This document shows positions 1 through 59,574 of a stretch of DNA of 59,574 bases, piece after piece (the first letter of the stretch is position 1; each line of letters opens with the position of its first letter). The translations under genes were made by a program, and so were the position numbers. Source of the DNA: Bacillus sp. ISL-41 (GTDB taxonomy: Bacteria > Bacillota > Bacilli > Bacillales > Cytobacillaceae); the NCBI RefSeq assembly GCF_018613235.1, contig NZ_JAGGQP010000020.1, forward strand, positions 1 to 59,574, written 5' to 3'. The notes beneath the pieces were generated by a model. The model saw only the letters and a list, made by a program, of their open reading frames with translations, had not been told where the DNA came from and did no database searches.

Positions 1-19
1 GCAAAAAGCGCTTCTTTGT

Positions 20-165
20 CGAAGTCTCCAGTTTCTGCGTTTCTGGACAGTCGGCTATACTTTTCGATTTCGGTCTGCCCAATGAAGTCAAAGAACGACT
101 TCACCGGTCAGCCCTCCAGCGCTTGTCGGGGCTGAACGAGGCGCTTACGCTTTTTTTCTTGAAGT
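20..165. repeat. Palindrome-rich intergenic repeat-like segment
   Basis: No credible gene is seen in the first 276 bases. The segment is more GC-rich than its surroundings and is built of small inverted repeats, including TGAAGTC at 83-89 paired with GACTTCA at 97-103, and GCGC steps around 120-150 ending in a T-run near 152-158. It resembles the dispersed palindromic intergenic repeats that I recall from Bacillaceae genomes (GCGCTTGTCGGGGCTGAAC type). Only one copy is visible here, so its repeat status is inferred. It could also act as a terminator for a gene to the left. Confidence 0.4.
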
Positions 166-276
166 GTTCTGAATGTGTTTTTTGCTTTAAAAGTTATAGA
201 ATAGGGAATAAGTATTTGAGTAGAGTGTTTCATCGATTTATCGATTTATCTAAAGTTTGAAAGAAGAGGTGTCACT

Positions 277-816
277 ATGGAAAAAGGTAATCATGAGCTT
301 GCGACATTTGCCGGAGGATGTTTCTGGTGCATGGTCAAGCCGTTCGATGAGCAGCCTGGCATTGTCAGCGTTGTTTCCGGCTATACTGGAGGCACGACTG
401 AAAATCCTACATATGAGCAGGTTTGCAGCGAGACCACCGGACATTATGAAGCCGTGCAAATCACATACAATCCGGAAATCTTTCCTTATGAGAAGCTGCT
501 CGAGTTATACTGGCAGCAAATAGATCCGACCGACCCAGGAGGCCAGTTTTACGACAGGGGTCAATCATACCAAACCGCGATTTTTTATCATAATGAAGAA
601 CAAAGACAGCTGGCTGAAGAATCAAAACAAAAGCTTGCAGATAGCGGGGTTTTCACGAAACCTATCGTTACCCAGATCTTGCCGGCCAAAACGTTTTATC
701 CCGCAGAGACATACCATCAGGATTATTATAAGAAAAACCCTGAAAGATACAATGCTTATCAAATCGGTTCAGGGCGCAAAGCTTTTATCAGGAATCATTG
801 GGGGGAAAAGGAATGA
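277..816 (+). CDS. msrA: Peptide methionine-(S)-S-oxide reductase MsrA
   Basis: Reduces the S-epimer of methionine sulfoxide in oxidised proteins, using thioredoxin, in the cytosol. The 179-residue length is normal for the family. The GGCFWCM motif at residues 13-19 carries the catalytic Cys15, and the conserved YTGG and GHYEAV segments follow. The ATG lies behind an AAGAAGAGG ribosome site. The stop overlaps the msrB start in an ATGA arrangement, which implies coupled translation. The order msrA-msrB-EIIA matches the B. subtilis yppP-yppQ-ypqE area as I remember it. Confidence 0.96.
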
Positions 817-1250
817 TGAAGAAAAATCCAGAGGAGTTAAAGAAAAGATTGACACCCATGCAATATGAAGTTACACAAAATAATGGAACAGAACCGCCAT
901 TCAGGAATGAGTATTGGAATGATCTGCGAGAAGGGATATATGTTGATATTGTCTCTGGCAAGCCTTTATTTAGTTCCCGGGATAAATATGATGCGGGATG
1001 CGGCTGGCCAAGTTTCACCAAGCCGATCATGGAGGAAGAAGTAACCGAAAAACAAGACCTTAGCCATTTCATGGTCAGGACTGAAGTGCGCAGTAAAACA
1101 GCAGATTCCCATCTGGGCCATGTGTTTGATGATGGTCCCGGAGAGAATGGCCTGCGATATTGCATTAATTCCGCTGCATTGAGGTTTGTACCGAAAGAAA
1201 AAATGGAAGAGGAAGGGTATGGAGAGTACCTTAAGCTGTTCCAGGATTAA
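813..1250 (+). CDS. msrB: Peptide methionine-(R)-S-oxide reductase MsrB
   Basis: Reduces the R-epimer of methionine sulfoxide and so complements MsrA. The [15 protein letters not shown] and [11 protein letters not shown] motifs are all present. The Cys in RYCIN (about residue 117) is catalytic and the Cys in CGWPSF is the likely resolving residue. The two CxxC zinc motifs of zinc-type MsrB proteins are absent, as in B. subtilis MsrB. I chose the ATG at 813 (or 816) rather than the upstream TTG at 798, because the GGGGGGAAAAGGA ribosome site lies just before it and the overlap with msrA is typical. Confidence 0.95.
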
Positions 1251-1264
1251 TCATAGTTCTAAGA

Positions 1265-1783
1265 ATGGAAGGAATGATTCGTTTGTTTAAAAAGTTATTC
1301 GGAAAAAAAGAAGAGCAGGTTAAAACAATCCAGCTGCTATCACCCATTACCGGGAATGCAGTAAATTTAAGTGCTGTTCCTGATCCTGTCTTTTCAGAAA
1401 AAATGATGGGAGACGGAGTAGCGATTGAACCATCAGAGGGGGTTGTTGTGTCGCCAGTCGAAGGTGAAATCATTCAGGTTTTCCCGACTAAGCACGCGGT
1501 CGGAATAAGAGCGAAAAACGGAGCAGAGCTATTGATCCATATTGGATTGGAAACTGTTTCTCTTAAGGGTGAAGGATTCGAAACACATGTAGCACAAGGC
1601 GACAAAGTTAAGGTAGGCGATAAACTGGTAACCTTTGACCTTTCCGTTATCAGCGAAAAAGCAAAGAGTACAGTAACACCGATTATTATCACCAACACGG
1701 ATCAGGCTGCATCATTGAAGGTCTTAACAGAAGGAAATGTTGAAAAGGGCACGACACCCATCCTGGAAGTGACTTTTGAATAG
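1265..1783 (+). CDS. ypqE: Glucose-type PTS EIIA-domain protein (YpqE-like)
   Basis: Stand-alone EIIA(Glc)-type phosphocarrier. The histidine in the FPTKHAVGI segment and the one in LIHIGLETV form the active-site pair that accepts phosphate from HPr, and DKLVTFDL is also conserved. About 170 residues with no EIIB or EIIC partner nearby, so its sugar permease is unknown. The start is uncertain: ATG 1265 has no clear ribosome site, and ATG 1274 lies very close behind GGAAGG. A bidirectional terminator follows. Confidence 0.85.
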   Translation: MEGMIRLFKKLFGKKEEQVKTIQLLSPITGNAVNLSAVPDPVFSEKMMGDGVAIEPSEGVVVSPVEGEIIQVFPTKHAVGIRAKNGAELLIHIGLETVSLKGEGFETHVAQGDKVKVGDKLVTFDLSVISEKAKSTVTPIIITNTDQAASLKVLTEGNVEKGTTPILEVTFE

Positions 1784-1828
1784 GTAAGTGAGTATACTCG
1801 GAAAGACCTAAAGGGATTGTTCGTCAAT

Positions 1829-1862
1829 GAAAAACAGCCGCTGATTCAGCGGCTGTTTTCAT
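1829..1862. terminator. Bidirectional terminator with embedded stop codon
   Basis: AACAGCCGCTGA and TCAGCGGCTGTT form near-continuous 12-base arms flanked by A- and T-runs, so the hairpin can end transcription from both sides. The stop codon and last codons of the minus-strand DUF502 gene lie inside the stem. Confidence 0.85.
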
Positions 1863-2451
1863 TGACAGGTTTTTGGCCATTAGTGGAGGTCATTCCGCCT
1901 GAAAGGATGAATTTCATTGCATCTTCAGGTTTTACATCAATGATTTCAACGTCAGTTTTGGGAATCAAGAAGGTGAAACCTGCCACCTGAAACGTTTGAG
2001 GCACGTAGACAGCAACATACTCTGACAATGGCTTATGGAACGCCTTCAGGTCATCTGTTGTGATGAAGCCGAGACTCTTCATATGGGTACCGGGTATTGT
2101 AACCAAAGCAACCTTCGAAAATGACTTTTTCTCACCAAGGAAGGAATGGATTGTATCCTTTATAACCGAATAAACCGTTTTTACAAAAGGAGTCTTTTCC
2201 AGAAGCTTGTCAATTAGCTTAATGATACTTCCAGTGATGAACCGGGTTGACAGCCATCCCAGAATGGTAATCAGGATCAGGGTTGTCAGAAGGCCGATGC
2301 CAGGAATGTACCTTTCTTGTAAATATGGTTTCAGTACATTTCCAAGAAGACTGTCTAAAAACATGAATACTTTATAAATGACATAGATAACGAGAATAAT
2401 CGGGACTATTGTCAGGATCCCGTTAATGAAGTTCTTCAATACACTTTTCAT
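1846..2451 (-). CDS. DUF502 family membrane protein
   Basis: About 201 residues. Two hydrophobic segments (roughly residues 10-32 and 55-75) are followed by a soluble beta-rich part containing TPFVKTVYSVIKDT and PGTHMKSLGFITTDD, which is typical of DUF502. Function is not established; the protein should sit in the cytoplasmic membrane. I chose the ATG at 2451 over the longer frame because an AAGGAG ribosome site lies six bases before it. The last residues are encoded within the terminator stem. Confidence 0.8.
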   Translation of the reverse strand: MKSVLKNFINGILTIVPIILVIYVIYKVFMFLDSLLGNVLKPYLQERYIPGIGLLTTLILITILGWLSTRFITGSIIKLIDKLLEKTPFVKTVYSVIKDTIHSFLGEKKSFSKVALVTIPGTHMKSLGFITTDDLKAFHKPLSEYVAVYVPQTFQVAGFTFLIPKTDVEIIDVKPEDAMKFILSGGMTSTNGQKPVNENSR

Positions 2452-2508
2452 GGTAAACTCCTTATTCAAAACATATGGAAGTATCATACACTTTTTTACA
2501 GGGTTTTT

Positions 2509-3609
2509 CTATGATTGTTTTTTCTTATCCTTCGCGACGATAATCGAAGAAATCTGGATAATTTGCTGTTCACTGCTATTGTTTGGAGACGTTTTTTCGA
2601 CTGTTTCAAACCGGACATTGTGTTGTCCTTTATCCAGGCCGCTCGCGATATATAGATACCTTTCACGTGTGAAAGGCCACCAGGTGGAAATTGTCCTGAT
2701 ATATTCCCCGTCAATATACACCCTCAGATTTCCGCCATACTGACTGCGAATAGCTTTTACCCCAAGGATGGAGCCTTTGAACTCGTACTCTAGATAGTCG
2801 CCATTTCTTTTACTGATATTTATTCCATTTTCGATGACGAATCCCTTGCTTCCAGATAAGTTCTTTTTTTCATAAAAGGATAAGGTCTGCTCCCTGGTCA
2901 ATGGCTTTGGCAGACTGGCAATCTCGGCATCTGTTTCAATATTATTCTTGATCAGTTCAAGAATTGAAGCAGCATACAACTGGTATCCCTTACCATTAGG
3001 ATGTACAGTATCCGTCGTAAGCTGCTCTGTGAGCATCCCCGATTTCTTAAATGGAATGCGCATGTCCAGCGGCTTTGCTCCGTAATGGGCGGATACTCGT
3101 TTAATTGCATCAGCAAATTGTTCCTGTTTTAAGGGACTTTCAATGATGGTAATGACTTCGGATCCTGGGTAACGCTCCTTGGCATTACGGATCAATTTTT
3201 CATAAAAAAAAGTAAACTGTTCGGAATCCATGTATTTGCGGTCATTTTCACCAAAAACGATGAAGATGAGATCAATATCCCGGAATTTTGGAGCCTTTTG
3301 AAGTTTGTAAATTCCTTCAAAGGCGGTTGCGCCGCTTTGGACGAGCATATTCCTGCGTGCCCGGGTCCCGCTGAAATCCTTTAAAAGCACTTCAAGCTGG
3401 CTGTACCATCGCAAATTTTTATTTTCTGCCCCAGCACCCCGGCCAATGCTGTCACCGATGACCAAATAATTGAATGATGAACCTGCTTCAATTTTTTCAT
3501 ATACTGATAAATCTTCGGAAAGGTAATGTTCTGACTGTATCGCTAAAAAGGAAATAACTGCGGCGGCAAGAAAAACTATACTGAATACTTTTTTAGCGCT
3601 GGATTTCAT
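2509..3609 (-). CDS. SGNH/GDSL-family hydrolase, membrane-anchored
   Basis: 366 residues. An N-terminal hydrophobic segment (residues 7-24) acts as signal or anchor, so the enzyme faces outward. The SGNH blocks are visible: VIGDSIGRG with the nucleophile serine near residue 53, FGENDRKY with the block-III Asn, and TVHPNGKGY with the catalytic His. After about residue 230 comes a beta-rich domain likely to bind carbohydrate or surface material. An esterase acting on cell-wall or exopolysaccharide acyl groups is plausible but the substrate cannot be read. It lies 57 bases upstream of, and on the same strand as, the DUF502 gene. Confidence 0.8.
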   Translation of the reverse strand: MKSSAKKVFSIVFLAAAVISFLAIQSEHYLSEDLSVYEKIEAGSSFNYLVIGDSIGRGAGAENKNLRWYSQLEVLLKDFSGTRARRNMLVQSGATAFEGIYKLQKAPKFRDIDLIFIVFGENDRKYMDSEQFTFFYEKLIRNAKERYPGSEVITIIESPLKQEQFADAIKRVSAHYGAKPLDMRIPFKKSGMLTEQLTTDTVHPNGKGYQLYAASILELIKNNIETDAEIASLPKPLTREQTLSFYEKKNLSGSKGFVIENGINISKRNGDYLEYEFKGSILGVKAIRSQYGGNLRVYIDGEYIRTISTWWPFTRERYLYIASGLDKGQHNVRFETVEKTSPNNSSEQQIIQISSIIVAKDKKKQS

Positions 3610-3824
3610 TCGTGTTGGTATCCCTCCGGAAAGTAAGCCTTTAAGCTAATTGTAACTGCTAGTACAGGAACTGTGAAAAGAAATTTTTCAGCGCGAAGAC
3701 TGTAATTCATTTCTTTGATTGAATCGATATTTTTTTAAAAATGGGCTAATGCACAAACGGGTCAAGTACCCATATCATACCGTAAAGGGAAAGCAATTCA
3801 AAAACAAACGAGGAGTGGTTTTTA

Positions 3825-4028
3825 ATGTACGGATATGATAATGCCCCAATGCCTGTAACATCACCGATGGGAACAGCACCAATGCATGGCACTTTCTGTG
3901 GCGGAGGTTATCCTTATGCAGGTGTGGCTGGTGTTGGCACAGGATACGGATACGGCGGTTTTGCATTGATCGTTGTTCTGTTTATCTTGTTAATCATCAT
4001 TGGCGCATGCTGCAGCTATAACTGGTAA
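3825..4028 (+). CDS. YjcZ-type small membrane sporulation peptide
   Basis: 67 residues. A Gly/Tyr/Met/Pro-rich front (GGGYPYAGVAGVGTGYGYGG) is followed by the single hydrophobic helix FALIVVLFILLIIIGACC. This is the signature of the YjcZ/YrdI-type peptides of spore formers. The exact role is unknown; several members are sporulation-expressed and membrane-bound. It has a strong GAGGAG ribosome site and a solid terminator downstream. Confidence 0.85.
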   Translation: MYGYDNAPMPVTSPMGTAPMHGTFCGGGYPYAGVAGVGTGYGYGGFALIVVLFILLIIIGACCSYNW

Positions 4029-4052
4029 AAACAATTTAATTCTCGAAAAGTC

Positions 4053-4088
4053 TAAGAGGTTGCCTGGTGACAGGCAGCCTCTTATTTT
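4053..4088 (+). terminator. Rho-independent terminator after yjcZ-like gene
   Basis: AAGAGG-TTGCCTG and CAGGCA-GCCTCTT form a strong stem around a GTGA loop, followed by ATTTTG. Confidence 0.85.
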
Positions 4089-4217
4089 GATTCGATAAAA
4101 CACGAACAATTAATTGTTTGTTATGAAATATAGTTCGCTATTTAAGTTGACGACATCGCTGTATTTTGTTATATTTACCAAGTGTTAAGCAAAAAACAGA
4201 TTGGCGGGGGATGCTGT

Positions 4218-5684
4218 ATGAATACAAACTATGATGTGATTGTCGTTGGAGCAGGTCCGGCAGGTATATTTACTTGTTATGAATTATCGTTAAAAATGCC
4301 TGAAGCAAAAGTGCTGCTTGTTGATAAGGGCCATGATATTTATCGCAGGAACTGCCCGATTTTACAGAAAAAGATTGAGAAATGCCCGCCAGCAGCAGGG
4401 AAGAAGGATTATGCCGGCTGCCTTCCTGCATGTTCAATAACGAACGGATTTGGCGGTGCCGGAGCCTATTCAGATGGAAAATTCAATATTACAAGCGAAT
4501 TCGGCGGATGGATGACGGATTACCTTCCTGATTCAAAAGTTGTCGAGCTTATTAAATACGTGGATGGAATTAACCTCAAGCATGGAGCTACAGAAAGCAT
4601 TACAGATCCAATGACAGATAAGGTAAGGGAAATTGAGAGAAGAGGCTATGCCGCAGGATTGAAACTGCTGAGAGCACAGGTCCGCCATCTTGGGACGGAA
4701 CAGAATCTTGAAATCTTGAAAAATATATTTGAGTACTTAAAAGATAAAGTCGATATGGCGTTCAAGACGGAAATCGAGGATTTGATTACAGAAAAAACGC
4801 CTGAAGGCCATAAAGTCACAGGTGTTGAACTTAGGAATGGCCAGCAGATTTTTGCCGATAAAATTGTAGTTGCCCCGGGCCGTGACGGCTCCAAATGGCT
4901 GACGCAGCTATTGAAAAAAAGAAGGCTTAAGATGATCAATAACCAGGTCGATATTGGAGTCCGTGTTGAAACTTCAAATGTCGTCATGGAGGAAATAAAT
5001 GAGCATTTATATGAAGGGAAATTCATCTTCAATACATCCGTAGGAACCAGTGTGAGAACGTTCTGCAGTAATCCATCCGGACATGTTGTAGTCGAAAACC
5101 ACTCCGGAATCATGCTTGCTAATGGCCACGCGTACAAAGATCCTAATCTGGGAAGCAGCAATACCAATTTCGCCTTGCTTGTGTCCCATACTTTTTCTGA
5201 GCCATTTGATAAGCCCAATGAATATGCCCATGAAATCTCCAGGCTGGCAAACAGTCTTTCAAATGGCGGCCTGATTGTACAGAAGTATGGTGATATTTTA
5301 AAAGGGAGAAGGTCCACTGAAAAAAGGATCAAAGAAGGATTCCTGGAACCGACTTTGAAGGAAGCTGTTCCCGGGGATCTTGGGCTAGTCCTTCCATATA
5401 ATACGCTGAAAAGTTTGATTGAAATGACGGAAGCGCTCAACCAGGTAACTCCTGGTCTTGCTTCAGACCATACTTTGTTTTATGGTGTTGAAGCGAAATT
5501 CTACTCCGCAAGGCCGAAGTTGAATGACAGGTTTGAAACCGAAATCAGCGGCCTGTATGTTGGCGGGGACGGAGCCGGAATCACGAGAGGCCTGGCACAG
5601 GCGAGCGCATGCGGTGTATGGATTGCCACCGATATCATCGAAAAGTCCAGGGTTGGCCGGAAAACAGAGCCAGCGCTAGTTTAA
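4218..5684 (+). CDS. FAD-dependent dehydrogenase (COG2509-like)
   Basis: 488 residues. The N-terminal Rossmann motif VVGAGPAGIF (residues 8-17) and a C-terminal GLYVGGDGAGITRG segment form the FAD-binding site. A Cys-containing stretch (NCPILQKKIEKCPP, then GCLPACSITNGFGGAG) is typical of this uncharacterised flavoprotein group, annotated as NAD(P)/FAD-dependent oxidoreductase. The substrate is unknown. I chose the ATG at 4218 because GGGGGA lies seven bases upstream; the in-frame ATG at 4182 has no ribosome site. It appears monocistronic. Confidence 0.85.
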   Translation: MNTNYDVIVVGAGPAGIFTCYELSLKMPEAKVLLVDKGHDIYRRNCPILQKKIEKCPPAAGKKDYAGCLPACSITNGFGGAGAYSDGKFNITSEFGGWMTDYLPDSKVVELIKYVDGINLKHGATESITDPMTDKVREIERRGYAAGLKLLRAQVRHLGTEQNLEILKNIFEYLKDKVDMAFKTEIEDLITEKTPEGHKVTGVELRNGQQIFADKIVVAPGRDGSKWLTQLLKKRRLKMINNQVDIGVRVETSNVVMEEINEHLYEGKFIFNTSVGTSVRTFCSNPSGHVVVENHSGIMLANGHAYKDPNLGSSNTNFALLVSHTFSEPFDKPNEYAHEISRLANSLSNGGLIVQKYGDILKGRRSTEKRIKEGFLEPTLKEAVPGDLGLVLPYNTLKSLIEMTEALNQVTPGLASDHTLFYGVEAKFYSARPKLNDRFETEISGLYVGGDGAGITRGLAQASACGVWIATDIIEKSRVGRKTEPALV

Positions 5685-5748
5685 AGATGCATACACACTT
5701 CCACTTCTTTGATAAAATAAACCTAAATACAGAAGAGGCGGGGAAAGT

Positions 5749-6730
5749 ATGTTTGCACCTAAATTAGTGCCAGGGGATGAAATAAGAGTAATTGCGCCTG
5801 CGACCAGCATGATCATTTTAAAGGAAGCTCAGGTTGATTTGGCTGTTGAAAGGTTGACCAAACTGGGCTTCAATGTGACATTCGGAAAGAACGCAGATGC
5901 CCATGATGAGTTTTTCAGCTCTTCCATTGCAGAAAGAATCGAGGACCTGCATGATGCATTTGCAGATCCAAATGTAAAAGGGATCCTTACTGCACTTGGC
6001 GGCTATAATTCTAACCAGCTGCTAAAATATATAGACTTTGACCTGATTGCTGCTAATCCGAAGGTTTTTTGCGGGTACAGTGACATTACAGCGCTGCAGT
6101 TAGCTATTTATCAAAAAACAGGTCTCGTTACTTATTCTGGGCCCCTTTTTTCGAGCTTCGGCGTAAAGCATGGACTTGAATATACGATGGAATCGTTCTT
6201 GCAGGCAGTCACCAATGATGCGCCTTATGAAATCGTTCCATCAAGTACATGGTCTGATGACGCCTGGTATCTCGACCAGGAAAATCGGACATTCCATGAA
6301 CAAAGCTCCTACTCGATTTTTCAGGAAGGCGAAGCAGAGGGAAGGCTGATCGGCGGCAATCTTTGTACGATGAACCTTCTTCAGGGTACAGAATTCATGC
6401 CTTCCCCTCAAGGATAGCATCCTGTTCATTGAGGATGACGAAGAAAGCCACTCCAGAAGCTTCGACAGGGACCTGCAATCGCTGCTTCATCTTCCAGATG
6501 CTGACTCAATAAAAGCTCTGTTGATTGGCCGTTTCCAAAAGAACTCCAATATTACGGAAGAAGCTCTAAGGAAGATTATTTCAAGTAAGGAAGAGCTGCG
6601 GAATATCCCAATCATTGCAAACGTCAACTTCGGGCATGTCCAGCCTCTTGCCACACTGCCTATTGGGGCAGTTGCAACAGTAAAGGCAGCAGGTGGCCAA
6701 ACCGAGATCTTTATCGAACAAAAAGAATGA
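5749..6730 (+). pseudogene. Frameshifted LD-carboxypeptidase (S66 family)
   Basis: Muropeptide LD-carboxypeptidase of the LdcA/MccF type, which trims the tetrapeptide stem of peptidoglycan during recycling. The first frame runs to 6417 and holds the serine nucleophile in FCGYSDITAL plus GRLIGGNLCTMNLLQG. It stops after MPSPQG. The second frame resumes with LKDSILFIEDDEE and keeps the conserved NFGHVQPLATLPIGA segment with the catalytic His. One extra C in the CCCC run at 6404-6407 explains the shift; removing it gives one protein of about 326 residues, the family's normal length. It is either a recent inactivation or a sequencing error. Confidence 0.85.
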
Positions 6731-6747
6731 GGATATAAACTTCTGAT

Positions 6748-6775
6748 GGCACCTTTTATAGGTGTCCTTTTTTTA
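6748..6775 (+). terminator. Terminator after LD-carboxypeptidase
   Basis: GGCACC and GGTGTC pair across a TTTTATA loop and are followed by CTTTTTTT. The next 210 bases up to the aminotransferase gene hold no gene. Confidence 0.75.
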
Positions 6776-6985
6776 TGCCTGGAATTTGTCGGACAAAACA
6801 GCCGATGGAAGAGCAGAATTTGTCAGAGCTGCAGGCTTCCTCATTTACGAAAATGTATCAGATCCTTCCCTAATCCCGTGCTAGTACCACTTATTTTTTA
6901 CATCTTCAAGAAAGATTCCCCTTTTCATTTCATACAATTTACTGAATGTCCATTTAATTTTAATTGCGGTGAATGGAGTGAATTT

Positions 6986-8347
6986 ATGAAGCCGTCCTAC
7001 TTGATTAAACCTGCCTTGGATGAAAGCTATCCAGAGATTGACTATGGAAAAGGTGTCTTTCTTTTTGACAAAGATGGCAAGAAATATCTTGATGCTGCAT
7101 CCGGGGCTGTCACAGCAAATATCGGACACGGAGTTCCTGAAATTATCCTGGCAATGCATGAACAGTCCAAACGGGTGTCTTTTGTCTATCGCTCCCAGTT
7201 CACTAGTGAGGCAGCTGAAAAGCTGGCGGAAAAACTCGCTGATGCTTTGCCGGGAGATTTGAATTGGAGTTTCTTTGTAAATAGTGGTTCAGAGGCTACA
7301 GAAACCGCGCTGAAAATTGCGATTCAGTATTGGCAAGAGAAAGGGATTAAGACAAAAACAAAAATTTTATCAAGATGGATCAGCTACCATGGAATCACTC
7401 TGGGTGCACTATCTATGTCAGGACATCCGGGAAGAAGAGCGAGGTTTGTTCCATTGCTTGAAGAATTCCCATCGATTTCACCTCCATATTGCTATCGCTG
7501 TCCATATCAAAGCACAGCGCCTGAGTGTGGTTTTTTATGTGCGATGGAGCTTGAGGGAGCAATAAAGCGGATCGGTTCAGACCATATCGCCGGATTTATT
7601 GCAGAACCGGTTATTGGTGCGGCTGGAGGGGCGATTTCACCCCCAGAAGGCTATTACGAAACAATTAAAAAGATTTGTGACGAAAACAATATATTATTCA
7701 TTGCGGATGAGGTCATGACGGGTTTTGGCCGTACAGGGACGATGCTGGCATCAGAACACTGGAACATCTTTCCCGATATTGTCGCGCTAGGTAAGGGAAT
7801 GGGAGCAGGTTATGCCCCGATTGCGGCAACAGTTGTCAGTGACCATGTCATGGAACCTATTCTGAATGGCTCCAAATCAATTATGAGCGGTCATACTCTT
7901 AGCGCGAACCCACAATCCTGCGCTGCCGCACTGGCGGTCATGGAATACCTTGAGAACAATCAAGTTTTAAGTGAAGTCGAATCAAAGTCTGTGTACCTGA
8001 AAAATAAACTTGATAAGTTGAAAAATCAGTTTGATTTTATAGGGGATGTCCGGGGCAAAGGCTTGCTTCTCGGTCTGGAATTTGTCAGATTGCCAGGTGC
8101 GAAACTCCCGTTTGAACGAAGTATGAAACTAACTGAAATAGTGGTAAAGTCGGGCAGAGATCATGGGATATTGCTGTATCCTGCAGGCGCCGGCCTGGAT
8201 GGTCTTTCAGGGGATGCAATAATTATCTCCCCGCCGCTGACCATCACCAGGCGGGAGATTGATGAATTAATAGCATTGCTGAAGGCAACATTCATGGATG
8301 TGTATAGAATACTGGGATTTCCTTTTGAAGATGGAGTTGAGAAGTAG
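6986..8347 (+). CDS. yodT: PLP aminotransferase, YodT-like, lysine catabolism
   Basis: Class III PLP aminotransferase of 453 residues. Visible features are NSGSEATETALKIA (phosphate loop), FIADEVMTGFGRTG (the Asp binding the PLP ring) and DIVALGKGMGAGYAP with the Schiff-base Lys. By analogy with the B. subtilis yod-kamA locus it should remove the 3-amino group of N6-acetyl-beta-lysine to give 3-keto-6-acetamidohexanoate; the substrate is inferred from context. I chose the ATG at 6986 with GGAGTG upstream; the longer frame begins inside the preceding terminator. The CoA-transferase start follows the stop directly. Confidence 0.85.
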   Translation: MKPSYLIKPALDESYPEIDYGKGVFLFDKDGKKYLDAASGAVTANIGHGVPEIILAMHEQSKRVSFVYRSQFTSEAAEKLAEKLADALPGDLNWSFFVNSGSEATETALKIAIQYWQEKGIKTKTKILSRWISYHGITLGALSMSGHPGRRARFVPLLEEFPSISPPYCYRCPYQSTAPECGFLCAMELEGAIKRIGSDHIAGFIAEPVIGAAGGAISPPEGYYETIKKICDENNILFIADEVMTGFGRTGTMLASEHWNIFPDIVALGKGMGAGYAPIAATVVSDHVMEPILNGSKSIMSGHTLSANPQSCAAALAVMEYLENNQVLSEVESKSVYLKNKLDKLKNQFDFIGDVRGKGLLLGLEFVRLPGAKLPFERSMKLTEIVVKSGRDHGILLYPAGAGLDGLSGDAIIISPPLTITRREIDELIALLKATFMDVYRILGFPFEDGVEK

Positions 8348-9040
8348 ATGGATAATCCGTTTGGAAAAATAGCGACGCTTGAGCAGGCAATGGAGTATTT
8401 TTATGACGGAATGACTTTGATGTTTGGCGGATTTGGCGGAGTAGGCTCTCCCCCTGACCTGATTGACGGCATTCTTGAAAAAGATATAAAAAATCTTGTG
8501 CTGATTGGGAATGATACAGGTTTTCCCGAGATCGGCATTGGCAAAATTGTCAGCCGCGGGAAAGCAAAGAAAGTCATCGCCTCCCATATTGGGTCCAACC
8601 CAGTAGCAGGCAATCTGATGACCAAGGGAGAACTGGAGGTTGAATTCTCGCCGCAGGGAACTCTTACAGAACGGATTCGTGCGGGAGGAATGGGACTGGG
8701 AGCCATTTTGACAGATGTAGGAGTGGATCATGAGTTTGTTGCAAAAGGCAAACAAAGAATGACATTGAACGGCAAAGATTATTTGATTGAAACTGCGTTA
8801 ACAGCCGAAGTTTCAATCGTTTATGCAAAAAAGGCAGATCCATATGGAAATCTTGTCTTTGATAAAAGTGCCAGGAATACGAACCCGCTAGTGGCGATGG
8901 CCGGAAAATTCACCATCGCGGAGGCAGAGGAAATCGTGCCCCTTGGCAGCCTGGATCCTGAAGAAATCGTCACGCCTGGTGTATTCGTGGATATGGTAAT
9001 TCCTTCTGGAGGGGTGAATTGGAAATGGGCATGGGAATAG
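8348..9040 (+). CDS. yodS: Ketoacid CoA-transferase subunit A, YodS-like
   Basis: 230 residues of the SCOT/AtoD alpha-subunit type. The glycine-rich GGFGGVGSPPDLIDGI and the GSNPVAGNLM segments are the recognisable blocks. With the beta subunit that overlaps it, the enzyme is expected to act on 3-keto-6-acetamidohexanoate, feeding cleavage towards 4-acetamidobutyrate and acetyl units; that assignment rests on operon context. The ATG follows the yodT stop with no gap, so the pair is translationally coupled. Confidence 0.86.
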   Translation: MDNPFGKIATLEQAMEYFYDGMTLMFGGFGGVGSPPDLIDGILEKDIKNLVLIGNDTGFPEIGIGKIVSRGKAKKVIASHIGSNPVAGNLMTKGELEVEFSPQGTLTERIRAGGMGLGAILTDVGVDHEFVAKGKQRMTLNGKDYLIETALTAEVSIVYAKKADPYGNLVFDKSARNTNPLVAMAGKFTIAEAEEIVPLGSLDPEEIVTPGVFVDMVIPSGGVNWKWAWE

Positions 9041-9690
9041 ATGTCAGAAACAGAATGGCCATACGAGCCGCCGAAGAAATCTCTCCGGGCATGGTTGTTA
9101 ACCTGGGCATAGGAATTCCCTCCCTGGTACCGAACCACCTTCCCGAAAATACGAGAGTCATGTTCCATGCTGAAAACGGAATTGTCGGGATGGGGAAGTC
9201 GCCGGAAAAAGGTTATGAGGATGAAAACCTGTGTAATGCTGGTGGATTCCCAGTCACTGTCATGGCGGGTTCCTCTTATTGTGATAGTGCTGTAGCCTTC
9301 GGTATGATTCGCAGAGGCAGAGTGGATCTTACTATTCTAGGATCCTTGCAGGTTAGCCAAAAAGGGGACCTTGCGAACTGGATTGTCCCCGGCAAGAAGG
9401 TTCCGGGCATGGGAGGGGCAATGGAGCTGGCACAAAAAGCCAGAAAAGTTGCCGTATTGATGAACCACAGTGATAAAAACGGAGCTTCTAAAATCGTTCA
9501 ATCGTGTACCCTGCCACTAACCGCTTCTAAATGTGTTGATATGGTCATCACCGACCTCGCAGTTTTTAAAATAATTGACGGTTCAATGATATTGTCTGAA
9601 CTTTTTGCGCCACATACAATCACTGAAGTTACCGGAAAGACTGCATGCGATTTTACAATCGACGAAAATATCCGGATTATCGAATATTAA
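9025..9690 (+). CDS. yodR: Ketoacid CoA-transferase subunit B, YodR-like
   Basis: Beta subunit of the same CoA-transferase, about 221 residues. The ENGIVGMG motif carries the catalytic glutamate that forms the enzyme-CoA thioester, and NLGIGIPSLVPNHL is the conserved N-terminal block. It overlaps the end of subunit A. Three starts are possible (TTG 9019, ATG 9025, ATG 9031). I chose 9025 because GGAGGGG lies about ten bases upstream, whereas 9019 is too close to it. Confidence 0.86.
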   Translation: MGMGIDVRNRMAIRAAEEISPGMVVNLGIGIPSLVPNHLPENTRVMFHAENGIVGMGKSPEKGYEDENLCNAGGFPVTVMAGSSYCDSAVAFGMIRRGRVDLTILGSLQVSQKGDLANWIVPGKKVPGMGGAMELAQKARKVAVLMNHSDKNGASKIVQSCTLPLTASKCVDMVITDLAVFKIIDGSMILSELFAPHTITEVTGKTACDFTIDENIRIIEY

Positions 9691-9704
9691 AAGGGGCTGA
9701 TATC

Positions 9705-10973
9705 GTGCAAACTCCTGAGCAAAAGGTGAGGAATTACATTAAAGAAAGCAGGATTAGAGGGACGCGGCTTTTGCAAAAATTAGTTCAGGAACCGAGTACT
9801 AGAGGGGATGAAAGCGGAGCGCAGGCAGTCATTATTGAAAAATGCCGCGAGCTGGGACTTGAAATGGATATCTGGGAAATCGGGGATAACGGACTGACTG
9901 TTCACCCTGCTTTTTGTTCAGATCGAAAAGACTTCAATGGGAACCCAAATGCTGTAGGGATCATGAGGGGAACAGGTGGAGGAAAGTCTATGATCCTGAA
10001 TGGACATATTGATGTTGTTCCCGCAGGCGACGCAAAAGATTGGGAAAGGGACCCGTTCAGCGGCCATATCGAATGCGGCAAGTTATTTGGCAGAGGCTCG
10101 ACAGATATGAAGGGCGGCACAACTTCACTGCTAATGGCGATGGAGGCAATAAAAAATTCGGGACTCAAGCTAAAGGGCGATGTCATTTTTCAAAGTGTGA
10201 TCGAAGAAGAAAGCGGTGGTGCGGGAACACTTGCCGCTGTCCTGAGAGGTTATAAAGCGGATGCAGCCATCATCCCTGAGCCGACTAATATGAAGCTGTT
10301 TCCAAAACAGCAGGGATCAATGTGGTTCAGGATTTCAGTGAAAGGAAAAGGGGCGCATGGCGGAACGAGGTATGAAGGTGTCAATGCGATTGAGAAAGCG
10401 ATGCTGGTCATTGATAGACTGAGAATCTTGGAGTCTCAGAGAAATGAAAGAATCACTGATCCGTTTTTTGAAAGCATCCCAATCCCGATTCCTATTAATA
10501 TCGGAAAGATCCATGCTGGAGACTGGCCATCATCTGTACCGGATTTAGCTGTAATTGAGGGCAGGATGGGGGTGGCCCCCAATGAAACACAGGATGAGGC
10601 AAAGCAAGAAATGTTTGAGGCCATTGCCGAAGTCTGTAGGGCAGACCCATGGCTGAGAGAAAATGAACCTGAACTTGAATGGTTCGGTGCAAGCTGGCTG
10701 CCAGGCGACCTGGATCCTGAACATGAACTGATTCATGTCCTTTCAGAAAGCTTTATGAACGTTAAGGAAAAATCTCCATTAATCGAGGCATCCCCATGGG
10801 CAACGGACGGCGGTATCCTCTCCAAGATCGGTGGAGTTCCTGTAGTTGTTTTTGGACCCGGGGTAACGGAAACGGCACATCAGGCGAACGAATATATAAA
10901 GCTTGAAGATGTTTTTGAAGCGGCTGAGATCATTGCACTTGCTTTGCTTAAGTGGTGTGAGGTCAGCTATTAG
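9705..10973 (+). CDS. yodQ: M20 deacylase, YodQ-like (4-acetamidobutyrate deacetylase)
   Basis: ArgE/DapE-type metallohydrolase of 422 residues. The di-metal site is visible: ILNGHIDVVPAGD (His and Asp), GRGSTDMKGG (bridging Asp), VIEEESGGAG (the general-base Glu pair) and a C-terminal TAHQANEY (His). In this cluster it most likely removes acetate from 4-acetamidobutyrate to give GABA, matching its position just before a GABA-type aminotransferase; this is inferred from context. I chose the GTG at 9705 because AAAGGGG lies just upstream; the longer frame would run into yodR. Confidence 0.83.
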   Translation: MQTPEQKVRNYIKESRIRGTRLLQKLVQEPSTRGDESGAQAVIIEKCRELGLEMDIWEIGDNGLTVHPAFCSDRKDFNGNPNAVGIMRGTGGGKSMILNGHIDVVPAGDAKDWERDPFSGHIECGKLFGRGSTDMKGGTTSLLMAMEAIKNSGLKLKGDVIFQSVIEEESGGAGTLAAVLRGYKADAAIIPEPTNMKLFPKQQGSMWFRISVKGKGAHGGTRYEGVNAIEKAMLVIDRLRILESQRNERITDPFFESIPIPIPINIGKIHAGDWPSSVPDLAVIEGRMGVAPNETQDEAKQEMFEAIAEVCRADPWLRENEPELEWFGASWLPGDLDPEHELIHVLSESFMNVKEKSPLIEASPWATDGGILSKIGGVPVVVFGPGVTETAHQANEYIKLEDVFEAAEIIALALLKWCEVSY

Positions 10974-10996
10974 AGAAAAAAGGGGGAATCGAACAA

Positions 10997-12325
10997 ATGG
11001 CTGATATAAAGATTAACACAGCTATACCAGGCCCAAAGGCACAGGCATTGTTAGAGCGGAAAGAAAAAAATATTCCTGTGGGCCCGTTCAACACAATCAA
11101 GTCGTTTGCGGAAAGAGGAGAAGGTGCCTTATTGACGGATGTGGATGGAAATACATTCATCGATTTTGCGGGCGCGATCGGAACACTGAATGTTGGCCAC
11201 TGTCCAAGTAATGTAGTGAAAGCACTTCATGAGCAGATCGACCGCTATCTGCACCCGTGCTTCCATGTGATGATGTATGAACCATATATAGAACTTGCGG
11301 AAATTCTAAACAACATTACTCCAGGGACTCATGATAAAAAAACATTCTTTCTGAGCAGCGGCGCAGAGGCAGTAGAAAATGCGATAAAGATAGCAAGGAA
11401 ATATTCAGGCCGAAAAGGAATCATTTCTTTTGAACGAGGTTTTCACGGAAGGACCTATATGGCAATGTCGCTGACGAGCAAGGTCAAACCATACAAGTAC
11501 CAGTTCGGACCGTTCGCTCCGGAAACCTATAAATGGCCATACCCAGTGTATTCTCAAGAAAAAGGCATGGCACCTGAAGAACTTGATGCCTATATGCTGA
11601 AAAAATTTGAGACATTTTTCCTTAGCGAGGTTCCTGGCACCGAAATTGCGGCTGTCATAATGGAACCGATTCAGGGTGAAGGCGGATTTAATATTCCATC
11701 CAAAACCTTTGTTCAAGGAGTGAAGAGAATTTGTGAACAGTATGGGATCCTCTTTATTGCAGATGAAATCCAAACCGGTTTCGGCAGGACAGGGAAGATG
11801 TTTGCGATGGAGCACTACGATGTGGTCCCAGATTTGATGACAATGTCAAAATCGATTGCTGCAGGGCTGCCAATCAGTGCAGTCACGGGAAGAGCTGAAA
11901 TTATGGACTCTGCAGGTATTGGGGAAATTGGAGGGACCTTTGGCGGAAGTCCTCTCGGTTGTGTAGCGGCAATAGAAGTCGTTAAAATGATAGAAGAGCA
12001 AAATCTGCTTGATAGAGCGAACCTGTTCGGAGAGAAGTTCCTGCAAAGGTTCGGCAAGCTTACGGACAGTTTTCCGGAAGTAGGCGATATCCGTTCCTTA
12101 GGTGCTATGTGTGCGATCGAATTTTTCGATGAGACTGATCGGCCAAACGGACAAATCGTTCGAGAAATACTTGCAAAAGCACATCAGCGAGGATTAATTT
12201 TAATGAGCGCTGGTCTTTATGGAAATGTAATCAGGCTTTTAGCTCCTCTGGTCATAACAGAGGATCAAATTGAGGAAGGATTCGATGTGCTTGAATCTGC
12301 AATCACTGAATGCTGCCAGCGGTAG
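10997..12325 (+). CDS. gabT: 4-Aminobutyrate aminotransferase (GabT-like)
   Basis: Class III PLP aminotransferase of 442 residues, very close in my reading to B. subtilis GabT. It carries DFAGAIGTLNVGH, LSSGAEAVENAIKIARKYSGR, RGFHGRTYMAMSLTSKVKPYK and ADEIQTGFGRTG, and MSKSIAAGLP has the Schiff-base Lys. It transfers the amino group of GABA to 2-oxoglutarate, giving succinate semialdehyde. A GGGGGAA ribosome site precedes the ATG. The gene is not part of the B. subtilis yod operon as I remember it, so this cluster is extended. Confidence 0.88.
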   Translation: MADIKINTAIPGPKAQALLERKEKNIPVGPFNTIKSFAERGEGALLTDVDGNTFIDFAGAIGTLNVGHCPSNVVKALHEQIDRYLHPCFHVMMYEPYIELAEILNNITPGTHDKKTFFLSSGAEAVENAIKIARKYSGRKGIISFERGFHGRTYMAMSLTSKVKPYKYQFGPFAPETYKWPYPVYSQEKGMAPEELDAYMLKKFETFFLSEVPGTEIAAVIMEPIQGEGGFNIPSKTFVQGVKRICEQYGILFIADEIQTGFGRTGKMFAMEHYDVVPDLMTMSKSIAAGLPISAVTGRAEIMDSAGIGEIGGTFGGSPLGCVAAIEVVKMIEEQNLLDRANLFGEKFLQRFGKLTDSFPEVGDIRSLGAMCAIEFFDETDRPNGQIVREILAKAHQRGLILMSAGLYGNVIRLLAPLVITEDQIEEGFDVLESAITECCQR

Positions 12326-12337
12326 GAGGGGGAAACA

Positions 12338-13759
12338 ATGAGACAGAATTTATGGATTAATGGCGAAGGTGTTAAAAGTGGTAAATATCGTCCGCTTTTT
12401 AATCCTTTTAATGGAGAAAAAATTGCTGATGTAGCAGAGGCAAGCAAAGAAGAGGTGATTAAAGCGATTGATTCAGCTGCCGGGGCAGCAGTGACGATGG
12501 CAGAGATGGATGCACATAAGCGTTCCGACATCCTGCGGAGAGTGGCTGAATTAATCCAGGAGGACAGGGAGGAATGTGCCCGCCTGATCGCGGAGGAATC
12601 CTCCAAACCATTGAAGGCTGCTCGTGGTGAAGTCGACCGTACCATCATGACCTATAGATTTGCATCAGAAGAAGCAAGGAGGCTTCACGGTGAAACAATC
12701 CCGATGGACGCGGCTCCTGGAGGCGAGGGGAGAGTCGCCTATACGGTAAGAGAGCCGCTGGGAGTAATAGCTGCAATCACTCCTTTCAACTTCCCGATGA
12801 ACCTTGTTGCCCATAAAGTAGGGCCGGCAATCGCTGCCGGAAATACGATAGTCCTTAAGCCAGCCAGCCAGACCCCATTATCAGCCTATAAAATTGCTTC
12901 CTATTTCTATGAAGCAGGACTCCCTGCGGGTGCGCTGAATGTAGTGACTGGCAGCGGGAAAAGTGTTGGTGATGTGCTGATTGCCGATGACCGGGTGAAG
13001 ATGGTCACATTTACGGGAAGTCCTGAAGTTGGGAAGCATATACGCGAAAATGCCGGGTTGAAACGAGTAACTCTGGAACTAGGTTCTAATTCGGCCTTGA
13101 TTGTTGATGAAGGAACTGATCTAAAAAAGGTAATGCCCAGAATCGTTACGGGAGCCTTTTCTAATCAGGGGCAGGTTTGCATCTCTATCCAGAGGATTTT
13201 CGTACACGAAGCGATCGCTGCTGAATTTGTTTCTTTGTTTATTGAAGAAGCTGGTAAACTGAAGGTGGGAGATCCACTGGATGAGCAAACAGATTTAGCT
13301 GCCATGATCAGCGGAAATGATGTGACCAGGGCAAAAGCCTGGATCCAGGGCGCGGTGGAAAACGGAGCGGAGCTGGTATATGGCGGAGATAGTGAAAGAC
13401 AAATATTGAAGCCAACTGTGCTGCTCAATGCGCAGCTCACTGATAAAATTTCCTGTGAGGAAGTGTTCGCACCGGTTGTTCATATCAACACTTTTGATGA
13501 TTTCGCTGATGCGATAGCCAAGGCTAATGATTCAAAGTACGGGTTGCAGGCAGGAGTCTATACGAATGATCTTCAAAAAGCGATGCAAGCTGCAAAAAAC
13601 CTCCATGTCGGCGGTGTGATGATCAATGAAATACCAACTTTCCGGGTAGACCATATGCCATATGGCGGCGTCAAAATGAGTGGAACCGGCAGAGAAGGGA
13701 TTAAATACGCTTTAGAAGAAATGACCGAACTGAAACTTGTTTCAATCAAACTGGATTGA
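12338..13759 (+). CDS. Succinate-semialdehyde dehydrogenase-like ALDH
   Basis: 473-residue NAD(P)-dependent aldehyde dehydrogenase. The substrate-binding TPFNFPMNLVAHK, FTGSPEVGK, the general-base Glu in TLELGSN and the catalytic Cys in GQVCISIQR are all in order. Directly behind a GabT-like gene it should oxidise succinate semialdehyde to succinate and so end the lysine route in the TCA cycle; specificity is inferred. An AGGAGGGGG ribosome site lies at the gabT stop. A hairpin terminator follows. Confidence 0.86.
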   Translation: MRQNLWINGEGVKSGKYRPLFNPFNGEKIADVAEASKEEVIKAIDSAAGAAVTMAEMDAHKRSDILRRVAELIQEDREECARLIAEESSKPLKAARGEVDRTIMTYRFASEEARRLHGETIPMDAAPGGEGRVAYTVREPLGVIAAITPFNFPMNLVAHKVGPAIAAGNTIVLKPASQTPLSAYKIASYFYEAGLPAGALNVVTGSGKSVGDVLIADDRVKMVTFTGSPEVGKHIRENAGLKRVTLELGSNSALIVDEGTDLKKVMPRIVTGAFSNQGQVCISIQRIFVHEAIAAEFVSLFIEEAGKLKVGDPLDEQTDLAAMISGNDVTRAKAWIQGAVENGAELVYGGDSERQILKPTVLLNAQLTDKISCEEVFAPVVHINTFDDFADAIAKANDSKYGLQAGVYTNDLQKAMQAAKNLHVGGVMINEIPTFRVDHMPYGGVKMSGTGREGIKYALEEMTELKLVSIKLD

Positions 13760-13763
13760 CCGT

Positions 13764-13788
13764 AAGCCTGGCCCAAAGCCAGGCTTTT
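13764..13788 (+). terminator. Terminator between ALDH and ablB
   Basis: AAGCCTGGC and GCCAGGCTT pair perfectly around CCAAA. The T-run is only four bases, so some readthrough into ablB is likely. Confidence 0.65.
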
Positions 13789-13829
13789 CATACGATTTAA
13801 TTCTTATATCAAGAATTGGGGGAATGAAC

Positions 13830-14696
13830 ATGCATTTAGGCAAAAAAATGACCTTATCAGAAAAAAACTATAATCTAACTGTTTATCTTGATCCACAGAA
13901 TAAGCGGGTCAGGGTGGAAAATTATTTGGGCAGCTTGCCACATATTTTGGATCAAGCTGAAAAGCTTGTGGAGAGCGAAAAAGCAGACAAATTAATCATC
14001 AAGGCAAGGAAGGAACATTTTACACAGCTGATCGAACGAGGTTTCAGTTTTGAAGCAAGTATTGATGGATTCTTCCTAGGCTCTGACTGTGTGTTCTTTT
14101 CGAAGTTTTTCAGCGACGAAAGAAGGACTTCGCCGCATTGGCTTCAAGAGGATGGAATCATTAAAAGTGTTTACCATCTGGCAGAGCCAGCACAGAACAT
14201 TACGCCTCCAAAGGATTACGTTATGAAAAAGATGGACGAAAGAGATGCAGAAGGCTTGTCTGAATTATACAAAGCAGTTTTCCAAATTTATCCCACACCG
14301 TTAAATAATCCAGAGTATATCGTCAAAACGATGAAAGAAGGAACTATTTATTACGGATTTGTCCATGATGGTCAGATTGTAAGCGCGGCATCAGCAGAAG
14401 TGGACTCTTTTTATAAAAATGCAGAGATGACTGATTGTGCAACATTAAAAGAGCACAGGAAGCACGGGTTAATGAAGGTGCTGCTGGCCCGCCTTGAGGA
14501 GGAACTGATCGAAAATGGCATATATTGTTCTTACTCCATAGCCAGGGCTTTATCGTTCGGCATGAACGCAGCCTTGCATCAACTGGGTTATGTATACCGG
14601 GGCAGACTGGTGAATAATGTGTTTATCTATGATAAAATTGAAAACATGAACGTTTGGGTAAAAGATTTGGCAAAATCGCCAAAATTTGGGCAGTGA
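13830..14696 (+). CDS. ablB: Beta-lysine N-acetyltransferase (AblB/YodP)
   Basis: 288 residues; a GNAT-fold C-terminal half (about residues 130-270) follows an N-terminal domain characteristic of putative beta-lysine N-acetyltransferases. EHRKHGLMKVLLARLEEEL marks the acetyl-CoA pyrophosphate loop. It should acetylate the N6 amine of beta-lysine made by KamA; N6-acetyl-beta-lysine is an osmolyte in some organisms but here probably the first intermediate of degradation. I chose the ATG at 13830, seven bases after GGGGG; an in-frame ATG at 13824 lies too close to that site. Confidence 0.85.
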   Translation: MHLGKKMTLSEKNYNLTVYLDPQNKRVRVENYLGSLPHILDQAEKLVESEKADKLIIKARKEHFTQLIERGFSFEASIDGFFLGSDCVFFSKFFSDERRTSPHWLQEDGIIKSVYHLAEPAQNITPPKDYVMKKMDERDAEGLSELYKAVFQIYPTPLNNPEYIVKTMKEGTIYYGFVHDGQIVSAASAEVDSFYKNAEMTDCATLKEHRKHGLMKVLLARLEEELIENGIYCSYSIARALSFGMNAALHQLGYVYRGRLVNNVFIYDKIENMNVWVKDLAKSPKFGQ

Positions 14697-14748
14697 AAAG
14701 ACAGTTTTTCGGCACTCTGTCATATACTCAATATGGGAGTGTGATGAG

Positions 14749-16137
14749 ATGAATTCAGTATCCAATGTGACCGAAGAAATCTTAAGCGCAATATTGAAGT
14801 GCATTGACGAAGCAATCCATGTAGTGAATACAGACGGTATTACCATTTTCTATAATGAAGTAGCTGCCAGGCACGATGGATTGGACATCAATGAGGTGAT
14901 TGGAAAGCCGCTCCTTGCTGTGTTCCCTTCACTGAACAACCAGTCCAGCACTCTATTGAAAGTAATTGAAACGAAGAAACCAATCTATAATGAAACTCAG
15001 TCCTTCGTCAATTTGCACGGGCGGAAAATTGACACTGTCAACTCGACACTGCCAATCTTTGTGCAGGGAGACTTGATTGGCGCAGTTGAAATTGCAAAGG
15101 ATTATACTCAAATCAAACAGCTTTCTGAACGCCTGGTCGAGATTCAAAAGAGTCAAAAGCATCGTGGCGGGAAAACCGTTAAACAGCAAGCTGGCTATAC
15201 GTTCAGAGACTTGATTACAAGCAATAAGCATTTTAAGACGATTAAAAAGAAGGCAGAGAAACTTGCAAAATCTGATTCTCCGATTCTAGTGTATGGGGAA
15301 AGCGGGACCGGCAAGGAGCTTTTCGTCCAATCCATCCATAACGCCTCCAGTCGGGCAGTTGGACCTTTCATTGCGCAAAACTGTGCGGCAATTCCAGAAA
15401 ACCTGCTTGAAAGCATCTTGTTTGGCACATCAAAGGGAAGCTATACTGGAGCAGTGGACAGGCCAGGTTTATTCGAGTTGGCTAATGGTGGAACACTTTT
15501 TCTTGATGAGCTTAATTCGATGCCCTTCGACCTGCAGGCCAAGCTTCTTCGTGTCCTGGAGGATGGTGCTGTCAGAAGAATCGGAAGTACCCATGTCATT
15601 TCTGTCAACGTCAGGGTAATTTCTGCGATGAACGTTTACCCTGCCCAGGCAATGGAAGCAAACCAGCTGCGGACGGATCTGTTTTACCGTTTGAATGTAC
15701 TGACATTCGAACTGATGCCCCTAAGGCAAAGGAAAGAAGACATCCTATATTTATCTGATATCTTCATTAACCAATATAATAAGCAGCTGAGGAAGCATGT
15801 CTCCGGACTTGATGATCATGTAAAAACCATTTTCTATAAACACCCGTGGCCTGGCAATGTCAGAGAACTTAAGCATACTATTGAATACATGATGAATGTA
15901 TGTGAAGGCAGTATGCTGACCGGGCAGGACCTGCCAATGATGATGAAAAACATCCAGACACATCAGACTGAAGAAACACGTACTTCATTTGTTTTGAGAG
16001 ACCATCTTAAAGAGCTTGAAATCCAATTAATCAATGATGCGCTGGATGCTTCTGGCGGCAATGTCCAGAAAGCAGCCGTCCTCCTCGACATTCCAAGACA
16101 AACGCTACAATATAAAATAAAAAAACTAAATCTATGA
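14749..16137 (+). CDS. Sigma-54 dependent activator of the kam locus
   Basis: 462 residues. A PAS-like sensor (about 10-120), an AAA+ domain with Walker [11 protein letters not shown] and Walker [10 protein letters not shown], then a Fis-type helix-turn-helix at the C-terminus ([24 protein letters not shown]). The sigma-54 contact loop reads GSYTGA rather than GAFTGA, an unusual but tolerated variant. It should hydrolyse ATP to open the sigma-54 promoter just downstream of kamA. The ligand is unknown; lysine or beta-lysine would make sense. ATG 14749 has GGGAGTG upstream. Similar regulators next to kamA in the B. cereus group have been called KamR, from memory. Confidence 0.88.
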
Positions 16138-16147
16138 CATTCTAATC

Positions 16148-16182
16148 TGCCGAATTTTCAGCAGGTTATTTTCTTTTTTTTG
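16148..16182 (+). terminator. Terminator after the activator gene
   Basis: CTGC-(C)-GAA and TTC-(A)-GCAG form an interrupted stem, followed shortly by T8. An equivalent hairpin with the same T-run-then-GCG ending exists at the same distance from the second kamA (26619-26645). Confidence 0.6.
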
Positions 16183-16258
16183 CGATTATATTTCGCTGAT
16201 TATTCTCAAACCCCTGCATGAGACTGGATTGACTGAATTCTGAATAATCCGTCACTTT

Positions 16259-16274
16259 TGGCACGGAACTTGCA
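16259..16274 (+). promoter_or_regulatory. Sigma-54 (-24/-12) promoter of kamA
   Basis: TGGCAC at 16259-16264, five bases, then TTGCA at 16270-16274: an essentially perfect match to the sigma-54 consensus. It lies 38 bases before the kamA start and directly after the sigma-54 activator gene. Confidence 0.92.
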
Positions 16275-16311
16275 TTATAAAAAGCTATAAAAATAGCTAG
16301 GGGGAATTGGG

Positions 16312-17424
16312 ATGAAACAGACTTTATATAAGCCTTCAAGACACTGGAAGGATATAGAGCTATGGAAGGATGTTACTGAGGAACAATGGAATGACTGGCT
16401 ATGGCAGCTTACAAATACAATCAGGACACTGGATGATTTAAAGAAGGTTATTAATCTTACACCCGAAGAAGAAGAGGGTGTCAGGATTTCGACGAAAACA
16501 ATCCCGCTGAATATAACACCTTACTACGCTTCATTAATGAATCCAGACGACCCGCGCTGTCCGATCAGGATGCAGTCAGTGCCTATCTCCAAGGAAATTC
16601 ACAAAACAAAATATGATCTTGAAGATCCACTTCATGAAGATGAAGATTCACCTGTACCTGGTTTGACGCACAGATATCCTGACAGGGTGCTTTTCCTCGT
16701 GACCAATCAATGCTCGATGTATTGCCGCTATTGCACAAGGAGAAGATTTTCGGGACAAATCGGCATGGGGGTTGCGAAGAAACAGCTTGATGCCGCAATC
16801 AACTACATCCGGAATACTCCAGAAGTCCGGGATGTATTGATATCTGGCGGAGATGGTCTTCTGATCAATGATAATATTCTTGAATATATCTTAAAGAACC
16901 TGAGAGAAATCGACCATGTTGAAATCATCAGGATTGGAACTCGGGCACCAGTTGTTTTCCCGCAGCGAATTACAGAGAATCTTTGTTCAATCCTCAAAAA
17001 ATACCACCCAATCTGGCTGAATACACATTTCAATACATCAATCGAAATTACTGAAGACTCAAAGCGAGCCTGTGAAATGCTTGCCAACGCTGGGGTCCCT
17101 GTTGGCAACCAATCCGTCATACTTGCAGGAATCAATGACAGTGTCCCGATTATGAAAAAGCTCATGCATGACCTCGTTAAAATCCGTGTCCGCCCTTATT
17201 ATATTTACCAATGTGACCTGTCTGAAGGCATCGGCCATTTCCGTGCCCCGGTCACAAAGGGTCTTGAAATTATTGAAGGCTTAAGGGGACATACTTCAGG
17301 TTATGCAGTCCCGACAGTATTTTTTATAGGAAGTATAAAAACAATTTCACCTGCTTATACTTTTTTAATAAAAAGGCATAAGAGGTTTTTTTTATGGAAA
17401 AAACAAGCTTTCACAAACATGTAG
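16312..17424 (+). pseudogene. kamA: 5' part of host kamA, cut by the mobile element
   Basis: Lysine 2,3-aminomutase, the radical-SAM/PLP enzyme that isomerises L-lysine to L-beta-lysine. Residues 1-335 match the family, including the 4Fe-4S motif C134-x3-C138-x2-C141. After GYAVPT the reading frame continues into unrelated sequence (VFFIGSIKTIS...) for 35 residues. The lost part contains the DxPGGGGK motif with the PLP lysine, so this product cannot be an active mutase. Codon use and base composition are like the upstream host cluster. It is still driven by an intact sigma-54 promoter, and its frame overlaps the start of the recombinase gene. Confidence 0.92.
17311..17316. other. Left attachment junction (attL) in kamA
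   Basis: Here kamA homology ends: CCGAC is the last host sequence, followed by element sequence beginning AGTATTTT. The right junction (27777-27782) reads CCAACC. CC and AC are the dinucleotides shared at equivalent codon positions 334-335; either could be the serine-recombinase crossover. Confidence 0.7.
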
Positions 17425-18962
17425 CAATCTATTTAAGAATCAGCCAGGAGAAAAGAAATGAAAACGAAGAAACATTAAAGAACCATAGGGAGATTCTGGT
17501 GGAACATGCCAAGGCTATTAATTGTACATATGATATTTATGGTGAAGTAATTAGTGGTGGTAAATCTAACATTGAAGACAGGATAGAACTTCAGAGGCTA
17601 TTTAATAATATTGAAAATTATGATGCGATCTTATGTATTGAGCTGTCACGCTTATCAAGAAATGGACTCATTTCTCAAACGGTTAAACAATATTGCATAG
17701 ATTTTGATAAACCCATTATTACTCCATTTTATGAATACGATCTTGCAAATAATGAAAATGACCGATTAATGTTTGATTTAGGAAGTTTAATCGCTAGCCA
17801 TGAACATGGTGTTATTGGCAAGCGTAGTAAAATAAACAAAATTCAGATGTCCAAAGCAGGCTTACATGTTAGTGGAAATGTCCCATTTGGGTATGTAAGA
17901 AATAATGAAACCAAGAAGCTGGAGATAAATGATAAGGAAGCTAAAATTGTTAGGTATATATTTGACTTACATTCAAGTGGTTTAGGCAGTTTTAAAATAA
18001 GGGAAATTTTAAATCAAGAAGGGTATAAAACAAAAAAGAACAATCACTTTGAATTACCTACCATAAAAAGAATAATAAAAAATCCAGTGTATAAAGGAAC
18101 CATTGTATTTAATGATAGGAAAAGGAAAAAGAAAGATGGTAAGTTTGTGTATGAAATAGTAGAAACCATTGTAGTGGATAAAGCTCACCCTTGGATTATA
18201 TCACCTGAAGATTGGGAAAGAGCTAATCAGGATTGTCTTGAAAGAGCAAAGAATGCAAGACAACATAGAGAAAAACCCGCAATCAAAACAGGATATACTA
18301 TGTTAAAAGATCTGATTTTTTGTGGCGTTTGTGGCAGGAAAATGACAATTAGGAAAGATAATAAAAATACAAGTACTTATACTATAAAACGCTGTGAATA
18401 TTTACTAATTGGTGGAGAAAAGTGCCAAAACTGCGGAATTAAATTAGAATTCGTAGAAAATGAAGTGTACGATGAACTACAAGAATATAAAAATAAATTG
18501 ACGGAAAGCCTCAGGCTGATTCAGCTAAACGATGAGACCAAATTAAAAAATCAATTAACTGAAAGGCTTGTAAAGGTTGAAAAGAAGTTAAAGGAGGTTT
18601 TAAGCCAACAGAAGCGACTAATAGACTTTGCTGTTGAGGGAATCTTTACAACTGAACAGATAAGAGATAAGAAGCAAGAGTTATTAACTCTACAGCAGAA
18701 CTTAGAGAAAGAGAAAAAGGATTCATTAAATGAAATTAATAACCCATCATTTGAAAATATAACAAAAAATATACAAGGCGTTATTCATTCGATAGAAAAC
18801 CTAAAGAATATGAATACTGTAGAAGTAAATCAAACTCTTAAAACATTTATAAAAAAAATATTTTATACAAGAGTTATTCCAGAAGAATTATTGGTGAAAT
18901 CCACGCTGAATAAACAGAGAAGATACTACCCGTTTCAACTTGAATTTGAATACAAAAAATAG
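17394..18962 (+). CDS. Large serine recombinase (element integrase)
   Basis: 522 residues. Resolvase-type catalytic domain about 8-150 with Arg15 and nucleophile Ser17 in YLRIS, plus IELSRLSRNG. A recombinase domain follows (about 165-290), then a zinc ribbon with CGVCGRK and CEYLLIGGEKCQNCG, then a coiled coil rich in K/E/L/Q (about 375-450) as in phiC31-like integrases. It should integrate and excise the element at kamA. The ATG is preceded by AAGAGG. The gene starts 30 bases before the end of the truncated kamA frame and reads in the same direction, so the host kamA promoter may transcribe it. Confidence 0.93.
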   Translation: MEKTSFHKHVAIYLRISQEKRNENEETLKNHREILVEHAKAINCTYDIYGEVISGGKSNIEDRIELQRLFNNIENYDAILCIELSRLSRNGLISQTVKQYCIDFDKPIITPFYEYDLANNENDRLMFDLGSLIASHEHGVIGKRSKINKIQMSKAGLHVSGNVPFGYVRNNETKKLEINDKEAKIVRYIFDLHSSGLGSFKIREILNQEGYKTKKNNHFELPTIKRIIKNPVYKGTIVFNDRKRKKKDGKFVYEIVETIVVDKAHPWIISPEDWERANQDCLERAKNARQHREKPAIKTGYTMLKDLIFCGVCGRKMTIRKDNKNTSTYTIKRCEYLLIGGEKCQNCGIKLEFVENEVYDELQEYKNKLTESLRLIQLNDETKLKNQLTERLVKVEKKLKEVLSQQKRLIDFAVEGIFTTEQIRDKKQELLTLQQNLEKEKKDSLNEINNPSFENITKNIQGVIHSIENLKNMNTVEVNQTLKTFIKKIFYTRVIPEELLVKSTLNKQRRYYPFQLEFEYKK

Positions 18963-19004
18963 CTACTTAAAATATTCAAAAATAAGTTAACGATAAATGA
19001 AAAA

Positions 19005-19036
19005 TGTAGGCATCTCGTCTCTTTGAGATACCTACA
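19005..19036 (-). terminator. Terminator of the tyrosine-recombinase operon
   Basis: TGTAGGCATCTC and GAGATACCTACA are 12-base arms with one mismatch; read on the minus strand the hairpin is followed by TTTTT. It lies just past the stop of the third recombinase. Confidence 0.7.
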
Positions 19037-19043
19037 GCCTAGT

Positions 19044-19988
19044 TCACCAAGGTAATTTGATGTTATTGTATATTTCCTCGTTTTCTGGTATGAATAACTC
19101 AAAGTTTCTAATGTAGTTTGGTTCAATATAAGTTCTAGTGGATGATAGAGCAATGTGATTTAACAATTGTTGAATGGTTGTTATTAAAGCACCGGATTCA
19201 AACATCATAGTTCCAAAACTATGTCTCATGGAATGAACCTTAACTTTTGGAAGGTTCGCAAAAGTTAGGTATGAATTTAGTAGTGTATTTACGGAATCGT
19301 ATGATAAGTCGGGAAAAAGTTTATCACTATGTGATAGTTGATTTTCTACGCAATATTTTTGTATTAGCTTACCAACACCGTGTCTTAAAATTATATAGTG
19401 TGATCGCTTGTTTTTTGTTTCTTTTAGAAAGATTAGATCATTGTCGAAATCTATGTTTTCAACAGTGGCGTTCAATATTTCATTTTTTCTAGAGCCAGTT
19501 GATAATAATAGAGTGAAAAGTAGTAAATCTCTTTTTAAATTACTACTATGTTTGATTATACTTCTTAAAAGCCTGATAACTTCATGCCGATTGAGTATTC
19601 TCGGTGGTATCCTCGATGGTTTATAATTTTTTAATTTAAATTCAATTTCCAACATTACGTCATCAAAAGCATAGTTCATAAATAAATATTTAAAGAAACT
19701 TTTAAGTGCAGCGTGACATGTTGAAAGCCAAGAATACCCTTTATCAGTCCTCGAAAATAAGAACTGATCTAATAAAGTAGAATTAATGGGTAGAAACCGT
19801 ACAGTTTTACCGTTTACATCAATCAGTTCAAATATTTGTTCTAAATGCAGCTCACCATATTTTTGTTCGGTTAAGTCGGATAGATATTGACCAAATTGCT
19901 CAAGTTTGTCTTTATAAGCTTTTTTAGTACTATCAGTAAAATCTTTGCATAAAAGAAATTTATCAATTTCCTTAACATATGGTTCCAT
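19044..19988 (-). CDS. Tyrosine recombinase, third of trio
   Basis: 314-residue phage-integrase-family protein. The catalytic set is complete: Arg in STGSRKNEI, HSMRHSF (HxxR), LLNH, and the nucleophile Tyr in STRTYIEP. The N-terminal part (about 1-110) looks like a SAM-like core-binding domain. It is the last gene of a three-gene minus-strand operon, 19 bases after the second recombinase. Three adjacent, different tyrosine recombinases recall RIT (recombinase in trio) elements and, more loosely, Tn554. I see no terminal inverted repeats to mark a separate element. Confidence 0.88.
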   Translation of the reverse strand: MEPYVKEIDKFLLCKDFTDSTKKAYKDKLEQFGQYLSDLTEQKYGELHLEQIFELIDVNGKTVRFLPINSTLLDQFLFSRTDKGYSWLSTCHAALKSFFKYLFMNYAFDDVMLEIEFKLKNYKPSRIPPRILNRHEVIRLLRSIIKHSSNLKRDLLLFTLLLSTGSRKNEILNATVENIDFDNDLIFLKETKNKRSHYIILRHGVGKLIQKYCVENQLSHSDKLFPDLSYDSVNTLLNSYLTFANLPKVKVHSMRHSFGTMMFESGALITTIQQLLNHIALSSTRTYIEPNYIRNFELFIPENEEIYNNIKLPW

Positions 19989-20007
19989 TTCTAACTTATG
20001 ACTCCTT

Positions 20008-21132
20008 TTATAAAATTTCTTTTAGCAGAGCTTCCATAGGGAATGGATAATTTTTCATTACTTGTTCCTTTAAATCAATAGGAAGAAGTTGAGTATAAAT
20101 TGAAGTAGTTGCCGGATTTGTGTGCCCCAGTAACTGAGAAAGGAATTGAATTTCCATTCCGGCTTTTAAGCAATTCACAGCAAATGTATGCCTGAACGAA
20201 TGAGTCGTAAAGTAACTTTCATTAATATTTGCATCTTTAAAAATATTACTTATTTGATATTGAAGAGACCTATTAGAAATCCGCTTCTTTCTGACATTAT
20301 CCTCGTCCCGTGAAAATAAAAAACCATTGCAATTTTCCTTATTAGTTAAGCCAGTATCATCTAAATAGCTAATTAAGTGTTTTTTAGTCTCTGGGTATAA
20401 TGTGATAATCCTTGTTTTGTTACCTTTACCTTTTACAAAGATAATGTCATTATCAAAATGAATATCCTTGATTTTAATGTTAGTTGTTTCACTAATTCTG
20501 CACCCAGTAAGTAACATAAAATATATCATAGAATACCAACGGTAACCGTATGTTCTCCTATAAGCCTGTTTTAATATTGACTTAACCTGTTCATTGTTAA
20601 AATACCTGGGTAGTAATTTAGTTTTATTAAAATCAAATCTAACTGATAGGTCTTTGTCAACATATTCAACAATATATGCATACTTAAATAGCTTTCTAAT
20701 AATTGCAGTATATTTGTTCATTGTATAATCCGATAATTTTTCTTTCTCTTCGTTTTCTGTTTTGTCAACTTCCTTTTCCTCGTTGGTTTGACTATTGGTT
20801 CTTCTCCTTGACTTCAAAGTAGAATAGAATTTTAGAAGCAACACTTCATTGAACTGGTCCAAAGCTAAATTTGGATCAATTTTGTTAACATATTCTTTAA
20901 TTCTATTTATGAAATTAAGGTATGTTACCAGTGTAGTTTTACTTCTTTTTTTATTTTTGACTTGCAACGTTAAATTTTCTATAAAATCATCGGCTACCTT
21001 TAAAAAAGTAACCTTTTCCGAGTTTTTTTGCGTTGTATATGCACTTGTTAGTGACATTAAAGTCTCCATAGTAATCCCTAACTCATTACATACCTGTTCA
21101 TAATCTATATTGGATTGTATCTTTAAGGGCAC
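20008..21132 (-). CDS. Tyrosine recombinase, second of trio
   Basis: 374 residues with catalytic Arg in LTGCRISET, HSFRHTFAVNCL, LLGHTNPATTSIY with His and the nucleophile Tyr. An extra charged stretch (about 118-135, rich in E/K/T) sits between the core-binding and catalytic domains. It starts with GTG, and its AAAGGAGG ribosome site is embedded in the last codons of the upstream recombinase, one base from that gene's stop, so translation is coupled. It probably works with the other two recombinases on asymmetric ends; target unknown. Confidence 0.88.
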   Translation of the reverse strand: MPLKIQSNIDYEQVCNELGITMETLMSLTSAYTTQKNSEKVTFLKVADDFIENLTLQVKNKKRSKTTLVTYLNFINRIKEYVNKIDPNLALDQFNEVLLLKFYSTLKSRRRTNSQTNEEKEVDKTENEEKEKLSDYTMNKYTAIIRKLFKYAYIVEYVDKDLSVRFDFNKTKLLPRYFNNEQVKSILKQAYRRTYGYRWYSMIYFMLLTGCRISETTNIKIKDIHFDNDIIFVKGKGNKTRIITLYPETKKHLISYLDDTGLTNKENCNGFLFSRDEDNVRKKRISNRSLQYQISNIFKDANINESYFTTHSFRHTFAVNCLKAGMEIQFLSQLLGHTNPATTSIYTQLLPIDLKEQVMKNYPFPMEALLKEIL

Positions 21133-21133
21133 G

Positions 21134-22453
21134 TTAACTTTCCTCCTTTAGTACTGTTTCAGGGTTGTATTGAAGAGTATTTCTTTTAAGCCTTTGAATG
21201 CTTTTTTCAAGATAATAGTAAGTTGAATCTAAGCGGGCGTGTCCCAGCGCCATGGATACTTTTTCAAGGTCATTTTTATTTTCTAGTGCATTTGTAGCAA
21301 ATGCATGCCTATAAGTTTTCGCTGTATACTTTACTTCTCCGAATACTTTTTTATTTGCTGCAGCATAAATTTGACCTATTGCATTAACAGTGAGCGGTTC
21401 GTTACTTGTTGATAAAAATAAAGTTTTCCCATTATAATCTAATTTTTCTCTGTATTTTAGATATTTTCTTAGTACTTTCATTACCAGGTTACTTAACTTT
21501 AGCTTTCTCTGACCTGATTTTTTACTTCTGATCACTATAGTTGATTCTGAGGTAGATACATCTTGGAGTTTCATATTAGTGATTTCTATAGGCCTACATC
21601 CAGTATCAAGAATAATTAAAAATACACTTAAATTTCTTTCAGGTAGCCTTGAATAATTTAAAATAGCATCTATTAACTTCATGGTTTCTTTGGTATTAAC
21701 ATACTCATTATTTCGTGTATGCTGAATTTGAAATTTGCCAGGTATAGAATATTTGAAACTTATGAAGTTCAGTCTTCGAATATATTGAAGGAATAATTTT
21801 AAGCACCTTAGTAAATTCAAAGCCCTACTTGTTGAAATTTCATTTAATGAAACTCTTCTCCCTAAGAATTTATGATATGAATCAATATGTTCTTTATCTA
21901 TTTTTTTTACATCTTGATCTTGGAGCAAGTCTGGTGCTGGAAAACTTTTAAATTCTTCGGCTAAAAATTTAAAGAAGTACAAAATATCTTTTCTATAGTT
22001 TTTTAGTTGGCTGTAATTTTGAAAAGATAAATCTTCAAGAAAAGAATTAATAACAGGTGGAACGTTTTTTTTAGCTTTAGTTTTTATTGATTTCTCAATT
22101 AAGGTTGCTTTGAAAATAAAGTTGATCTGTTTGTCTCTAAATAAATGCTTTGATAGTAAATTTATAATGTTTAGATAACCCTGGGCAGTGCTTGCCTTTA
22201 AATTACCCATTTTTATTTTCTTTTCTAAAGTGTTTTTATAAGAATTAAAATGTTCTATGGACAGAAATTTAGTGTTCAATTGGTTGATATCATATTCGGC
22301 TACGAAAGATCTTAAAGTCCTGCTAATGTTTCTTTTATAACCAGGTGAAATATTGCTCCTTTCAAGAAAAGCAATTATGGTTTCAGGTAAACAATCGGGA
22401 TTAGTTTGGACTACGAAATTATTTTCATTTTTAATAACTGTTAGATTACTCAT
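21134..22453 (-). CDS. Tyrosine recombinase, first of trio
   Basis: 439 residues, promoter-proximal gene of the minus-strand trio. Catalytic Arg in DTGCRPIEI; the box usually HxLRH reads KTYRHAFATNAL, so the first His is replaced by Lys; ALGH and the Tyr-rich DSTYYYLEKS supply the His and the nucleophile. Apart from that substitution it looks intact and active. The longer N-terminal region (about 1-200) has two helical segments and may include an arm-binding domain. Confidence 0.86.
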   Translation of the reverse strand: MSNLTVIKNENNFVVQTNPDCLPETIIAFLERSNISPGYKRNISRTLRSFVAEYDINQLNTKFLSIEHFNSYKNTLEKKIKMGNLKASTAQGYLNIINLLSKHLFRDKQINFIFKATLIEKSIKTKAKKNVPPVINSFLEDLSFQNYSQLKNYRKDILYFFKFLAEEFKSFPAPDLLQDQDVKKIDKEHIDSYHKFLGRRVSLNEISTSRALNLLRCLKLFLQYIRRLNFISFKYSIPGKFQIQHTRNNEYVNTKETMKLIDAILNYSRLPERNLSVFLIILDTGCRPIEITNMKLQDVSTSESTIVIRSKKSGQRKLKLSNLVMKVLRKYLKYREKLDYNGKTLFLSTSNEPLTVNAIGQIYAAANKKVFGEVKYTAKTYRHAFATNALENKNDLEKVSMALGHARLDSTYYYLEKSIQRLKRNTLQYNPETVLKEES

Positions 22454-22877
22454 GATTTAAAATCTCCAATATAAATATTTAGAATATTGTGCTAAAATAT
22501 ACTTGCGCAAAGTGCTATTAAATTAACTTTCTGCTCTGTTAATTTTTCCTGGCCAGTCATACTAATTTCCAGTATCACCAATTTAAACACATGTAATTCA
22601 ATTTCGCTTTACTTTGTTAAAGAAAATAAGCGTAGAATTGTACTTCTATGCCATTTATCTTTAATTTAATAAAGTGCTAAAGGGGGCTGAAATAAAGTTT
22701 GTTAACTGGATTTCATTTTAAGCTAATACCGAGGAATCCAATATATAATAAAGATATAGTTATGAAATATTTTAAGTGCATTAACCTAATCATTACTTTT
22801 GAGAAGATTTATCATGTTTTTATGATACTGGAGATTTTGTTTGATAAAAGGACCTATGCTTATTTTGGTGATGAGCT
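22454..22877. other. Divergent intergenic region in the element
   Basis: Noncoding and AT-rich, between the recombinase trio (leftward) and an unknown gene (rightward), so it should hold both promoters. An inverted repeat with arms GC-N-TAGAA and TTCTA-N-GC lies at 22630-22651 and could be an operator. Nothing else can be assigned. Confidence 0.4.
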
Positions 22878-23705
22878 ATGTCCAAAGAGCCGAAAGGGTA
22901 CCAGACTGATCAAGTAAGAGCTGCAAATGAATTTGCGCTGGGGGAAATAACGCTAGAAAAATTTTTAAGGTTTCATCCGATTGGTAGAGGTTATAAGTGG
23001 AAACACATGGTGTTTGTAAGAAGGCAATCGTTTATTTGGCATCAATTAATTGAAAGATTACCTGTGCCTTATAGACTAAAGGCATATCTGGATTCTGAAG
23101 ACTTATCGGTTCCGTATCTAAGAGAAAATATGCAAATTACATCTGGTAATTACATTAATATAAAGAATTATGAATTAATGATAGAAGAGGGCTTGCAGAC
23201 AACCCTCCTGAAGCTTGCTGTAGTCTTAGATATACCCATTAGATATTTGAAAGGTTTTGACACCAGTGAATTGGTAGTTGCAGATTTTGATGAATACGAT
23301 TATTTGATAATGGATAATAAGCAATCGTTTTCAGAAATTGTATCATGGACACTGAAAAGAGATATCTGTCGAATTATTGAGGGTTTTATCGTTGATAATT
23401 CCGAGAAAGAAATTCCTTTTGTCCATAAAAATCATGTATATGTTAGAGTGGATAAAAATGTAAATTTCTTCCGATTTGAAATCTTCCTTGAATCAAGACC
23501 ATATGCATCAGTAGGTCAAATAAAGGAATTATTAAATGCTTTTCAGGGTAGTGTAAAATATGTGTATAAAGAAGAGTCGTTACTAAGAAAGGTACCAAAA
23601 TTAACTTTTATAGGCATTTATAAAAATACCTCACTTGAACTACTCGAGGAATTTGTAAATGACTTAAGTGAAAGTCCTGGAAAAGAAAGAATCTATCCAT
23701 TTTAA
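22878..23705 (+). CDS. Unknown protein, divergent from recombinase trio
   Basis: 275 residues, no family recognised. Charged and aromatic, without signal peptide or membrane helices, so cytosolic. The N-terminus (ANEFALGEITLEKFLRFHP) could be helical and DNA-binding, but I see no clear helix-turn-helix. AT-rich codon use matches the element. The ATG has only a weak ribosome site (GGTGATGAG). A terminator follows closely. The position opposite the recombinase operon would suit a regulator or accessory recombination factor; this is only a guess. Confidence 0.6.
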   Translation: MSKEPKGYQTDQVRAANEFALGEITLEKFLRFHPIGRGYKWKHMVFVRRQSFIWHQLIERLPVPYRLKAYLDSEDLSVPYLRENMQITSGNYINIKNYELMIEEGLQTTLLKLAVVLDIPIRYLKGFDTSELVVADFDEYDYLIMDNKQSFSEIVSWTLKRDICRIIEGFIVDNSEKEIPFVHKNHVYVRVDKNVNFFRFEIFLESRPYASVGQIKELLNAFQGSVKYVYKEESLLRKVPKLTFIGIYKNTSLELLEEFVNDLSESPGKERIYPF

Positions 23706-23722
23706 TACCTAAAATATTTATT

Positions 23723-23759
23723 CCTCTTATTACATCCTAGGAAGTAATAAGAGGTTTTT
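23723..23759 (+). terminator. Terminator after the unknown gene
   Basis: CCTCTTATTAC at 23723-23733 and GTAATAAGAGG at 23744-23754 form a perfect 11-base stem, followed by TTTTT. Confidence 0.85.
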
Positions 23760-23882
23760 CTAATTAAAAGTAATTTAATCAATTAGTTATAAGTTTTAAA
23801 ATATAGACTTATATAGCAAGGAGATTTAAAGTATTTATAATGATTTAATGATACACGTAAACTATTTCAAGGATCTAGAGAA

Positions 23883-23914
23883 CCTCTTATTACTAAAGTA
23901 ATAGGGGGTTTTTT
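23883..23914 (+). promoter_or_regulatory. Second copy of the hairpin, overlapping a ribosome site
   Basis: The same left arm CCTCTTATTAC recurs and pairs with GTAATAGGGGG using G-U pairs, followed by T6. The GGGGG that would serve as ribosome site of the next micro-ORF lies in the right arm. The structure can act either as a terminator or as a hairpin hiding that ribosome site. Confidence 0.5.
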
Positions 23915-23915
23915 G

Positions 23916-24062
23916 ATGCGTAAGTCAAAAGCACAAACATTAGAACAGAAAAAATTAAATGCTCTAAAAGTATTGGAGAAATGGGAACTAAAAGAAAAGG
24001 AACGATTTAAATATAAAGACGAGGAAGAAAAGATAATAAAACCTGAAAAAAAGTCACCATGA
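23916..24062 (+). CDS. Micro-ORF, 48 residues, highly charged
   Basis: Starts MRKSKAQTLEQKKLNALK and continues as a Lys/Glu-rich, probably single-helix peptide. A GGGGG ribosome site lies seven bases before the ATG. Its stop overlaps the start of the next micro-ORF in an ATGA pattern, which argues that both are translated. No family recognised. Confidence 0.5.
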   Translation: MRKSKAQTLEQKKLNALKVLEKWELKEKERFKYKDEEEKIIKPEKKSP

Positions 24063-24208
24063 AAATAAAGATAAAGGCGAATCAAACCTCAAACCATGTC
24101 AGTCCTAACCAGCCACCTTGCACCAGAATATGTAGAAATAATCCGAATTTAGAACTAATGGCAAAAGGGTTTCTGGAATTATACTTAAGATCATTGAAAA
24201 ATTCATAA
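24059..24208 (+). CDS. Micro-ORF, 49 residues, coupled to the previous one
   Basis: Starts MKIKIKANQTSNHVSPNQ and ends GFLELYLRSLKNS. Two cysteines are four residues apart (PPCTRICRN). It overlaps the upstream micro-ORF by four bases and is followed within 30 bases by a terminator hairpin, so the pair looks like a small two-gene transcript. Function unknown. Confidence 0.45.
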   Translation: MKIKIKANQTSNHVSPNQPPCTRICRNNPNLELMAKGFLELYLRSLKNS

Positions 24209-24237
24209 ATTACTGAAGCTCGCCAATCAATGAAAAT

Positions 24238-24267
24238 AAGTAGAGGAAAGATCTTCTCTACTTTTTG
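24238..24267 (+). terminator. Terminator after the micro-ORF pair
   Basis: AAGTAGAG and CTCTACTT pair around a ten-base loop and run into TTTTT. Confidence 0.75.
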
Positions 24268-24412
24268 GGGGGCTTTTTTAAAATTAAATAACGATTCGCT
24301 ATGGGACAGTGAAATAACCGTTCGTAACTTCAGCTTTTTACTTTTCTAATTAAACAGTCGGTTTTAAAAGTAGCACTAATAAAATAATTAAGTTGAAAAC
24401 TAATTATTTGAT

Positions 24413-24503
24413 CTTGTTTGTTCTTTTTCCTTTACTTATTAGGAGCATAGGTTACATTTATAGCCATTGATAGTTAGCTCCATAAATAAAAGGAACAAAC
24501 AAG
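24413..24503. repeat. Long imperfect inverted repeat upstream of the nuclease gene
   Basis: The outer arms CTTGTTTGTTC and GAACAAACAAG are perfect over 11 bases; further in, GGAGC pairs with GCTCC. The arms enclose about 70 bases. The stretch 24209-24645 otherwise holds no gene. It could be a structured leader, an operator region for the nuclease, or an end of a nested element. Confidence 0.5.
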
Positions 24504-24645
24504 AATTTTTGGCATATGAACTTTAAGTAAAAGATTGGATACTTAATGTTTTTTTGCTTAATAAGTAACGTTTTTATAATTATTATTTTATAAATATATG
24601 GTTAAACTTTTAGTAACTTGGAAAATGACGGAGGTTATCTAATCA

Positions 24646-26166
24646 GTGCTTCGTACTCACATATCCAATCGTTATCTAAAAGAAGATAAAGTTATAACAG
24701 CTAAGACCCATTGGGAATTAGAAGAAAAAGTTAAAAATCAAAAGCAGCGGTGGAAAGATAAAGAAAAGAAAGTTAAGAACCAAAAAAGGATTGAAAAGTT
24801 AAAGTGCTCTGCGATTACAGATACCGAAAGATCTCTAGAGCTAATTGAAGAATATCGGAATCTTCTTCAGTTCTCATTAAATAGAAAGCATTCTATTAAT
24901 TGGGACAAGCTTTTTAGTAAGGAAACTTACGAAGTTGAGGAACCTAACTTAGAAAAATTCATTGCGTTGGTAAATGTTCCAAAAGAGGATAAATTTTTTG
25001 AGCTTTTTCTCCCATCTTTAAAGAAGAAGAGGCTTGAAAAGATGAATGAGGCAGAAAAGGAATATAATCATGCCTACACTGAATATCAAAGAGAAAAAAA
25101 TGAATTTATTAACGAACAAAGGGAGATTAACGAATCAGTAAAACAATTTAAACTTGCATATGAGGATTCAATTACTCCATTTGTGGAAAAATACTTTGGT
25201 ACAGTAATTGATTCTTCTGTTTATCCAGAGGGAATAAATAAAAATTTTGAGATCCAATATCTATCTGAAGCAAAAGCTTTGGTTATTGATTTTGATTTAC
25301 CCCTACCAGGAAATGTTCCAGACATCATTGAATATAAATTTATACAAGCTCGTAAAGAAATTGTTACTAAAAAGATGAAGAAAAAAGAATTTGAAGAATA
25401 CTACGAGGATATTATTTACCAATTAACACTTCGAAATATTTACGAGTGTTATAGTGCTGATTATGGTAATACAACTGAACTTATTGTATTTAATGGATGG
25501 ATACATGGGGTTGATTCTTCAACTGGTCAAGATTTTCACTCTTGTATTGTAAGCCTACAAGCAATGAAGGATGAGTTTTTAGCATTAAATCTAGAAAAGG
25601 TAATACCGAAAGATTGTTTTCGAAGTCTAAAGGGATTAAACGCGGGTGCTTTATACCAGTTAGCACCAGTAAGGCCAATAATTGAACTTAACCGTGAAGA
25701 TCAGCGATTTGTAGAATCAAAAAAAATCTTAGCTGAGATTAATTCTATTCCCAACTTAGCAGCTATGCCGTGGGAAGATTTTGAGCACTTAGTAAGAGAA
25801 CTATTTGAAAAATATTTCTCCGCAGTTGGTGCTGAGGTAAAAGTAACGAAAGCGACCCGTGATGGAGGTATTGACGCCGTTGCTTTTGACCCTGACCCTA
25901 TTCGTGGCGGAAAATTTATCATTCAAGCAAAACGTTACAACCAAGTGGTTCCTATATCAGCAGTTCGCGAGTTGAATGGGATAATGGCAGATGAAGGTGC
26001 AGTAAAAGGAATATTAGTTACTACAAGTTATTATGGAAACGATTCATGGGAATTTGCTAAAGGAAAGCCGCTGACTCTTTTGGATGGATCTAATTTGATT
26101 CAGATGTTTATGGAATTTGGCTACAATGTCAAAATTGAATTAAAGAAAAATGAAAATGCAAATTAA
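24646..26166 (+). CDS. Mrr-like restriction endonuclease with coiled-coil front
   Basis: 506 residues. Residues 1-180 are Lys/Glu-rich and predicted coiled coil. Residues about 365-500 form an Mrr_cat-type nuclease domain: MPWEDFEHLVRELF, then RDGGIDAVAF with the metal Asp, then FIIQAKRY with the Q-x-K of the PD-(D/E)XK fold, and GILVTTSYY. It has no methyltransferase partner, so it is probably a solo or modification-dependent nuclease serving as defence cargo. It starts with GTG behind GGAGG. Codon use is AT-rich like the rest of the element. The middle region (180-360) matches no family that I recognise. Confidence 0.8.
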   Translation: MLRTHISNRYLKEDKVITAKTHWELEEKVKNQKQRWKDKEKKVKNQKRIEKLKCSAITDTERSLELIEEYRNLLQFSLNRKHSINWDKLFSKETYEVEEPNLEKFIALVNVPKEDKFFELFLPSLKKKRLEKMNEAEKEYNHAYTEYQREKNEFINEQREINESVKQFKLAYEDSITPFVEKYFGTVIDSSVYPEGINKNFEIQYLSEAKALVIDFDLPLPGNVPDIIEYKFIQARKEIVTKKMKKKEFEEYYEDIIYQLTLRNIYECYSADYGNTTELIVFNGWIHGVDSSTGQDFHSCIVSLQAMKDEFLALNLEKVIPKDCFRSLKGLNAGALYQLAPVRPIIELNREDQRFVESKKILAEINSIPNLAAMPWEDFEHLVRELFEKYFSAVGAEVKVTKATRDGGIDAVAFDPDPIRGGKFIIQAKRYNQVVPISAVRELNGIMADEGAVKGILVTTSYYGNDSWEFAKGKPLTLLDGSNLIQMFMEFGYNVKIELKKNENAN

Positions 26167-26618
26167 TGAATTAACCACCACATGATTAGTCATATAATTT
26201 CAGGAGCAGCAAAAAAGTTTGAGTATGTAATGTAGTTGGAAGGGTATCCCATTCGCCTATTTATCGAATTTAACAGTAAGCAAGATAGGTTTGAGTAATT
26301 TTCTAAACAATTTAGGACAACTAGAATTATCCATTTACAGGGATAATGCCGCTAATGCCAATTTTTGGGCATGGGAATGCCAAGAAATCAGCACTTTGTA
26401 TTGAAAAAATAAGTAATACCAACGAGATTTTAATATTACATCTCGTCCTTATATGGCTTTGTTGGGTTCCATAGCGGTGTCTAACCCCAGTTAGAAAACA
26501 ATTAATATTTAGTCGATTTTAAATTCCCCATTTAATAAATTACTACGATAAATAATTATGAATTAGTTTAAATACTGTGCAAACTGTTCACTAACTAATA
26601 AAAAACATATTGAAATTT
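26167..26618. other. Gene-free stretch of the element
   Basis: No reading frame with a ribosome site is seen. ACGAGAT and ATCTCGT pair near 26424-26448, a possible terminator for the nuclease gene, though without a T-run. Otherwise nothing is recognised. Confidence 0.4.
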
Positions 26619-26645
26619 AACTGCCCGTTAATTGGCAGTTTTTTT
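26619..26645 (+). terminator. Element copy of the kamR-kamA intergenic terminator
   Basis: AACTGCC and GGCAGTT pair and run into T7 followed by GCG, the same ending and almost the same distance to kamA (about 130 bases) as the host hairpin at 16148-16182. Confidence 0.75.
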
Positions 26646-26721
26646 GCGTTTTCGTAAGCCTATAAGTGTATTCAACGGATAAACCCCCTTGTCACCAACA
26701 TTTAGAATTAACAATTCAAGT

Positions 26722-26737
26722 TGGCACGGAAATTGCA
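26722..26737 (+). promoter_or_regulatory. Sigma-54 promoter of the reconstituted kamA
   Basis: TGGCAC at 26722-26727, five bases, TTGCA at 26733-26737: again a near-perfect sigma-54 site, 40 bases before the kamA start. It duplicates the host promoter at 16259-16274, so the same activator should drive both. Confidence 0.92.
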
Positions 26738-26777
26738 AATTGAATAGTGAGTGAAAATGTATAGAGGAGGGGCAATT

Positions 26778-28205
26778 ATGAAACAAACATTATATAAACC
26801 CAAAAGACATTGGAAGGAAATTGATCTTTGGAAAGGAGTTACTGAAGAACAGTGGAATAATTGGCTTTGGCAATTAACCAATACAGTACGAACATTGGAT
26901 GATTTGAAAAAAGTTATTAATTTGACACCTGAAGAGGAGGAAGGTGTTCGAATCTCAACAAAAACAATTCCACTTAATATAACTCCCTACTATGCCTCGC
27001 TAATGAATCCTGATGATCCAAATTGTCCAATTCGCAAACAGTCTGTGCCTATATCTAGTGAGACTTATAAAACAAAATATGATTTAGAAGATCCACTCTA
27101 CGAAGATGAAGATTCCCCAGCACCGGGACTAACACATCGATATCCAGATCGCGTTTTATTTCTAGTAACGAATCAATGTTCAATGTACTGTAGATATTGT
27201 ACGAGAAGAAGATTTTCAGGGCAAATTGGAATGGGAGTACCCAAAAAGCAATTAGATACAGCAATTGATTATATTAGAAATACTGAAGAGGTAAGGGATG
27301 TTTTAATTTCTGGTGGAGATGGATTATTAATAAACGACCAAATTTTAGAGTATATTCTAAAAAAACTTCGTGAGATTGAACATGTGGAAATTATTCGAAT
27401 AGGTACCCGTGCACCAGTAGTATTTCCACAGCGAATTACAGAAAATTTATGTTCAATCTTAAAAAAGTACCACCCAATTTGGTTGAACACTCACTTTAAC
27501 ACGTCAATAGAAATTACAGAGGATTCTAAAAGAGCATGCGAGATGTTGGCGAATGCAGGTGTTCCTATTGGCAATCAGTCTGTTATTCTAGCTGGAATAA
27601 ATGATAGTGTTCCAATTATGAAGAAACTAATGCATGACCTAGTAAAAATAAGGGTACGCCCCTACTATATTTATCAGTGCGATTTATCTGAAGGAATTAG
27701 CCACTTCCGTGCCCCAGTTTCAAAAGGGCTTGAGATTATTGAAGGATTACGCGGCCATACCTCAGGATATGCTGTTCCAACCTTTGTTGTTGATAGTCCA
27801 GGTGGCGGAGGAAAGATTTCTCTACAACCTAATTACCTGATTTCACAAAGTGCAGACAAAGTAGTGTTACGTAACTTTGAAGGTGTCATCACATCTTATC
27901 CAGAGCCTCAAAATTATGTATCAGGAACTGCAGAAGATTATTTCAAGACTATTTATCCTGAATATGAAAAGTATAAATCGAATGTTGGTATATCCGCTGT
28001 GATGAATGATAAGAAATTCAATCTCGTCCCAGAAGATCTTCAGCGCCTAGATAGAAGACAAAAATATCAGGAAGATCCAGATCATTCTTCTTTAAAGGAT
28101 AAGCGGGAAAAACGAGATGAATTAAAAGAAAAGAAATTTAAAGCTCAACAACAAACTTCAGCAAACAAAATTGGCCTAGAAAAAGAACCAGCGGGGAATG
28201 ATTGA
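26778..28205 (+). CDS. kamA: Lysine 2,3-aminomutase, complete (chimeric) copy
   Basis: 475 residues, the usual length. C134-x3-C138-x2-C141 binds the radical-SAM cluster, and DSPGGGGK (residues 339-346) supplies the PLP lysine. It converts L-lysine to L-beta-lysine, first step of the pathway encoded upstream. By homology to the truncated copy and the GAGGAGGGG ribosome site the start is ATG 26778, not the in-frame ATG at 26751. Codons 1-335 belong to the element and the rest most likely to the host, because yokU, a common kamA neighbour, follows. Alternatively the element brought the whole gene, but then a second 3' fragment should exist and none is seen. Confidence 0.93.
27777..27782. other. 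Right attachment junction (attR) in kamA
   Basis: CCAACC at codons 334-335 is where element-borne kamA meets host kamA. The position is inferred from where the left copy diverges. The target codes for the conserved [10 protein letters not shown] stretch next to the PLP-lysine motif. Confidence 0.65.
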
Positions 28206-28207
28206 TC

Positions 28208-28489
28208 ATGAACAAGATTTGTGAGTGGTGTGGAGGGAGAGCAATTTTAGGAGTAAGTAAGGTTTATTGGGAGCTGCCAGATGGGTCAAGGGCAATAGAA
28301 ATCACGGAGACACCGGCTGTGATTTGCAAAGGTTGTACGATGGTATACCAGGAAGAAAAGGTAATTAAGGAGATTGAGGATCAATTGTTTCTAATAGATA
28401 CCAAGATAATTGGAGATACAATCAGTTTTAAGGAGCTTATGGATAAGCCGAGACTATTGAAGAGGAATTATTTTGATTTTTCTTCTTAA
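28208..28489 (+). CDS. yokU: YokU-family zinc-finger protein
   Basis: 93 residues with two CxxC pairs (Cys5/Cys8 and Cys40/Cys43) that probably bind zinc. It matches the YokU family found next to kamA in Bacillus genomes. Function unknown; the context suggests a role linked to KamA. The start at ATG 28208 lies two bases after the kamA stop, with GGGGAA upstream in the kamA end, so it is co-transcribed with kamA. Confidence 0.8.
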   Translation: MNKICEWCGGRAILGVSKVYWELPDGSRAIEITETPAVICKGCTMVYQEEKVIKEIEDQLFLIDTKIIGDTISFKELMDKPRLLKRNYFDFSS

Positions 28490-28499
28490 ATTACTTGGA

Positions 28500-28535
28500 G
28501 GTGGTACCTATAAGTGGGTGCCATCTTTATTATTT
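28500..28535 (+). terminator. Possible terminator after yokU
   Basis: GGTGGTACC and GGGTGCCATC pair with some G-U pairs and are followed by TTTATTATTTT. The rest of 28536-28818 holds no gene; a short inverted repeat (TGACACTC at 28637, GAGTGTCA at 28692) is the only structure seen there. Confidence 0.5.
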
Positions 28536-28818
28536 TGTTGCACTGTTTACTAAGTTAATATTATTAATTTACATGTTATTTAAAACCAACTCACCTTTTA
28601 CTTTAACCTTTCAGTTTTGAGGTTAAAAAGTTTAAATGACACTCGAACTGGCATATGAGTTACGAGTTATTTTTGCGCGGATTAAGAGCCTGAGTGTCAA
28701 TGAAAAGTCCATACCTTACCAAGTCTGTAAACTTTGGAATTGTATATTGTAGATTAAAATATTGCAGTAAATATGAATTTCAAGAAATTGTTAAAATGTT
28801 TCTTGATATTTTTCTTTT

Positions 28819-28834
28819 TGTGATGTGCATCACA
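28819..28834. promoter_or_regulatory. Fnr/Crp-type operator palindrome
   Basis: TGTGATGTGCATCACA is a perfect 16-base palindrome and matches the TGTGA-N6-TCACA consensus of Bacillus Fnr and related Crp-family regulators. It lies about 60 bases upstream of the beta-propeller lipoprotein gene, a normal activator distance. Confidence 0.75.
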
Positions 28835-28895
28835 TTTCCGATAGGAGAACCCGGTTATGCTATCGGAGTAATCACATTAAGGAGGAATTCAGATC

Positions 28896-30005
28896 ATGAG
28901 AAAATCTTATTTTAGAGGGATAAGTTTAGTGATAGCAGCAGGTATCTTTCTTGCCGGGTGTGGTACCGAACCTGCCAAAGATGTTACAGAGGCGACTGCC
29001 AAGGAAAAGCAGCAAGTCGAAGAAAAATCAGAACAAGCATCAAAAAATGCTCAGGTAGACAAGTTTTATTTTACAGCCAATGAAGGGGGAACAATAAGCA
29101 AGGTAAATGCTATCAACAATGAGGTTGTTAAAACGATTCAAGCAGAAGGCGTTGTCCATAATATTCAGGTTTCACCTGATGGAAAATCAGTTGCGGCCAC
29201 CATTGTCCCGAGCATGGGAGAGCTTGGAGATGACGGACATGATGATGGAGGACATGATATGAAAATGAACGGTTTTGCTCTTTTTTATGATACTGAAACG
29301 GATGAGTTACTTAAAGAAGTAGAAGTCGGCAGCCATCCGGCCCATGTTGTGTATACAGAGGATGGAAAATACGCCCTTGTCACAAACAATGAGGACAATA
29401 ATGTTTCCGTTATTGATACCAAAGACTACACTGTGGTCAATACAATAGGAACAGGGAAAGGCCCGCATGGCTTCAGGATATCAAGCGACAGCAAGCATGC
29501 TTATATAGCGAACATGGGTGAGGATTCTGTCAGTGTCATTAATCTCGAATCAATGAAAGAAGATCGCAAAATACAGGTAGGTGCCGCTCCGGTCACGACA
29601 GGAATAAGCGCTGATGGGAAGACATTGGTAACAACGCTCAATGCTGAAAATGCTCTGGCAATTGTTGATCTTGAAAGTGGAAACATAGAGAAGGTAGGAG
29701 TCGGTATTGGCCCGGCTCAAGTATATCTTGATGCTAATGATCAATTTGCCTACGTGGCCAACCAGGGAACAGAGAGTAATCCTTCTAATAGCATAACGAT
29801 TGTAGATTTGAAATCAAAAGCAGCAGTTTCCACAATTGAAACGGGTAAAGGAGCGCATGGTGTGGTGCTGAGCGGTGACAGTAAGACGGCGTATGTGACC
29901 AATATGTTCGAAGATACGGTAAGCATTATAGATCTTGAAGCGAAAGAAGTAAAACAAACGATTCAGGTTGGAGAAGTCCCAAATGGGATCACGATCATGA
30001 AGTAA
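28896..30005 (+). CDS. YVTN/YncE-like beta-propeller lipoprotein
   Basis: 369 residues. The signal peptide ends in a lipobox (LAGC, Cys near residue 22), so the protein is lipid-anchored outside the membrane. After a charged linker come repeated blades with YVTN-like signatures (YALVTNNEDNNVSVID, HAYIANMGEDSVSVIN, TAYVTNMFEDTVSIID). A His/Asp/Met-rich insert, DDGHDDGGHDMKM (about residues 113-125), could bind copper or another metal. Role unknown; relatives sit near redox or metal genes. Strong AAGGAGG ribosome site. The Fnr-type operator suggests induction under low oxygen. Confidence 0.82.
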   Translation: MRKSYFRGISLVIAAGIFLAGCGTEPAKDVTEATAKEKQQVEEKSEQASKNAQVDKFYFTANEGGTISKVNAINNEVVKTIQAEGVVHNIQVSPDGKSVAATIVPSMGELGDDGHDDGGHDMKMNGFALFYDTETDELLKEVEVGSHPAHVVYTEDGKYALVTNNEDNNVSVIDTKDYTVVNTIGTGKGPHGFRISSDSKHAYIANMGEDSVSVINLESMKEDRKIQVGAAPVTTGISADGKTLVTTLNAENALAIVDLESGNIEKVGVGIGPAQVYLDANDQFAYVANQGTESNPSNSITIVDLKSKAAVSTIETGKGAHGVVLSGDSKTAYVTNMFEDTVSIIDLEAKEVKQTIQVGEVPNGITIMK

Positions 30006-30014
30006 TGGATGGAT

Positions 30015-30046
30015 GCCGCGCCTCTTATCTTGGAGGGCGGCTTTTT
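30015..30046 (+). terminator. Terminator after the lipoprotein gene
   Basis: GCCGC-(G)-CCTC pairs with GAGG-GCGGC across TTATCTTG and is followed by TTTTT. Confidence 0.8.
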
Positions 30047-30194
30047 GCATGAATGAATACAATTATTCGTCACATAAACTCGATTGTTTCTACACATTTG
30101 ACTTATAGAATCAAAATGAATTAAGGGTTCCCCTTAGTAAAGGAGGCTTTGTATACCATGGAAGCTAGTAAAATGGACAGTAAATACAAGTAAA

Positions 30195-30480
30195 CTAATC
30201 GGGGAGATGAATGGACAAGTATAAAAGAATCGTGCTGTTGGCAGCAACTGTTAAGCGATTCAAAAGGCTAGCCTGATAGCCAACGCAATTTGACTTCGAC
30301 TGCCGGAAAGTGGCTTGAAAAATCAGTCTTTCGTAAAGAAAGAGGCCAATATCAACAACTCCGGTAAGTTTAGAAGAAGTTGCGAGGACTAAATCTAGTT
30401 AGGTTCCAACTAGGGAGGAAATCGGAAAAACACATTGGTGAAAGGCTATATATACCGATTGAAGAAGGGACTGAAAGTAA
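30195..30480 (+). ncRNA. Candidate structured RNA of unknown class
   Basis: This stretch has no credible protein frame (the longest starts with MDKYKRIVLLAA and is 21 codons) but many consistent helices. Going inwards, GCAA 30285 pairs with TTGC 30380, CTTC 30294 with GAAG 30373 or 30376, GCCGG 30302 with CCGGT 30361, TGGCTT 30311 with AGGCCA 30343, and CTTTC 30328 with GAAAG 30338, giving one long arm. Separate hairpins are GGCTA/TAGCC near 30267-30282 and CTAGTT/AACTAG at 30395-30413, and ATCGG 30421 pairs with CCGAT 30455. A short AAAGGAGG-led frame of 11 codons (MEASKMDSKYK) lies just upstream. I match it to no known riboswitch or RNA family; strand is assumed. Confidence 0.4.
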
Positions 30481-30505
30481 AAAAAGGAAGCCGGGTAGGC
30501 TTCCT
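30477..30505 (-). terminator. Terminator of the multicopper oxidase gene
   Basis: AGGAAGCC and GGCTTCCT pair perfectly around GGGTA. On the minus strand a T7 run follows, so it chiefly ends the oxidase transcript; it could also stop the plus-strand RNA, where the tail is only CTTT. Confidence 0.85.
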
Positions 30506-30557
30506 CTTTGAAATCAGTTTCTTATTCTACATTTTAATGCTCTAACGGAAGAGGTTA

Positions 30558-32174
30558 TTATTCAGGTTTATTATTTGCATCAGGATCTGGAGTGAAGTTT
30601 ACTTTAAACCCATCATATTTAACCATATTCACCATTCCTGCAGTGGCATGATGCAAATCGTGACAATGGAATAGCCAGTTACCAGGATTGTCTGCTTTAA
30701 ATGCAACGACATATTCATCACCAGGTTTTAAATTAATCGTATCTTTCATGATTGGAGCACCTTGTACAGGTTTTCCATTTTTGCTAAGAACCTGGAAGAA
30801 GTGACCATGCAAGTGCATAGGATGATCATCCATCATAGAATTGTTGGTCAGTGTTACTTTAACAAGATCGCCTTCCTCGACATTTATACTATCAGTTTCT
30901 GGGAAAGTTTTGCCGTTAATCGTATATGCCATTTCGTTGCCATCCATCGTTGTGTTTAAATCCATTTTATATTCAATATCATATTTTTGATCCAGTGAAA
31001 ATTCACCCTTTTCAGAGCCGCCATAATTCATAAAGGAAAATTCAGGTAAATCTTCGGACTTGTTAGATTTGTCAGCTGAATCAGTAGAGTTTTCATATTG
31101 AATTTTTGTATTCATTCCACTTGAACCTTCCATATCTCCGTGGCACTCTATGAACCATTCTCCAGGGTTGTTTGCCGTAAACTCAATGTCATATCTCTCA
31201 CCAGGTGCTATTGAGATTACTTGATCCTTCAATTCTTTTGGTTTATTTAGTTCTTGTCCGTCAATTGCTGCGACTTTAAAGTCATGGCCATGCAGGTGAA
31301 TTTTATGAGACATATACCCTACATTGACAAGACGAATTCTGACCTTTTCTCCTTCTTTGACCTTTAATGGTTCAATGCTGTTACCGCTTTTGCCATTTAT
31401 CGTAAAGATATCGTAAGCACTCATATCGTGGCCCATTTCTTCCATTCCATCCATGCTTTCATTCTCATTTGACCCCATATCGCCGTGATCCATGCCACCA
31501 GAATCAGTTTCTTTATCACTGTCCTCGTCTGAATCCATATTACCGTGGTCCATTCCCTCCATACTGGATTCAGCTTCTTCTGGCTTGCTCATCCACTCGT
31601 CTAGCATAAGGGTATAATCACGATCATAAGACTTATCATTTGGCTCTACAATAAATGAACCATAAAGCCCTTTATCCATTTGTTCAACAGCATTTTGATG
31701 GGTATGATACATATAAGTTCCCGGATCCTCAGGGGTAAATTCATAGGTGAAGCTTTCACCTGGCTGGACTGCATTTTGTGTCACACCTGGGATGCCATCC
31801 ATTTCATTTGGCACTGTAATTCCATGCCAGTGTATAGAGATTGGTTCATTCAGTTCATTTTTAAGATTTATTTTTAATTTCTCTCCTTGCTTTACCCGAA
31901 TTTGGGAGCCGGGAACAGAACCATTGAAAGTAAGTGCTTTTACACTAACATCCTCACTTAGCTGATGCTTGGCTTCTTTGGCAATAATATTTATTTCATT
32001 GCCAGTAAGTGTTTCAGTAACGTTAGCAGTTTGTAGACCTTCTAAATTTTCTTTTACTTCAGAGCTAGGTTCTTCTTCCATGTTTTTATGATCCATTTCA
32101 CTCATACTGCTACTGGAACAGGCAGCAATAAAAAGGGTGGAGAAAATGAGAATTGAAAGTAACTTTAATTTCAT
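30558..32174 (-). CDS. Multicopper oxidase lipoprotein (CopA/CueO-like)
   Basis: 538 residues with lipobox FIAAC near residue 20, so anchored outside the membrane. Three cupredoxin domains carry the copper motifs IHWHGI, MYHTHQNAVEQ, HPMHLHGHFFQV and LFHCHDLHHATAGM, giving type 1 copper and the trinuclear centre. A Met/His/Asp-rich insert around residues 205-260 (repeats of MDHGNMD type) resembles the methionine-rich regions of Cu(I) oxidases. It probably oxidises Cu(I) to the less toxic Cu(II). ATG 32174 has AGGAGG upstream; the longer frame has no support. Confidence 0.9.
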   Translation of the reverse strand: MKLKLLSILIFSTLFIAACSSSSMSEMDHKNMEEEPSSEVKENLEGLQTANVTETLTGNEINIIAKEAKHQLSEDVSVKALTFNGSVPGSQIRVKQGEKLKINLKNELNEPISIHWHGITVPNEMDGIPGVTQNAVQPGESFTYEFTPEDPGTYMYHTHQNAVEQMDKGLYGSFIVEPNDKSYDRDYTLMLDEWMSKPEEAESSMEGMDHGNMDSDEDSDKETDSGGMDHGDMGSNENESMDGMEEMGHDMSAYDIFTINGKSGNSIEPLKVKEGEKVRIRLVNVGYMSHKIHLHGHDFKVAAIDGQELNKPKELKDQVISIAPGERYDIEFTANNPGEWFIECHGDMEGSSGMNTKIQYENSTDSADKSNKSEDLPEFSFMNYGGSEKGEFSLDQKYDIEYKMDLNTTMDGNEMAYTINGKTFPETDSINVEEGDLVKVTLTNNSMMDDHPMHLHGHFFQVLSKNGKPVQGAPIMKDTINLKPGDEYVVAFKADNPGNWLFHCHDLHHATAGMVNMVKYDGFKVNFTPDPDANNKPE

Positions 32175-32586
32175 GCTGTATACCTCCTGAAATTTTTTTA
32201 AGGAAATCATAATACAAATAATTGCAGAAATTATGGATGAAAATTCGTCGTTTTTTTAGAAATAGTTATTTGGGTATGAGTTACCATGAAATTTTTGTAA
32301 AGTTTTATTTTATCAAATTAATAATTAGAAATTTCTGCAAAAAGTAATGTTAAGATTGTTTAAATAGGAGGTGGCAAATTTGGATAAAACAGGAAGGGAT
32401 TTAAAAGCCCTGCTCTATAAATTGGCTTTTTAATTTTCTTTTGTTTCGTGCTCGTACCAGAGTGTGTATATGCTTGTCTGAAATTTAAGGTTAAAGAAAA
32501 AAGGCGTTTTTTCTAAGATTTTCTTGCACATCTCATTCAATTTAAATCATTATGTAGGACTGTTAATATAGAAAGGAATAATTTTT
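32175..32586. other. Intergenic region between divergent genes
   Basis: It holds the promoters of the oxidase (leftward) and the membrane protein (rightward). One micro-ORF at 32380-32433 (TTG start, 17 residues, MDKTGRDLKALLYKLAF) has an excellent AGGAGGTG ribosome site and could be a leader peptide or a decayed gene start. Nothing else is seen. Confidence 0.3.
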
Positions 32587-33237
32587 ATGAACTTATTTAT
32601 GAGGCACATGGTTGTTGGATTGACAAGCAGTATTCTTGTCTACCTATTCTTAAGTAGTCGATCTGAATGGAGTTCTATGCATGCTTGGAATAGAGCTTAT
32701 GCCGATGTATCTCTTCTTCTTCTCTTCATTACCATTATGATCGGTCCATTAAGTAGATTAAATAACCTATTTATTCGCTTTTTATCATGGAGAAGGGAGT
32801 TAGGGATTTGGTGTTTTATCATGGCTTTACTACATGTATATGTACTATTCCAGGGGTGGTTTTACTGGGAACCGATCAGACTGATCATTGGGGTGAACCA
32901 AGAAACTGGCCAGCTTTCGTTTGATTCGGGTTTCACCCTCGCCAACCTAGTTGGTGCTGTGGGATTAGCTTACTTATTTCTGCTTGCTTTAGTATCAAAT
33001 AATTATGCAATAAAAGTATTAGGGAAAAGGAGTTGGGACTACCTTCAAAAGAAAAGTGGGACACTTTATATTCTAGTAGTATTGCACACTGCATTTTTCC
33101 TCTTCTTTTTTAGATTAGGCAGTTATAATTGGGTACAAAAGCCTTTTTTAGTAACCGTAACAGTTATTTTCATGCTGCAATGGGCTGTTTTTATACGAAG
33201 CGTCTACCAAAGCAAAAATAGAAGGAAAATAGAATAG
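32587..33237 (+). CDS. Ferric-reductase-like membrane protein
   Basis: 216 residues with about six hydrophobic helices. Histidines in helices (LLHVYVLF, VVLHTAFF) fit haem ligands of the ferric-reductase-like transmembrane domain family, the group that includes MsrQ/YedZ. It could pass electrons to metals or to redox partners outside the membrane; in this setting copper or iron is likely. It has no flavin or NAD-binding domain, so a partner would be needed. The ribosome site (AAAGGAA) is moderate. Confidence 0.65.
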   Translation: MNLFMRHMVVGLTSSILVYLFLSSRSEWSSMHAWNRAYADVSLLLLFITIMIGPLSRLNNLFIRFLSWRRELGIWCFIMALLHVYVLFQGWFYWEPIRLIIGVNQETGQLSFDSGFTLANLVGAVGLAYLFLLALVSNNYAIKVLGKRSWDYLQKKSGTLYILVVLHTAFFLFFFRLGSYNWVQKPFLVTVTVIFMLQWAVFIRSVYQSKNRRKIE

Positions 33238-33411
33238 AGTTCTATTGGGGATAATTGGATATAACTTGCTTTGTGATTGTATCATCACTTTATTTATAAA
33301 TCGGAGCGTTAATGCGAGCATCTTGAAAAATATGCATTTTATATGCAGTTTATTTACTTAATGCATGGGTAACCTATCAAATGAAAGGAAAAAAACAGAA
33401 AGGGAGATTAC

Positions 33412-33738
33412 ATGTATAACCAAACTTATGAACAGTGTATTCAGGCTTGCCTTGAATGTATGGAGGCTTGTAATGTTTGTTATGATGCGTGTTTCCATGA
33501 AGAAGACTTAAAAATGATGGCAGAATGTATAAGAATGGATCGGGAATGCGCAGACATTTGTGCTTTCGCTGCCAAATCTATGCAATCAAACAGTCCTTTT
33601 GTAAAACAGATCTGCCAGTTATGTGCTGATATTTGCGAGGCTTGCGGAAACGAATGCAAGAAGCATTCACATGAACACTGTCAAAAATGTGCTGAGGCTT
33701 GCTTTAAATGTGCAGAAGCATGCCGGCAAATGGTATAG
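33412..33738 (+). CDS. Four-helix-bundle copper storage protein (Csp/YhjQ-like)
   Basis: 108 residues with about 20 cysteines spaced CxxxC or CxxC along four helices (CIQACLECMEACNVCYDAC; CQLCADICEACGNEC; CQKCAEACFKCAEAC). This is the Csp3 pattern, which binds many Cu(I) ions inside the bundle. No signal peptide, so it should store copper in the cytosol. Ribosome site AAAGGGAG; strong terminator downstream. Confidence 0.92.
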   Translation: MYNQTYEQCIQACLECMEACNVCYDACFHEEDLKMMAECIRMDRECADICAFAAKSMQSNSPFVKQICQLCADICEACGNECKKHSHEHCQKCAEACFKCAEACRQMV

Positions 33739-33748
33739 TAACCCAAAA

Positions 33749-33775
33749 AACAGACACTTGGTGTCTGTTTTTTTG
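33749..33775 (+). terminator. Terminator after the copper storage gene
   Basis: ACAGACAC and GTGTCTGT pair around a TTG loop, with A-run before and T7 after. Confidence 0.88.
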
Positions 33776-33907
33776 TCTTCAAGATGTCTGAATTCCAACA
33801 TGCCGGCAAAGCCCTTACCCTAAAAGTCTACATGGAAATCTAGTCTATTATTCTCTTTCCGGTCATATAAATCGAGTAAGTTGATAGTTATAGAACGGAG
33901 TGAGCGA

Positions 33908-35062
33908 ATGAACAAAAGACATCAAAATACTATATTTTTAATTAGAGTTCACACGATTTATTTCGCGCTTTTTTTCTTAATTATTAGTATTATATTTTTC
34001 TTTAATTTTCTTGATTTTAAAGAAAAAATAAATTCTTCCTTTATTACAGCTACTAGCGAAAAGGTACATACTAATATCATCCTAAGTCTCATGGCAACTG
34101 AAATAGGCTCGCTTAGATCACTTATTAATGAACAAGAAACACACTCTATCTCCCGAGCAGTATTTCTCACTTTTACAAATATTTGGCCAGAAGACATTAG
34201 AACATTTCTTGGTCGAGAAGTTCCGGGTTTTTCCAACTTTAATACCGAAATTGCTATCGCAGGAATTGGGACAGATATTACCACAATGCCAATGGAATCT
34301 GCTCCCCCGTTAGAAGTGCTTTTGAAAGAGAAAGAAATGGCAGAACAGAAGCTAGGCAAAAAAAATGTTTCACAAGAAAAAGGGATTTCCCCTGTCCTTA
34401 AAACTGGAAAGGATGTGGCATATATTTATCATTCCCACAGCTGGGAAGCTTTTTTGCCCTCGTTGCCTGGAAAGAAGACCGCAAATGAAGCTGTAAGTTT
34501 AAATGAAAGTAAAAACATAATAGCAGTGGGGAAAAAGCTAAGAGACGAATTAATGAAGAAAGGCATTGGAGCAAGCCATAGCACGTCCAATGTTACAGAG
34601 GAATTAAAAAAGAAAAATTGGAATTACAATGATTCATATACGCTTTCAAGAGAGACAGTAAAAGAGGTAATGGCACAAGAATCATCTGTTAGTTATCTTA
34701 TTGATATTCACAGGGATTCCCAACCTAAAAAGCTTACAACTACAATGATCAACGGAAAACCGTTTGCAAGATTATTTTTTATAGTGGGGAGGGAAAATAA
34801 AAACTATGAAAGTAATCTTGCCTTAGCCAAAGAATTGAATAAAATGCTAGAAGAGAAATTCCCAGGAATCAGCAGAGGTGTTTTTGTAAAGACAAAAGAT
34901 GATGGAAATGGAGTATATAATCAGGACCTTTCCAGCCAATCGATGCTGCTTGAGTTTGGAGGAATAGAGAATAATAGCATTGAATTGGATCATTCTATTA
35001 AAGCATTTGCGGAAGTTTTCAGTGAATATTATTGGGAAGCTGAGGAAGTAAACGGAAATTGA
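33908..35062 (+). CDS. SpoIIP-like N-acetylmuramoyl-L-alanine amidase
   Basis: 384 residues. One N-terminal membrane helix (about 12-35) is followed by an extracytoplasmic region and a SpoIIP domain from about residue 165: VAYIYHSHSWEAFLP, LIDIHRDSQPKK, RLFFIVGRENKNYE and MLLEFGGIENN. SpoIIP cleaves peptide stems from glycan during engulfment with SpoIID. This one is probably a paralogue rather than the main spoIIP, because it lies among copper genes and not next to gpr. I chose ATG 33908 with GGAGTG upstream. Confidence 0.82.
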   Translation: MNKRHQNTIFLIRVHTIYFALFFLIISIIFFFNFLDFKEKINSSFITATSEKVHTNIILSLMATEIGSLRSLINEQETHSISRAVFLTFTNIWPEDIRTFLGREVPGFSNFNTEIAIAGIGTDITTMPMESAPPLEVLLKEKEMAEQKLGKKNVSQEKGISPVLKTGKDVAYIYHSHSWEAFLPSLPGKKTANEAVSLNESKNIIAVGKKLRDELMKKGIGASHSTSNVTEELKKKNWNYNDSYTLSRETVKEVMAQESSVSYLIDIHRDSQPKKLTTTMINGKPFARLFFIVGRENKNYESNLALAKELNKMLEEKFPGISRGVFVKTKDDGNGVYNQDLSSQSMLLEFGGIENNSIELDHSIKAFAEVFSEYYWEAEEVNGN

Positions 35063-35267
35063 TAGTTTTGCGATTGTGATAGAGTCTATAACTCTATCCA
35101 CCTACGGAACTTTTGACAGAAGATCGAAACCCAATTCTTCAAAGTTTGCCCATCTCCCTCTTGTTAAATCAGAACCGTTTGTCAATATCGGTGCTTCATA
35201 AAAAATGCACAGCTTTATGGGATATTAGTAACAAAAGTAAAGGAATAATAAATTTCAGGAGGAAACG

Positions 35268-36206
35268 ATGACTAAAAAGAAGAAACAAAACAAAGAGCAA
35301 AAGTTTGGCTTAGGGTGGCTCTTTCTAGTAGTAATGGGTTTATTCGTGATTATAATTCTTCTTCCTAATAACGGAGGAAATAAAATGACATTTTCTGACT
35401 TGCATGGTCTGAGCTATTCAGAAGATGGAGAAAAGTTAATTGCAGCAGTCCATGATGGTTTAAAGGTATACTCTAATGGATCATGGTCAATACCAGAAGG
35501 ACCAAAAAATGATTATATGGGGTATTCACCCGTTAAGGATGGATTTTACAGCAGTGGACACCCAGCACCTGGTTCTAACCTTCAAAATCCCTTAGGAATT
35601 GTAAAAAGCAAGGACAATGGACAGACGGTTGATGTAGTTGATTTGCATGGGGAGGCAGATTTCCATGCATTGTCCGTAGGGTACGAAACAGAAGAAATCT
35701 ATGTCTTTGCATCTGAACCTAATTCCAAAATGAAAAAACAAGGATTTTACTACTCAAATAATCAGGGAGAAACCTGGAATTTAATGAATTTGCAAGGGAT
35801 TTCCGGCTCTCCTTTAGTAATGGCGGCACATCCTTCCAAAAAGGGAACATTCGCAATTGGAACAGATCAGGGTCTCTATCTTTCTGAGAACTATGGGGAT
35901 TCGTTTGAACAGATAGTAACGGATTTAAGTGTGAGTGCTGCTGTATTTTCAGATGATGATACAATAATTGCAGGAACAAATAATGGTGACAAGCGAATCT
36001 TACAAATTAATATCAGTGATAGTAGTTTCAGTAATTTAAATATGCCCCAATACTTTGAGGGAAATATCTCTTATATTGCCGTAAACCGTGAAAACAAAAA
36101 AGAGCTCTCATTTGCAACCGACCTACTAAATGTATATACAAGTAGTGATAGTGGGAAAACATGGGAAGAAATTGTTGAAGAAGGTAACAGTAGGAAGTCA
36201 GGATAA
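35268..36206 (+). CDS. Membrane-anchored Asp-box (BNR/F510_1955-like) protein
   Basis: 312 residues. An N-terminal helix (GWLFLVVMGLFVIIILLP) anchors an outside beta-propeller with at least four Asp-box signatures (SKDNGQTVD, SNNQGETWN, SENYGDSFE, SSDSGKTWE). Proteins of this type are annotated as F510_1955-family glycosylhydrolases, but catalytic residues are not evident. The function is unknown; a location near copper genes in Bacillaceae is something I recall but cannot check. AGGAGG ribosome site. Confidence 0.72.
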   Translation: MTKKKKQNKEQKFGLGWLFLVVMGLFVIIILLPNNGGNKMTFSDLHGLSYSEDGEKLIAAVHDGLKVYSNGSWSIPEGPKNDYMGYSPVKDGFYSSGHPAPGSNLQNPLGIVKSKDNGQTVDVVDLHGEADFHALSVGYETEEIYVFASEPNSKMKKQGFYYSNNQGETWNLMNLQGISGSPLVMAAHPSKKGTFAIGTDQGLYLSENYGDSFEQIVTDLSVSAAVFSDDDTIIAGTNNGDKRILQINISDSSFSNLNMPQYFEGNISYIAVNRENKKELSFATDLLNVYTSSDSGKTWEEIVEEGNSRKSG

Positions 36207-36293
36207 AAGTGATCTTAAATAGAAATGTAACCTGTTATAGGAAATTATATAAAATTGCATGAAGTATACTGTCAAAAGAGTGAAGCATGACCT

Positions 36294-36332
36294 AAAAGCC
36301 ACCCCTGTATAATAAACGAGGGATGGCTTTTC
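36294..36332 (+). terminator. Terminator after the Asp-box gene
   Basis: AAAAGCCA-(C)-CCCT pairs with AGGG-(A)-TGGCTTTT across a TGTATAATAAACG loop. The following 320 bases up to the csoR promoter are AT-rich and show no gene. Confidence 0.75.
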
Positions 36333-36654
36333 CTAAATTCTCCGTAATAGTGCCAATCATTCATTTTCTTTATGTCCCGTAATAGAACAATAAACCCGGT
36401 TATGCAGATCTGTAGAAGACATTTCAGTGTTTTTAGATGGCAACTATGTTTAAGAAATGGATTCGCAGAATCGAGTATTCAACTTGCTAAATATCTTAAT
36501 GACACTAAAATGATAAACCCCTTTTTATGTACAAAATGATACATAGGTAGTAGACAGGCAATGCCAACAAAGCAAACTGGAAATCAACTACAATGCTTCT
36601 CTTGTTTCGCGTTCACATTAATTACATATTTTTCAAAAATTAAATTTATTTATA

Positions 36655-36684
36655 TTTACATAGGGTACTGGGGTATAGTATATT
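36655..36684 (+). promoter_or_regulatory. csoR-copZ promoter with CsoR-type operator
   Basis: A -35 like TTTACA (36655-36660) and a -10 like TATATT (36679-36684) are 18 bases apart. Between them lies TAGGGTACTGGGGTA (36661-36675), which fits the 15-base TACC-N7-GGTA form of the B. subtilis copZA operator as I recall it, with the first half imperfect. CsoR bound there would block polymerase until Cu(I) binds. Confidence 0.75.
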
Positions 36685-36707
36685 AATTGTAGAAGGGGGG
36701 AAGCTAA

Positions 36708-37049
36708 ATGCATCCTGAAATAAAAACGAATACTTTAATCGCTGATGAAGTAAATTGTTACGCGTTTGAAAGAAAAAGTCATCACTCGGATAAAGTGAAA
36801 AACTCGCTTGTGGTTCGACTAAACCGAATAGAAGGTCAAATACGTGGCATAAAAGGGTTAATCGAAAGAGACACTTATTGTGATGATGTTATTACACAAA
36901 TATCAGCAACCCAATCTGCGTTGAACAGCGTGGCAAAAGTTCTTTTAGAAGGACATTTAAAGGGATGCGTAGTGGACCGCCTGGAGCAAGGAGATTTCGA
37001 TGTAATAGATGAAGTACTCGTTACTATTCATAAGTTAATAAAAAAGTAA
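36708..37049 (+). CDS. csoR: Copper-sensing repressor CsoR
   Basis: 113 residues, all-helical DUF156/CsoR family. The Cu(I) ligands are present in the C-H-C order: Cys58 in DTYCDDV, His83 and Cys87 in EGHLKGC. RLNRIEGQIRGIKGLIE is the DNA-contacting helix region. The repressor releases DNA on Cu(I) binding. An extra 25-residue N-terminal tail with Cys and His (VNCYAFERKSHHSDK) is longer than in some members. First gene of an operon with copZ, 14 bases away. Confidence 0.94.
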   Translation: MHPEIKTNTLIADEVNCYAFERKSHHSDKVKNSLVVRLNRIEGQIRGIKGLIERDTYCDDVITQISATQSALNSVAKVLLEGHLKGCVVDRLEQGDFDVIDEVLVTIHKLIKK

Positions 37050-37063
37050 AGGAGCTGTTAGAA

Positions 37064-37270
37064 ATGGAAAAGGTAACATTAAATGTAGTAGGTATGTCGT
37101 GTGGACATTGTGTCAAAGCGATTGAAGGTAGTGTAGGAGAATTATCTGGAGTTTCAAATGTTAAAGTTCATCTAGAAAGCGGAAAAGTCGATGTTGAATA
37201 CAGCCCAACGGAAGTTTCCCTGGATAAGATTAAGGAAACTATTGATGATCAAGGTTATGATGTGAATTAA
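37064..37270 (+). CDS. copZ: Copper chaperone CopZ
   Basis: 68-residue HMA domain with the MSCGHC copper motif (residues 11-16). It carries Cu(I) in the cytosol to the CopA ATPase and to CsoR. Good AAAGGAG ribosome site. A terminator separates it from copA, which has its own operator. Confidence 0.95.
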   Translation: MEKVTLNVVGMSCGHCVKAIEGSVGELSGVSNVKVHLESGKVDVEYSPTEVSLDKIKETIDDQGYDVN

Positions 37271-37278
37271 TTATGAAG

Positions 37279-37312
37279 AAGGGTGTGCTTAATGGGACAC
37301 CCTTTCTTTTTA
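37279..37312 (+). terminator. Terminator between copZ and copA
   Basis: GGGTGT and ACACCC, extended by flanking A/T pairs, enclose a ten-base loop and are followed by TTTCTTTTT. Confidence 0.8.
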
Positions 37313-37322
37313 AAAAAATACA

Positions 37323-37337
37323 TACCCTGTGTGGGTA
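37323..37337. promoter_or_regulatory. CsoR-type operator upstream of copA
   Basis: TACCCTGTGTGGGTA is a good inverted repeat and fits TACC-N7-GGTA exactly. It lies about 60 bases before copA, giving copA its own copper-responsive promoter. Confidence 0.82.
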
Positions 37338-37398
37338 TATAACAGTTTTTAAAAATATAGTATGTATCCTTATTTCTATCTAAAAAGGAGGAAGAATA

Positions 37399-39828
37399 AT
37401 GGATGAGAAATCTATAGCAAAGACTCAAACTAATCCTTCAGGAGAAAACGTCACATTGAATATCACTGGAATGACATGTGCTGCGTGTGCCACACGCATC
37501 GAGAAAAACATTGCCAAAGTTCCAGGTGTACAAAAGGCTAATGTGAACCTCGCTACAGAGAAAGCTTCTGTTATATATGATCCTGATGTTGCTACTGTTG
37601 ATGATGTCATTGCTAAAATAAAAAAGACCGGCTATGGGGTTCAAGAGGAAAAAGTTCAACTCGATATCATCGGAATGACATGTGCATCATGTGCAACTCG
37701 TGTTGAAAAAGCGTTGGAAAAGGTCGAAGGAGTTACTGGTGCAGCTGTCAATTTAGCAACTGAAAAAGCAATTATTGAATATATTCCTGGAAATACAAAT
37801 ATCGAGCAAATCATGGCAGCTGTAAAAAAAGTCGGCTATGATGCCAGGGTAGTAGGCGATCGGGATGATGATTATGAACGCAGTGCAAGGGAAAAGGAAT
37901 ACAAAACTCAGGTCAGAAAATTTACTGTAGGAGCAATCTTATCTGTGTTTTTCTTAGTTCAAATGATATCGGATTTTGCGATGGAATATGGAAATGGGAT
38001 GTTCTTTCATATGAGTCCATGGGTTCAATTCCTTCTTGCTACTCCAGTTCAATTCTATGTAGGTGGCCATTATTACCGTGATGCCTTCAACGCGGTTCGT
38101 GGGGGCAGTGCAAACATGGCTGTTTTAGTTGTACTGGGGACATCAGCAGCATATTTTTACAGTCTAATTGTCACGATATTAGGTACAGGGCAATTTTTAT
38201 ATTATGAAGCAGCTGCCATTGTTATGACCTTAATTGTTTTGGGTAAATTGCTTGAAACAAGAGCAAAAGGACAAACATCAGAAGCGATTAAAACGCTCAT
38301 GGGACTTCAAGCAAAAACAGCAAAGGTCCTACGAAATGGAGAAGAACTTGATATTCCACTAGAAGAGGTTCAAACAGGTGACTTGATTTTTGTTCGAGCA
38401 GGAGAAAAGGTTCCAGTAGATGGAGAAATAATCGAGGGAAATACTACAGTTGATGAATCCATGCTTACCGGTGAAAGTATGCCTGTTACAAAAGGAAAAG
38501 GCGACACAGTTATTGGAGCAACTGTAAATAAACACGGGGCGTTTACCTTTAAAGCGACCAAAGTTGGAAAGGATACTGCATTAGCTCAAATTATCAAACT
38601 TGTCGAAGAAGCTCAGGGCTCAAAAGCCCCTATTCAGAAACTTGCCGATAAAATATCTGGAATCTTTGTCCCGATTGTCATACTAATTGCATTAGGTACT
38701 TTTGCTATAACTTATTTCCTGGCAGGATTTACGCCTGCCCTTGTCAGCACTATTGCTGTGCTGGTTATTGCATGTCCTTGTGCATTAGGCTTGGCTACAC
38801 CAACTGCAGTAATGGTTGGTACTGGAAAAGGTGCTGAAAATGGCCTCCTTATTAAAGGAGCTGAACATCTTCAAACAGCACAGCGGGTAACTACCGTTGT
38901 ACTGGATAAGACCGGTACTATAACTAAAGGAGAACCCGATGTAACAGATATCATCACATTTGGGGAATACAGTGAAAATGAATTATTGCAATTAGCTGCT
39001 TCTGCCGAAAAAGGATCAGAGCATCCACTTGGAGAAGCAATTATTAATGGAGCAAAAGGGAAGAATCTTCAGCTCCAGGATGCTCAAAATTTTAATGCCA
39101 TCCCAGGGCATGGAATTCAAGTGGACATAAATGATCAAAAGGTATTTATAGGGAATAAAAAGTTAATGCACAAAAATAGTATCGTTATTGATACTGCATT
39201 AAATCGAATGGAAAAACTTGAAGGTGAAGGGAAAACTGCTATGTTAATAGCAGTTAATGACAACCTTGCCGGTATAATCGCAGTTGCTGATACAGTAAAG
39301 GAAACATCTGCAAAAGCAATTAAACACCTTAAAAAAATGGGCATAGAAGTTATTATGATAACTGGCGATAATAAATTGACAGCCGAGGCTATCGCCAATC
39401 AGGTGGGGGTTGATCGGGTACTTGCCGAAGTTCTCCCAGAAGACAAATCAGCCGAGGTAGAAAAATTGAAGCAGGAAGGGAAAATTGTAGCCATGGTCGG
39501 GGATGGTATCAATGATGCACCAGCACTAGCTGCTGCGCATGTTGGTATTGCCATTGGAACAGGTACAGATGTTGCTATGGAAGCTGCGGATATCACCTTA
39601 ATGCGAGGTGATTTGATGGGAATAGTTGATACAATTAGCTTATCAAAATCTACAATGAGAAAAATCAAACAAAATCTTTTCTGGGCATTTGCGTATAATG
39701 TCATATTGATACCGGTTGCAGCAATCGGCCTTTTAAACCCAATTCTCGCTGGAGGAGCTATGGCTTTCAGTTCTGTTTCAGTAGTTGGCAATACACTGTT
39801 TTTACGAAAATGGAAACCTATTCGCTAG
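37399..39828 (+). CDS. copA: Copper-exporting P1B-ATPase CopA
   Basis: 809 residues. Two N-terminal HMA domains with GMTCAAC and GMTCASC, then the membrane region with the CPC motif in [13 protein letters not shown], the phosphorylation Asp in DKTGTITKG, the His-Pro in GSEHPLG and the hinge motif [10 protein letters not shown]. It pumps Cu(I) out of the cell using ATP. Length and order are standard for Bacillus CopA. AGGAGG ribosome site. Its C-terminal [12 protein letters not shown]...WKP pattern recurs in a remnant at 58692-58823. Confidence 0.96.
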
Positions 39829-40077
39829 AAAAGGTCTAGAAAAAAGTACAAGAAATGGGAGTGACTTACTGAGTCATTCTCGTTTCTTCCCTTACCTATG
39901 AAAAAACCATACTGATTAGTAATTTTTAAATGATTGCCTTCTATGCAGTTATTAAGTAATAATTTTGACTTTCAGATAAATGTTCGCAGATGGGGAATAA
40001 AAGATTAAGGGAATTGATGTGTCTAATTACTAATTCAGGGTAAGATAATCTAAAATGCCAAAGGAGGAGTTTATTGA

Positions 40078-40692
40078 ATGTTAAGAATTAATACAAGAAG
40101 ATTAATGCTATTTGTATTGCTGACATTTCTTTTATTACTACTAGGGGCATGTGCAAATGCAAATGAAGAAAAAAATGAAAGTACGGGTACTAACAATACA
40201 GAAGAGACCCAGGATAATATGGATGAAGATATGGAAGATATGGATCATGGCAATATGGATATGTCCGGTTCGGGTGAAGTTCCTGAAGGTTTAAAAGAGG
40301 CGGCTTCACCAGCTTATGAAGTTGGGAGCAAAGCAATTATTGAATCCGATCATATGCCTGGTATGAAAGGTGCGGAATCAACTATTGTAGGGGCATATGA
40401 CACAACGGTTTATACTGTTTCATATACTCCGACTACCGGGGGAGAAAGAGTGGAAGATCATAAATGGGTGATTCATGAAGAGTTAGAGGGAGTCGGACAA
40501 GAAACAGTTAAACCTGGATCAGAAGTTACTATAAATGCTGAACATATGGAGGGAATGGACGGGGCAACTGCTGAAATTGATTCTGCTGAACAAACAACAG
40601 TGTACATGGTTGATTTCACACTGACTACAAATGGTGAAGAAGTAAAAAATCATAAATGGGTAACAGAGGATGAACTATCACCGATTGAATAA
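40078..40692 (+). CDS. ydhK: YdhK-family lipoprotein (two DUF1541 repeats)
   Basis: 204 residues. Lipobox LLGAC near residue 23, then an acidic Met/His-rich linker (MDEDMEDMDHGNMDMSG), then two similar copies of a beta domain, each with HMxGMxGA near its front and NHKWV or DHKWV near its end. YdhK-like proteins often accompany copper genes in Bacillaceae; the Met/His linker may bind copper on the cell surface. Role unproven. GGAGGAG ribosome site. Confidence 0.85.
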   Translation: MLRINTRRLMLFVLLTFLLLLLGACANANEEKNESTGTNNTEETQDNMDEDMEDMDHGNMDMSGSGEVPEGLKEAASPAYEVGSKAIIESDHMPGMKGAESTIVGAYDTTVYTVSYTPTTGGERVEDHKWVIHEELEGVGQETVKPGSEVTINAEHMEGMDGATAEIDSAEQTTVYMVDFTLTTNGEEVKNHKWVTEDELSPIE

Positions 40693-40710
40693 AACAACTT
40701 AAAAATAACA

Positions 40711-40757
40711 GGGTGTCAGGTAAGTCATATTTTAGACTTTCTGAACACCCTTTTTTA
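40711..40757 (+). terminator. Terminator after ydhK
   Basis: GGGTGTCAG and CTG-A-ACACCC pair around a 21-base loop and run into TTTTTT. Confidence 0.8.
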
Positions 40758-41153
40758 TATGATTATTTTTCGAGTTACCCTTTGTAAATAAAAGGCCGTT
40801 ATATAAGATAATTAAGATGTTCTTTCTTCTATTTTAGTTCTTCTAAATACTGCCTCAATTCTTGCTACAATTCTGCCTCACTAGATCGTTTTAAAGGAAA
40901 CAGAGAGTGGAAAAAAATAATTGGTTATCAGTTGCTAAATTATTAAAATGCTTTAGCCATTGAACTTTAGTCTTGAATAAACAATACTTTATGACTTGTC
41001 TAAGTTGATTCTTGAATCAACTTGAATAAGGAACGACGTCCGATAATCTAGGATTATCAGATTTCTCCACATTTTCTTGATTTTTTTAATCTATTATATA
41101 ATGAGTAATACAAATAAAATGAAGTAGTTATTGAGTTAGGGTGAGAATTTTAT
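40758..41153. promoter_or_regulatory. Gene-free region with two palindromes before the kinase gene
   Basis: AAGTTGATTC-TT-GAATCAACTT at 41002-41023 is a perfect inverted repeat, and GATAATC-TAG-GATTATC at 41042-41058 is a second one. Neither has a T-run, so they look more like operators than terminators. They lie about 95-150 bases upstream of the two-component genes and could bind the response regulator. No coding frame is seen. Confidence 0.45.
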
Positions 41154-42536
41154 ATGCCTTCTAGGTTGAAGAATATATCTTTTAAATTGGGCCTTTTGTT
41201 CAGTGGGATATTTGTCTGCTTCCTTCTACTGCTTGGTTTGGTCCTCTATGGTGTTTTCACAAATGTCTTGATTGATTATATTAAGCAGGATGTCCTCACG
41301 CGTGGAAACAATCATGCCCGTATTTTAGAAGAAAACTTCGACCGGGCAACGATTGGCCATGTGGTTGAAATGGAACAGGGAGTCACAACTGAGGTGCTTA
41401 TTGTAGATTCCGAAAACAATATCATCGCTGCTTCAAAAGACCCCGACAATGACATGAAGAAGCATCTTGGAGAAAACAGGAAAAAAAGCAGTTATATTCT
41501 AGAAGATGATTGGAGGGACCATCGCTATATCATCTCAGTCTCTGTTATTGGCGATCAAGAAGGGTATGTTTACATGTACTATCCTTCAAACATCCTCCGA
41601 GAAATCGTCTTTGTCATGAATGCCCTTATCACAATAGCCAGTATTGGGATTATCCTCCTGGCTTTCGGGCTTATCGGTATTTTGTCAAAAAAACTGACCA
41701 GCCCATTGCTCGCAATGAAGGAAGCCACTTCTAAAATGTCCTTGGGAAAGTATATGCAAACGATTCCTGTCAAAGGCGAGGATGAAGTAGCCCAACTTGG
41801 CATATCTATCCAGAAGTTGGGTGAACAACTTCAATACTTTGAAGATAGCAGGAATGAATTCCTGGCTGCTGTATCCCATGAACTTCGGACTCCCTTGACA
41901 TACATCAAAGGGTACAGCGATGTGTTGAAAAAAGGAATGGCAAATAGCGACGAAGAAAAAGAGGAGTACTTATCAATCATAAATAAAGAGGCACAGCGGC
42001 TATCCTTCATGATTAATGACCTGTTTGAAATGAGCAAGCTTCAGGTGGGGAAATTCGAACTGGATAAAAGGCCGGTCAACCTAAATGAGCTAATTAATAA
42101 AACAGCTACGAACCTAAGACCTGAAGTGGTAAAAAAAGGACTGAAGATCACTCTTGTACTTGAGGACGGACTATCAAAAACAAAAGTAGATAAAGAGAGA
42201 ATGGAGCAGGTTTTCTACAACCTGCTTGAAAACGCGGTGAAATACAGCACTGAAGGCGAAATTACCATTCGATCCTCGACCAAAAAGGACCTTGTTGTTG
42301 TAGAAATCTGTGATACTGGGGAAGGAATACCTGAGCCTGAACTTTCCCGAATTTGGGATAGATTTTACCGGGTGGAACGATCAAGGGGAAGGAAAACTGG
42401 AGGAACAGGTCTTGGACTCTATGTGGTGAAGCAAATTATCGAAGCCCATGGTGGACAGATTCAGGTTAACAGTAAGCTGAATGAAGGAACTGTTTTTACC
42501 ATCTACTTAAAAACTTCCAAGGAGAGAGTCGAATGA
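41154..42536 (+). CDS. Sensor histidine kinase
   Basis: 460 residues. Two membrane helices (about 9-33 and 158-182) flank an outside sensor domain. A HAMP linker follows, then the H-box AVSHELRTPLTYIKG with the phosphorylated His, and the ATPase boxes NLLENAVKYS, CDTGEGIP and GGTGLGLYVVK. It precedes its response regulator and overlaps it by four bases. The signal is not known; copper or envelope stress fits the neighbours, especially the Met/His-rich membrane peptide downstream. Confidence 0.93.
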   Translation: MPSRLKNISFKLGLLFSGIFVCFLLLLGLVLYGVFTNVLIDYIKQDVLTRGNNHARILEENFDRATIGHVVEMEQGVTTEVLIVDSENNIIAASKDPDNDMKKHLGENRKKSSYILEDDWRDHRYIISVSVIGDQEGYVYMYYPSNILREIVFVMNALITIASIGIILLAFGLIGILSKKLTSPLLAMKEATSKMSLGKYMQTIPVKGEDEVAQLGISIQKLGEQLQYFEDSRNEFLAAVSHELRTPLTYIKGYSDVLKKGMANSDEEKEEYLSIINKEAQRLSFMINDLFEMSKLQVGKFELDKRPVNLNELINKTATNLRPEVVKKGLKITLVLEDGLSKTKVDKERMEQVFYNLLENAVKYSTEGEITIRSSTKKDLVVVEICDTGEGIPEPELSRIWDRFYRVERSRGRKTGGTGLGLYVVKQIIEAHGGQIQVNSKLNEGTVFTIYLKTSKERVE

Positions 42537-43207
42537 ACAAAATATTGATTGTTGACGACGAGGCACAAATGAGAAAGCTGGTTAAACTTTATCTGCTTCA
42601 GGAAGGCTATCAGGTGGAGGAAGCAGAGGACGGACAGGAGGCAATTGACATGCTTCGAAAGGATGACTACGATTTGATGATCCTGGATGTAATGATGCCT
42701 ATGATGGACGGGTGGGAGACAATACAGCATGTCCGCAAAATGTCTGACTTGCCGATTATCATGCTTACTGCTAAGGGTACTGTCCAGGACAAAGTTACGG
42801 GCTTATCAACAGGGGCGGATGATTACGTTGTCAAACCTTTTGATGAAGCAGAGCTGCTAGTAAGGGTCAAAGCACTCCTAAGGAGGACCGGCCATTCCAA
42901 TTCTGGAGAGAACATCTTGAAGTATCAGGGGATGGTTATTGACCTCATCTCGAGGGAAGCAATGTATGAAGGGATGAGAATCAACCTGACACAGACTGAA
43001 TTCGACATTCTCACAGCACTAATCGAGCACAGGGGAAAAGTCTTATCAAGAGAACAACTTGTGGATTTGATTTGGGGAATTGAATTCATGGGTGAGGACC
43101 GGACTGTGGATTCGCATATTAAGAACCTTCGTGAAAAGTTGCAAAAAGCTGGAGTGGATAAGTCTATTGTTAAGACAGTTTGGGGTATTGGATATAAAAT
43201 GGAATAG
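42533..43207 (+). CDS. OmpR-family response regulator
   Basis: 224 residues. Receiver domain with the acidic pair VDDE, phospho-acceptor Asp in ILDVMMPMMDGW and Lys in VVKPFDEAEL; a winged-helix DNA-binding domain follows (LTQTEFDILTAL, DRTVDSHIKNLREKL, TVWGIGYKME). It starts inside the kinase stop (ATGA overlap). The kinase-then-regulator order is the reverse of the usual one. Targets may be the palindromes at 41002-41058. Confidence 0.93.
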   Translation: MNKILIVDDEAQMRKLVKLYLLQEGYQVEEAEDGQEAIDMLRKDDYDLMILDVMMPMMDGWETIQHVRKMSDLPIIMLTAKGTVQDKVTGLSTGADDYVVKPFDEAELLVRVKALLRRTGHSNSGENILKYQGMVIDLISREAMYEGMRINLTQTEFDILTALIEHRGKVLSREQLVDLIWGIEFMGEDRTVDSHIKNLREKLQKAGVDKSIVKTVWGIGYKME

Positions 43208-43219
43208 TGGTGATGAAAA

Positions 43220-43462
43220 ATGAAGCGTTTATTGCCGATTATCATAATGACATTTGCCACCATAACAGGTTTGTTTTTCCTGTTTTTCGTAGTCAGAATG
43301 ATATGGTTCCCGCCAAATTCCATGGGGATGATGATGGGAAGGCAAATGATGTACCATCATATGCGTTTCTGGTTCGGTCAGGCTTTTTGGCTGTTCCTTA
43401 TATTGCTTGGAATCGGATTATTGCTGTGGATGGTGATCAACCGCATTAATCGAAAAAAATAA
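43220..43462 (+). CDS. Small Met/His-rich membrane protein
   Basis: 80 residues, two hydrophobic helices (about 4-27 and 54-74) joined by a loop rich in Met, His and Arg (SMGMMMGRQMMYHHMRF). The loop could bind copper or silver. It follows the response regulator by 12 bases and shares its transcript, ending at a strong terminator. It may tune the kinase or act as a metal sink; no family name recognised. An overlapping frame starting at 43207 is less hydrophobic and less plausible. Confidence 0.65.
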   Translation: MKRLLPIIIMTFATITGLFFLFFVVRMIWFPPNSMGMMMGRQMMYHHMRFWFGQAFWLFLILLGIGLLLWMVINRINRKK

Positions 43463-43481
43463 GTAGTCATAACCCTTTTAT

Positions 43482-43514
43482 GCCTTCCTTGTTCCCTTCA
43501 AAAACAAGGAAGGC
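43482..43514 (+). terminator. Terminator after the two-component operon
   Basis: GCCTTCCTTGTT and AACAAGGAAGGC form a perfect 12-base stem, followed by TGTTTTATTTT. Confidence 0.85.
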
Positions 43515-43696
43515 TGTTTTATTTTCTATAGCAGTGGCCCTTAGTGTATCAGCCAATAAGTAAATTCCATATTTATTAATTTCAATTTAGGCATGAGGCA
43601 AAGAATTTTGGTATCGCATCAACGGGTCAAACCACATTTATCAATATTTAGTGAGATCAAGTTCTTATATTCATAATTGAAAATGAATTAACTTAC

Positions 43697-44638
43697 TTAC
43701 TCAACTACGATAATCCCGACCATTCCATTCTCTCTATGCCCTGGCAGGGAACAATAAAACTCATATGTACCAGTTTCAGTAGGAGTAAAAGAAATGTTGC
43801 CCTCCTCATGTGGACTAGCATGTAAATGTAGTCCATCTCCATGTGAATCATGTGAACCATGGGATGAGATGTTTTCCTGGTCGGTATTAGGCAATGTCGG
43901 CATTTTTACTATCACGATATCATGCTCAATGGAGTCGTGATTAGTAAAGGTAAGCAAGACTTTTTTGTTTTTTGACAAATTGATTCTACTTGGAGAATAG
44001 GAAAAATTTGAGGGATTAACTTGAATATTTATTCGGTTTAATTGCTCATCCTTGTTATCAGTAGGAATTTGGGAATGATTCTCATGTATTGGTGATTCTT
44101 TTGAAATAACCGACTCTTTATTTAATTGGTTGCCAAAATAAAAGTATCCTACTAAAACAATGAGTGTAAAGATAGGCTTTAAAAGCCAACTGGTAAAAAC
44201 CCTAGTATCTTCGGTTGCTTTTTGTTGGGAAAGAATTAAATACAGGAATAAGGTAGAGACTGTAATAGTCAAAAATATATTTAGAAGAGAAACTGCTTGG
44301 AGTCTTGAAATCATTTCACCAAGCATTGCACCCATCATTCCGCCCATCATTCCAGCCATAGATCCCTCAATAACTGGGAGTATACCAAATGCAAATCCTG
44401 CAGCAACACCTACCGAAATTCCGATCAATACGGAAATAAGGGAAGAAAGGAATAAATCTCCTTGATATATAAACCCAAAAAGAATCCCAGAGGTTACACC
44501 AATATTCATTGATATAGCCATAGATATAACCATGGGTGTCATACTCTGCATCTTTGTTCTATATTGATATGAAAGTATGATGGAAATGAGAGTCACAAGT
44601 AAAAGCGTCCCTACTACAAAATAGTGAAATTCGTTCAT
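43697..44638 (-). CDS. Membrane protein with C-terminal cupredoxin domain
   Basis: 313 residues. About five N-terminal hydrophobic helices with a Gly/Met-rich stretch (EGSMAGMMGGMMGAMLGEM) are followed by a linker and a plastocyanin-like domain (about 205-313). Type 1 copper ligands are visible: His in DSIEHDIVI, then Cys, His and Met in YCSLPGHRENGM. A His-rich insert (SSHGSHDSHGDGLHLHASPH) lies in the cupredoxin domain. Probably a copper-binding electron carrier or copper buffer fixed to the membrane. AAAGGAGG ribosome site. Confidence 0.82.
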   Translation of the reverse strand: MNEFHYFVVGTLLLVTLISIILSYQYRTKMQSMTPMVISMAISMNIGVTSGILFGFIYQGDLFLSSLISVLIGISVGVAAGFAFGILPVIEGSMAGMMGGMMGAMLGEMISRLQAVSLLNIFLTITVSTLFLYLILSQQKATEDTRVFTSWLLKPIFTLIVLVGYFYFGNQLNKESVISKESPIHENHSQIPTDNKDEQLNRINIQVNPSNFSYSPSRINLSKNKKVLLTFTNHDSIEHDIVIVKMPTLPNTDQENISSHGSHDSHGDGLHLHASPHEEGNISFTPTETGTYEFYCSLPGHRENGMVGIIVVE

Positions 44639-44802
44639 TCATCTTCGACCTCCTTTAATTGGTACATCATATGTCACTCCAAGACAAGCCATTCTTAAAA
44701 AAAAGATTTCTATTCAAGAATAATTATTAAAATATTCTAAATATTTAGTATTTACAAAAGGTTAATATGGTAGTAAGATTATTTTTAATTACTCCAGGAA
44801 TA

Positions 44803-44817
44803 TACCGTAGCGGGGTA
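44803..44817. promoter_or_regulatory. CsoR-type operator upstream of the first ABC operon
   Basis: TACCGTAGCGGGGTA fits TACC-N7-GGTA, as do the copper operators near csoR and copA. It lies 25 bases before the start of the PIG-L-like gene and a strong GAGGAGGG ribosome site. A csoR-like gene occurs in the same operon. Confidence 0.7.
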
Positions 44818-44841
44818 AAGTACTTATGAGGAGGGAAAAGA

Positions 44842-45594
44842 ATGGCAAAAGGACAGAAAGTTTTATTTCTTGGGGTCTATGGAATGGAAGTTGTGGAGTG
44901 CGGAGGTGCACTTGCTAAGAACGTTCTAAATGGTGGGGAATCATTTGCATCTATCATGCTGTGCCGAGAAACTAGTCAACCACAGGTTAGGAATGCAGCA
45001 GAAATACTTGGAGTAAAGGATATTACATTTCTGAATTTCCAGTATGGCACCGTTGATTTAAGCGTTGAATCCAAGAAAAAAATTATAAAAATTATTAGAG
45101 AGGTTAAACCTGACATCATCATTACCCAAGATCCCGAACATTCCTTTCACGATTTGGACCCCGACCGTCGTCCGGCAATGACTTTGCTACTCGAGTCCAT
45201 CGCCCTTTCCAGCAGAGATTTTGCATTAGATGAACTTCCAGGATTAGACCCTCATCCGATTCCGACCATTTACTACATGACACCGCACCATCCTAATACT
45301 GTCGTTGACATTACAGAAGTATGGGAGAAAAAAGAACGTGCAATGGATATGCTTGAAAGTCAATTGGAATTCAGTGGCATGCATTTTGATGAAATGCTTG
45401 ATCAGAAAGCAGCTGAACTTCTGTATCCTGGATTCTCCAAATTAACCAACTTTCAGGAAAAAGGAAGAGCTATACATCAAGTTCTAGATAAAGCTGTTCA
45501 TGTTTATCATGGCCTTGCCACTCATGGTCATTTCGCTCTTGCGGAAGCCTATCGGAGAGAAGGGAATTTCCACTTAAAGGAATTAATAGTTTAA
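44842..45594 (+). CDS. PIG-L/LmbE-like protein with degenerate metal site
   Basis: 250 residues with the overall layout of LmbE-type deacetylases (BshB, MshB): an N-terminal Rossmann-like start, CGGALAKNVLNGGE, then VKPDIIITQDPEH. The hallmark AHPDDE at the first strand is replaced by VYGMEVVE (residues 12-19), and the usual HPDHR is DPDRR (106-110), so the classic zinc ligands are missing. It either lost catalysis or uses another metal. First gene of an operon with an oligopeptide-type importer, behind a CsoR-type operator. A role in processing or sensing the imported compound is inferred. Confidence 0.72.
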   Translation: MAKGQKVLFLGVYGMEVVECGGALAKNVLNGGESFASIMLCRETSQPQVRNAAEILGVKDITFLNFQYGTVDLSVESKKKIIKIIREVKPDIIITQDPEHSFHDLDPDRRPAMTLLLESIALSSRDFALDELPGLDPHPIPTIYYMTPHHPNTVVDITEVWEKKERAMDMLESQLEFSGMHFDEMLDQKAAELLYPGFSKLTNFQEKGRAIHQVLDKAVHVYHGLATHGHFALAEAYRREGNFHLKELIV

Positions 45595-45618
45595 CAATAA
45601 ATAAGGGAGCTGGAAAAA

Positions 45619-47415
45619 ATGAGAAAATTAGTATCACTTATTATAATCGCTCTTTTTGTTATTACTTCTGCAGGAAACGGTTTTGCTAAATCAGAAGCAG
45701 AATCCTTAAAAATTGGAATTCTTAGTGATGAAAGCACGTTAAACCCTTATACTTATCAAACCGGTTATCCAGGTCTTGACTTAGTAAGCTTACTGTACGA
45801 CACACTATTGCAACTTGATAAGGATAACAAACCAGTTCCGTGGCTCGTAAAAGAGTATAAAGTCAGTGATAACGGTTTGGAGTACAGTTTTAAGCTGAAC
45901 GATAATATTAAATGGCATGATGGAGAAATGCTTACGTCTGATGATGTTAAGTTTACTGTAGATTATTTTAGTAAATATCCTAAATCAAGATTCACCAACC
46001 CTCTTAAAAACGTTGCCTCATTAACTGTTGAAAATGAAACAGACTTTACAATGATTCTTACAAAACCCGATCCAAACTTCTTGATTCAACCTCTTGCAGA
46101 TGTACCAATTTTACCAGAGCATATTTGGTCTAAAATCTCAGCGCCAGATAGTGAAACCAATGCAATAGGAAGTGGGCCATACATTTTAAGTGAACATAAA
46201 GCTGATCAATATTATAAAATGACCGCTAACAAGGACTATTTTAAAGAAGCTCCGCCTATTCAAGAAATCATATTTCCAATCATCAAAGATACTACAGCAC
46301 TTTACAATGCATTGAAATCTGGGGAAATTGATGCGATTTCATCAAATATATCTCCGGAGCTTGTTAGCCAATTCGAGTCTAACCCCTCCTTAAAGATTTC
46401 ACGTGGGGCTGGATTCAGCACCACATTATTCCAGCTGAATTCTGAAAAATATCCTATGACAGAAAAGCCTTTCAGACAGGCAATTGATCTTGCAATAGAT
46501 AAAAAAAGTTTGGTTGATATCGTGCTTTTAGGATTTGCAGAAGTCGGCAGCCCAGGTTTTATTCATCCATCATCACCTTCATACAATAGTGAAGTAAAAA
46601 CTTCTTACGATCCCGAAAAAGCAAAGAAAATCCTTGATGATGCTGGTTTCAAGGATACCAATGGAGACGGTTTCAGGGAAGACCAAAAAGGAAATGAAAT
46701 AAATTTCACAACACTAGTCCACTCTAACAATCCAATTAGAATCCGTGTTGCAGAACTGATTTCTGAAGCTATAAATGAGATAGGCATCAAAAATTCTGTA
46801 AAAGCCATGGAAGACACAACCATTATTAGTTTAATGTGGCCTGACTACGATGTTAGCAAGGGAAGAAACTTTGATATGGGAGTATTCGGCTGGTCAAACA
46901 CGATGCAGCTTTTCCCTGATCGGATAGTCGAGTTGTTTTATTCAGATCCTGCAATTGGTGCTGTAAATATCGGTGGTTATAAAAACAAAGAATTTGATGC
47001 TCTGTCGGACCAACTAAGAGCGACATTTGATGAGACGGAACGACAAGAGCTTATTAATGATCTGCAATTAATGGTAGCAGATGAAGCACCAATTATTACT
47101 CTCTATTATCAGGAAATCGTCAATGCTTATAACCCTGAAAAATATGATGGTTTTGTTTTCCAAACAGGAAAAGGGATAATCAATAAGTTGTCATTTGTCT
47201 CTGGGGAAAGAAGTGAAGATGCTGCTGGGAATAACAGTAATTCCGGTGGGGAAAGTAAATCTTCTGATGAAAAAACGTCTAATGACAGCAATTCAGTAAA
47301 AGAAAATAATAACGGGATTTTAATTTTTGGCGTACTTATCGTAATAGCAGCTATAGTTTTCTTCTTATTAAAAAGGAAAAAGAAGACGAACGATAAGGAT
47401 GATTTTGATTTTTAA
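45619..47415 (+). CDS. ABC substrate-binding protein with C-terminal membrane anchor
   Basis: 598 residues, SBP_bac_5 (OppA/DppA) family: LNPYTYQTGYPGLDLVSLLYDTLL, LKDNIKWHDGE-like and GSGPYILSEH segments. The signal peptide (residues 1-23) lacks a lipobox Cys; instead a Ser/Asn/Gly-rich linker and a C-terminal helix (ILIFGVLIVIAAIVFFLL) followed by Lys/Arg anchor it. This layout is common in archaeal and thermophile peptide or oligosaccharide importers and unusual in Bacillus. It binds the substrate outside for the permease encoded next. Confidence 0.88.
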   Translation: MRKLVSLIIIALFVITSAGNGFAKSEAESLKIGILSDESTLNPYTYQTGYPGLDLVSLLYDTLLQLDKDNKPVPWLVKEYKVSDNGLEYSFKLNDNIKWHDGEMLTSDDVKFTVDYFSKYPKSRFTNPLKNVASLTVENETDFTMILTKPDPNFLIQPLADVPILPEHIWSKISAPDSETNAIGSGPYILSEHKADQYYKMTANKDYFKEAPPIQEIIFPIIKDTTALYNALKSGEIDAISSNISPELVSQFESNPSLKISRGAGFSTTLFQLNSEKYPMTEKPFRQAIDLAIDKKSLVDIVLLGFAEVGSPGFIHPSSPSYNSEVKTSYDPEKAKKILDDAGFKDTNGDGFREDQKGNEINFTTLVHSNNPIRIRVAELISEAINEIGIKNSVKAMEDTTIISLMWPDYDVSKGRNFDMGVFGWSNTMQLFPDRIVELFYSDPAIGAVNIGGYKNKEFDALSDQLRATFDETERQELINDLQLMVADEAPIITLYYQEIVNAYNPEKYDGFVFQTGKGIINKLSFVSGERSEDAAGNNSNSGGESKSSDEKTSNDSNSVKENNNGILIFGVLIVIAAIVFFLLKRKKKTNDKDDFDF

Positions 47416-47428
47416 GGAATAAAGGATC

Positions 47429-47460
47429 TATCCCGTAAAAATTTTTACGGGATTTTTTCC
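47429..47460 (+). terminator. Partial terminator between SBP and permease genes
   Basis: TCCCGTAAAAA and TTTTTACGGGA pair and run into TTTTTT. It lies inside the operon, so it probably lowers permease expression relative to the binding protein. Confidence 0.8.
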
Positions 47461-47484
47461 TAAACTAGCAGGAGGTGCAGAATA

Positions 47485-48462
47485 ATGGGGAAATTTATGG
47501 CAGGCAAGCTTTTGCAATACACAATTGTTATCTTCCTAATGCTGACATTGAACTTTCTTCTGCCTAGGCTTATGCCAGGCAATCCCCTCGTATTTTTGGC
47601 AGGTGAGGATGTTGGATTAATGTCCAGCGCTGAGAAAGAAGCAATCTTGGAAAAGCATGGACTTAATGATTCCATATTTGAACAATACGTAACTTATATA
47701 AAAAATATTCTGACAGGAGAATTCGGTTTCTCCTATCAGCAAAAAAGACCGATTTCAGAGATTATTATGGAGCGCTTACCTTGGACAATGCTTCTAACAG
47801 GGCTCGGTCTTGTCCTCTCAACCATTCTAGGAGTAATGTTTGGAGCCATTTCAGCCTGGCGCAGAGGGACTAAAACTGATGCGAATTTATTGACAGTTTT
47901 TATGTTTCTAAGTGCAATGCCTTCCTTCTGGGTCGGTATGATTTTAGTTTCTATTTTTTCAGCTCAATTAGGATGGCTCCCTGTTTTCGGAGCTGAAAGT
48001 GCCTGGTCGAACTATTCGGGTATGGATAGATTCATTGATATTAGTAAACACCTTATATTACCATTAACAACTCTTATATTAATCTCAGTAACAAGCACCT
48101 TCATGATTATGAGATATTCGATGCTAAATGTTCTTGGGGAAGACTATATTATGATGGCCAAAGCAAAGGGCGTAAAAGAAAAAGTTATTAAGTATAAGCA
48201 TGCCATGAGAAACGCTTTGCTTCCGGTGGCTACTGTATTTATGCTTAGTTTAGGGTTTACCTTGGGCGGGGCAACTGTAATAGAAACGGTCTTTGCATAC
48301 CCGGGTGTAGGACGATTAATGTTTGAATCGGTCCTAAGCAGAGATTACCCACTGATTCAGGCGACATTCCTGATTATTACCTTCAGTGTTGTCATTGCCA
48401 ATTTCTTGGCGGATTTACTATACCCTTTACTTGATCCGAAGGTGGGAAGCCGAAATGGGTAA
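47485..48462 (+). CDS. Oligopeptide-type ABC permease, OppB-like
   Basis: 325 residues, about six helices. N-terminal signature NFLLPRLMPGNPL is typical of OppB/DppB; the EAA loop MAKAKGVKEKVIKYKHAMRNALLPV contacts the ATPase. It forms the membrane channel with the OppC-like protein that overlaps its stop. AGGAGG ribosome site. Confidence 0.92.
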   Translation: MGKFMAGKLLQYTIVIFLMLTLNFLLPRLMPGNPLVFLAGEDVGLMSSAEKEAILEKHGLNDSIFEQYVTYIKNILTGEFGFSYQQKRPISEIIMERLPWTMLLTGLGLVLSTILGVMFGAISAWRRGTKTDANLLTVFMFLSAMPSFWVGMILVSIFSAQLGWLPVFGAESAWSNYSGMDRFIDISKHLILPLTTLILISVTSTFMIMRYSMLNVLGEDYIMMAKAKGVKEKVIKYKHAMRNALLPVATVFMLSLGFTLGGATVIETVFAYPGVGRLMFESVLSRDYPLIQATFLIITFSVVIANFLADLLYPLLDPKVGSRNG

Positions 48463-49312
48463 TAAAAAATGGAGAAAGTATTGGCATGTACTTACATCTA
48501 ATAATATCGGTATAGTCGGATTAGGACTTTTGATTATATTTTTGGCGATAGCTGTTTTCGCTCCTTTACTTGCACCATTTGACCCGACTGAACGTGTGGG
48601 AACACCATTTACGAAACCTAACAGTCAATTTCTCCTGGGTACCAATGACGTAGGACAGGATATTTTAAGTGAATTGCTGTATGGGACTAGAATTTCATTA
48701 TTAATTGGTGTCCTTGCTGCCTTTATTTCGATTCTTCTTGGATGCCTTATCGGTGTAATATCAGGGTATTACGGCGGAAAAGTAGATGCTCTTTTAATGA
48801 GATTAGTAGACCTTGTTCTTGTTATCCCATTTTTGCCTCTTATGATCTTATTGGCAGCCTTTATTGGTCCAAGTTTTTGGAATATCATTTTGGTTATAAG
48901 CTTAATTTCTTGGGCGAGTCCAGCAAGGGTTATAAGATCACAGGTATTAACGCTAAAAACAAAAGGGTATGTCGAAGCCGCCAAATCAATCGGCACAAAT
49001 ATTAAGGTCATATTAGGCCGGCATATTTTGCCGGGTGTTATCCCAATTGCACTTTCCCAATTTGTATTAGCAGCAAGTCATTCTATTTTAATTGAAGCCT
49101 CTCTAAGCTTTTTGGGTCTAGGAGATCCTTTTACAAAGAGCTGGGGAACGATTTTATATTATGCCCAGGCAAGGGGAGCGTTCTTGACGGATGCATGGAT
49201 CTGGTGGATACTTCCTCCTGGCTTACTCATCACCACATTGGTAATAGGATTTGCTTTTACTGGCTATTCATTGGAAGAAGTTATGAATCCGCGACTGAGA
49301 AGGGGGCGTTAG
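48455..49312 (+). CDS. Oligopeptide-type ABC permease, OppC-like
   Basis: 285 residues, with LLAPFDPTERVGTPFTKPN and LLGTNDVGQDILSELLYGTRISL as in OppC/DppC, and EAA loop YVEAAKSIGTNIKVILGRHILPG. I chose ATG 48455, which overlaps the upstream stop by eight bases; AAGGTGG lies upstream. The longer frame from 48386 lies within oppB. Confidence 0.92.
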   Translation: MGNKKWRKYWHVLTSNNIGIVGLGLLIIFLAIAVFAPLLAPFDPTERVGTPFTKPNSQFLLGTNDVGQDILSELLYGTRISLLIGVLAAFISILLGCLIGVISGYYGGKVDALLMRLVDLVLVIPFLPLMILLAAFIGPSFWNIILVISLISWASPARVIRSQVLTLKTKGYVEAAKSIGTNIKVILGRHILPGVIPIALSQFVLAASHSILIEASLSFLGLGDPFTKSWGTILYYAQARGAFLTDAWIWWILPPGLLITTLVIGFAFTGYSLEEVMNPRLRRGR

Positions 49313-49315
49313 CAT

Positions 49316-50284
49316 ATGACTGCTGTATTAACTGTAGAGAACCTCTCGACTTTCTTTAAAACCGAAAAGGGAATTGCCCGTGCTGTAGAAAACGTTTCAT
49401 TCTCTGTTGAAGAGGGAGAAATGCTTGGACTGATTGGAGAGTCGGGATGCGGGAAAACGACCGTTGCCCAATCGATTCTAAGATTAATAGAGTTTCCCGG
49501 AAAAGTGGTGGCTGGAAGTGTTCATTTAAATGGCAGGGATTTGCTTAAAGCCTCCGATTCTGAACTAGATTCTTTAAGATGGAAGGATCTTTCTGTCATA
49601 CCACAAAGTGCGATGAATGCACTAAATCCCGTTTATACAATAGGCGATCAAATTATGGAAGCCATTTTGCTCCATGAAAGAGTAAGCAAAAGAGAAGCAC
49701 TGGCACGGACGAAGACCCTACTTGAGCTTGTCGGTATCGATGGTGACCGATGGAAAAGCTATCCCCACGAATTCAGCGGAGGGATGAAGCAGCGCGTTGC
49801 CATTGCCATGTCTCTTGCTTGTTCTCCCAAACTGGTAATTTCCGACGAATCAACGACAGGACTAGATGTATTAACCCAGGCACAGGTGATAGCATTAATT
49901 AAAAACCTTCAGAGAAAGATGGATTTATCAGTAATCCTAATTTCACATGATTTGCCGATGGTTACTGCTATTTGCGACAAAATTGCAATCATGTATGCAG
50001 GGAAAATTGTTGAGCTTGCATCAACAGAGGATATATTGAATGATACAAGACATCCTTATTCAAAGGCTTTATTACAAGCGACTCCTGACCTGTCCGATCC
50101 TGATCGGGAAGTGATTTCGATACCAGGCAGTGTCCCTAATCTAGTAAACATCCCACAATGTTGCAGGTTTCATACTCGATGTGCGTTTGCCTTTGACCGC
50201 TGCAGAAAAGAAACACCTGAGTTCAGGGAAGTAAAAAATGGCCACTTTTCCGCATGCTTTCTTGAGGAGGAGGAAAATGGATAA
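49316..50284 (+). CDS. Oligopeptide-type ABC ATPase, OppD-like
   Basis: 322 residues. Walker A GESGCGKTT, signature FSGGMKQR, Walker B LVISDESTTGLD and a C-terminal Cys-rich oligopeptide domain (PQCCRFHTRCAFAFDRC). The Q-loop region reads IPQSAMNALNPV instead of the common FQDPMTSLNP; I associate that variant with importers of archaea and thermophiles, in line with the anchored binding protein. Confidence 0.92.
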   Translation: MTAVLTVENLSTFFKTEKGIARAVENVSFSVEEGEMLGLIGESGCGKTTVAQSILRLIEFPGKVVAGSVHLNGRDLLKASDSELDSLRWKDLSVIPQSAMNALNPVYTIGDQIMEAILLHERVSKREALARTKTLLELVGIDGDRWKSYPHEFSGGMKQRVAIAMSLACSPKLVISDESTTGLDVLTQAQVIALIKNLQRKMDLSVILISHDLPMVTAICDKIAIMYAGKIVELASTEDILNDTRHPYSKALLQATPDLSDPDREVISIPGSVPNLVNIPQCCRFHTRCAFAFDRCRKETPEFREVKNGHFSACFLEEEENG

Positions 50285-51281
50285 TTCAATTTTACTGAAA
50301 GTAAGAGATTTGAAGAAAACGTTTGTGAAGAAAACTGGATCGATTTTAAACCGGAAATTGCAAAATGTTTACGCCGTCCATAACGTTAGCTTTGAGATTA
50401 AAAAAGGGGAAATTCTAGGGATCATCGGGGAAAGCGGCTGTGGAAAAACTACAACAGCGCGAATGGTGATGCGCCTGATGAAGGAAACCAGCGGGGAAAT
50501 CCTTTTTGAAGGAAGAGATTTATGTAAATTAACTGATTCAGAGACAAACAAGCTGAGAAGCAAAATGCAAATGATTTTTCAGGATCCATATGATACTCTC
50601 AATCCTGGTATGACAATAATGGACATTTTAATGGAACCAATCAATGCCCACGAAAAACACCTGCCATATGATGAGAAAGTCCGAAGGGTCAAAGAGGCGA
50701 TTGAATCAATTGAGCTGAGGCCGGCTGAAGACTATATGGAGAGGTTTCCACATCAGCTTAGTGGCGGGCAGAGGCAAAGGATTGCTATAGCAAGAGCTGT
50801 GATTCTGGAACCACTGTTTATTGCAGCTGATGAACCTACTTCTATGCTTGATGTTTCTGTCCGAGCAGGTATTTTAAACCTCCTTCTCGAACTTAAGAAG
50901 AAAATGGGCTTGACCATGATGCTGATTACACATGACCTATCGACAGCAAGTTATATGTGTGACCGCATTGCTGTCATGTACCAGGGTAAAATCATCGAGG
51001 TCGGGCCCACCAAGAAAATCATCCAGTCGCCTTCACATCCTTACACAAAGGCACTAGTTTCGGTAGTGAAAGATCTAAATTACTTTATCCAAAATCGAGA
51101 AAAGTTAATTCTAGATGGTGAAGTGGATGCAACCGAAGAGACAGCAGGATGCCCATTTGTAAAAAGATGTCCATACCAGGAGGATATTTGTAACAGTAAA
51201 ATGCCTAAACAAGAATCTCTAGGCGCAGGCCATGCAGTATCTTGTCACTGCCATAGTAATTTACTTGAAAAAACTTCTTAG
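50277..51281 (+). CDS. Oligopeptide-type ABC ATPase, OppF-like
   Basis: 334 residues. Walker A GESGCGKTTTARMVMRL, Q-loop FQDPYDTLNPG, signature LSGGQRQR, Walker B FIAADEPTSMLD, and a C-terminal Cys motif (CPFVKRCPYQEDIC). Pairs with the OppD-like ATPase. Start ATG 50277 overlaps the upstream stop by eight bases and has a GAGGAGGAGG ribosome site. Confidence 0.92.
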   Translation: MDNSILLKVRDLKKTFVKKTGSILNRKLQNVYAVHNVSFEIKKGEILGIIGESGCGKTTTARMVMRLMKETSGEILFEGRDLCKLTDSETNKLRSKMQMIFQDPYDTLNPGMTIMDILMEPINAHEKHLPYDEKVRRVKEAIESIELRPAEDYMERFPHQLSGGQRQRIAIARAVILEPLFIAADEPTSMLDVSVRAGILNLLLELKKKMGLTMMLITHDLSTASYMCDRIAVMYQGKIIEVGPTKKIIQSPSHPYTKALVSVVKDLNYFIQNREKLILDGEVDATEETAGCPFVKRCPYQEDICNSKMPKQESLGAGHAVSCHCHSNLLEKTS

Positions 51282-51297
51282 GAAAGGGAGTTTTAAA

Positions 51298-51930
51298 TTG
51301 AACAACGAAAAGAAAATAAAAGTCGCTGTTAATGGTGGCATTGATTTCGGGTCCAAACTGACTGCTAATCAGCTTCGAATACTTGCAAAATATATGGAGG
51401 AAGGCCAGGAGCTAGAGCTTACAACCTTCCAGCAGCTTTATATTGATATTCCTGACAGTAAAAAGGATGAAATTATTACGGATTTTGAGTCGGTCGGGTT
51501 ACACTGCTACCCAGTCGGCAATTTTGTAAAGAGCCTTAGAACCTGCAACTTTTGTAAAGGTGCAGAGGAAGAGGGAATGCCTGTCGCAATCGAACTTAAT
51601 AAGAGAATTGCCGGAAAACCTGTTCCGTTTACCCTAAAACCAGCATACACCGGCTGTCCTGTTGGCTGTGGAGAGCCTTTGGTTAATGATATTGGAGTTA
51701 TGAAAATAAATGGGAATCAATATAATCTTTATATTGGCGGAAAAACAAAAGGAGAGGATGCCGAGGCAGGAAGCTTATTTAAGGAAAATCTAAATCCTGA
51801 AGAACTTTATACTACAGTCGAAGAAATTATTAGGGTATATGGGGAAAAAGGAAAGAAACGAGAGCCTTTCCATAAATTTTTAAAGAGATTCGGAAAGGAA
51901 GAGCTAATTGAAAATATAAGTCAGGTATAA
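51298..51930 (+). CDS. Small nitrite/sulfite-reductase-like 4Fe-4S protein
   Basis: 210 residues from a TTG start with AAAGGGAG seven bases upstream. The N-terminal half resembles the ferredoxin-like half domain of nitrite/sulfite reductases (LTANQLRILAKYM, LELTTFQQLYIDIP). The second half has Cys83-x2-Cys86 (TCNFCKG) and Cys120-x3-Cys124 (GCPVGCGEP), fitting a 4Fe-4S site with nearby siroheme. The first pair is CxxC, not the usual Cx5C. It is half the size of a full reductase. Its presence in an importer operon suggests it acts on the imported molecule or on sulfur or copper chemistry; this is inferred. Confidence 0.72.
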   Translation: MNNEKKIKVAVNGGIDFGSKLTANQLRILAKYMEEGQELELTTFQQLYIDIPDSKKDEIITDFESVGLHCYPVGNFVKSLRTCNFCKGAEEEGMPVAIELNKRIAGKPVPFTLKPAYTGCPVGCGEPLVNDIGVMKINGNQYNLYIGGKTKGEDAEAGSLFKENLNPEELYTTVEEIIRVYGEKGKKREPFHKFLKRFGKEELIENISQV

Positions 51931-51942
51931 GGGGGAATGGGC

Positions 51943-52281
51943 ATGGGTGTAGAGGCGGCTAATGAACAAGTATTGCCACCCACTGGTTGCTCTACAAATC
52001 ATAGAAAGAGCCATCATTCAGAAAAAATAAAAAAGAACCTTGATTCAAGGCTAAATCGGATTGAAGGACAAATTCGCGGGGTTAAAAGATTAATTGAAAA
52101 TGATACCTACTGTGACGATGTGATAACTCAATTATCCGCCATCCAATCTGCTTTAAACAGCGTTGCAAGTCTTCTTCTTGAAGGACATTTAAAAAGCTGC
52201 GTCCTAGAAAGGATAAATGAAGGAGATACTGAAGTCATTGATGAGGTCCTAGTTACCTTCCAGAGATTGCTGAAAAAGTGA
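51943..52281 (+). CDS. Second CsoR-type copper repressor
   Basis: 112 residues, clearly paralogous to CsoR at 36708 (both have RLNRIEGQIRG, DTYCDDVITQ, IDEVLVT). The C-H-C copper site is kept: Cys57, His82, Cys86. The His argues against the persulfide sensor CstR, which lacks it. A Cys in the N-terminal tail (PTGCSTNH) is also present. It probably represses its own operon through the operator at 44803 and perhaps that at 53805. ATG 51943 is seven bases after GGGGG; ATG 51937 is too close. The stop overlaps the next frame. Confidence 0.9.
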   Translation: MGVEAANEQVLPPTGCSTNHRKSHHSEKIKKNLDSRLNRIEGQIRGVKRLIENDTYCDDVITQLSAIQSALNSVASLLLEGHLKSCVLERINEGDTEVIDEVLVTFQRLLKK

Positions 52282-52310
52282 GAGAGAAAGAAAACCGGGA
52301 GGGATTTTCG

Positions 52311-53675
52311 GTGGCTCAACAAGAGACGGCGGGTATACAAAGTACGAAACAAAAGGTTAGCACCATCTTAGCTTTAGCTATTCCAGCTATGGTTGAGAAT
52401 ACCTTACAAATGGTGGTAGGTTTTGTGGATACCCTGTTTGTTGCCAGACTTGGTTTAAACGAAGTGACAGCTGTTGGGATAGCGAATGCAGTTTTAGCCG
52501 TTTATATTGCTATTTTTATGGCAATAGGGGTGGGAACTTCTTCGCTAATTGCCAGGAGCATCGGATCAGGAGACATCGAAAAAGCAAAATCGATTGCCAG
52601 GCAATCCACTTTTATTTCTATTTTGGCGGGAATGATCTTCGGTATCATTTCCGTCTTTTTTAGTGAGCCGTTGCTTAAAATGATGGGCGCAGAATCAGAT
52701 GTTTTAAGAGATGGGTCCATATATTTACAGATTGTTGGAATTCCATCTGTCTTTATTTCATTGATGTACAATTTTGGTAGCATATTAAGGGCTGCTGGGG
52801 ATACTAAAACACCTATGAAAGTAAGCTGGTGGATCAACTTAATTCATATTGGTCTAGATTATGTCCTGATTTTTGGCATATTTAAGTTGGATGGATTTGG
52901 TCTAGCTGGAGCCGCGTGGGCCACTGTCATTGTAAGGCTTTTGGGGTCAGCTGCGTTGTATCATCATATAAAAAAATCTCCGGTTTCTTTTTCTTTCTTT
53001 GGCGAATCTTCCAAAGGAGATTTATTTGCTATCTTAACATTATCTGCACCTGCAGCAATTGAGAGACTAATTATGCGTCTTGGCCAGGTGGTTTATTTTG
53101 GCCTGATCGTGAAAATAGGGGCAGAAACGTATGCTGCCCACACAATTGCAGGGAATATTGAAACATTTTCATATATGCCGGGTTACGGTCTTGCAATAGC
53201 AGCCACTACCCTTGTTGGCCAAAGGATCGGTGCTAGACAGTATAGGGAGGCATATGAATTTGGTTTTTTAACTACGGGGTTAGCAATTGGATTTATGTCA
53301 TTAATTGGCTTGGTGTTGTTCTTTTTATCTCCATGGTTTGCTTCCTGGTTTACTACAGACCTACATGCTAGAAGCATGGTTGTAACCGCGCTAAAAATTG
53401 ATGCTTTTGCACAGCCTGCATTGGCAGTGGGTTTAGTTTTAGCAGGTGCACTTCAGGGGGCCGGCGACACAAAAAGTCCGATGTACAGCACCGCACTTGG
53501 CATGTGGGTGATTAGGATAATCGGAGTTTATATTTTTGGAATACATTTCGGCATGGGGATAGCGGGAATATGGATTTCAATCGCGATTGATTTATATACA
53601 AGGGGAGCTTTTTTGTTTTATCAATTTAAAAAACACTTTAAAAAAATAGAAGAAAAAAACTTAGGGATTAACTGA
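52311..53675 (+). CDS. MATE-family efflux protein
   Basis: 454 residues, about twelve membrane helices. Typical MATE segments are ALAIPAMVENTLQMVVGFVDTLFVA, GAGDTKTP-type (AAGDTKTPM and later GAGDTKSPM) and GYGLAIAATTLVGQRIGA. Driven by H+ or Na+, it would export a small, often cationic molecule. As last gene of an operon with an importer it forms an export-import pair, as in some metallophore systems. I chose GTG 52311 behind GGGAGGG; the GTG at 52278 overlaps the csoR stop. Confidence 0.9.
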   Translation: MAQQETAGIQSTKQKVSTILALAIPAMVENTLQMVVGFVDTLFVARLGLNEVTAVGIANAVLAVYIAIFMAIGVGTSSLIARSIGSGDIEKAKSIARQSTFISILAGMIFGIISVFFSEPLLKMMGAESDVLRDGSIYLQIVGIPSVFISLMYNFGSILRAAGDTKTPMKVSWWINLIHIGLDYVLIFGIFKLDGFGLAGAAWATVIVRLLGSAALYHHIKKSPVSFSFFGESSKGDLFAILTLSAPAAIERLIMRLGQVVYFGLIVKIGAETYAAHTIAGNIETFSYMPGYGLAIAATTLVGQRIGARQYREAYEFGFLTTGLAIGFMSLIGLVLFFLSPWFASWFTTDLHARSMVVTALKIDAFAQPALAVGLVLAGALQGAGDTKSPMYSTALGMWVIRIIGVYIFGIHFGMGIAGIWISIAIDLYTRGAFLFYQFKKHFKKIEEKNLGIN

Positions 53676-53804
53676 ATCAATTTTTATAAGCTTATTTATC
53701 GCTGTATGTATTAACCTACAATTCTAATTTTAAAAATTCTATTTATATTTTCTTGACCATCCTTTAATGGTTATTAAAAGTTATTTTAATGATGCACCCA
53801 CATA

Positions 53805-53819
53805 TACTATAGAGGGGTA
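53805..53819. promoter_or_regulatory. CsoR-type operator upstream of the second ABC operon
   Basis: TACTATAGAGGGGTA fits TAC(C/T)-N7-GGTA, with the GGGGTA half identical to the sites at 36661 and 44803. It lies about 100 bases before the second binding-protein gene. Confidence 0.6.
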
Positions 53820-53918
53820 ATGTATATTGAGAACAGTAGGAGGTTTTGCTTATAGATATCAAGAGGTCTACTTGGATTGATGAGGTTTCGGGTCTAGAAC
53901 ATAATAGGGGGAAACACA

Positions 53919-55574
53919 ATGCTTAATTATGGGAAACGCTTATCATTTTTCAGCTTACTTTGTGTACTGATATTAGTATTTAGTGCCTGTAATAATAGTC
54001 AAGTTAATACTCCTGCAAATAAAGAAAAGAATGAAGAAAAAACAAGCAGTTCTAATAAAGAGCAAGTTATCACAGTCAATGCGTTAAGTGAACCGCCTAG
54101 TCTTGAACCAGCTTTGATTGATAACCAGACTGCAGGGGATATTTCAAATCAATTATTCGAGGGTTTGGTCCGATTGGACAAAGAAGGAAACATAGTTCCT
54201 GGTGTCGCAGAAAAGTGGGACATTTCTGATGATGGAACTGTTTATACTTTCTATTTTAATAAGAATGCTAAATGGTCAAATGGTGACCCTGTGACTGCTA
54301 AGGATTTTGTCTATTCGTGGGAGAAGGTTTTACGTCCAGAAGTAGCTTCACCTCTTGGCAGTAACTTATTCTTTATTAAAAATGGAGCAGCATACAATGA
54401 AGGTTCATTAAAGGATCCGGCACAGCTGGGAGTTAAGGCTATTGATGAGTATACACTGGAGGTTACTTTAGAAAAACCTACTTCCTTTTTCTTAGGTTTA
54501 ACTGCTTTCTTTACATTATTACCGATCCATGAAAAAACGGATAAAGCAAATCCAGAGTGGGCTTCTGAAGCTGAAACCTTTGTTTCTAACGGACCTTTTA
54601 AAATTGAGAGTTGGAAACACGGCCAAGAATTAATTATGGTTCCAAATGAAAATTATTGGGGCAATGATGTAGTTAAGCTTGAAAAGTTAAAGTGGGTAAT
54701 GGTGAATGAACAAAATACTGAATATGCTATGTACCAATCGAACGAGCTCGATTTTTCTGCCAATATCCCAAATTCAATAAGAAGTAAATTAATCGCTTCA
54801 GGTGAAGCAAAAACAGCGCCAAGCGCAAGTTTAGCTTATATAAGATTTAATCATGAGGATCGAATTTTTAAAAATGAAAAAATCCGTAAAGCATTAGGTC
54901 TTGCCCTTGATAGAAAACTTTTGGTCGAAAAAGTGACACAGGGAGGAGAAGTTCCCGCTCTTGGTTTAATACCATTAGGATTGAGTAGTGGTGCAGGAGA
55001 ATTCAGGGAATTAGCTGGAGACTCCTTGTTTAAGGATAATGATTTAGACACAGCAAAACAACTTCTGAAAGAAGGACTCGAAGAACTGGGACTTTCTACA
55101 TTGCCAAAAATTAATCTGCTTTTTTATACAGACGATACTTACAATAAACTTTCTCAAGCAATGCAGGAAATGTGGAAGAAAAACTTAGGAATTGATACAG
55201 AGCTCCAAACGATGGAACGTAAGGTATTTGTTCAAAATGTTCAAGCCGGTGAGTACCAATTAGCTTTGTACAGTACTGGCGCAGACTATGATGATGCAAG
55301 CAATTTAATGGGACAATTCATGAGTGGGGATGTCTATAACTATAGCAACATTTCTATTCCTGATTACGATCAATTAATGGAAAAAGCAGAAGCGGAATTG
55401 AACCTGGAGAAGCGAGCGGGGTATTTGGTCGAAGCAGAAAAGGTTCTAATAGACCAAATGGCAATTTCCCCACTTTATTACCGTACAAAAGTTTACTTGC
55501 AAAAGGACTATATCGAAGGAGTCTATCAGTATACAATTCAGGCAATTGATTTCCGGGAGGCAAGTGTTAAGTAG
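53919..55574 (+). CDS. Oligopeptide-binding lipoprotein (OppA/DppE-like)
   Basis: 551 residues, SBP_bac_5 family, with a classic lipobox VFSAC near residue 24. NALSEPPSLEPALIDNQTAGDISNQLFEGL and WSNGDPVTAKDFVYSWEKVL are typical of OppA-like proteins of Bacillus. It binds peptides or similar compounds outside for the second importer. Unlike the first system it is lipid-anchored. AGGGGGA-type ribosome site. Confidence 0.92.
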   Translation: MLNYGKRLSFFSLLCVLILVFSACNNSQVNTPANKEKNEEKTSSSNKEQVITVNALSEPPSLEPALIDNQTAGDISNQLFEGLVRLDKEGNIVPGVAEKWDISDDGTVYTFYFNKNAKWSNGDPVTAKDFVYSWEKVLRPEVASPLGSNLFFIKNGAAYNEGSLKDPAQLGVKAIDEYTLEVTLEKPTSFFLGLTAFFTLLPIHEKTDKANPEWASEAETFVSNGPFKIESWKHGQELIMVPNENYWGNDVVKLEKLKWVMVNEQNTEYAMYQSNELDFSANIPNSIRSKLIASGEAKTAPSASLAYIRFNHEDRIFKNEKIRKALGLALDRKLLVEKVTQGGEVPALGLIPLGLSSGAGEFRELAGDSLFKDNDLDTAKQLLKEGLEELGLSTLPKINLLFYTDDTYNKLSQAMQEMWKKNLGIDTELQTMERKVFVQNVQAGEYQLALYSTGADYDDASNLMGQFMSGDVYNYSNISIPDYDQLMEKAEAELNLEKRAGYLVEAEKVLIDQMAISPLYYRTKVYLQKDYIEGVYQYTIQAIDFREASVK

Positions 55575-55606
55575 TAAAAATGGTGGCACGCTAAGCGGCT
55601 AGAATG

Positions 55607-55650
55607 CTGAAAGAGTGTACAATGAGTACACTTTTTCAGTTGTTTTTTCC
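55607..55650 (+). terminator. Partial terminator between SBP and permease genes (second operon)
   Basis: CTGAAAGAGTGTAC and GTACACTTTTTCAG form a 14-base stem with one G-U pair and run into TTGTTTTTTCC. Same position in the operon as the hairpin at 47429-47460. Confidence 0.85.
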
Positions 55651-55673
55651 TAAAATCATAAAGGAGGGGGAAT

Positions 55674-56603
55674 ATGCGGCAATTTATTACCAGGAGAATT
55701 ATTAGTGTTATCTTAACTTTATTTGTCATTATTTCGCTTACCTTTTTATTGATGTACGCGATACCCGGAGATCCTTTTACAAGTGAAAATCGTATTCCAG
55801 AGCAGGTAGTTGAAAATTTAAAAGAGCATTATGGACTTAATGATCCCTTGTTTATTCAATATTTTAAATATCTAAAGGGAGCATTATTGATGGACTTTGG
55901 TCCTTCAATCAAATGGGATAACCAGACAGTTAACCAATTAATTGCTAACGGATTTCCTGTTTCGGCCATGATAGGTATTCAAGCCATTCTCATAGCTGCA
56001 TTCTTTGGAATCGTTTTAGGTATTCTCGCAGCTTTTCGTCACAATAGTGCAATTGACTATTTTTCTATGATTATTGCCATACTTGGCCTTTCCGTCCCCA
56101 GCTTCATTTTTGCTACAATATTAATCAATTTTTTTGCTATAAAGCTGCAATGGTTCCCTGTCGCAACATGGGGTACATGGAAACACTCCGTTTTGCCAAG
56201 CATTGCTCTTGCTGTTACACCGATGGCCTATATAGCACGACTTACTAGATCAAGTATTTTAGAAGTACTTTCGATGGATTATATTCAAACTGCCATGGCT
56301 AAAGGAGTGACTGGTTTCAGATTTATTTTTAAGCATGTACTTCGTAATGCAATGATTCCAGTTGTAACAATACTTGGTCCCATTACAGCTACAGTATTGA
56401 CTGGAAGCTTTGTCATAGAACAAATCTTCGGTATTCCAGGCTTGGGGAAATATTTTGTTGAGGGCATCACTGATAGAGATTATCCATTAATTTTGGGAAC
56501 GACTGTTTTTTATAGTGCTATATTAATATTCTTTATTATATTAGTCGACCTTGCATACGTTCTGATCGATCCAAGAATAAAACTTATCAAAAGGAGGGGA
56601 TAG
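55674..56603 (+). CDS. Oligopeptide-type ABC permease, OppB-like (second system)
   Basis: 309 residues, six helices. MYAIPGDPFTSENRIPEQVVENLKEHYGLNDP is typical of OppB; EAA loop TAMAKGVTGFRFIFKHVLRNAMIPV. AGGAGGGGG ribosome site. Its stop abuts the next start. Confidence 0.93.
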   Translation: MRQFITRRIISVILTLFVIISLTFLLMYAIPGDPFTSENRIPEQVVENLKEHYGLNDPLFIQYFKYLKGALLMDFGPSIKWDNQTVNQLIANGFPVSAMIGIQAILIAAFFGIVLGILAAFRHNSAIDYFSMIIAILGLSVPSFIFATILINFFAIKLQWFPVATWGTWKHSVLPSIALAVTPMAYIARLTRSSILEVLSMDYIQTAMAKGVTGFRFIFKHVLRNAMIPVVTILGPITATVLTGSFVIEQIFGIPGLGKYFVEGITDRDYPLILGTTVFYSAILIFFIILVDLAYVLIDPRIKLIKRRG

Positions 56604-57524
56604 ATGATGCAGCAAGTGCCAGACGATCTTTTTGTTCTAAAGAAAAAAAACAAAGAAGAAAAGGCCGATAGTAAACCTAGTGAATCATTTTGGATAGATG
56701 CAATAAGCATTCTGAGACAAAACAAGCTTGCTATGACTGGACTTGCCATTAATATTGTTTTGATTGTAATGGCAATTATAGGTCCAATGTTGGTTCCCTA
56801 TTCGTATTCAGACCAAAATCTGCTAAATTCCAATCTCCCTCCATCATTTGACTATTGGTTTGGAACGGATGATTTAGGTAGAGATTTATTTTCCAGGACC
56901 TGGATAGGAGCAAGGATTTCCCTTTTTATTGGTATAACAGCAGTAGTTTTGGATTTAATAATCGGAATTATATGGGGAGGAATCGCAGCGTATAAAGGCG
57001 GAAAAACTGATGAAGTGATGATGAGAATCGTAGATATACTTTATGGACTGCCTCATTTGCTGGTGACAATTTTATTGATGGTCGTATTAAAGCCTGGATT
57101 ACTCACTATTATAATTGCCATGGCTGCAACGGGATGGATTGGAATGGCGCGTCTAGTTCGCGGTGAAATACTGAGATTGAAAGAATCTGAATTTGTATTG
57201 GCATCCCAAGTATTAGGAGGGAGTTTTTTTCGGGTCTTGTTTAAGCACCTTATTCCAAATGCTATGGGCCCTATAATAGTGAGCATGACATTATCTGTTC
57301 CTGGTGCAATTTTTGCGGAAGCCACTTTAAGCTTTCTTGGACTAGGTGTTCCTGTACCGCTTGCGAGCTGGGGAACGATGACATCAGAAGGTCTCGTTAC
57401 TTTATTAACAGGTGAAATATGGAGGTTGTTTTTTCCCGCATTATTTATTTCTTTAACGATGTTTTCATTTAATGTATTGGGTGATGGTCTGAGGGATGCA
57501 CTGGATCCGAAATTCAGAAAATAA
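56604..57524 (+). CDS. Oligopeptide-type ABC permease, OppC-like (second system)
   Basis: 306 residues with WFGTDDLGRDLFSRTWIGARISL and the EAA loop region FVLASQVLGGSFFRVLFKHLIPNAMGP, as in OppC. The ATG follows the oppB stop directly; AGGAGGGG is embedded in the end of oppB. Confidence 0.93.
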   Translation: MMQQVPDDLFVLKKKNKEEKADSKPSESFWIDAISILRQNKLAMTGLAINIVLIVMAIIGPMLVPYSYSDQNLLNSNLPPSFDYWFGTDDLGRDLFSRTWIGARISLFIGITAVVLDLIIGIIWGGIAAYKGGKTDEVMMRIVDILYGLPHLLVTILLMVVLKPGLLTIIIAMAATGWIGMARLVRGEILRLKESEFVLASQVLGGSFFRVLFKHLIPNAMGPIIVSMTLSVPGAIFAEATLSFLGLGVPVPLASWGTMTSEGLVTLLTGEIWRLFFPALFISLTMFSFNVLGDGLRDALDPKFRK

Positions 57525-57553
57525 CTCTTTTACTCAATGAAAGGGTGATAAAT

Positions 57554-58570
57554 GTGAAAAAATTACTAGAAGTTAATGACCTGCAAGTTCATTTTCATTC
57601 AAAAAAACAGAATATCTACGCTGTCCGTGGGGTTTCCTTTCATGTGAACAAGGGGGAAGTCCTCGCAATTGTCGGAGAATCTGGATCGGGTAAATCAGTT
57701 ACTGCAAAAAGTATTATGAAACTTCTTCCTGAGAAAACATGTTCCATCCCATCAGGGTCCATTTTATTTAATGGGGAAGAAATCACAACAATGAAGAAAA
57801 AACAGCTTTCCAAAATCCGTGGGGCAAAGATCGGTATGGTATTCCAGGATCCCATGACTTCCTTAAACCCGACAATGAAGGTGGGTGACCAAATTGCGGA
57901 GGGGCTAATCGTTCATAAAGGCTATAGTAAAAAGTTAGCTCATGAAAAGGCAATTGAAATCATTAGTCTAGTTGGAATCCCGGATCCTATATATTGTTGT
58001 ACAACCTATCCTCATCAACTAAGTGGAGGAATGAGGCAGCGAGTTGCCATTGCAATGGCTTTGATTTGCGAACCTGATCTGTTAATTGCTGACGAGCCAA
58101 CAACAGCTCTTGACGTAACCATCCAAGCACAGATTTTGGATTTATTAAAAGACCTGCAGGAGAAAATGGGTATGGCGATCATTCTGATTACGCATGATTT
58201 AGGTGTGGTTGCAAGGTTTTCAGATAGAGTGAATATAATGTATGCCGGTAAAATAGTCGAAAGTGGAACGAAAAACGAAATTTTTTATAATCCAAAACAC
58301 CCCTATACGATTGGATTGCTAGAATCAGTTCCTCATCTTGATTTAGAAAAAAACCAACAATTAACCGTGATTGAAGGGACACCACCAGACTTGCATGACC
58401 CTCCAAAAGGTTGCGCTTTTACTTCGCGATGTCCGTTTGCAATGGAGGTATGTGATTTGTATCAACCAAATAAAACCATCCTATCAAGTACACATCATTC
58501 TGTATGTTGGTTGATGGACCAAAGAGCGATAAAAGCAAATGACATTCAATATATCGATTTTCATCAGTGA
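57554..58570 (+). CDS. Oligopeptide-type ABC ATPase, OppD-like (second system)
   Basis: 338 residues. Walker A GESGSGKSVTAKSIM, FQDPMTSLNPTM, signature LSGGMRQR, Walker B LIADEPTTALD, and the C-terminal Cys motif (GCAFTSRCPFAMEVC). I chose GTG 57554 behind AAAGGGTGAT; the GTG at 57545 overlaps that site. No OppF-like partner follows, so this ATPase may work as a homodimer or borrow the OppF of the first system. Confidence 0.92.
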   Translation: MKKLLEVNDLQVHFHSKKQNIYAVRGVSFHVNKGEVLAIVGESGSGKSVTAKSIMKLLPEKTCSIPSGSILFNGEEITTMKKKQLSKIRGAKIGMVFQDPMTSLNPTMKVGDQIAEGLIVHKGYSKKLAHEKAIEIISLVGIPDPIYCCTTYPHQLSGGMRQRVAIAMALICEPDLLIADEPTTALDVTIQAQILDLLKDLQEKMGMAIILITHDLGVVARFSDRVNIMYAGKIVESGTKNEIFYNPKHPYTIGLLESVPHLDLEKNQQLTVIEGTPPDLHDPPKGCAFTSRCPFAMEVCDLYQPNKTILSSTHHSVCWLMDQRAIKANDIQYIDFHQ

Positions 58571-58691
58571 GTTTATCTAAAGATTTTTTTCTCTGTTTTC
58601 TTATCTAAGAAAAGTTGATTGATAGTATTGCAATAGTTTTTTTACAGAGGTATAAATCCTTTTATTTTTTGTAAGCATTGTTCCCCCCTCA

Positions 58692-58823
58692 ATTAAAATA
58701 TCGTGGTTGATACCTGTCGTAGTAGTCGTGCTATTGAATCCAATTCTTGCTGGAGCAGGAATAGCACTCATTTCATTATTTGTTGTCGGGATATCTCTTC
58801 TTAGAAGATGGAAACCTACTTAG
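58692..58823 (+). pseudogene. 3' remnant of a copper-ATPase-like gene
   Basis: A 43-codon open stretch ends in TAG and reads [19 protein letters not shown], then ...SLLRRWKPT. This matches the C-terminus of P1B-ATPases; CopA at 39.8 kb ends [12 protein letters not shown]...LRKWKPIR. Upstream of it no ATPase domain is left: the AT-rich sequence 58571-58691 holds only fragments. The sequence differs from copA, so it is a separate old gene, not a recent duplicate. Between it and 59048 nothing else is recognised. Confidence 0.7.
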
Positions 58824-59048
58824 GTAAGATTGGCCTATTACGGTTGGTGGGACTAAGGCTGAATGTCGAAGATCCTGGTAATATTCATCTTACCTACTTG
58901 CAACTCCTTAATAAAAGAATATCGCTACACCAAGGCAAATCTGGCCTACATTCCACAAGGAGGTTACAAAAACTCCATTTTTTCTCCATTTTTTCTACAT
59001 AAATAAGCATTAATATCAAAGTAGATAGAAAATGAGAGGGTTGATGAT

Positions 59049-59276
59049 ATGTTTATAAAACTGGAGAAAAGTGGCGAAATGGTTTTTGGGCTGTTAGCAG
59101 GGGAAATGTTCCTGGACGGTGAATGCGGGAGCTGGAGTGAGGGAACTGGAGTCTTTTTATGGGAGCCATTTGGGAAAGATGCGGCAATCGTTGTGTTTGA
59201 GAATAATGGTTCCTATAAATGCTATAAAATACTAGAACAAGTAGACTTCAAGGAAATTATCTTGGCAGAAAAGTAA
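59049..59276 (+). CDS. Small unknown protein, 75 residues
   Basis: Cytosolic, acidic and rich in Gly, Glu and Trp (MVFGLLAGEMFLDGECGSWSEG). A GAGAGGG ribosome site lies nine bases before the ATG. No family recognised and no clear link to its neighbours. Confidence 0.5.
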   Translation: MFIKLEKSGEMVFGLLAGEMFLDGECGSWSEGTGVFLWEPFGKDAAIVVFENNGSYKCYKILEQVDFKEIILAEK

Positions 59277-59364
59277 GCGATGAAGGCGAGACTGTTTTTT
59301 AATACAGTTTTTTAATAAAGGGTTCCGTTTTTCGGGTGCTTTTTTAATAAATGACACAAGAATT

Positions 59365-59391
59365 GACGTATGAATTGGCATACGTCTTTTT
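59365..59391 (+). terminator. Terminator near the window end
   Basis: GACGTATG and CATACGTC pair around AATTGG and run into TTTTTC. Two T-rich stretches between 59290 and 59350 could help end the preceding gene. Confidence 0.75.
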
Positions 59392-59428
59392 CTTTATTTA
59401 TCAAGGTTTCTGCGGAATTTCTTTAACT

Positions 59429-59464
59429 TTGACATAGCAATTGCCATCATTATTATGATGGCAA
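59429..59464 (+). promoter_or_regulatory. Promoter with overlapping operator palindrome
   Basis: TTGACA at 59429-59434 and TATTAT at 59451-59456 are 16 bases apart. TTGCCATCAT at 59441-59450 and ATGATGGCAA at 59455-59464 form a perfect 10-base inverted repeat over the -10 region, so a repressor may bind there. The controlled gene would lie beyond the window. Confidence 0.5.
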
Positions 59465-59574
59465 AAAGTGTTGTACAATTAAAAAAGAGAGTCAAAACCT
59501 CTGTCAATTTCATTTAAGTTTTGAGTATCAATATTATTGATCCTTCTTCAACTAACGGGGCAGCATTCCTGTAA

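Follow-up and report, generated by a model that had tools for sequence, protein, structure and literature searches.

A probable serine-integrase island that splits kamA and carries a complete second kamA gene in Bacillus sp. ISL-41

The split kamA gene and the inserted DNA

The window analyzed here is a stretch of 59,574 nucleotides, which represents contig C13 of the draft genome of Bacillus sp. ISL-41 (G000; 4.62 Mb, 57 contigs). Its left part carries host genes on the forward strand (10997-16137) which code for an aminotransferase, a dehydrogenase, AblB (beta-lysine acetyltransferase), and a sigma-54 activator (14686-16137). The same order is found in G016, G003, and G019. A sigma-54 -24/-12 match (16259-16274, forward strand) is followed by the 5' half of the native kamA gene (16312-17316, forward strand), which consists of codons 1-335 and falls into the clade of the host genus in a tree of kamA 5' halves. 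Beyond codon 335, the frame departs from kamA and remains open to position 17424 via non-kamA sequence. The gene is cut at codons 334-335, with the core at 17311-17315. Downstream, on the forward strand, is a gene for a large serine integrase of the phi3T type (17394-18962; 522 aa) with recombinase and resolvase domains. It shows 57.7% identity over 98% of its length to the phi3T integrase, and about 58% to phi3T and its kin. An initial annotation of this DNA had proposed that a serine-recombinase element cuts kamA after codon 335, and this was confirmed by the point at which the frame leaves kamA and by the recombinase gene at 17394.

The attachment sites could be delineated on both sides. 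attL (17311-17340, forward strand) consists of the core CCGAC (17311-17315) and a P' arm (17317-17340) which is identical in G016 and G018, while attR (C3:31716-31744) is on another contig of the same genome, outside the window. The arms form an imperfect inverted repeat (15 of 19 positions match), and attB is placed at a CCNAC core within native kamA, codons 334-335. Behind the attR arm, and preceded by ACTTACAATAAAAAACGC, is a third kamA piece (C3:31731-32126, codons 331-462), followed by yokU and by genes that G019 also has after kamA. In a tree of kamA 3' halves, from which four long-branch rows were excluded, this piece belongs to a 19-row clade of the host genus (support 100/99).

G019 has an empty site. 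Sequences corresponding to positions 9044-17316 of the window and to 31732-32794 of contig C3 meet there in one intact kamA, and the two matches share 14 bases at the core, which is CCTAC in that genome. The native gene therefore consists of the 5' half in the window and the 3' half on contig C3. It follows from this joining and from the piece on C3 that the insert contains a complete extra gene, the kamA at 26778-28205, to which we refer as the spare. Both native halves are devoid of decay, so that a recent insertion or frequent excision is conceivable, which would reduce the need for a spare.

The insert continues past the end of the window and has a length of at least 42 + 31.7 kb. We consider it probable that the insert is an integrative genomic island of at least 74 kb in G000, with its left 42 kb in the window. 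The cargo comprises, in this order, the integrase, three tyrosine recombinases, an unknown protein, an Mrr-type enzyme, the spare kamA with its yokU, a copper/transport block, and Lamassu-like genes, after which attR is reached. The tyrosine recombinase genes are adjacent to each other on the reverse strand (19044-19988, 20008-21132, and 21134-22453). Two forward-strand genes follow, one for a 275-aa protein (22878-23705) without a match in Pfam, PADLOC, or NCBIfam, and one for the Mrr-type (type IV) restriction enzyme (24646-26166). The copper/transport block (28490-59574), which runs on into contig C3, codes for multicopper oxidases and transporters, most of which were named by eye. The Lamassu-like genes LmuC, LmuB, and LmuA are located near attR (C3:25579-30092; L004:1580-6093). 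Upstream of attR, a weak and broken kamA-like stretch was seen (C3:30338-30481; L049:10339-10482; codons 334-381, 44%), which is perhaps the decayed 3' end of an older kamA.

The copper/transport block is collinear with a region of G019, in which matches to 28693-58550 and 58940-59555 of the window are followed by matches to 1240-6554 and 6646-12676 of contig C3. The order of these matches thus indicates that one block extends across the right end of C13 into the left end of C3. The block in G019 is about 0.5 Mb away from the kamA of that genome and is interspersed with G019-only pieces, one of them near 21 kb. Among several relatives, the block is about 96% identical (window 28693-59574; G019:C1:2487647-2518000; G003:C3; G002:C9), and it is found at kamA in some of them and about 0.5 Mb from kamA in others.

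When the ORF lists of the insert, which contains a contig gap, were inspected by eye, neither phage structural and replication genes nor relaxase or mating genes were noticed. No phage record had a kamA match covering more than 80% of the protein, and two scans of IMG/VR returned one relative of the integrase and one kamA located at the edge of a contig. Phage record MT366946.1, a phi3T-SPbeta hybrid, includes a kamA 3' end (130548-130928; codons 333-459), which represents packaged DNA or a host flank. A directionality factor was not recognized among the short right-end ORFs near attR in G000 or G016; weak similarity was seen only among ORFs of phi3T, G033, and Anaerobacillus. By its integrase and attachment site, the unit is best classed as belonging with the phi3T kamA recombination unit, an assignment which concerns the recombination functions and not a phage nature.

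The complete second kamA gene

The spare (26778-28205, forward strand) codes for a protein of 475 aa from its ATG and is located 9.5 kb inward of attL; copies with 97% identity are present in G016 and G018. It is followed on the same strand by its own yokU (28202-28489). Upstream are a hairpin with a subsequent T run, which by eye resembles a terminator (26621-26638, forward strand), and a sigma-54 -24/-12 match, TGGCACGGAAATTGCA (26722-26737, forward strand). The exact motif TGGCACG-N4-TTGCA is found 56 nt upstream of the spare start in G000 and in G016, and a sigma-54 match with at most one mismatch is found at 51-53 nt in all 18 distinct upstream regions from the genus. Outside the promoter and the coding region, the DNA upstream of the spare did not match that of the native copies among the loci compared. 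The sigma-54 activator gene is not duplicated next to the spare, so that control by the host activator (14686-16137) is what we infer.

Codons 1-335 of the spare and of the native gene align without indels and agree in 312 of 335 residues and in 749 of 1005 bases. Among the first 60 bases 14 differ, and 8 of the 12 codons changed are altered silently. This recomputation reproduced the values of the initial annotation, including the predominance of silent changes. Recoding of the spare at the att core as an evasion of the integrase was considered and rejected, as intact relatives have the same wobble changes (4 usable rows out of 14). The protein passes the cutoff for lysine 2,3-aminomutase (score 633.6 vs. 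525.4) and has kept the CxxxCxxC motif (CSMYCRYC, residue 134).

The 3' half of the spare (from 27783) groups with kamA arrays from genus g45 in the 3'-half tree (98/90). In constraint tests, p-AU was 0.044 when this half was held with the native genes of the host genus and 0.175 when held with the G035 type. For the 5' half, none of the placements with G035, g45, or the host genus was rejected (p-AU 0.46, 0.63, and 0.53, respectively), and a chimeric spare is therefore not claimed. Judged from these sequence data, the spare is a foreign gene located in the insert and equipped with a yokU and a sigma-54 promoter match of its own. Its dN/dS of 0.13 overall, and of 0.17 for codons 336-460, points to purifying selection. 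The values for native copies are 0.004-0.024 (5' part) and 0.016-0.040 (3' part), so constraint on the spare is weaker.

Transfer of the island and occurrence of related integrases

Integrase matches (E-values up to 1e-100) were obtained from 3 of the 21 genomes of the genus, namely G000, G016, and G018. These same three genomes carry the native 5' half, the complete spare (97%), and the native 3' half, and the layout of G000 recurs in the closed genomes G016 and G018. To the left of attL, the host DNA of G016 and G018 is 84-91% identical (250-nt windows). At the attL core, identity jumps from about 89% to 100%, remains at or above 97.6% across the aligned windows, and drops to 81-95% past the last attR core. 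This step at both att cores indicates that a unit of 58-63 kb, including the spare, moved as one piece. The comparison of these two closed genomes thus shows, at the sequence level, that a unit bounded by attL and attR, spare included, was passed between species.

The length of the unit is 62.7 kb (G016) and 58.0 kb (G018), and the distance of the spare is 9.3-9.4 kb to attL and 47-52 kb to the right end. The alignment has several breaks, and an unaligned stretch by a foreign kamA 3' copy amounts to 2.8 kb in G016 and 8.8 kb in G018. A 5.4 kb insertion within this headless copy is present in G016 and absent from G018; by eye, it is IS21-like (G016:C1:1478674-1484096; L038). The island of G000 has the left 11 kb in common with G016 and G018 (91-99%) and differs in cargo from the yokU stop onward. 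Between G000 and G016, dS is 0.09 for the spare and 0.69 for the host kamA 5' half, as expected for horizontal spread of the spare.

A genome scan for the integrase returned 15 loci, of which 3 with 21-25% identity were set aside. Among the 12 relatives kept, 10 are directly 3' of a kamA 5' half, 1 is by a 3' half, and 1 is at a contig start. A second complete kamA, disregarding remote paralogues near 33%, was found in 3 of these 12 genomes (G217, G226, and G228) and in none of the other 9. In G217 (Rossellomorea aquimaris), the extra kamA and its yokU are near a recombinase trio and Gabija genes, are on a different contig from the split gene, and have no sigma-54 match. That trio (L089:9102-12376) is 35-42% alike to the tyrosine recombinases of the window (19044-22453). 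In G228 the operon kamA is intact, and the copy which is split is the non-operon one. This second kamA locus outside the abl operon is common to G228 and G058 (L099 and L095) and has been hit by an element in G228. Extra complete copies also occur in genomes with unsplit kamA (G029 and G058, and 9 of 20 chosen genomes of another set).

The assembly of G040 contains a filled site on contig C1 and an empty site on a second contig (G040:C1 and C2; L044 and L045), which are 99.97-100% identical and have a 12-base overlap. We take the two forms as a sign of precise excision of G040's own element. Together with the empty site of G019, they support the earlier expectation that excision would restore a normal gene. 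The kamA element of G040 carries two genes for GH32-like sugar hydrolases, named by eye.

Arrays of kamA 3' ends, alternative explanations, and known systems

An attR arm with a headless kamA 3' end was found at 20 sites in 11 of 193 genomes of the family. The search covered arm and core (27 positions) with at most two mismatches, and the reversed control gave no match among the rows listed. In genus g45, 4 of 5 genomes have an intact operon kamA plus two to five headless 3' ends, which are on the same contig in three genomes and on a separate contig in G070. Most headless ends are followed by yokU. Gaps between array ends (n = 9) are 4.3-6.2 kb in seven cases and 21-24 kb in two, and G071 has one further headless end about 63 kb beyond. 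Among the cargo of the arrays (L119, L120, L115-L118, L122, and L124, from G176 and the genomes of genus g45) are LXG and pre-toxin proteins, a SUKH immunity protein, and a cytochrome. No phi3T-type integrase was found in the array stretches analyzed, the best one in eight such genomes being 31% identical.

The near-identical kamA genes of G071 and G176 differ by 1.3% before nt 1001 and by 10.3% after it, a pattern which would be expected from an exchange of the 3' end at the core. A breakpoint scan revealed a log-likelihood gain above 10 for 15 of 325 kamA pairs. The breaks are within 30 nt of the core (nt 1003-1007) in 8 of them, at nt 815-908 in 4, and at nt 1135-1229 in 3. Since G003 is involved in 8 of the 15, the pairs are not independent.

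A possible, still tentative, model for these arrays is that kamA acts as the invariant head of a cassette array which resembles an integron and is operated by phi3T-type integrases. Every cassette would be headed by kamA 3'-yokU and have an attR arm at its end. A shuttle would enter at attB and exit via an attR nearer than its own, each exit leaving a cassette whose 3' end re-completes kamA; attP x attB and attL x attR, the ordinary reactions, would suffice. Islands which remain integrated would hold a whole promoted kamA-yokU both as insurance and to provide the next landing site. Against this model, only the 8 of 15 strong-break pairs mentioned above break near the core, and those are not independent. 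In G003 and G002, the copper block or parts of it are behind an intact kamA, with no attR found, and in G019 and G009 the block is about 0.5 Mb from kamA, so cargo moves by other routes, too. If the model is true, the kamA 3' arrays would represent a simple serine-integrase route to cassette arrays with genes for interbacterial toxins and other functions.

For the window itself, we regard it as probable that a phi3T-type serine-integrase island splits kamA reversibly and bears an independently promoted kamA which would compensate for the split. The integrase would have placed the island in native kamA at the CCNAC core of codons 334-335, and the host's intact sigma-54 activator would drive the spare. 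KamA, which converts lysine to beta-lysine, would still be produced while the chromosomal gene is broken. Integrase and directionality factor would excise the island and rejoin the native gene, and the 75% DNA identity would limit recombination between the two kamA copies. The island brings a whole kamA under a switch of its own, so that the enzyme is probably retained by the host as long as the island is integrated.

The initial annotation had envisaged a different mechanism, in which an element of 10-12 kb has its end at codon 335 of the second copy, so that a 5' end from its cargo is joined to the 3' end of the host gene. The second copy is indeed complete and in frame. However, the host 3' end is not formed by codon 336 onward of that copy: it is the piece on C3, which groups with the host genus, and the half from 27783 groups with g45. 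The element does not end at the second kamA either, given the attR on C3, the empty site in G019, and the extension of the insert past the window end. No attR arm is found near 27783 at up to four mismatches, and in two closed genomes the spare is 47-52 kb from the right end. The island thus carries a whole second gene rather than a replacement 5' end, and we give next to no credence to the fused arrangement. The empty-site relative proposed for comparison exists in G019, where both native halves are joined in an intact kamA. The second 3' fragment named as a counterindication was found on C3. The complete copy is extra, as this had implied, but it travels with the island and is not a plain chromosomal paralogue. 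The initial annotation was right in that KamA may be produced in the presence of the integrated element, for which a full frame with a promoter match exists, but wrong as to the mechanism.

A joining of unrelated contig parts by misassembly might be suspected because G000 is a 57-contig draft and the right part of the window matches a block elsewhere in G019 and G009. The closed genomes G016 and G018 keep the order native 5' half, spare, yokU, by which an artefact is rejected as regards the left part; the join past position 28490 is found in G000 only. We consider misassembly very improbable. A more serious alternative, although in our view an unlikely one, is that the spare is a passenger from earlier kamA insertions which is not kept for KamA function, the island tolerating kamA loss or using excision like phi3T. 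Two observations count against our preferred explanation and in favor of this one, namely the weaker constraint on the spare than on native copies and the lack of a second complete, closely related kamA in 9 of the 12 integrase genomes. Extra copies without a split also speak against compensation. Furthermore, phi3T returns kamA through excision, and the arrays show kamA pieces piling up at the site. Against a mere passenger, the spare is whole, has a promoter match and yokU, is under purifying selection, and has been kept in three islands, two of them with wholly different cargo.

Among known systems, SXT is likewise an element in a protein gene with host function preserved. It uses a tyrosine integrase and fuses a new 5' end to host prfC, whereas the kamA island has a separate complete gene. 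SXT is reported to insert at the 5' end of prfC (PMC3715440). Fusions which restore a gene by replacing its 3' end are absent from the window, where the native 5' half ends in non-kamA sequence; in this respect the array genomes, unlike the window, do resemble gene-restoring elements. phi3T is described to integrate in kamA at CCTAC and to rejoin kamA by excision upon sporulation. The known kamA prophages of the phi3T/SPbeta group resemble the island in a related integrase (58%), the kamA target, the CCNAC core, and a gene that excision would rejoin, but are mostly phages of 128-136 kb, and a spare kamA is not mentioned in the available parts of these reports (PMC6957869, PMC8270828). The island differs from these in having no phage structural gene noticed and in carrying a whole promoted kamA-yokU.

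The ssrA islands of Dehalococcoides, with a CcrB-like serine recombinase, have likewise been inserted one after another at a single gene, with repeats of its 3' end trailing behind. Many of them lack an integration module, which is a further likeness to the kamA case. The repeat there is 20 bp of an RNA gene, compared to about 0.4 kb of a protein gene plus yokU at the kamA sites, and the islands described here differ by also holding a whole spare gene (PMC3146451). IMEs with serine recombinases and CIME accretion are similar as regards in-gene insertion and tandem leftovers with att sites. The review, in its available sections, has such IMEs disrupting dispensable genes and does not mention a carried copy of the target gene (PMC5704250). 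The partly accessible literature on kamA att sites and on elements carrying a copy of their target gene comprised the phi3T papers, one paper which mentions phi3T at kamA, and papers on other elements, and within it we found no island that carries a whole copy of its target gene under a separate promoter.

Serine-integrase elements in genes have been described as breaking the gene or, in the case of phi3T, as returning it by excision in sporulating cells. If our explanation is true, an island with its own whole, promoted copy of the gene that it breaks would be a third solution, one which bears on how elements persist in metabolic genes and spread between species.
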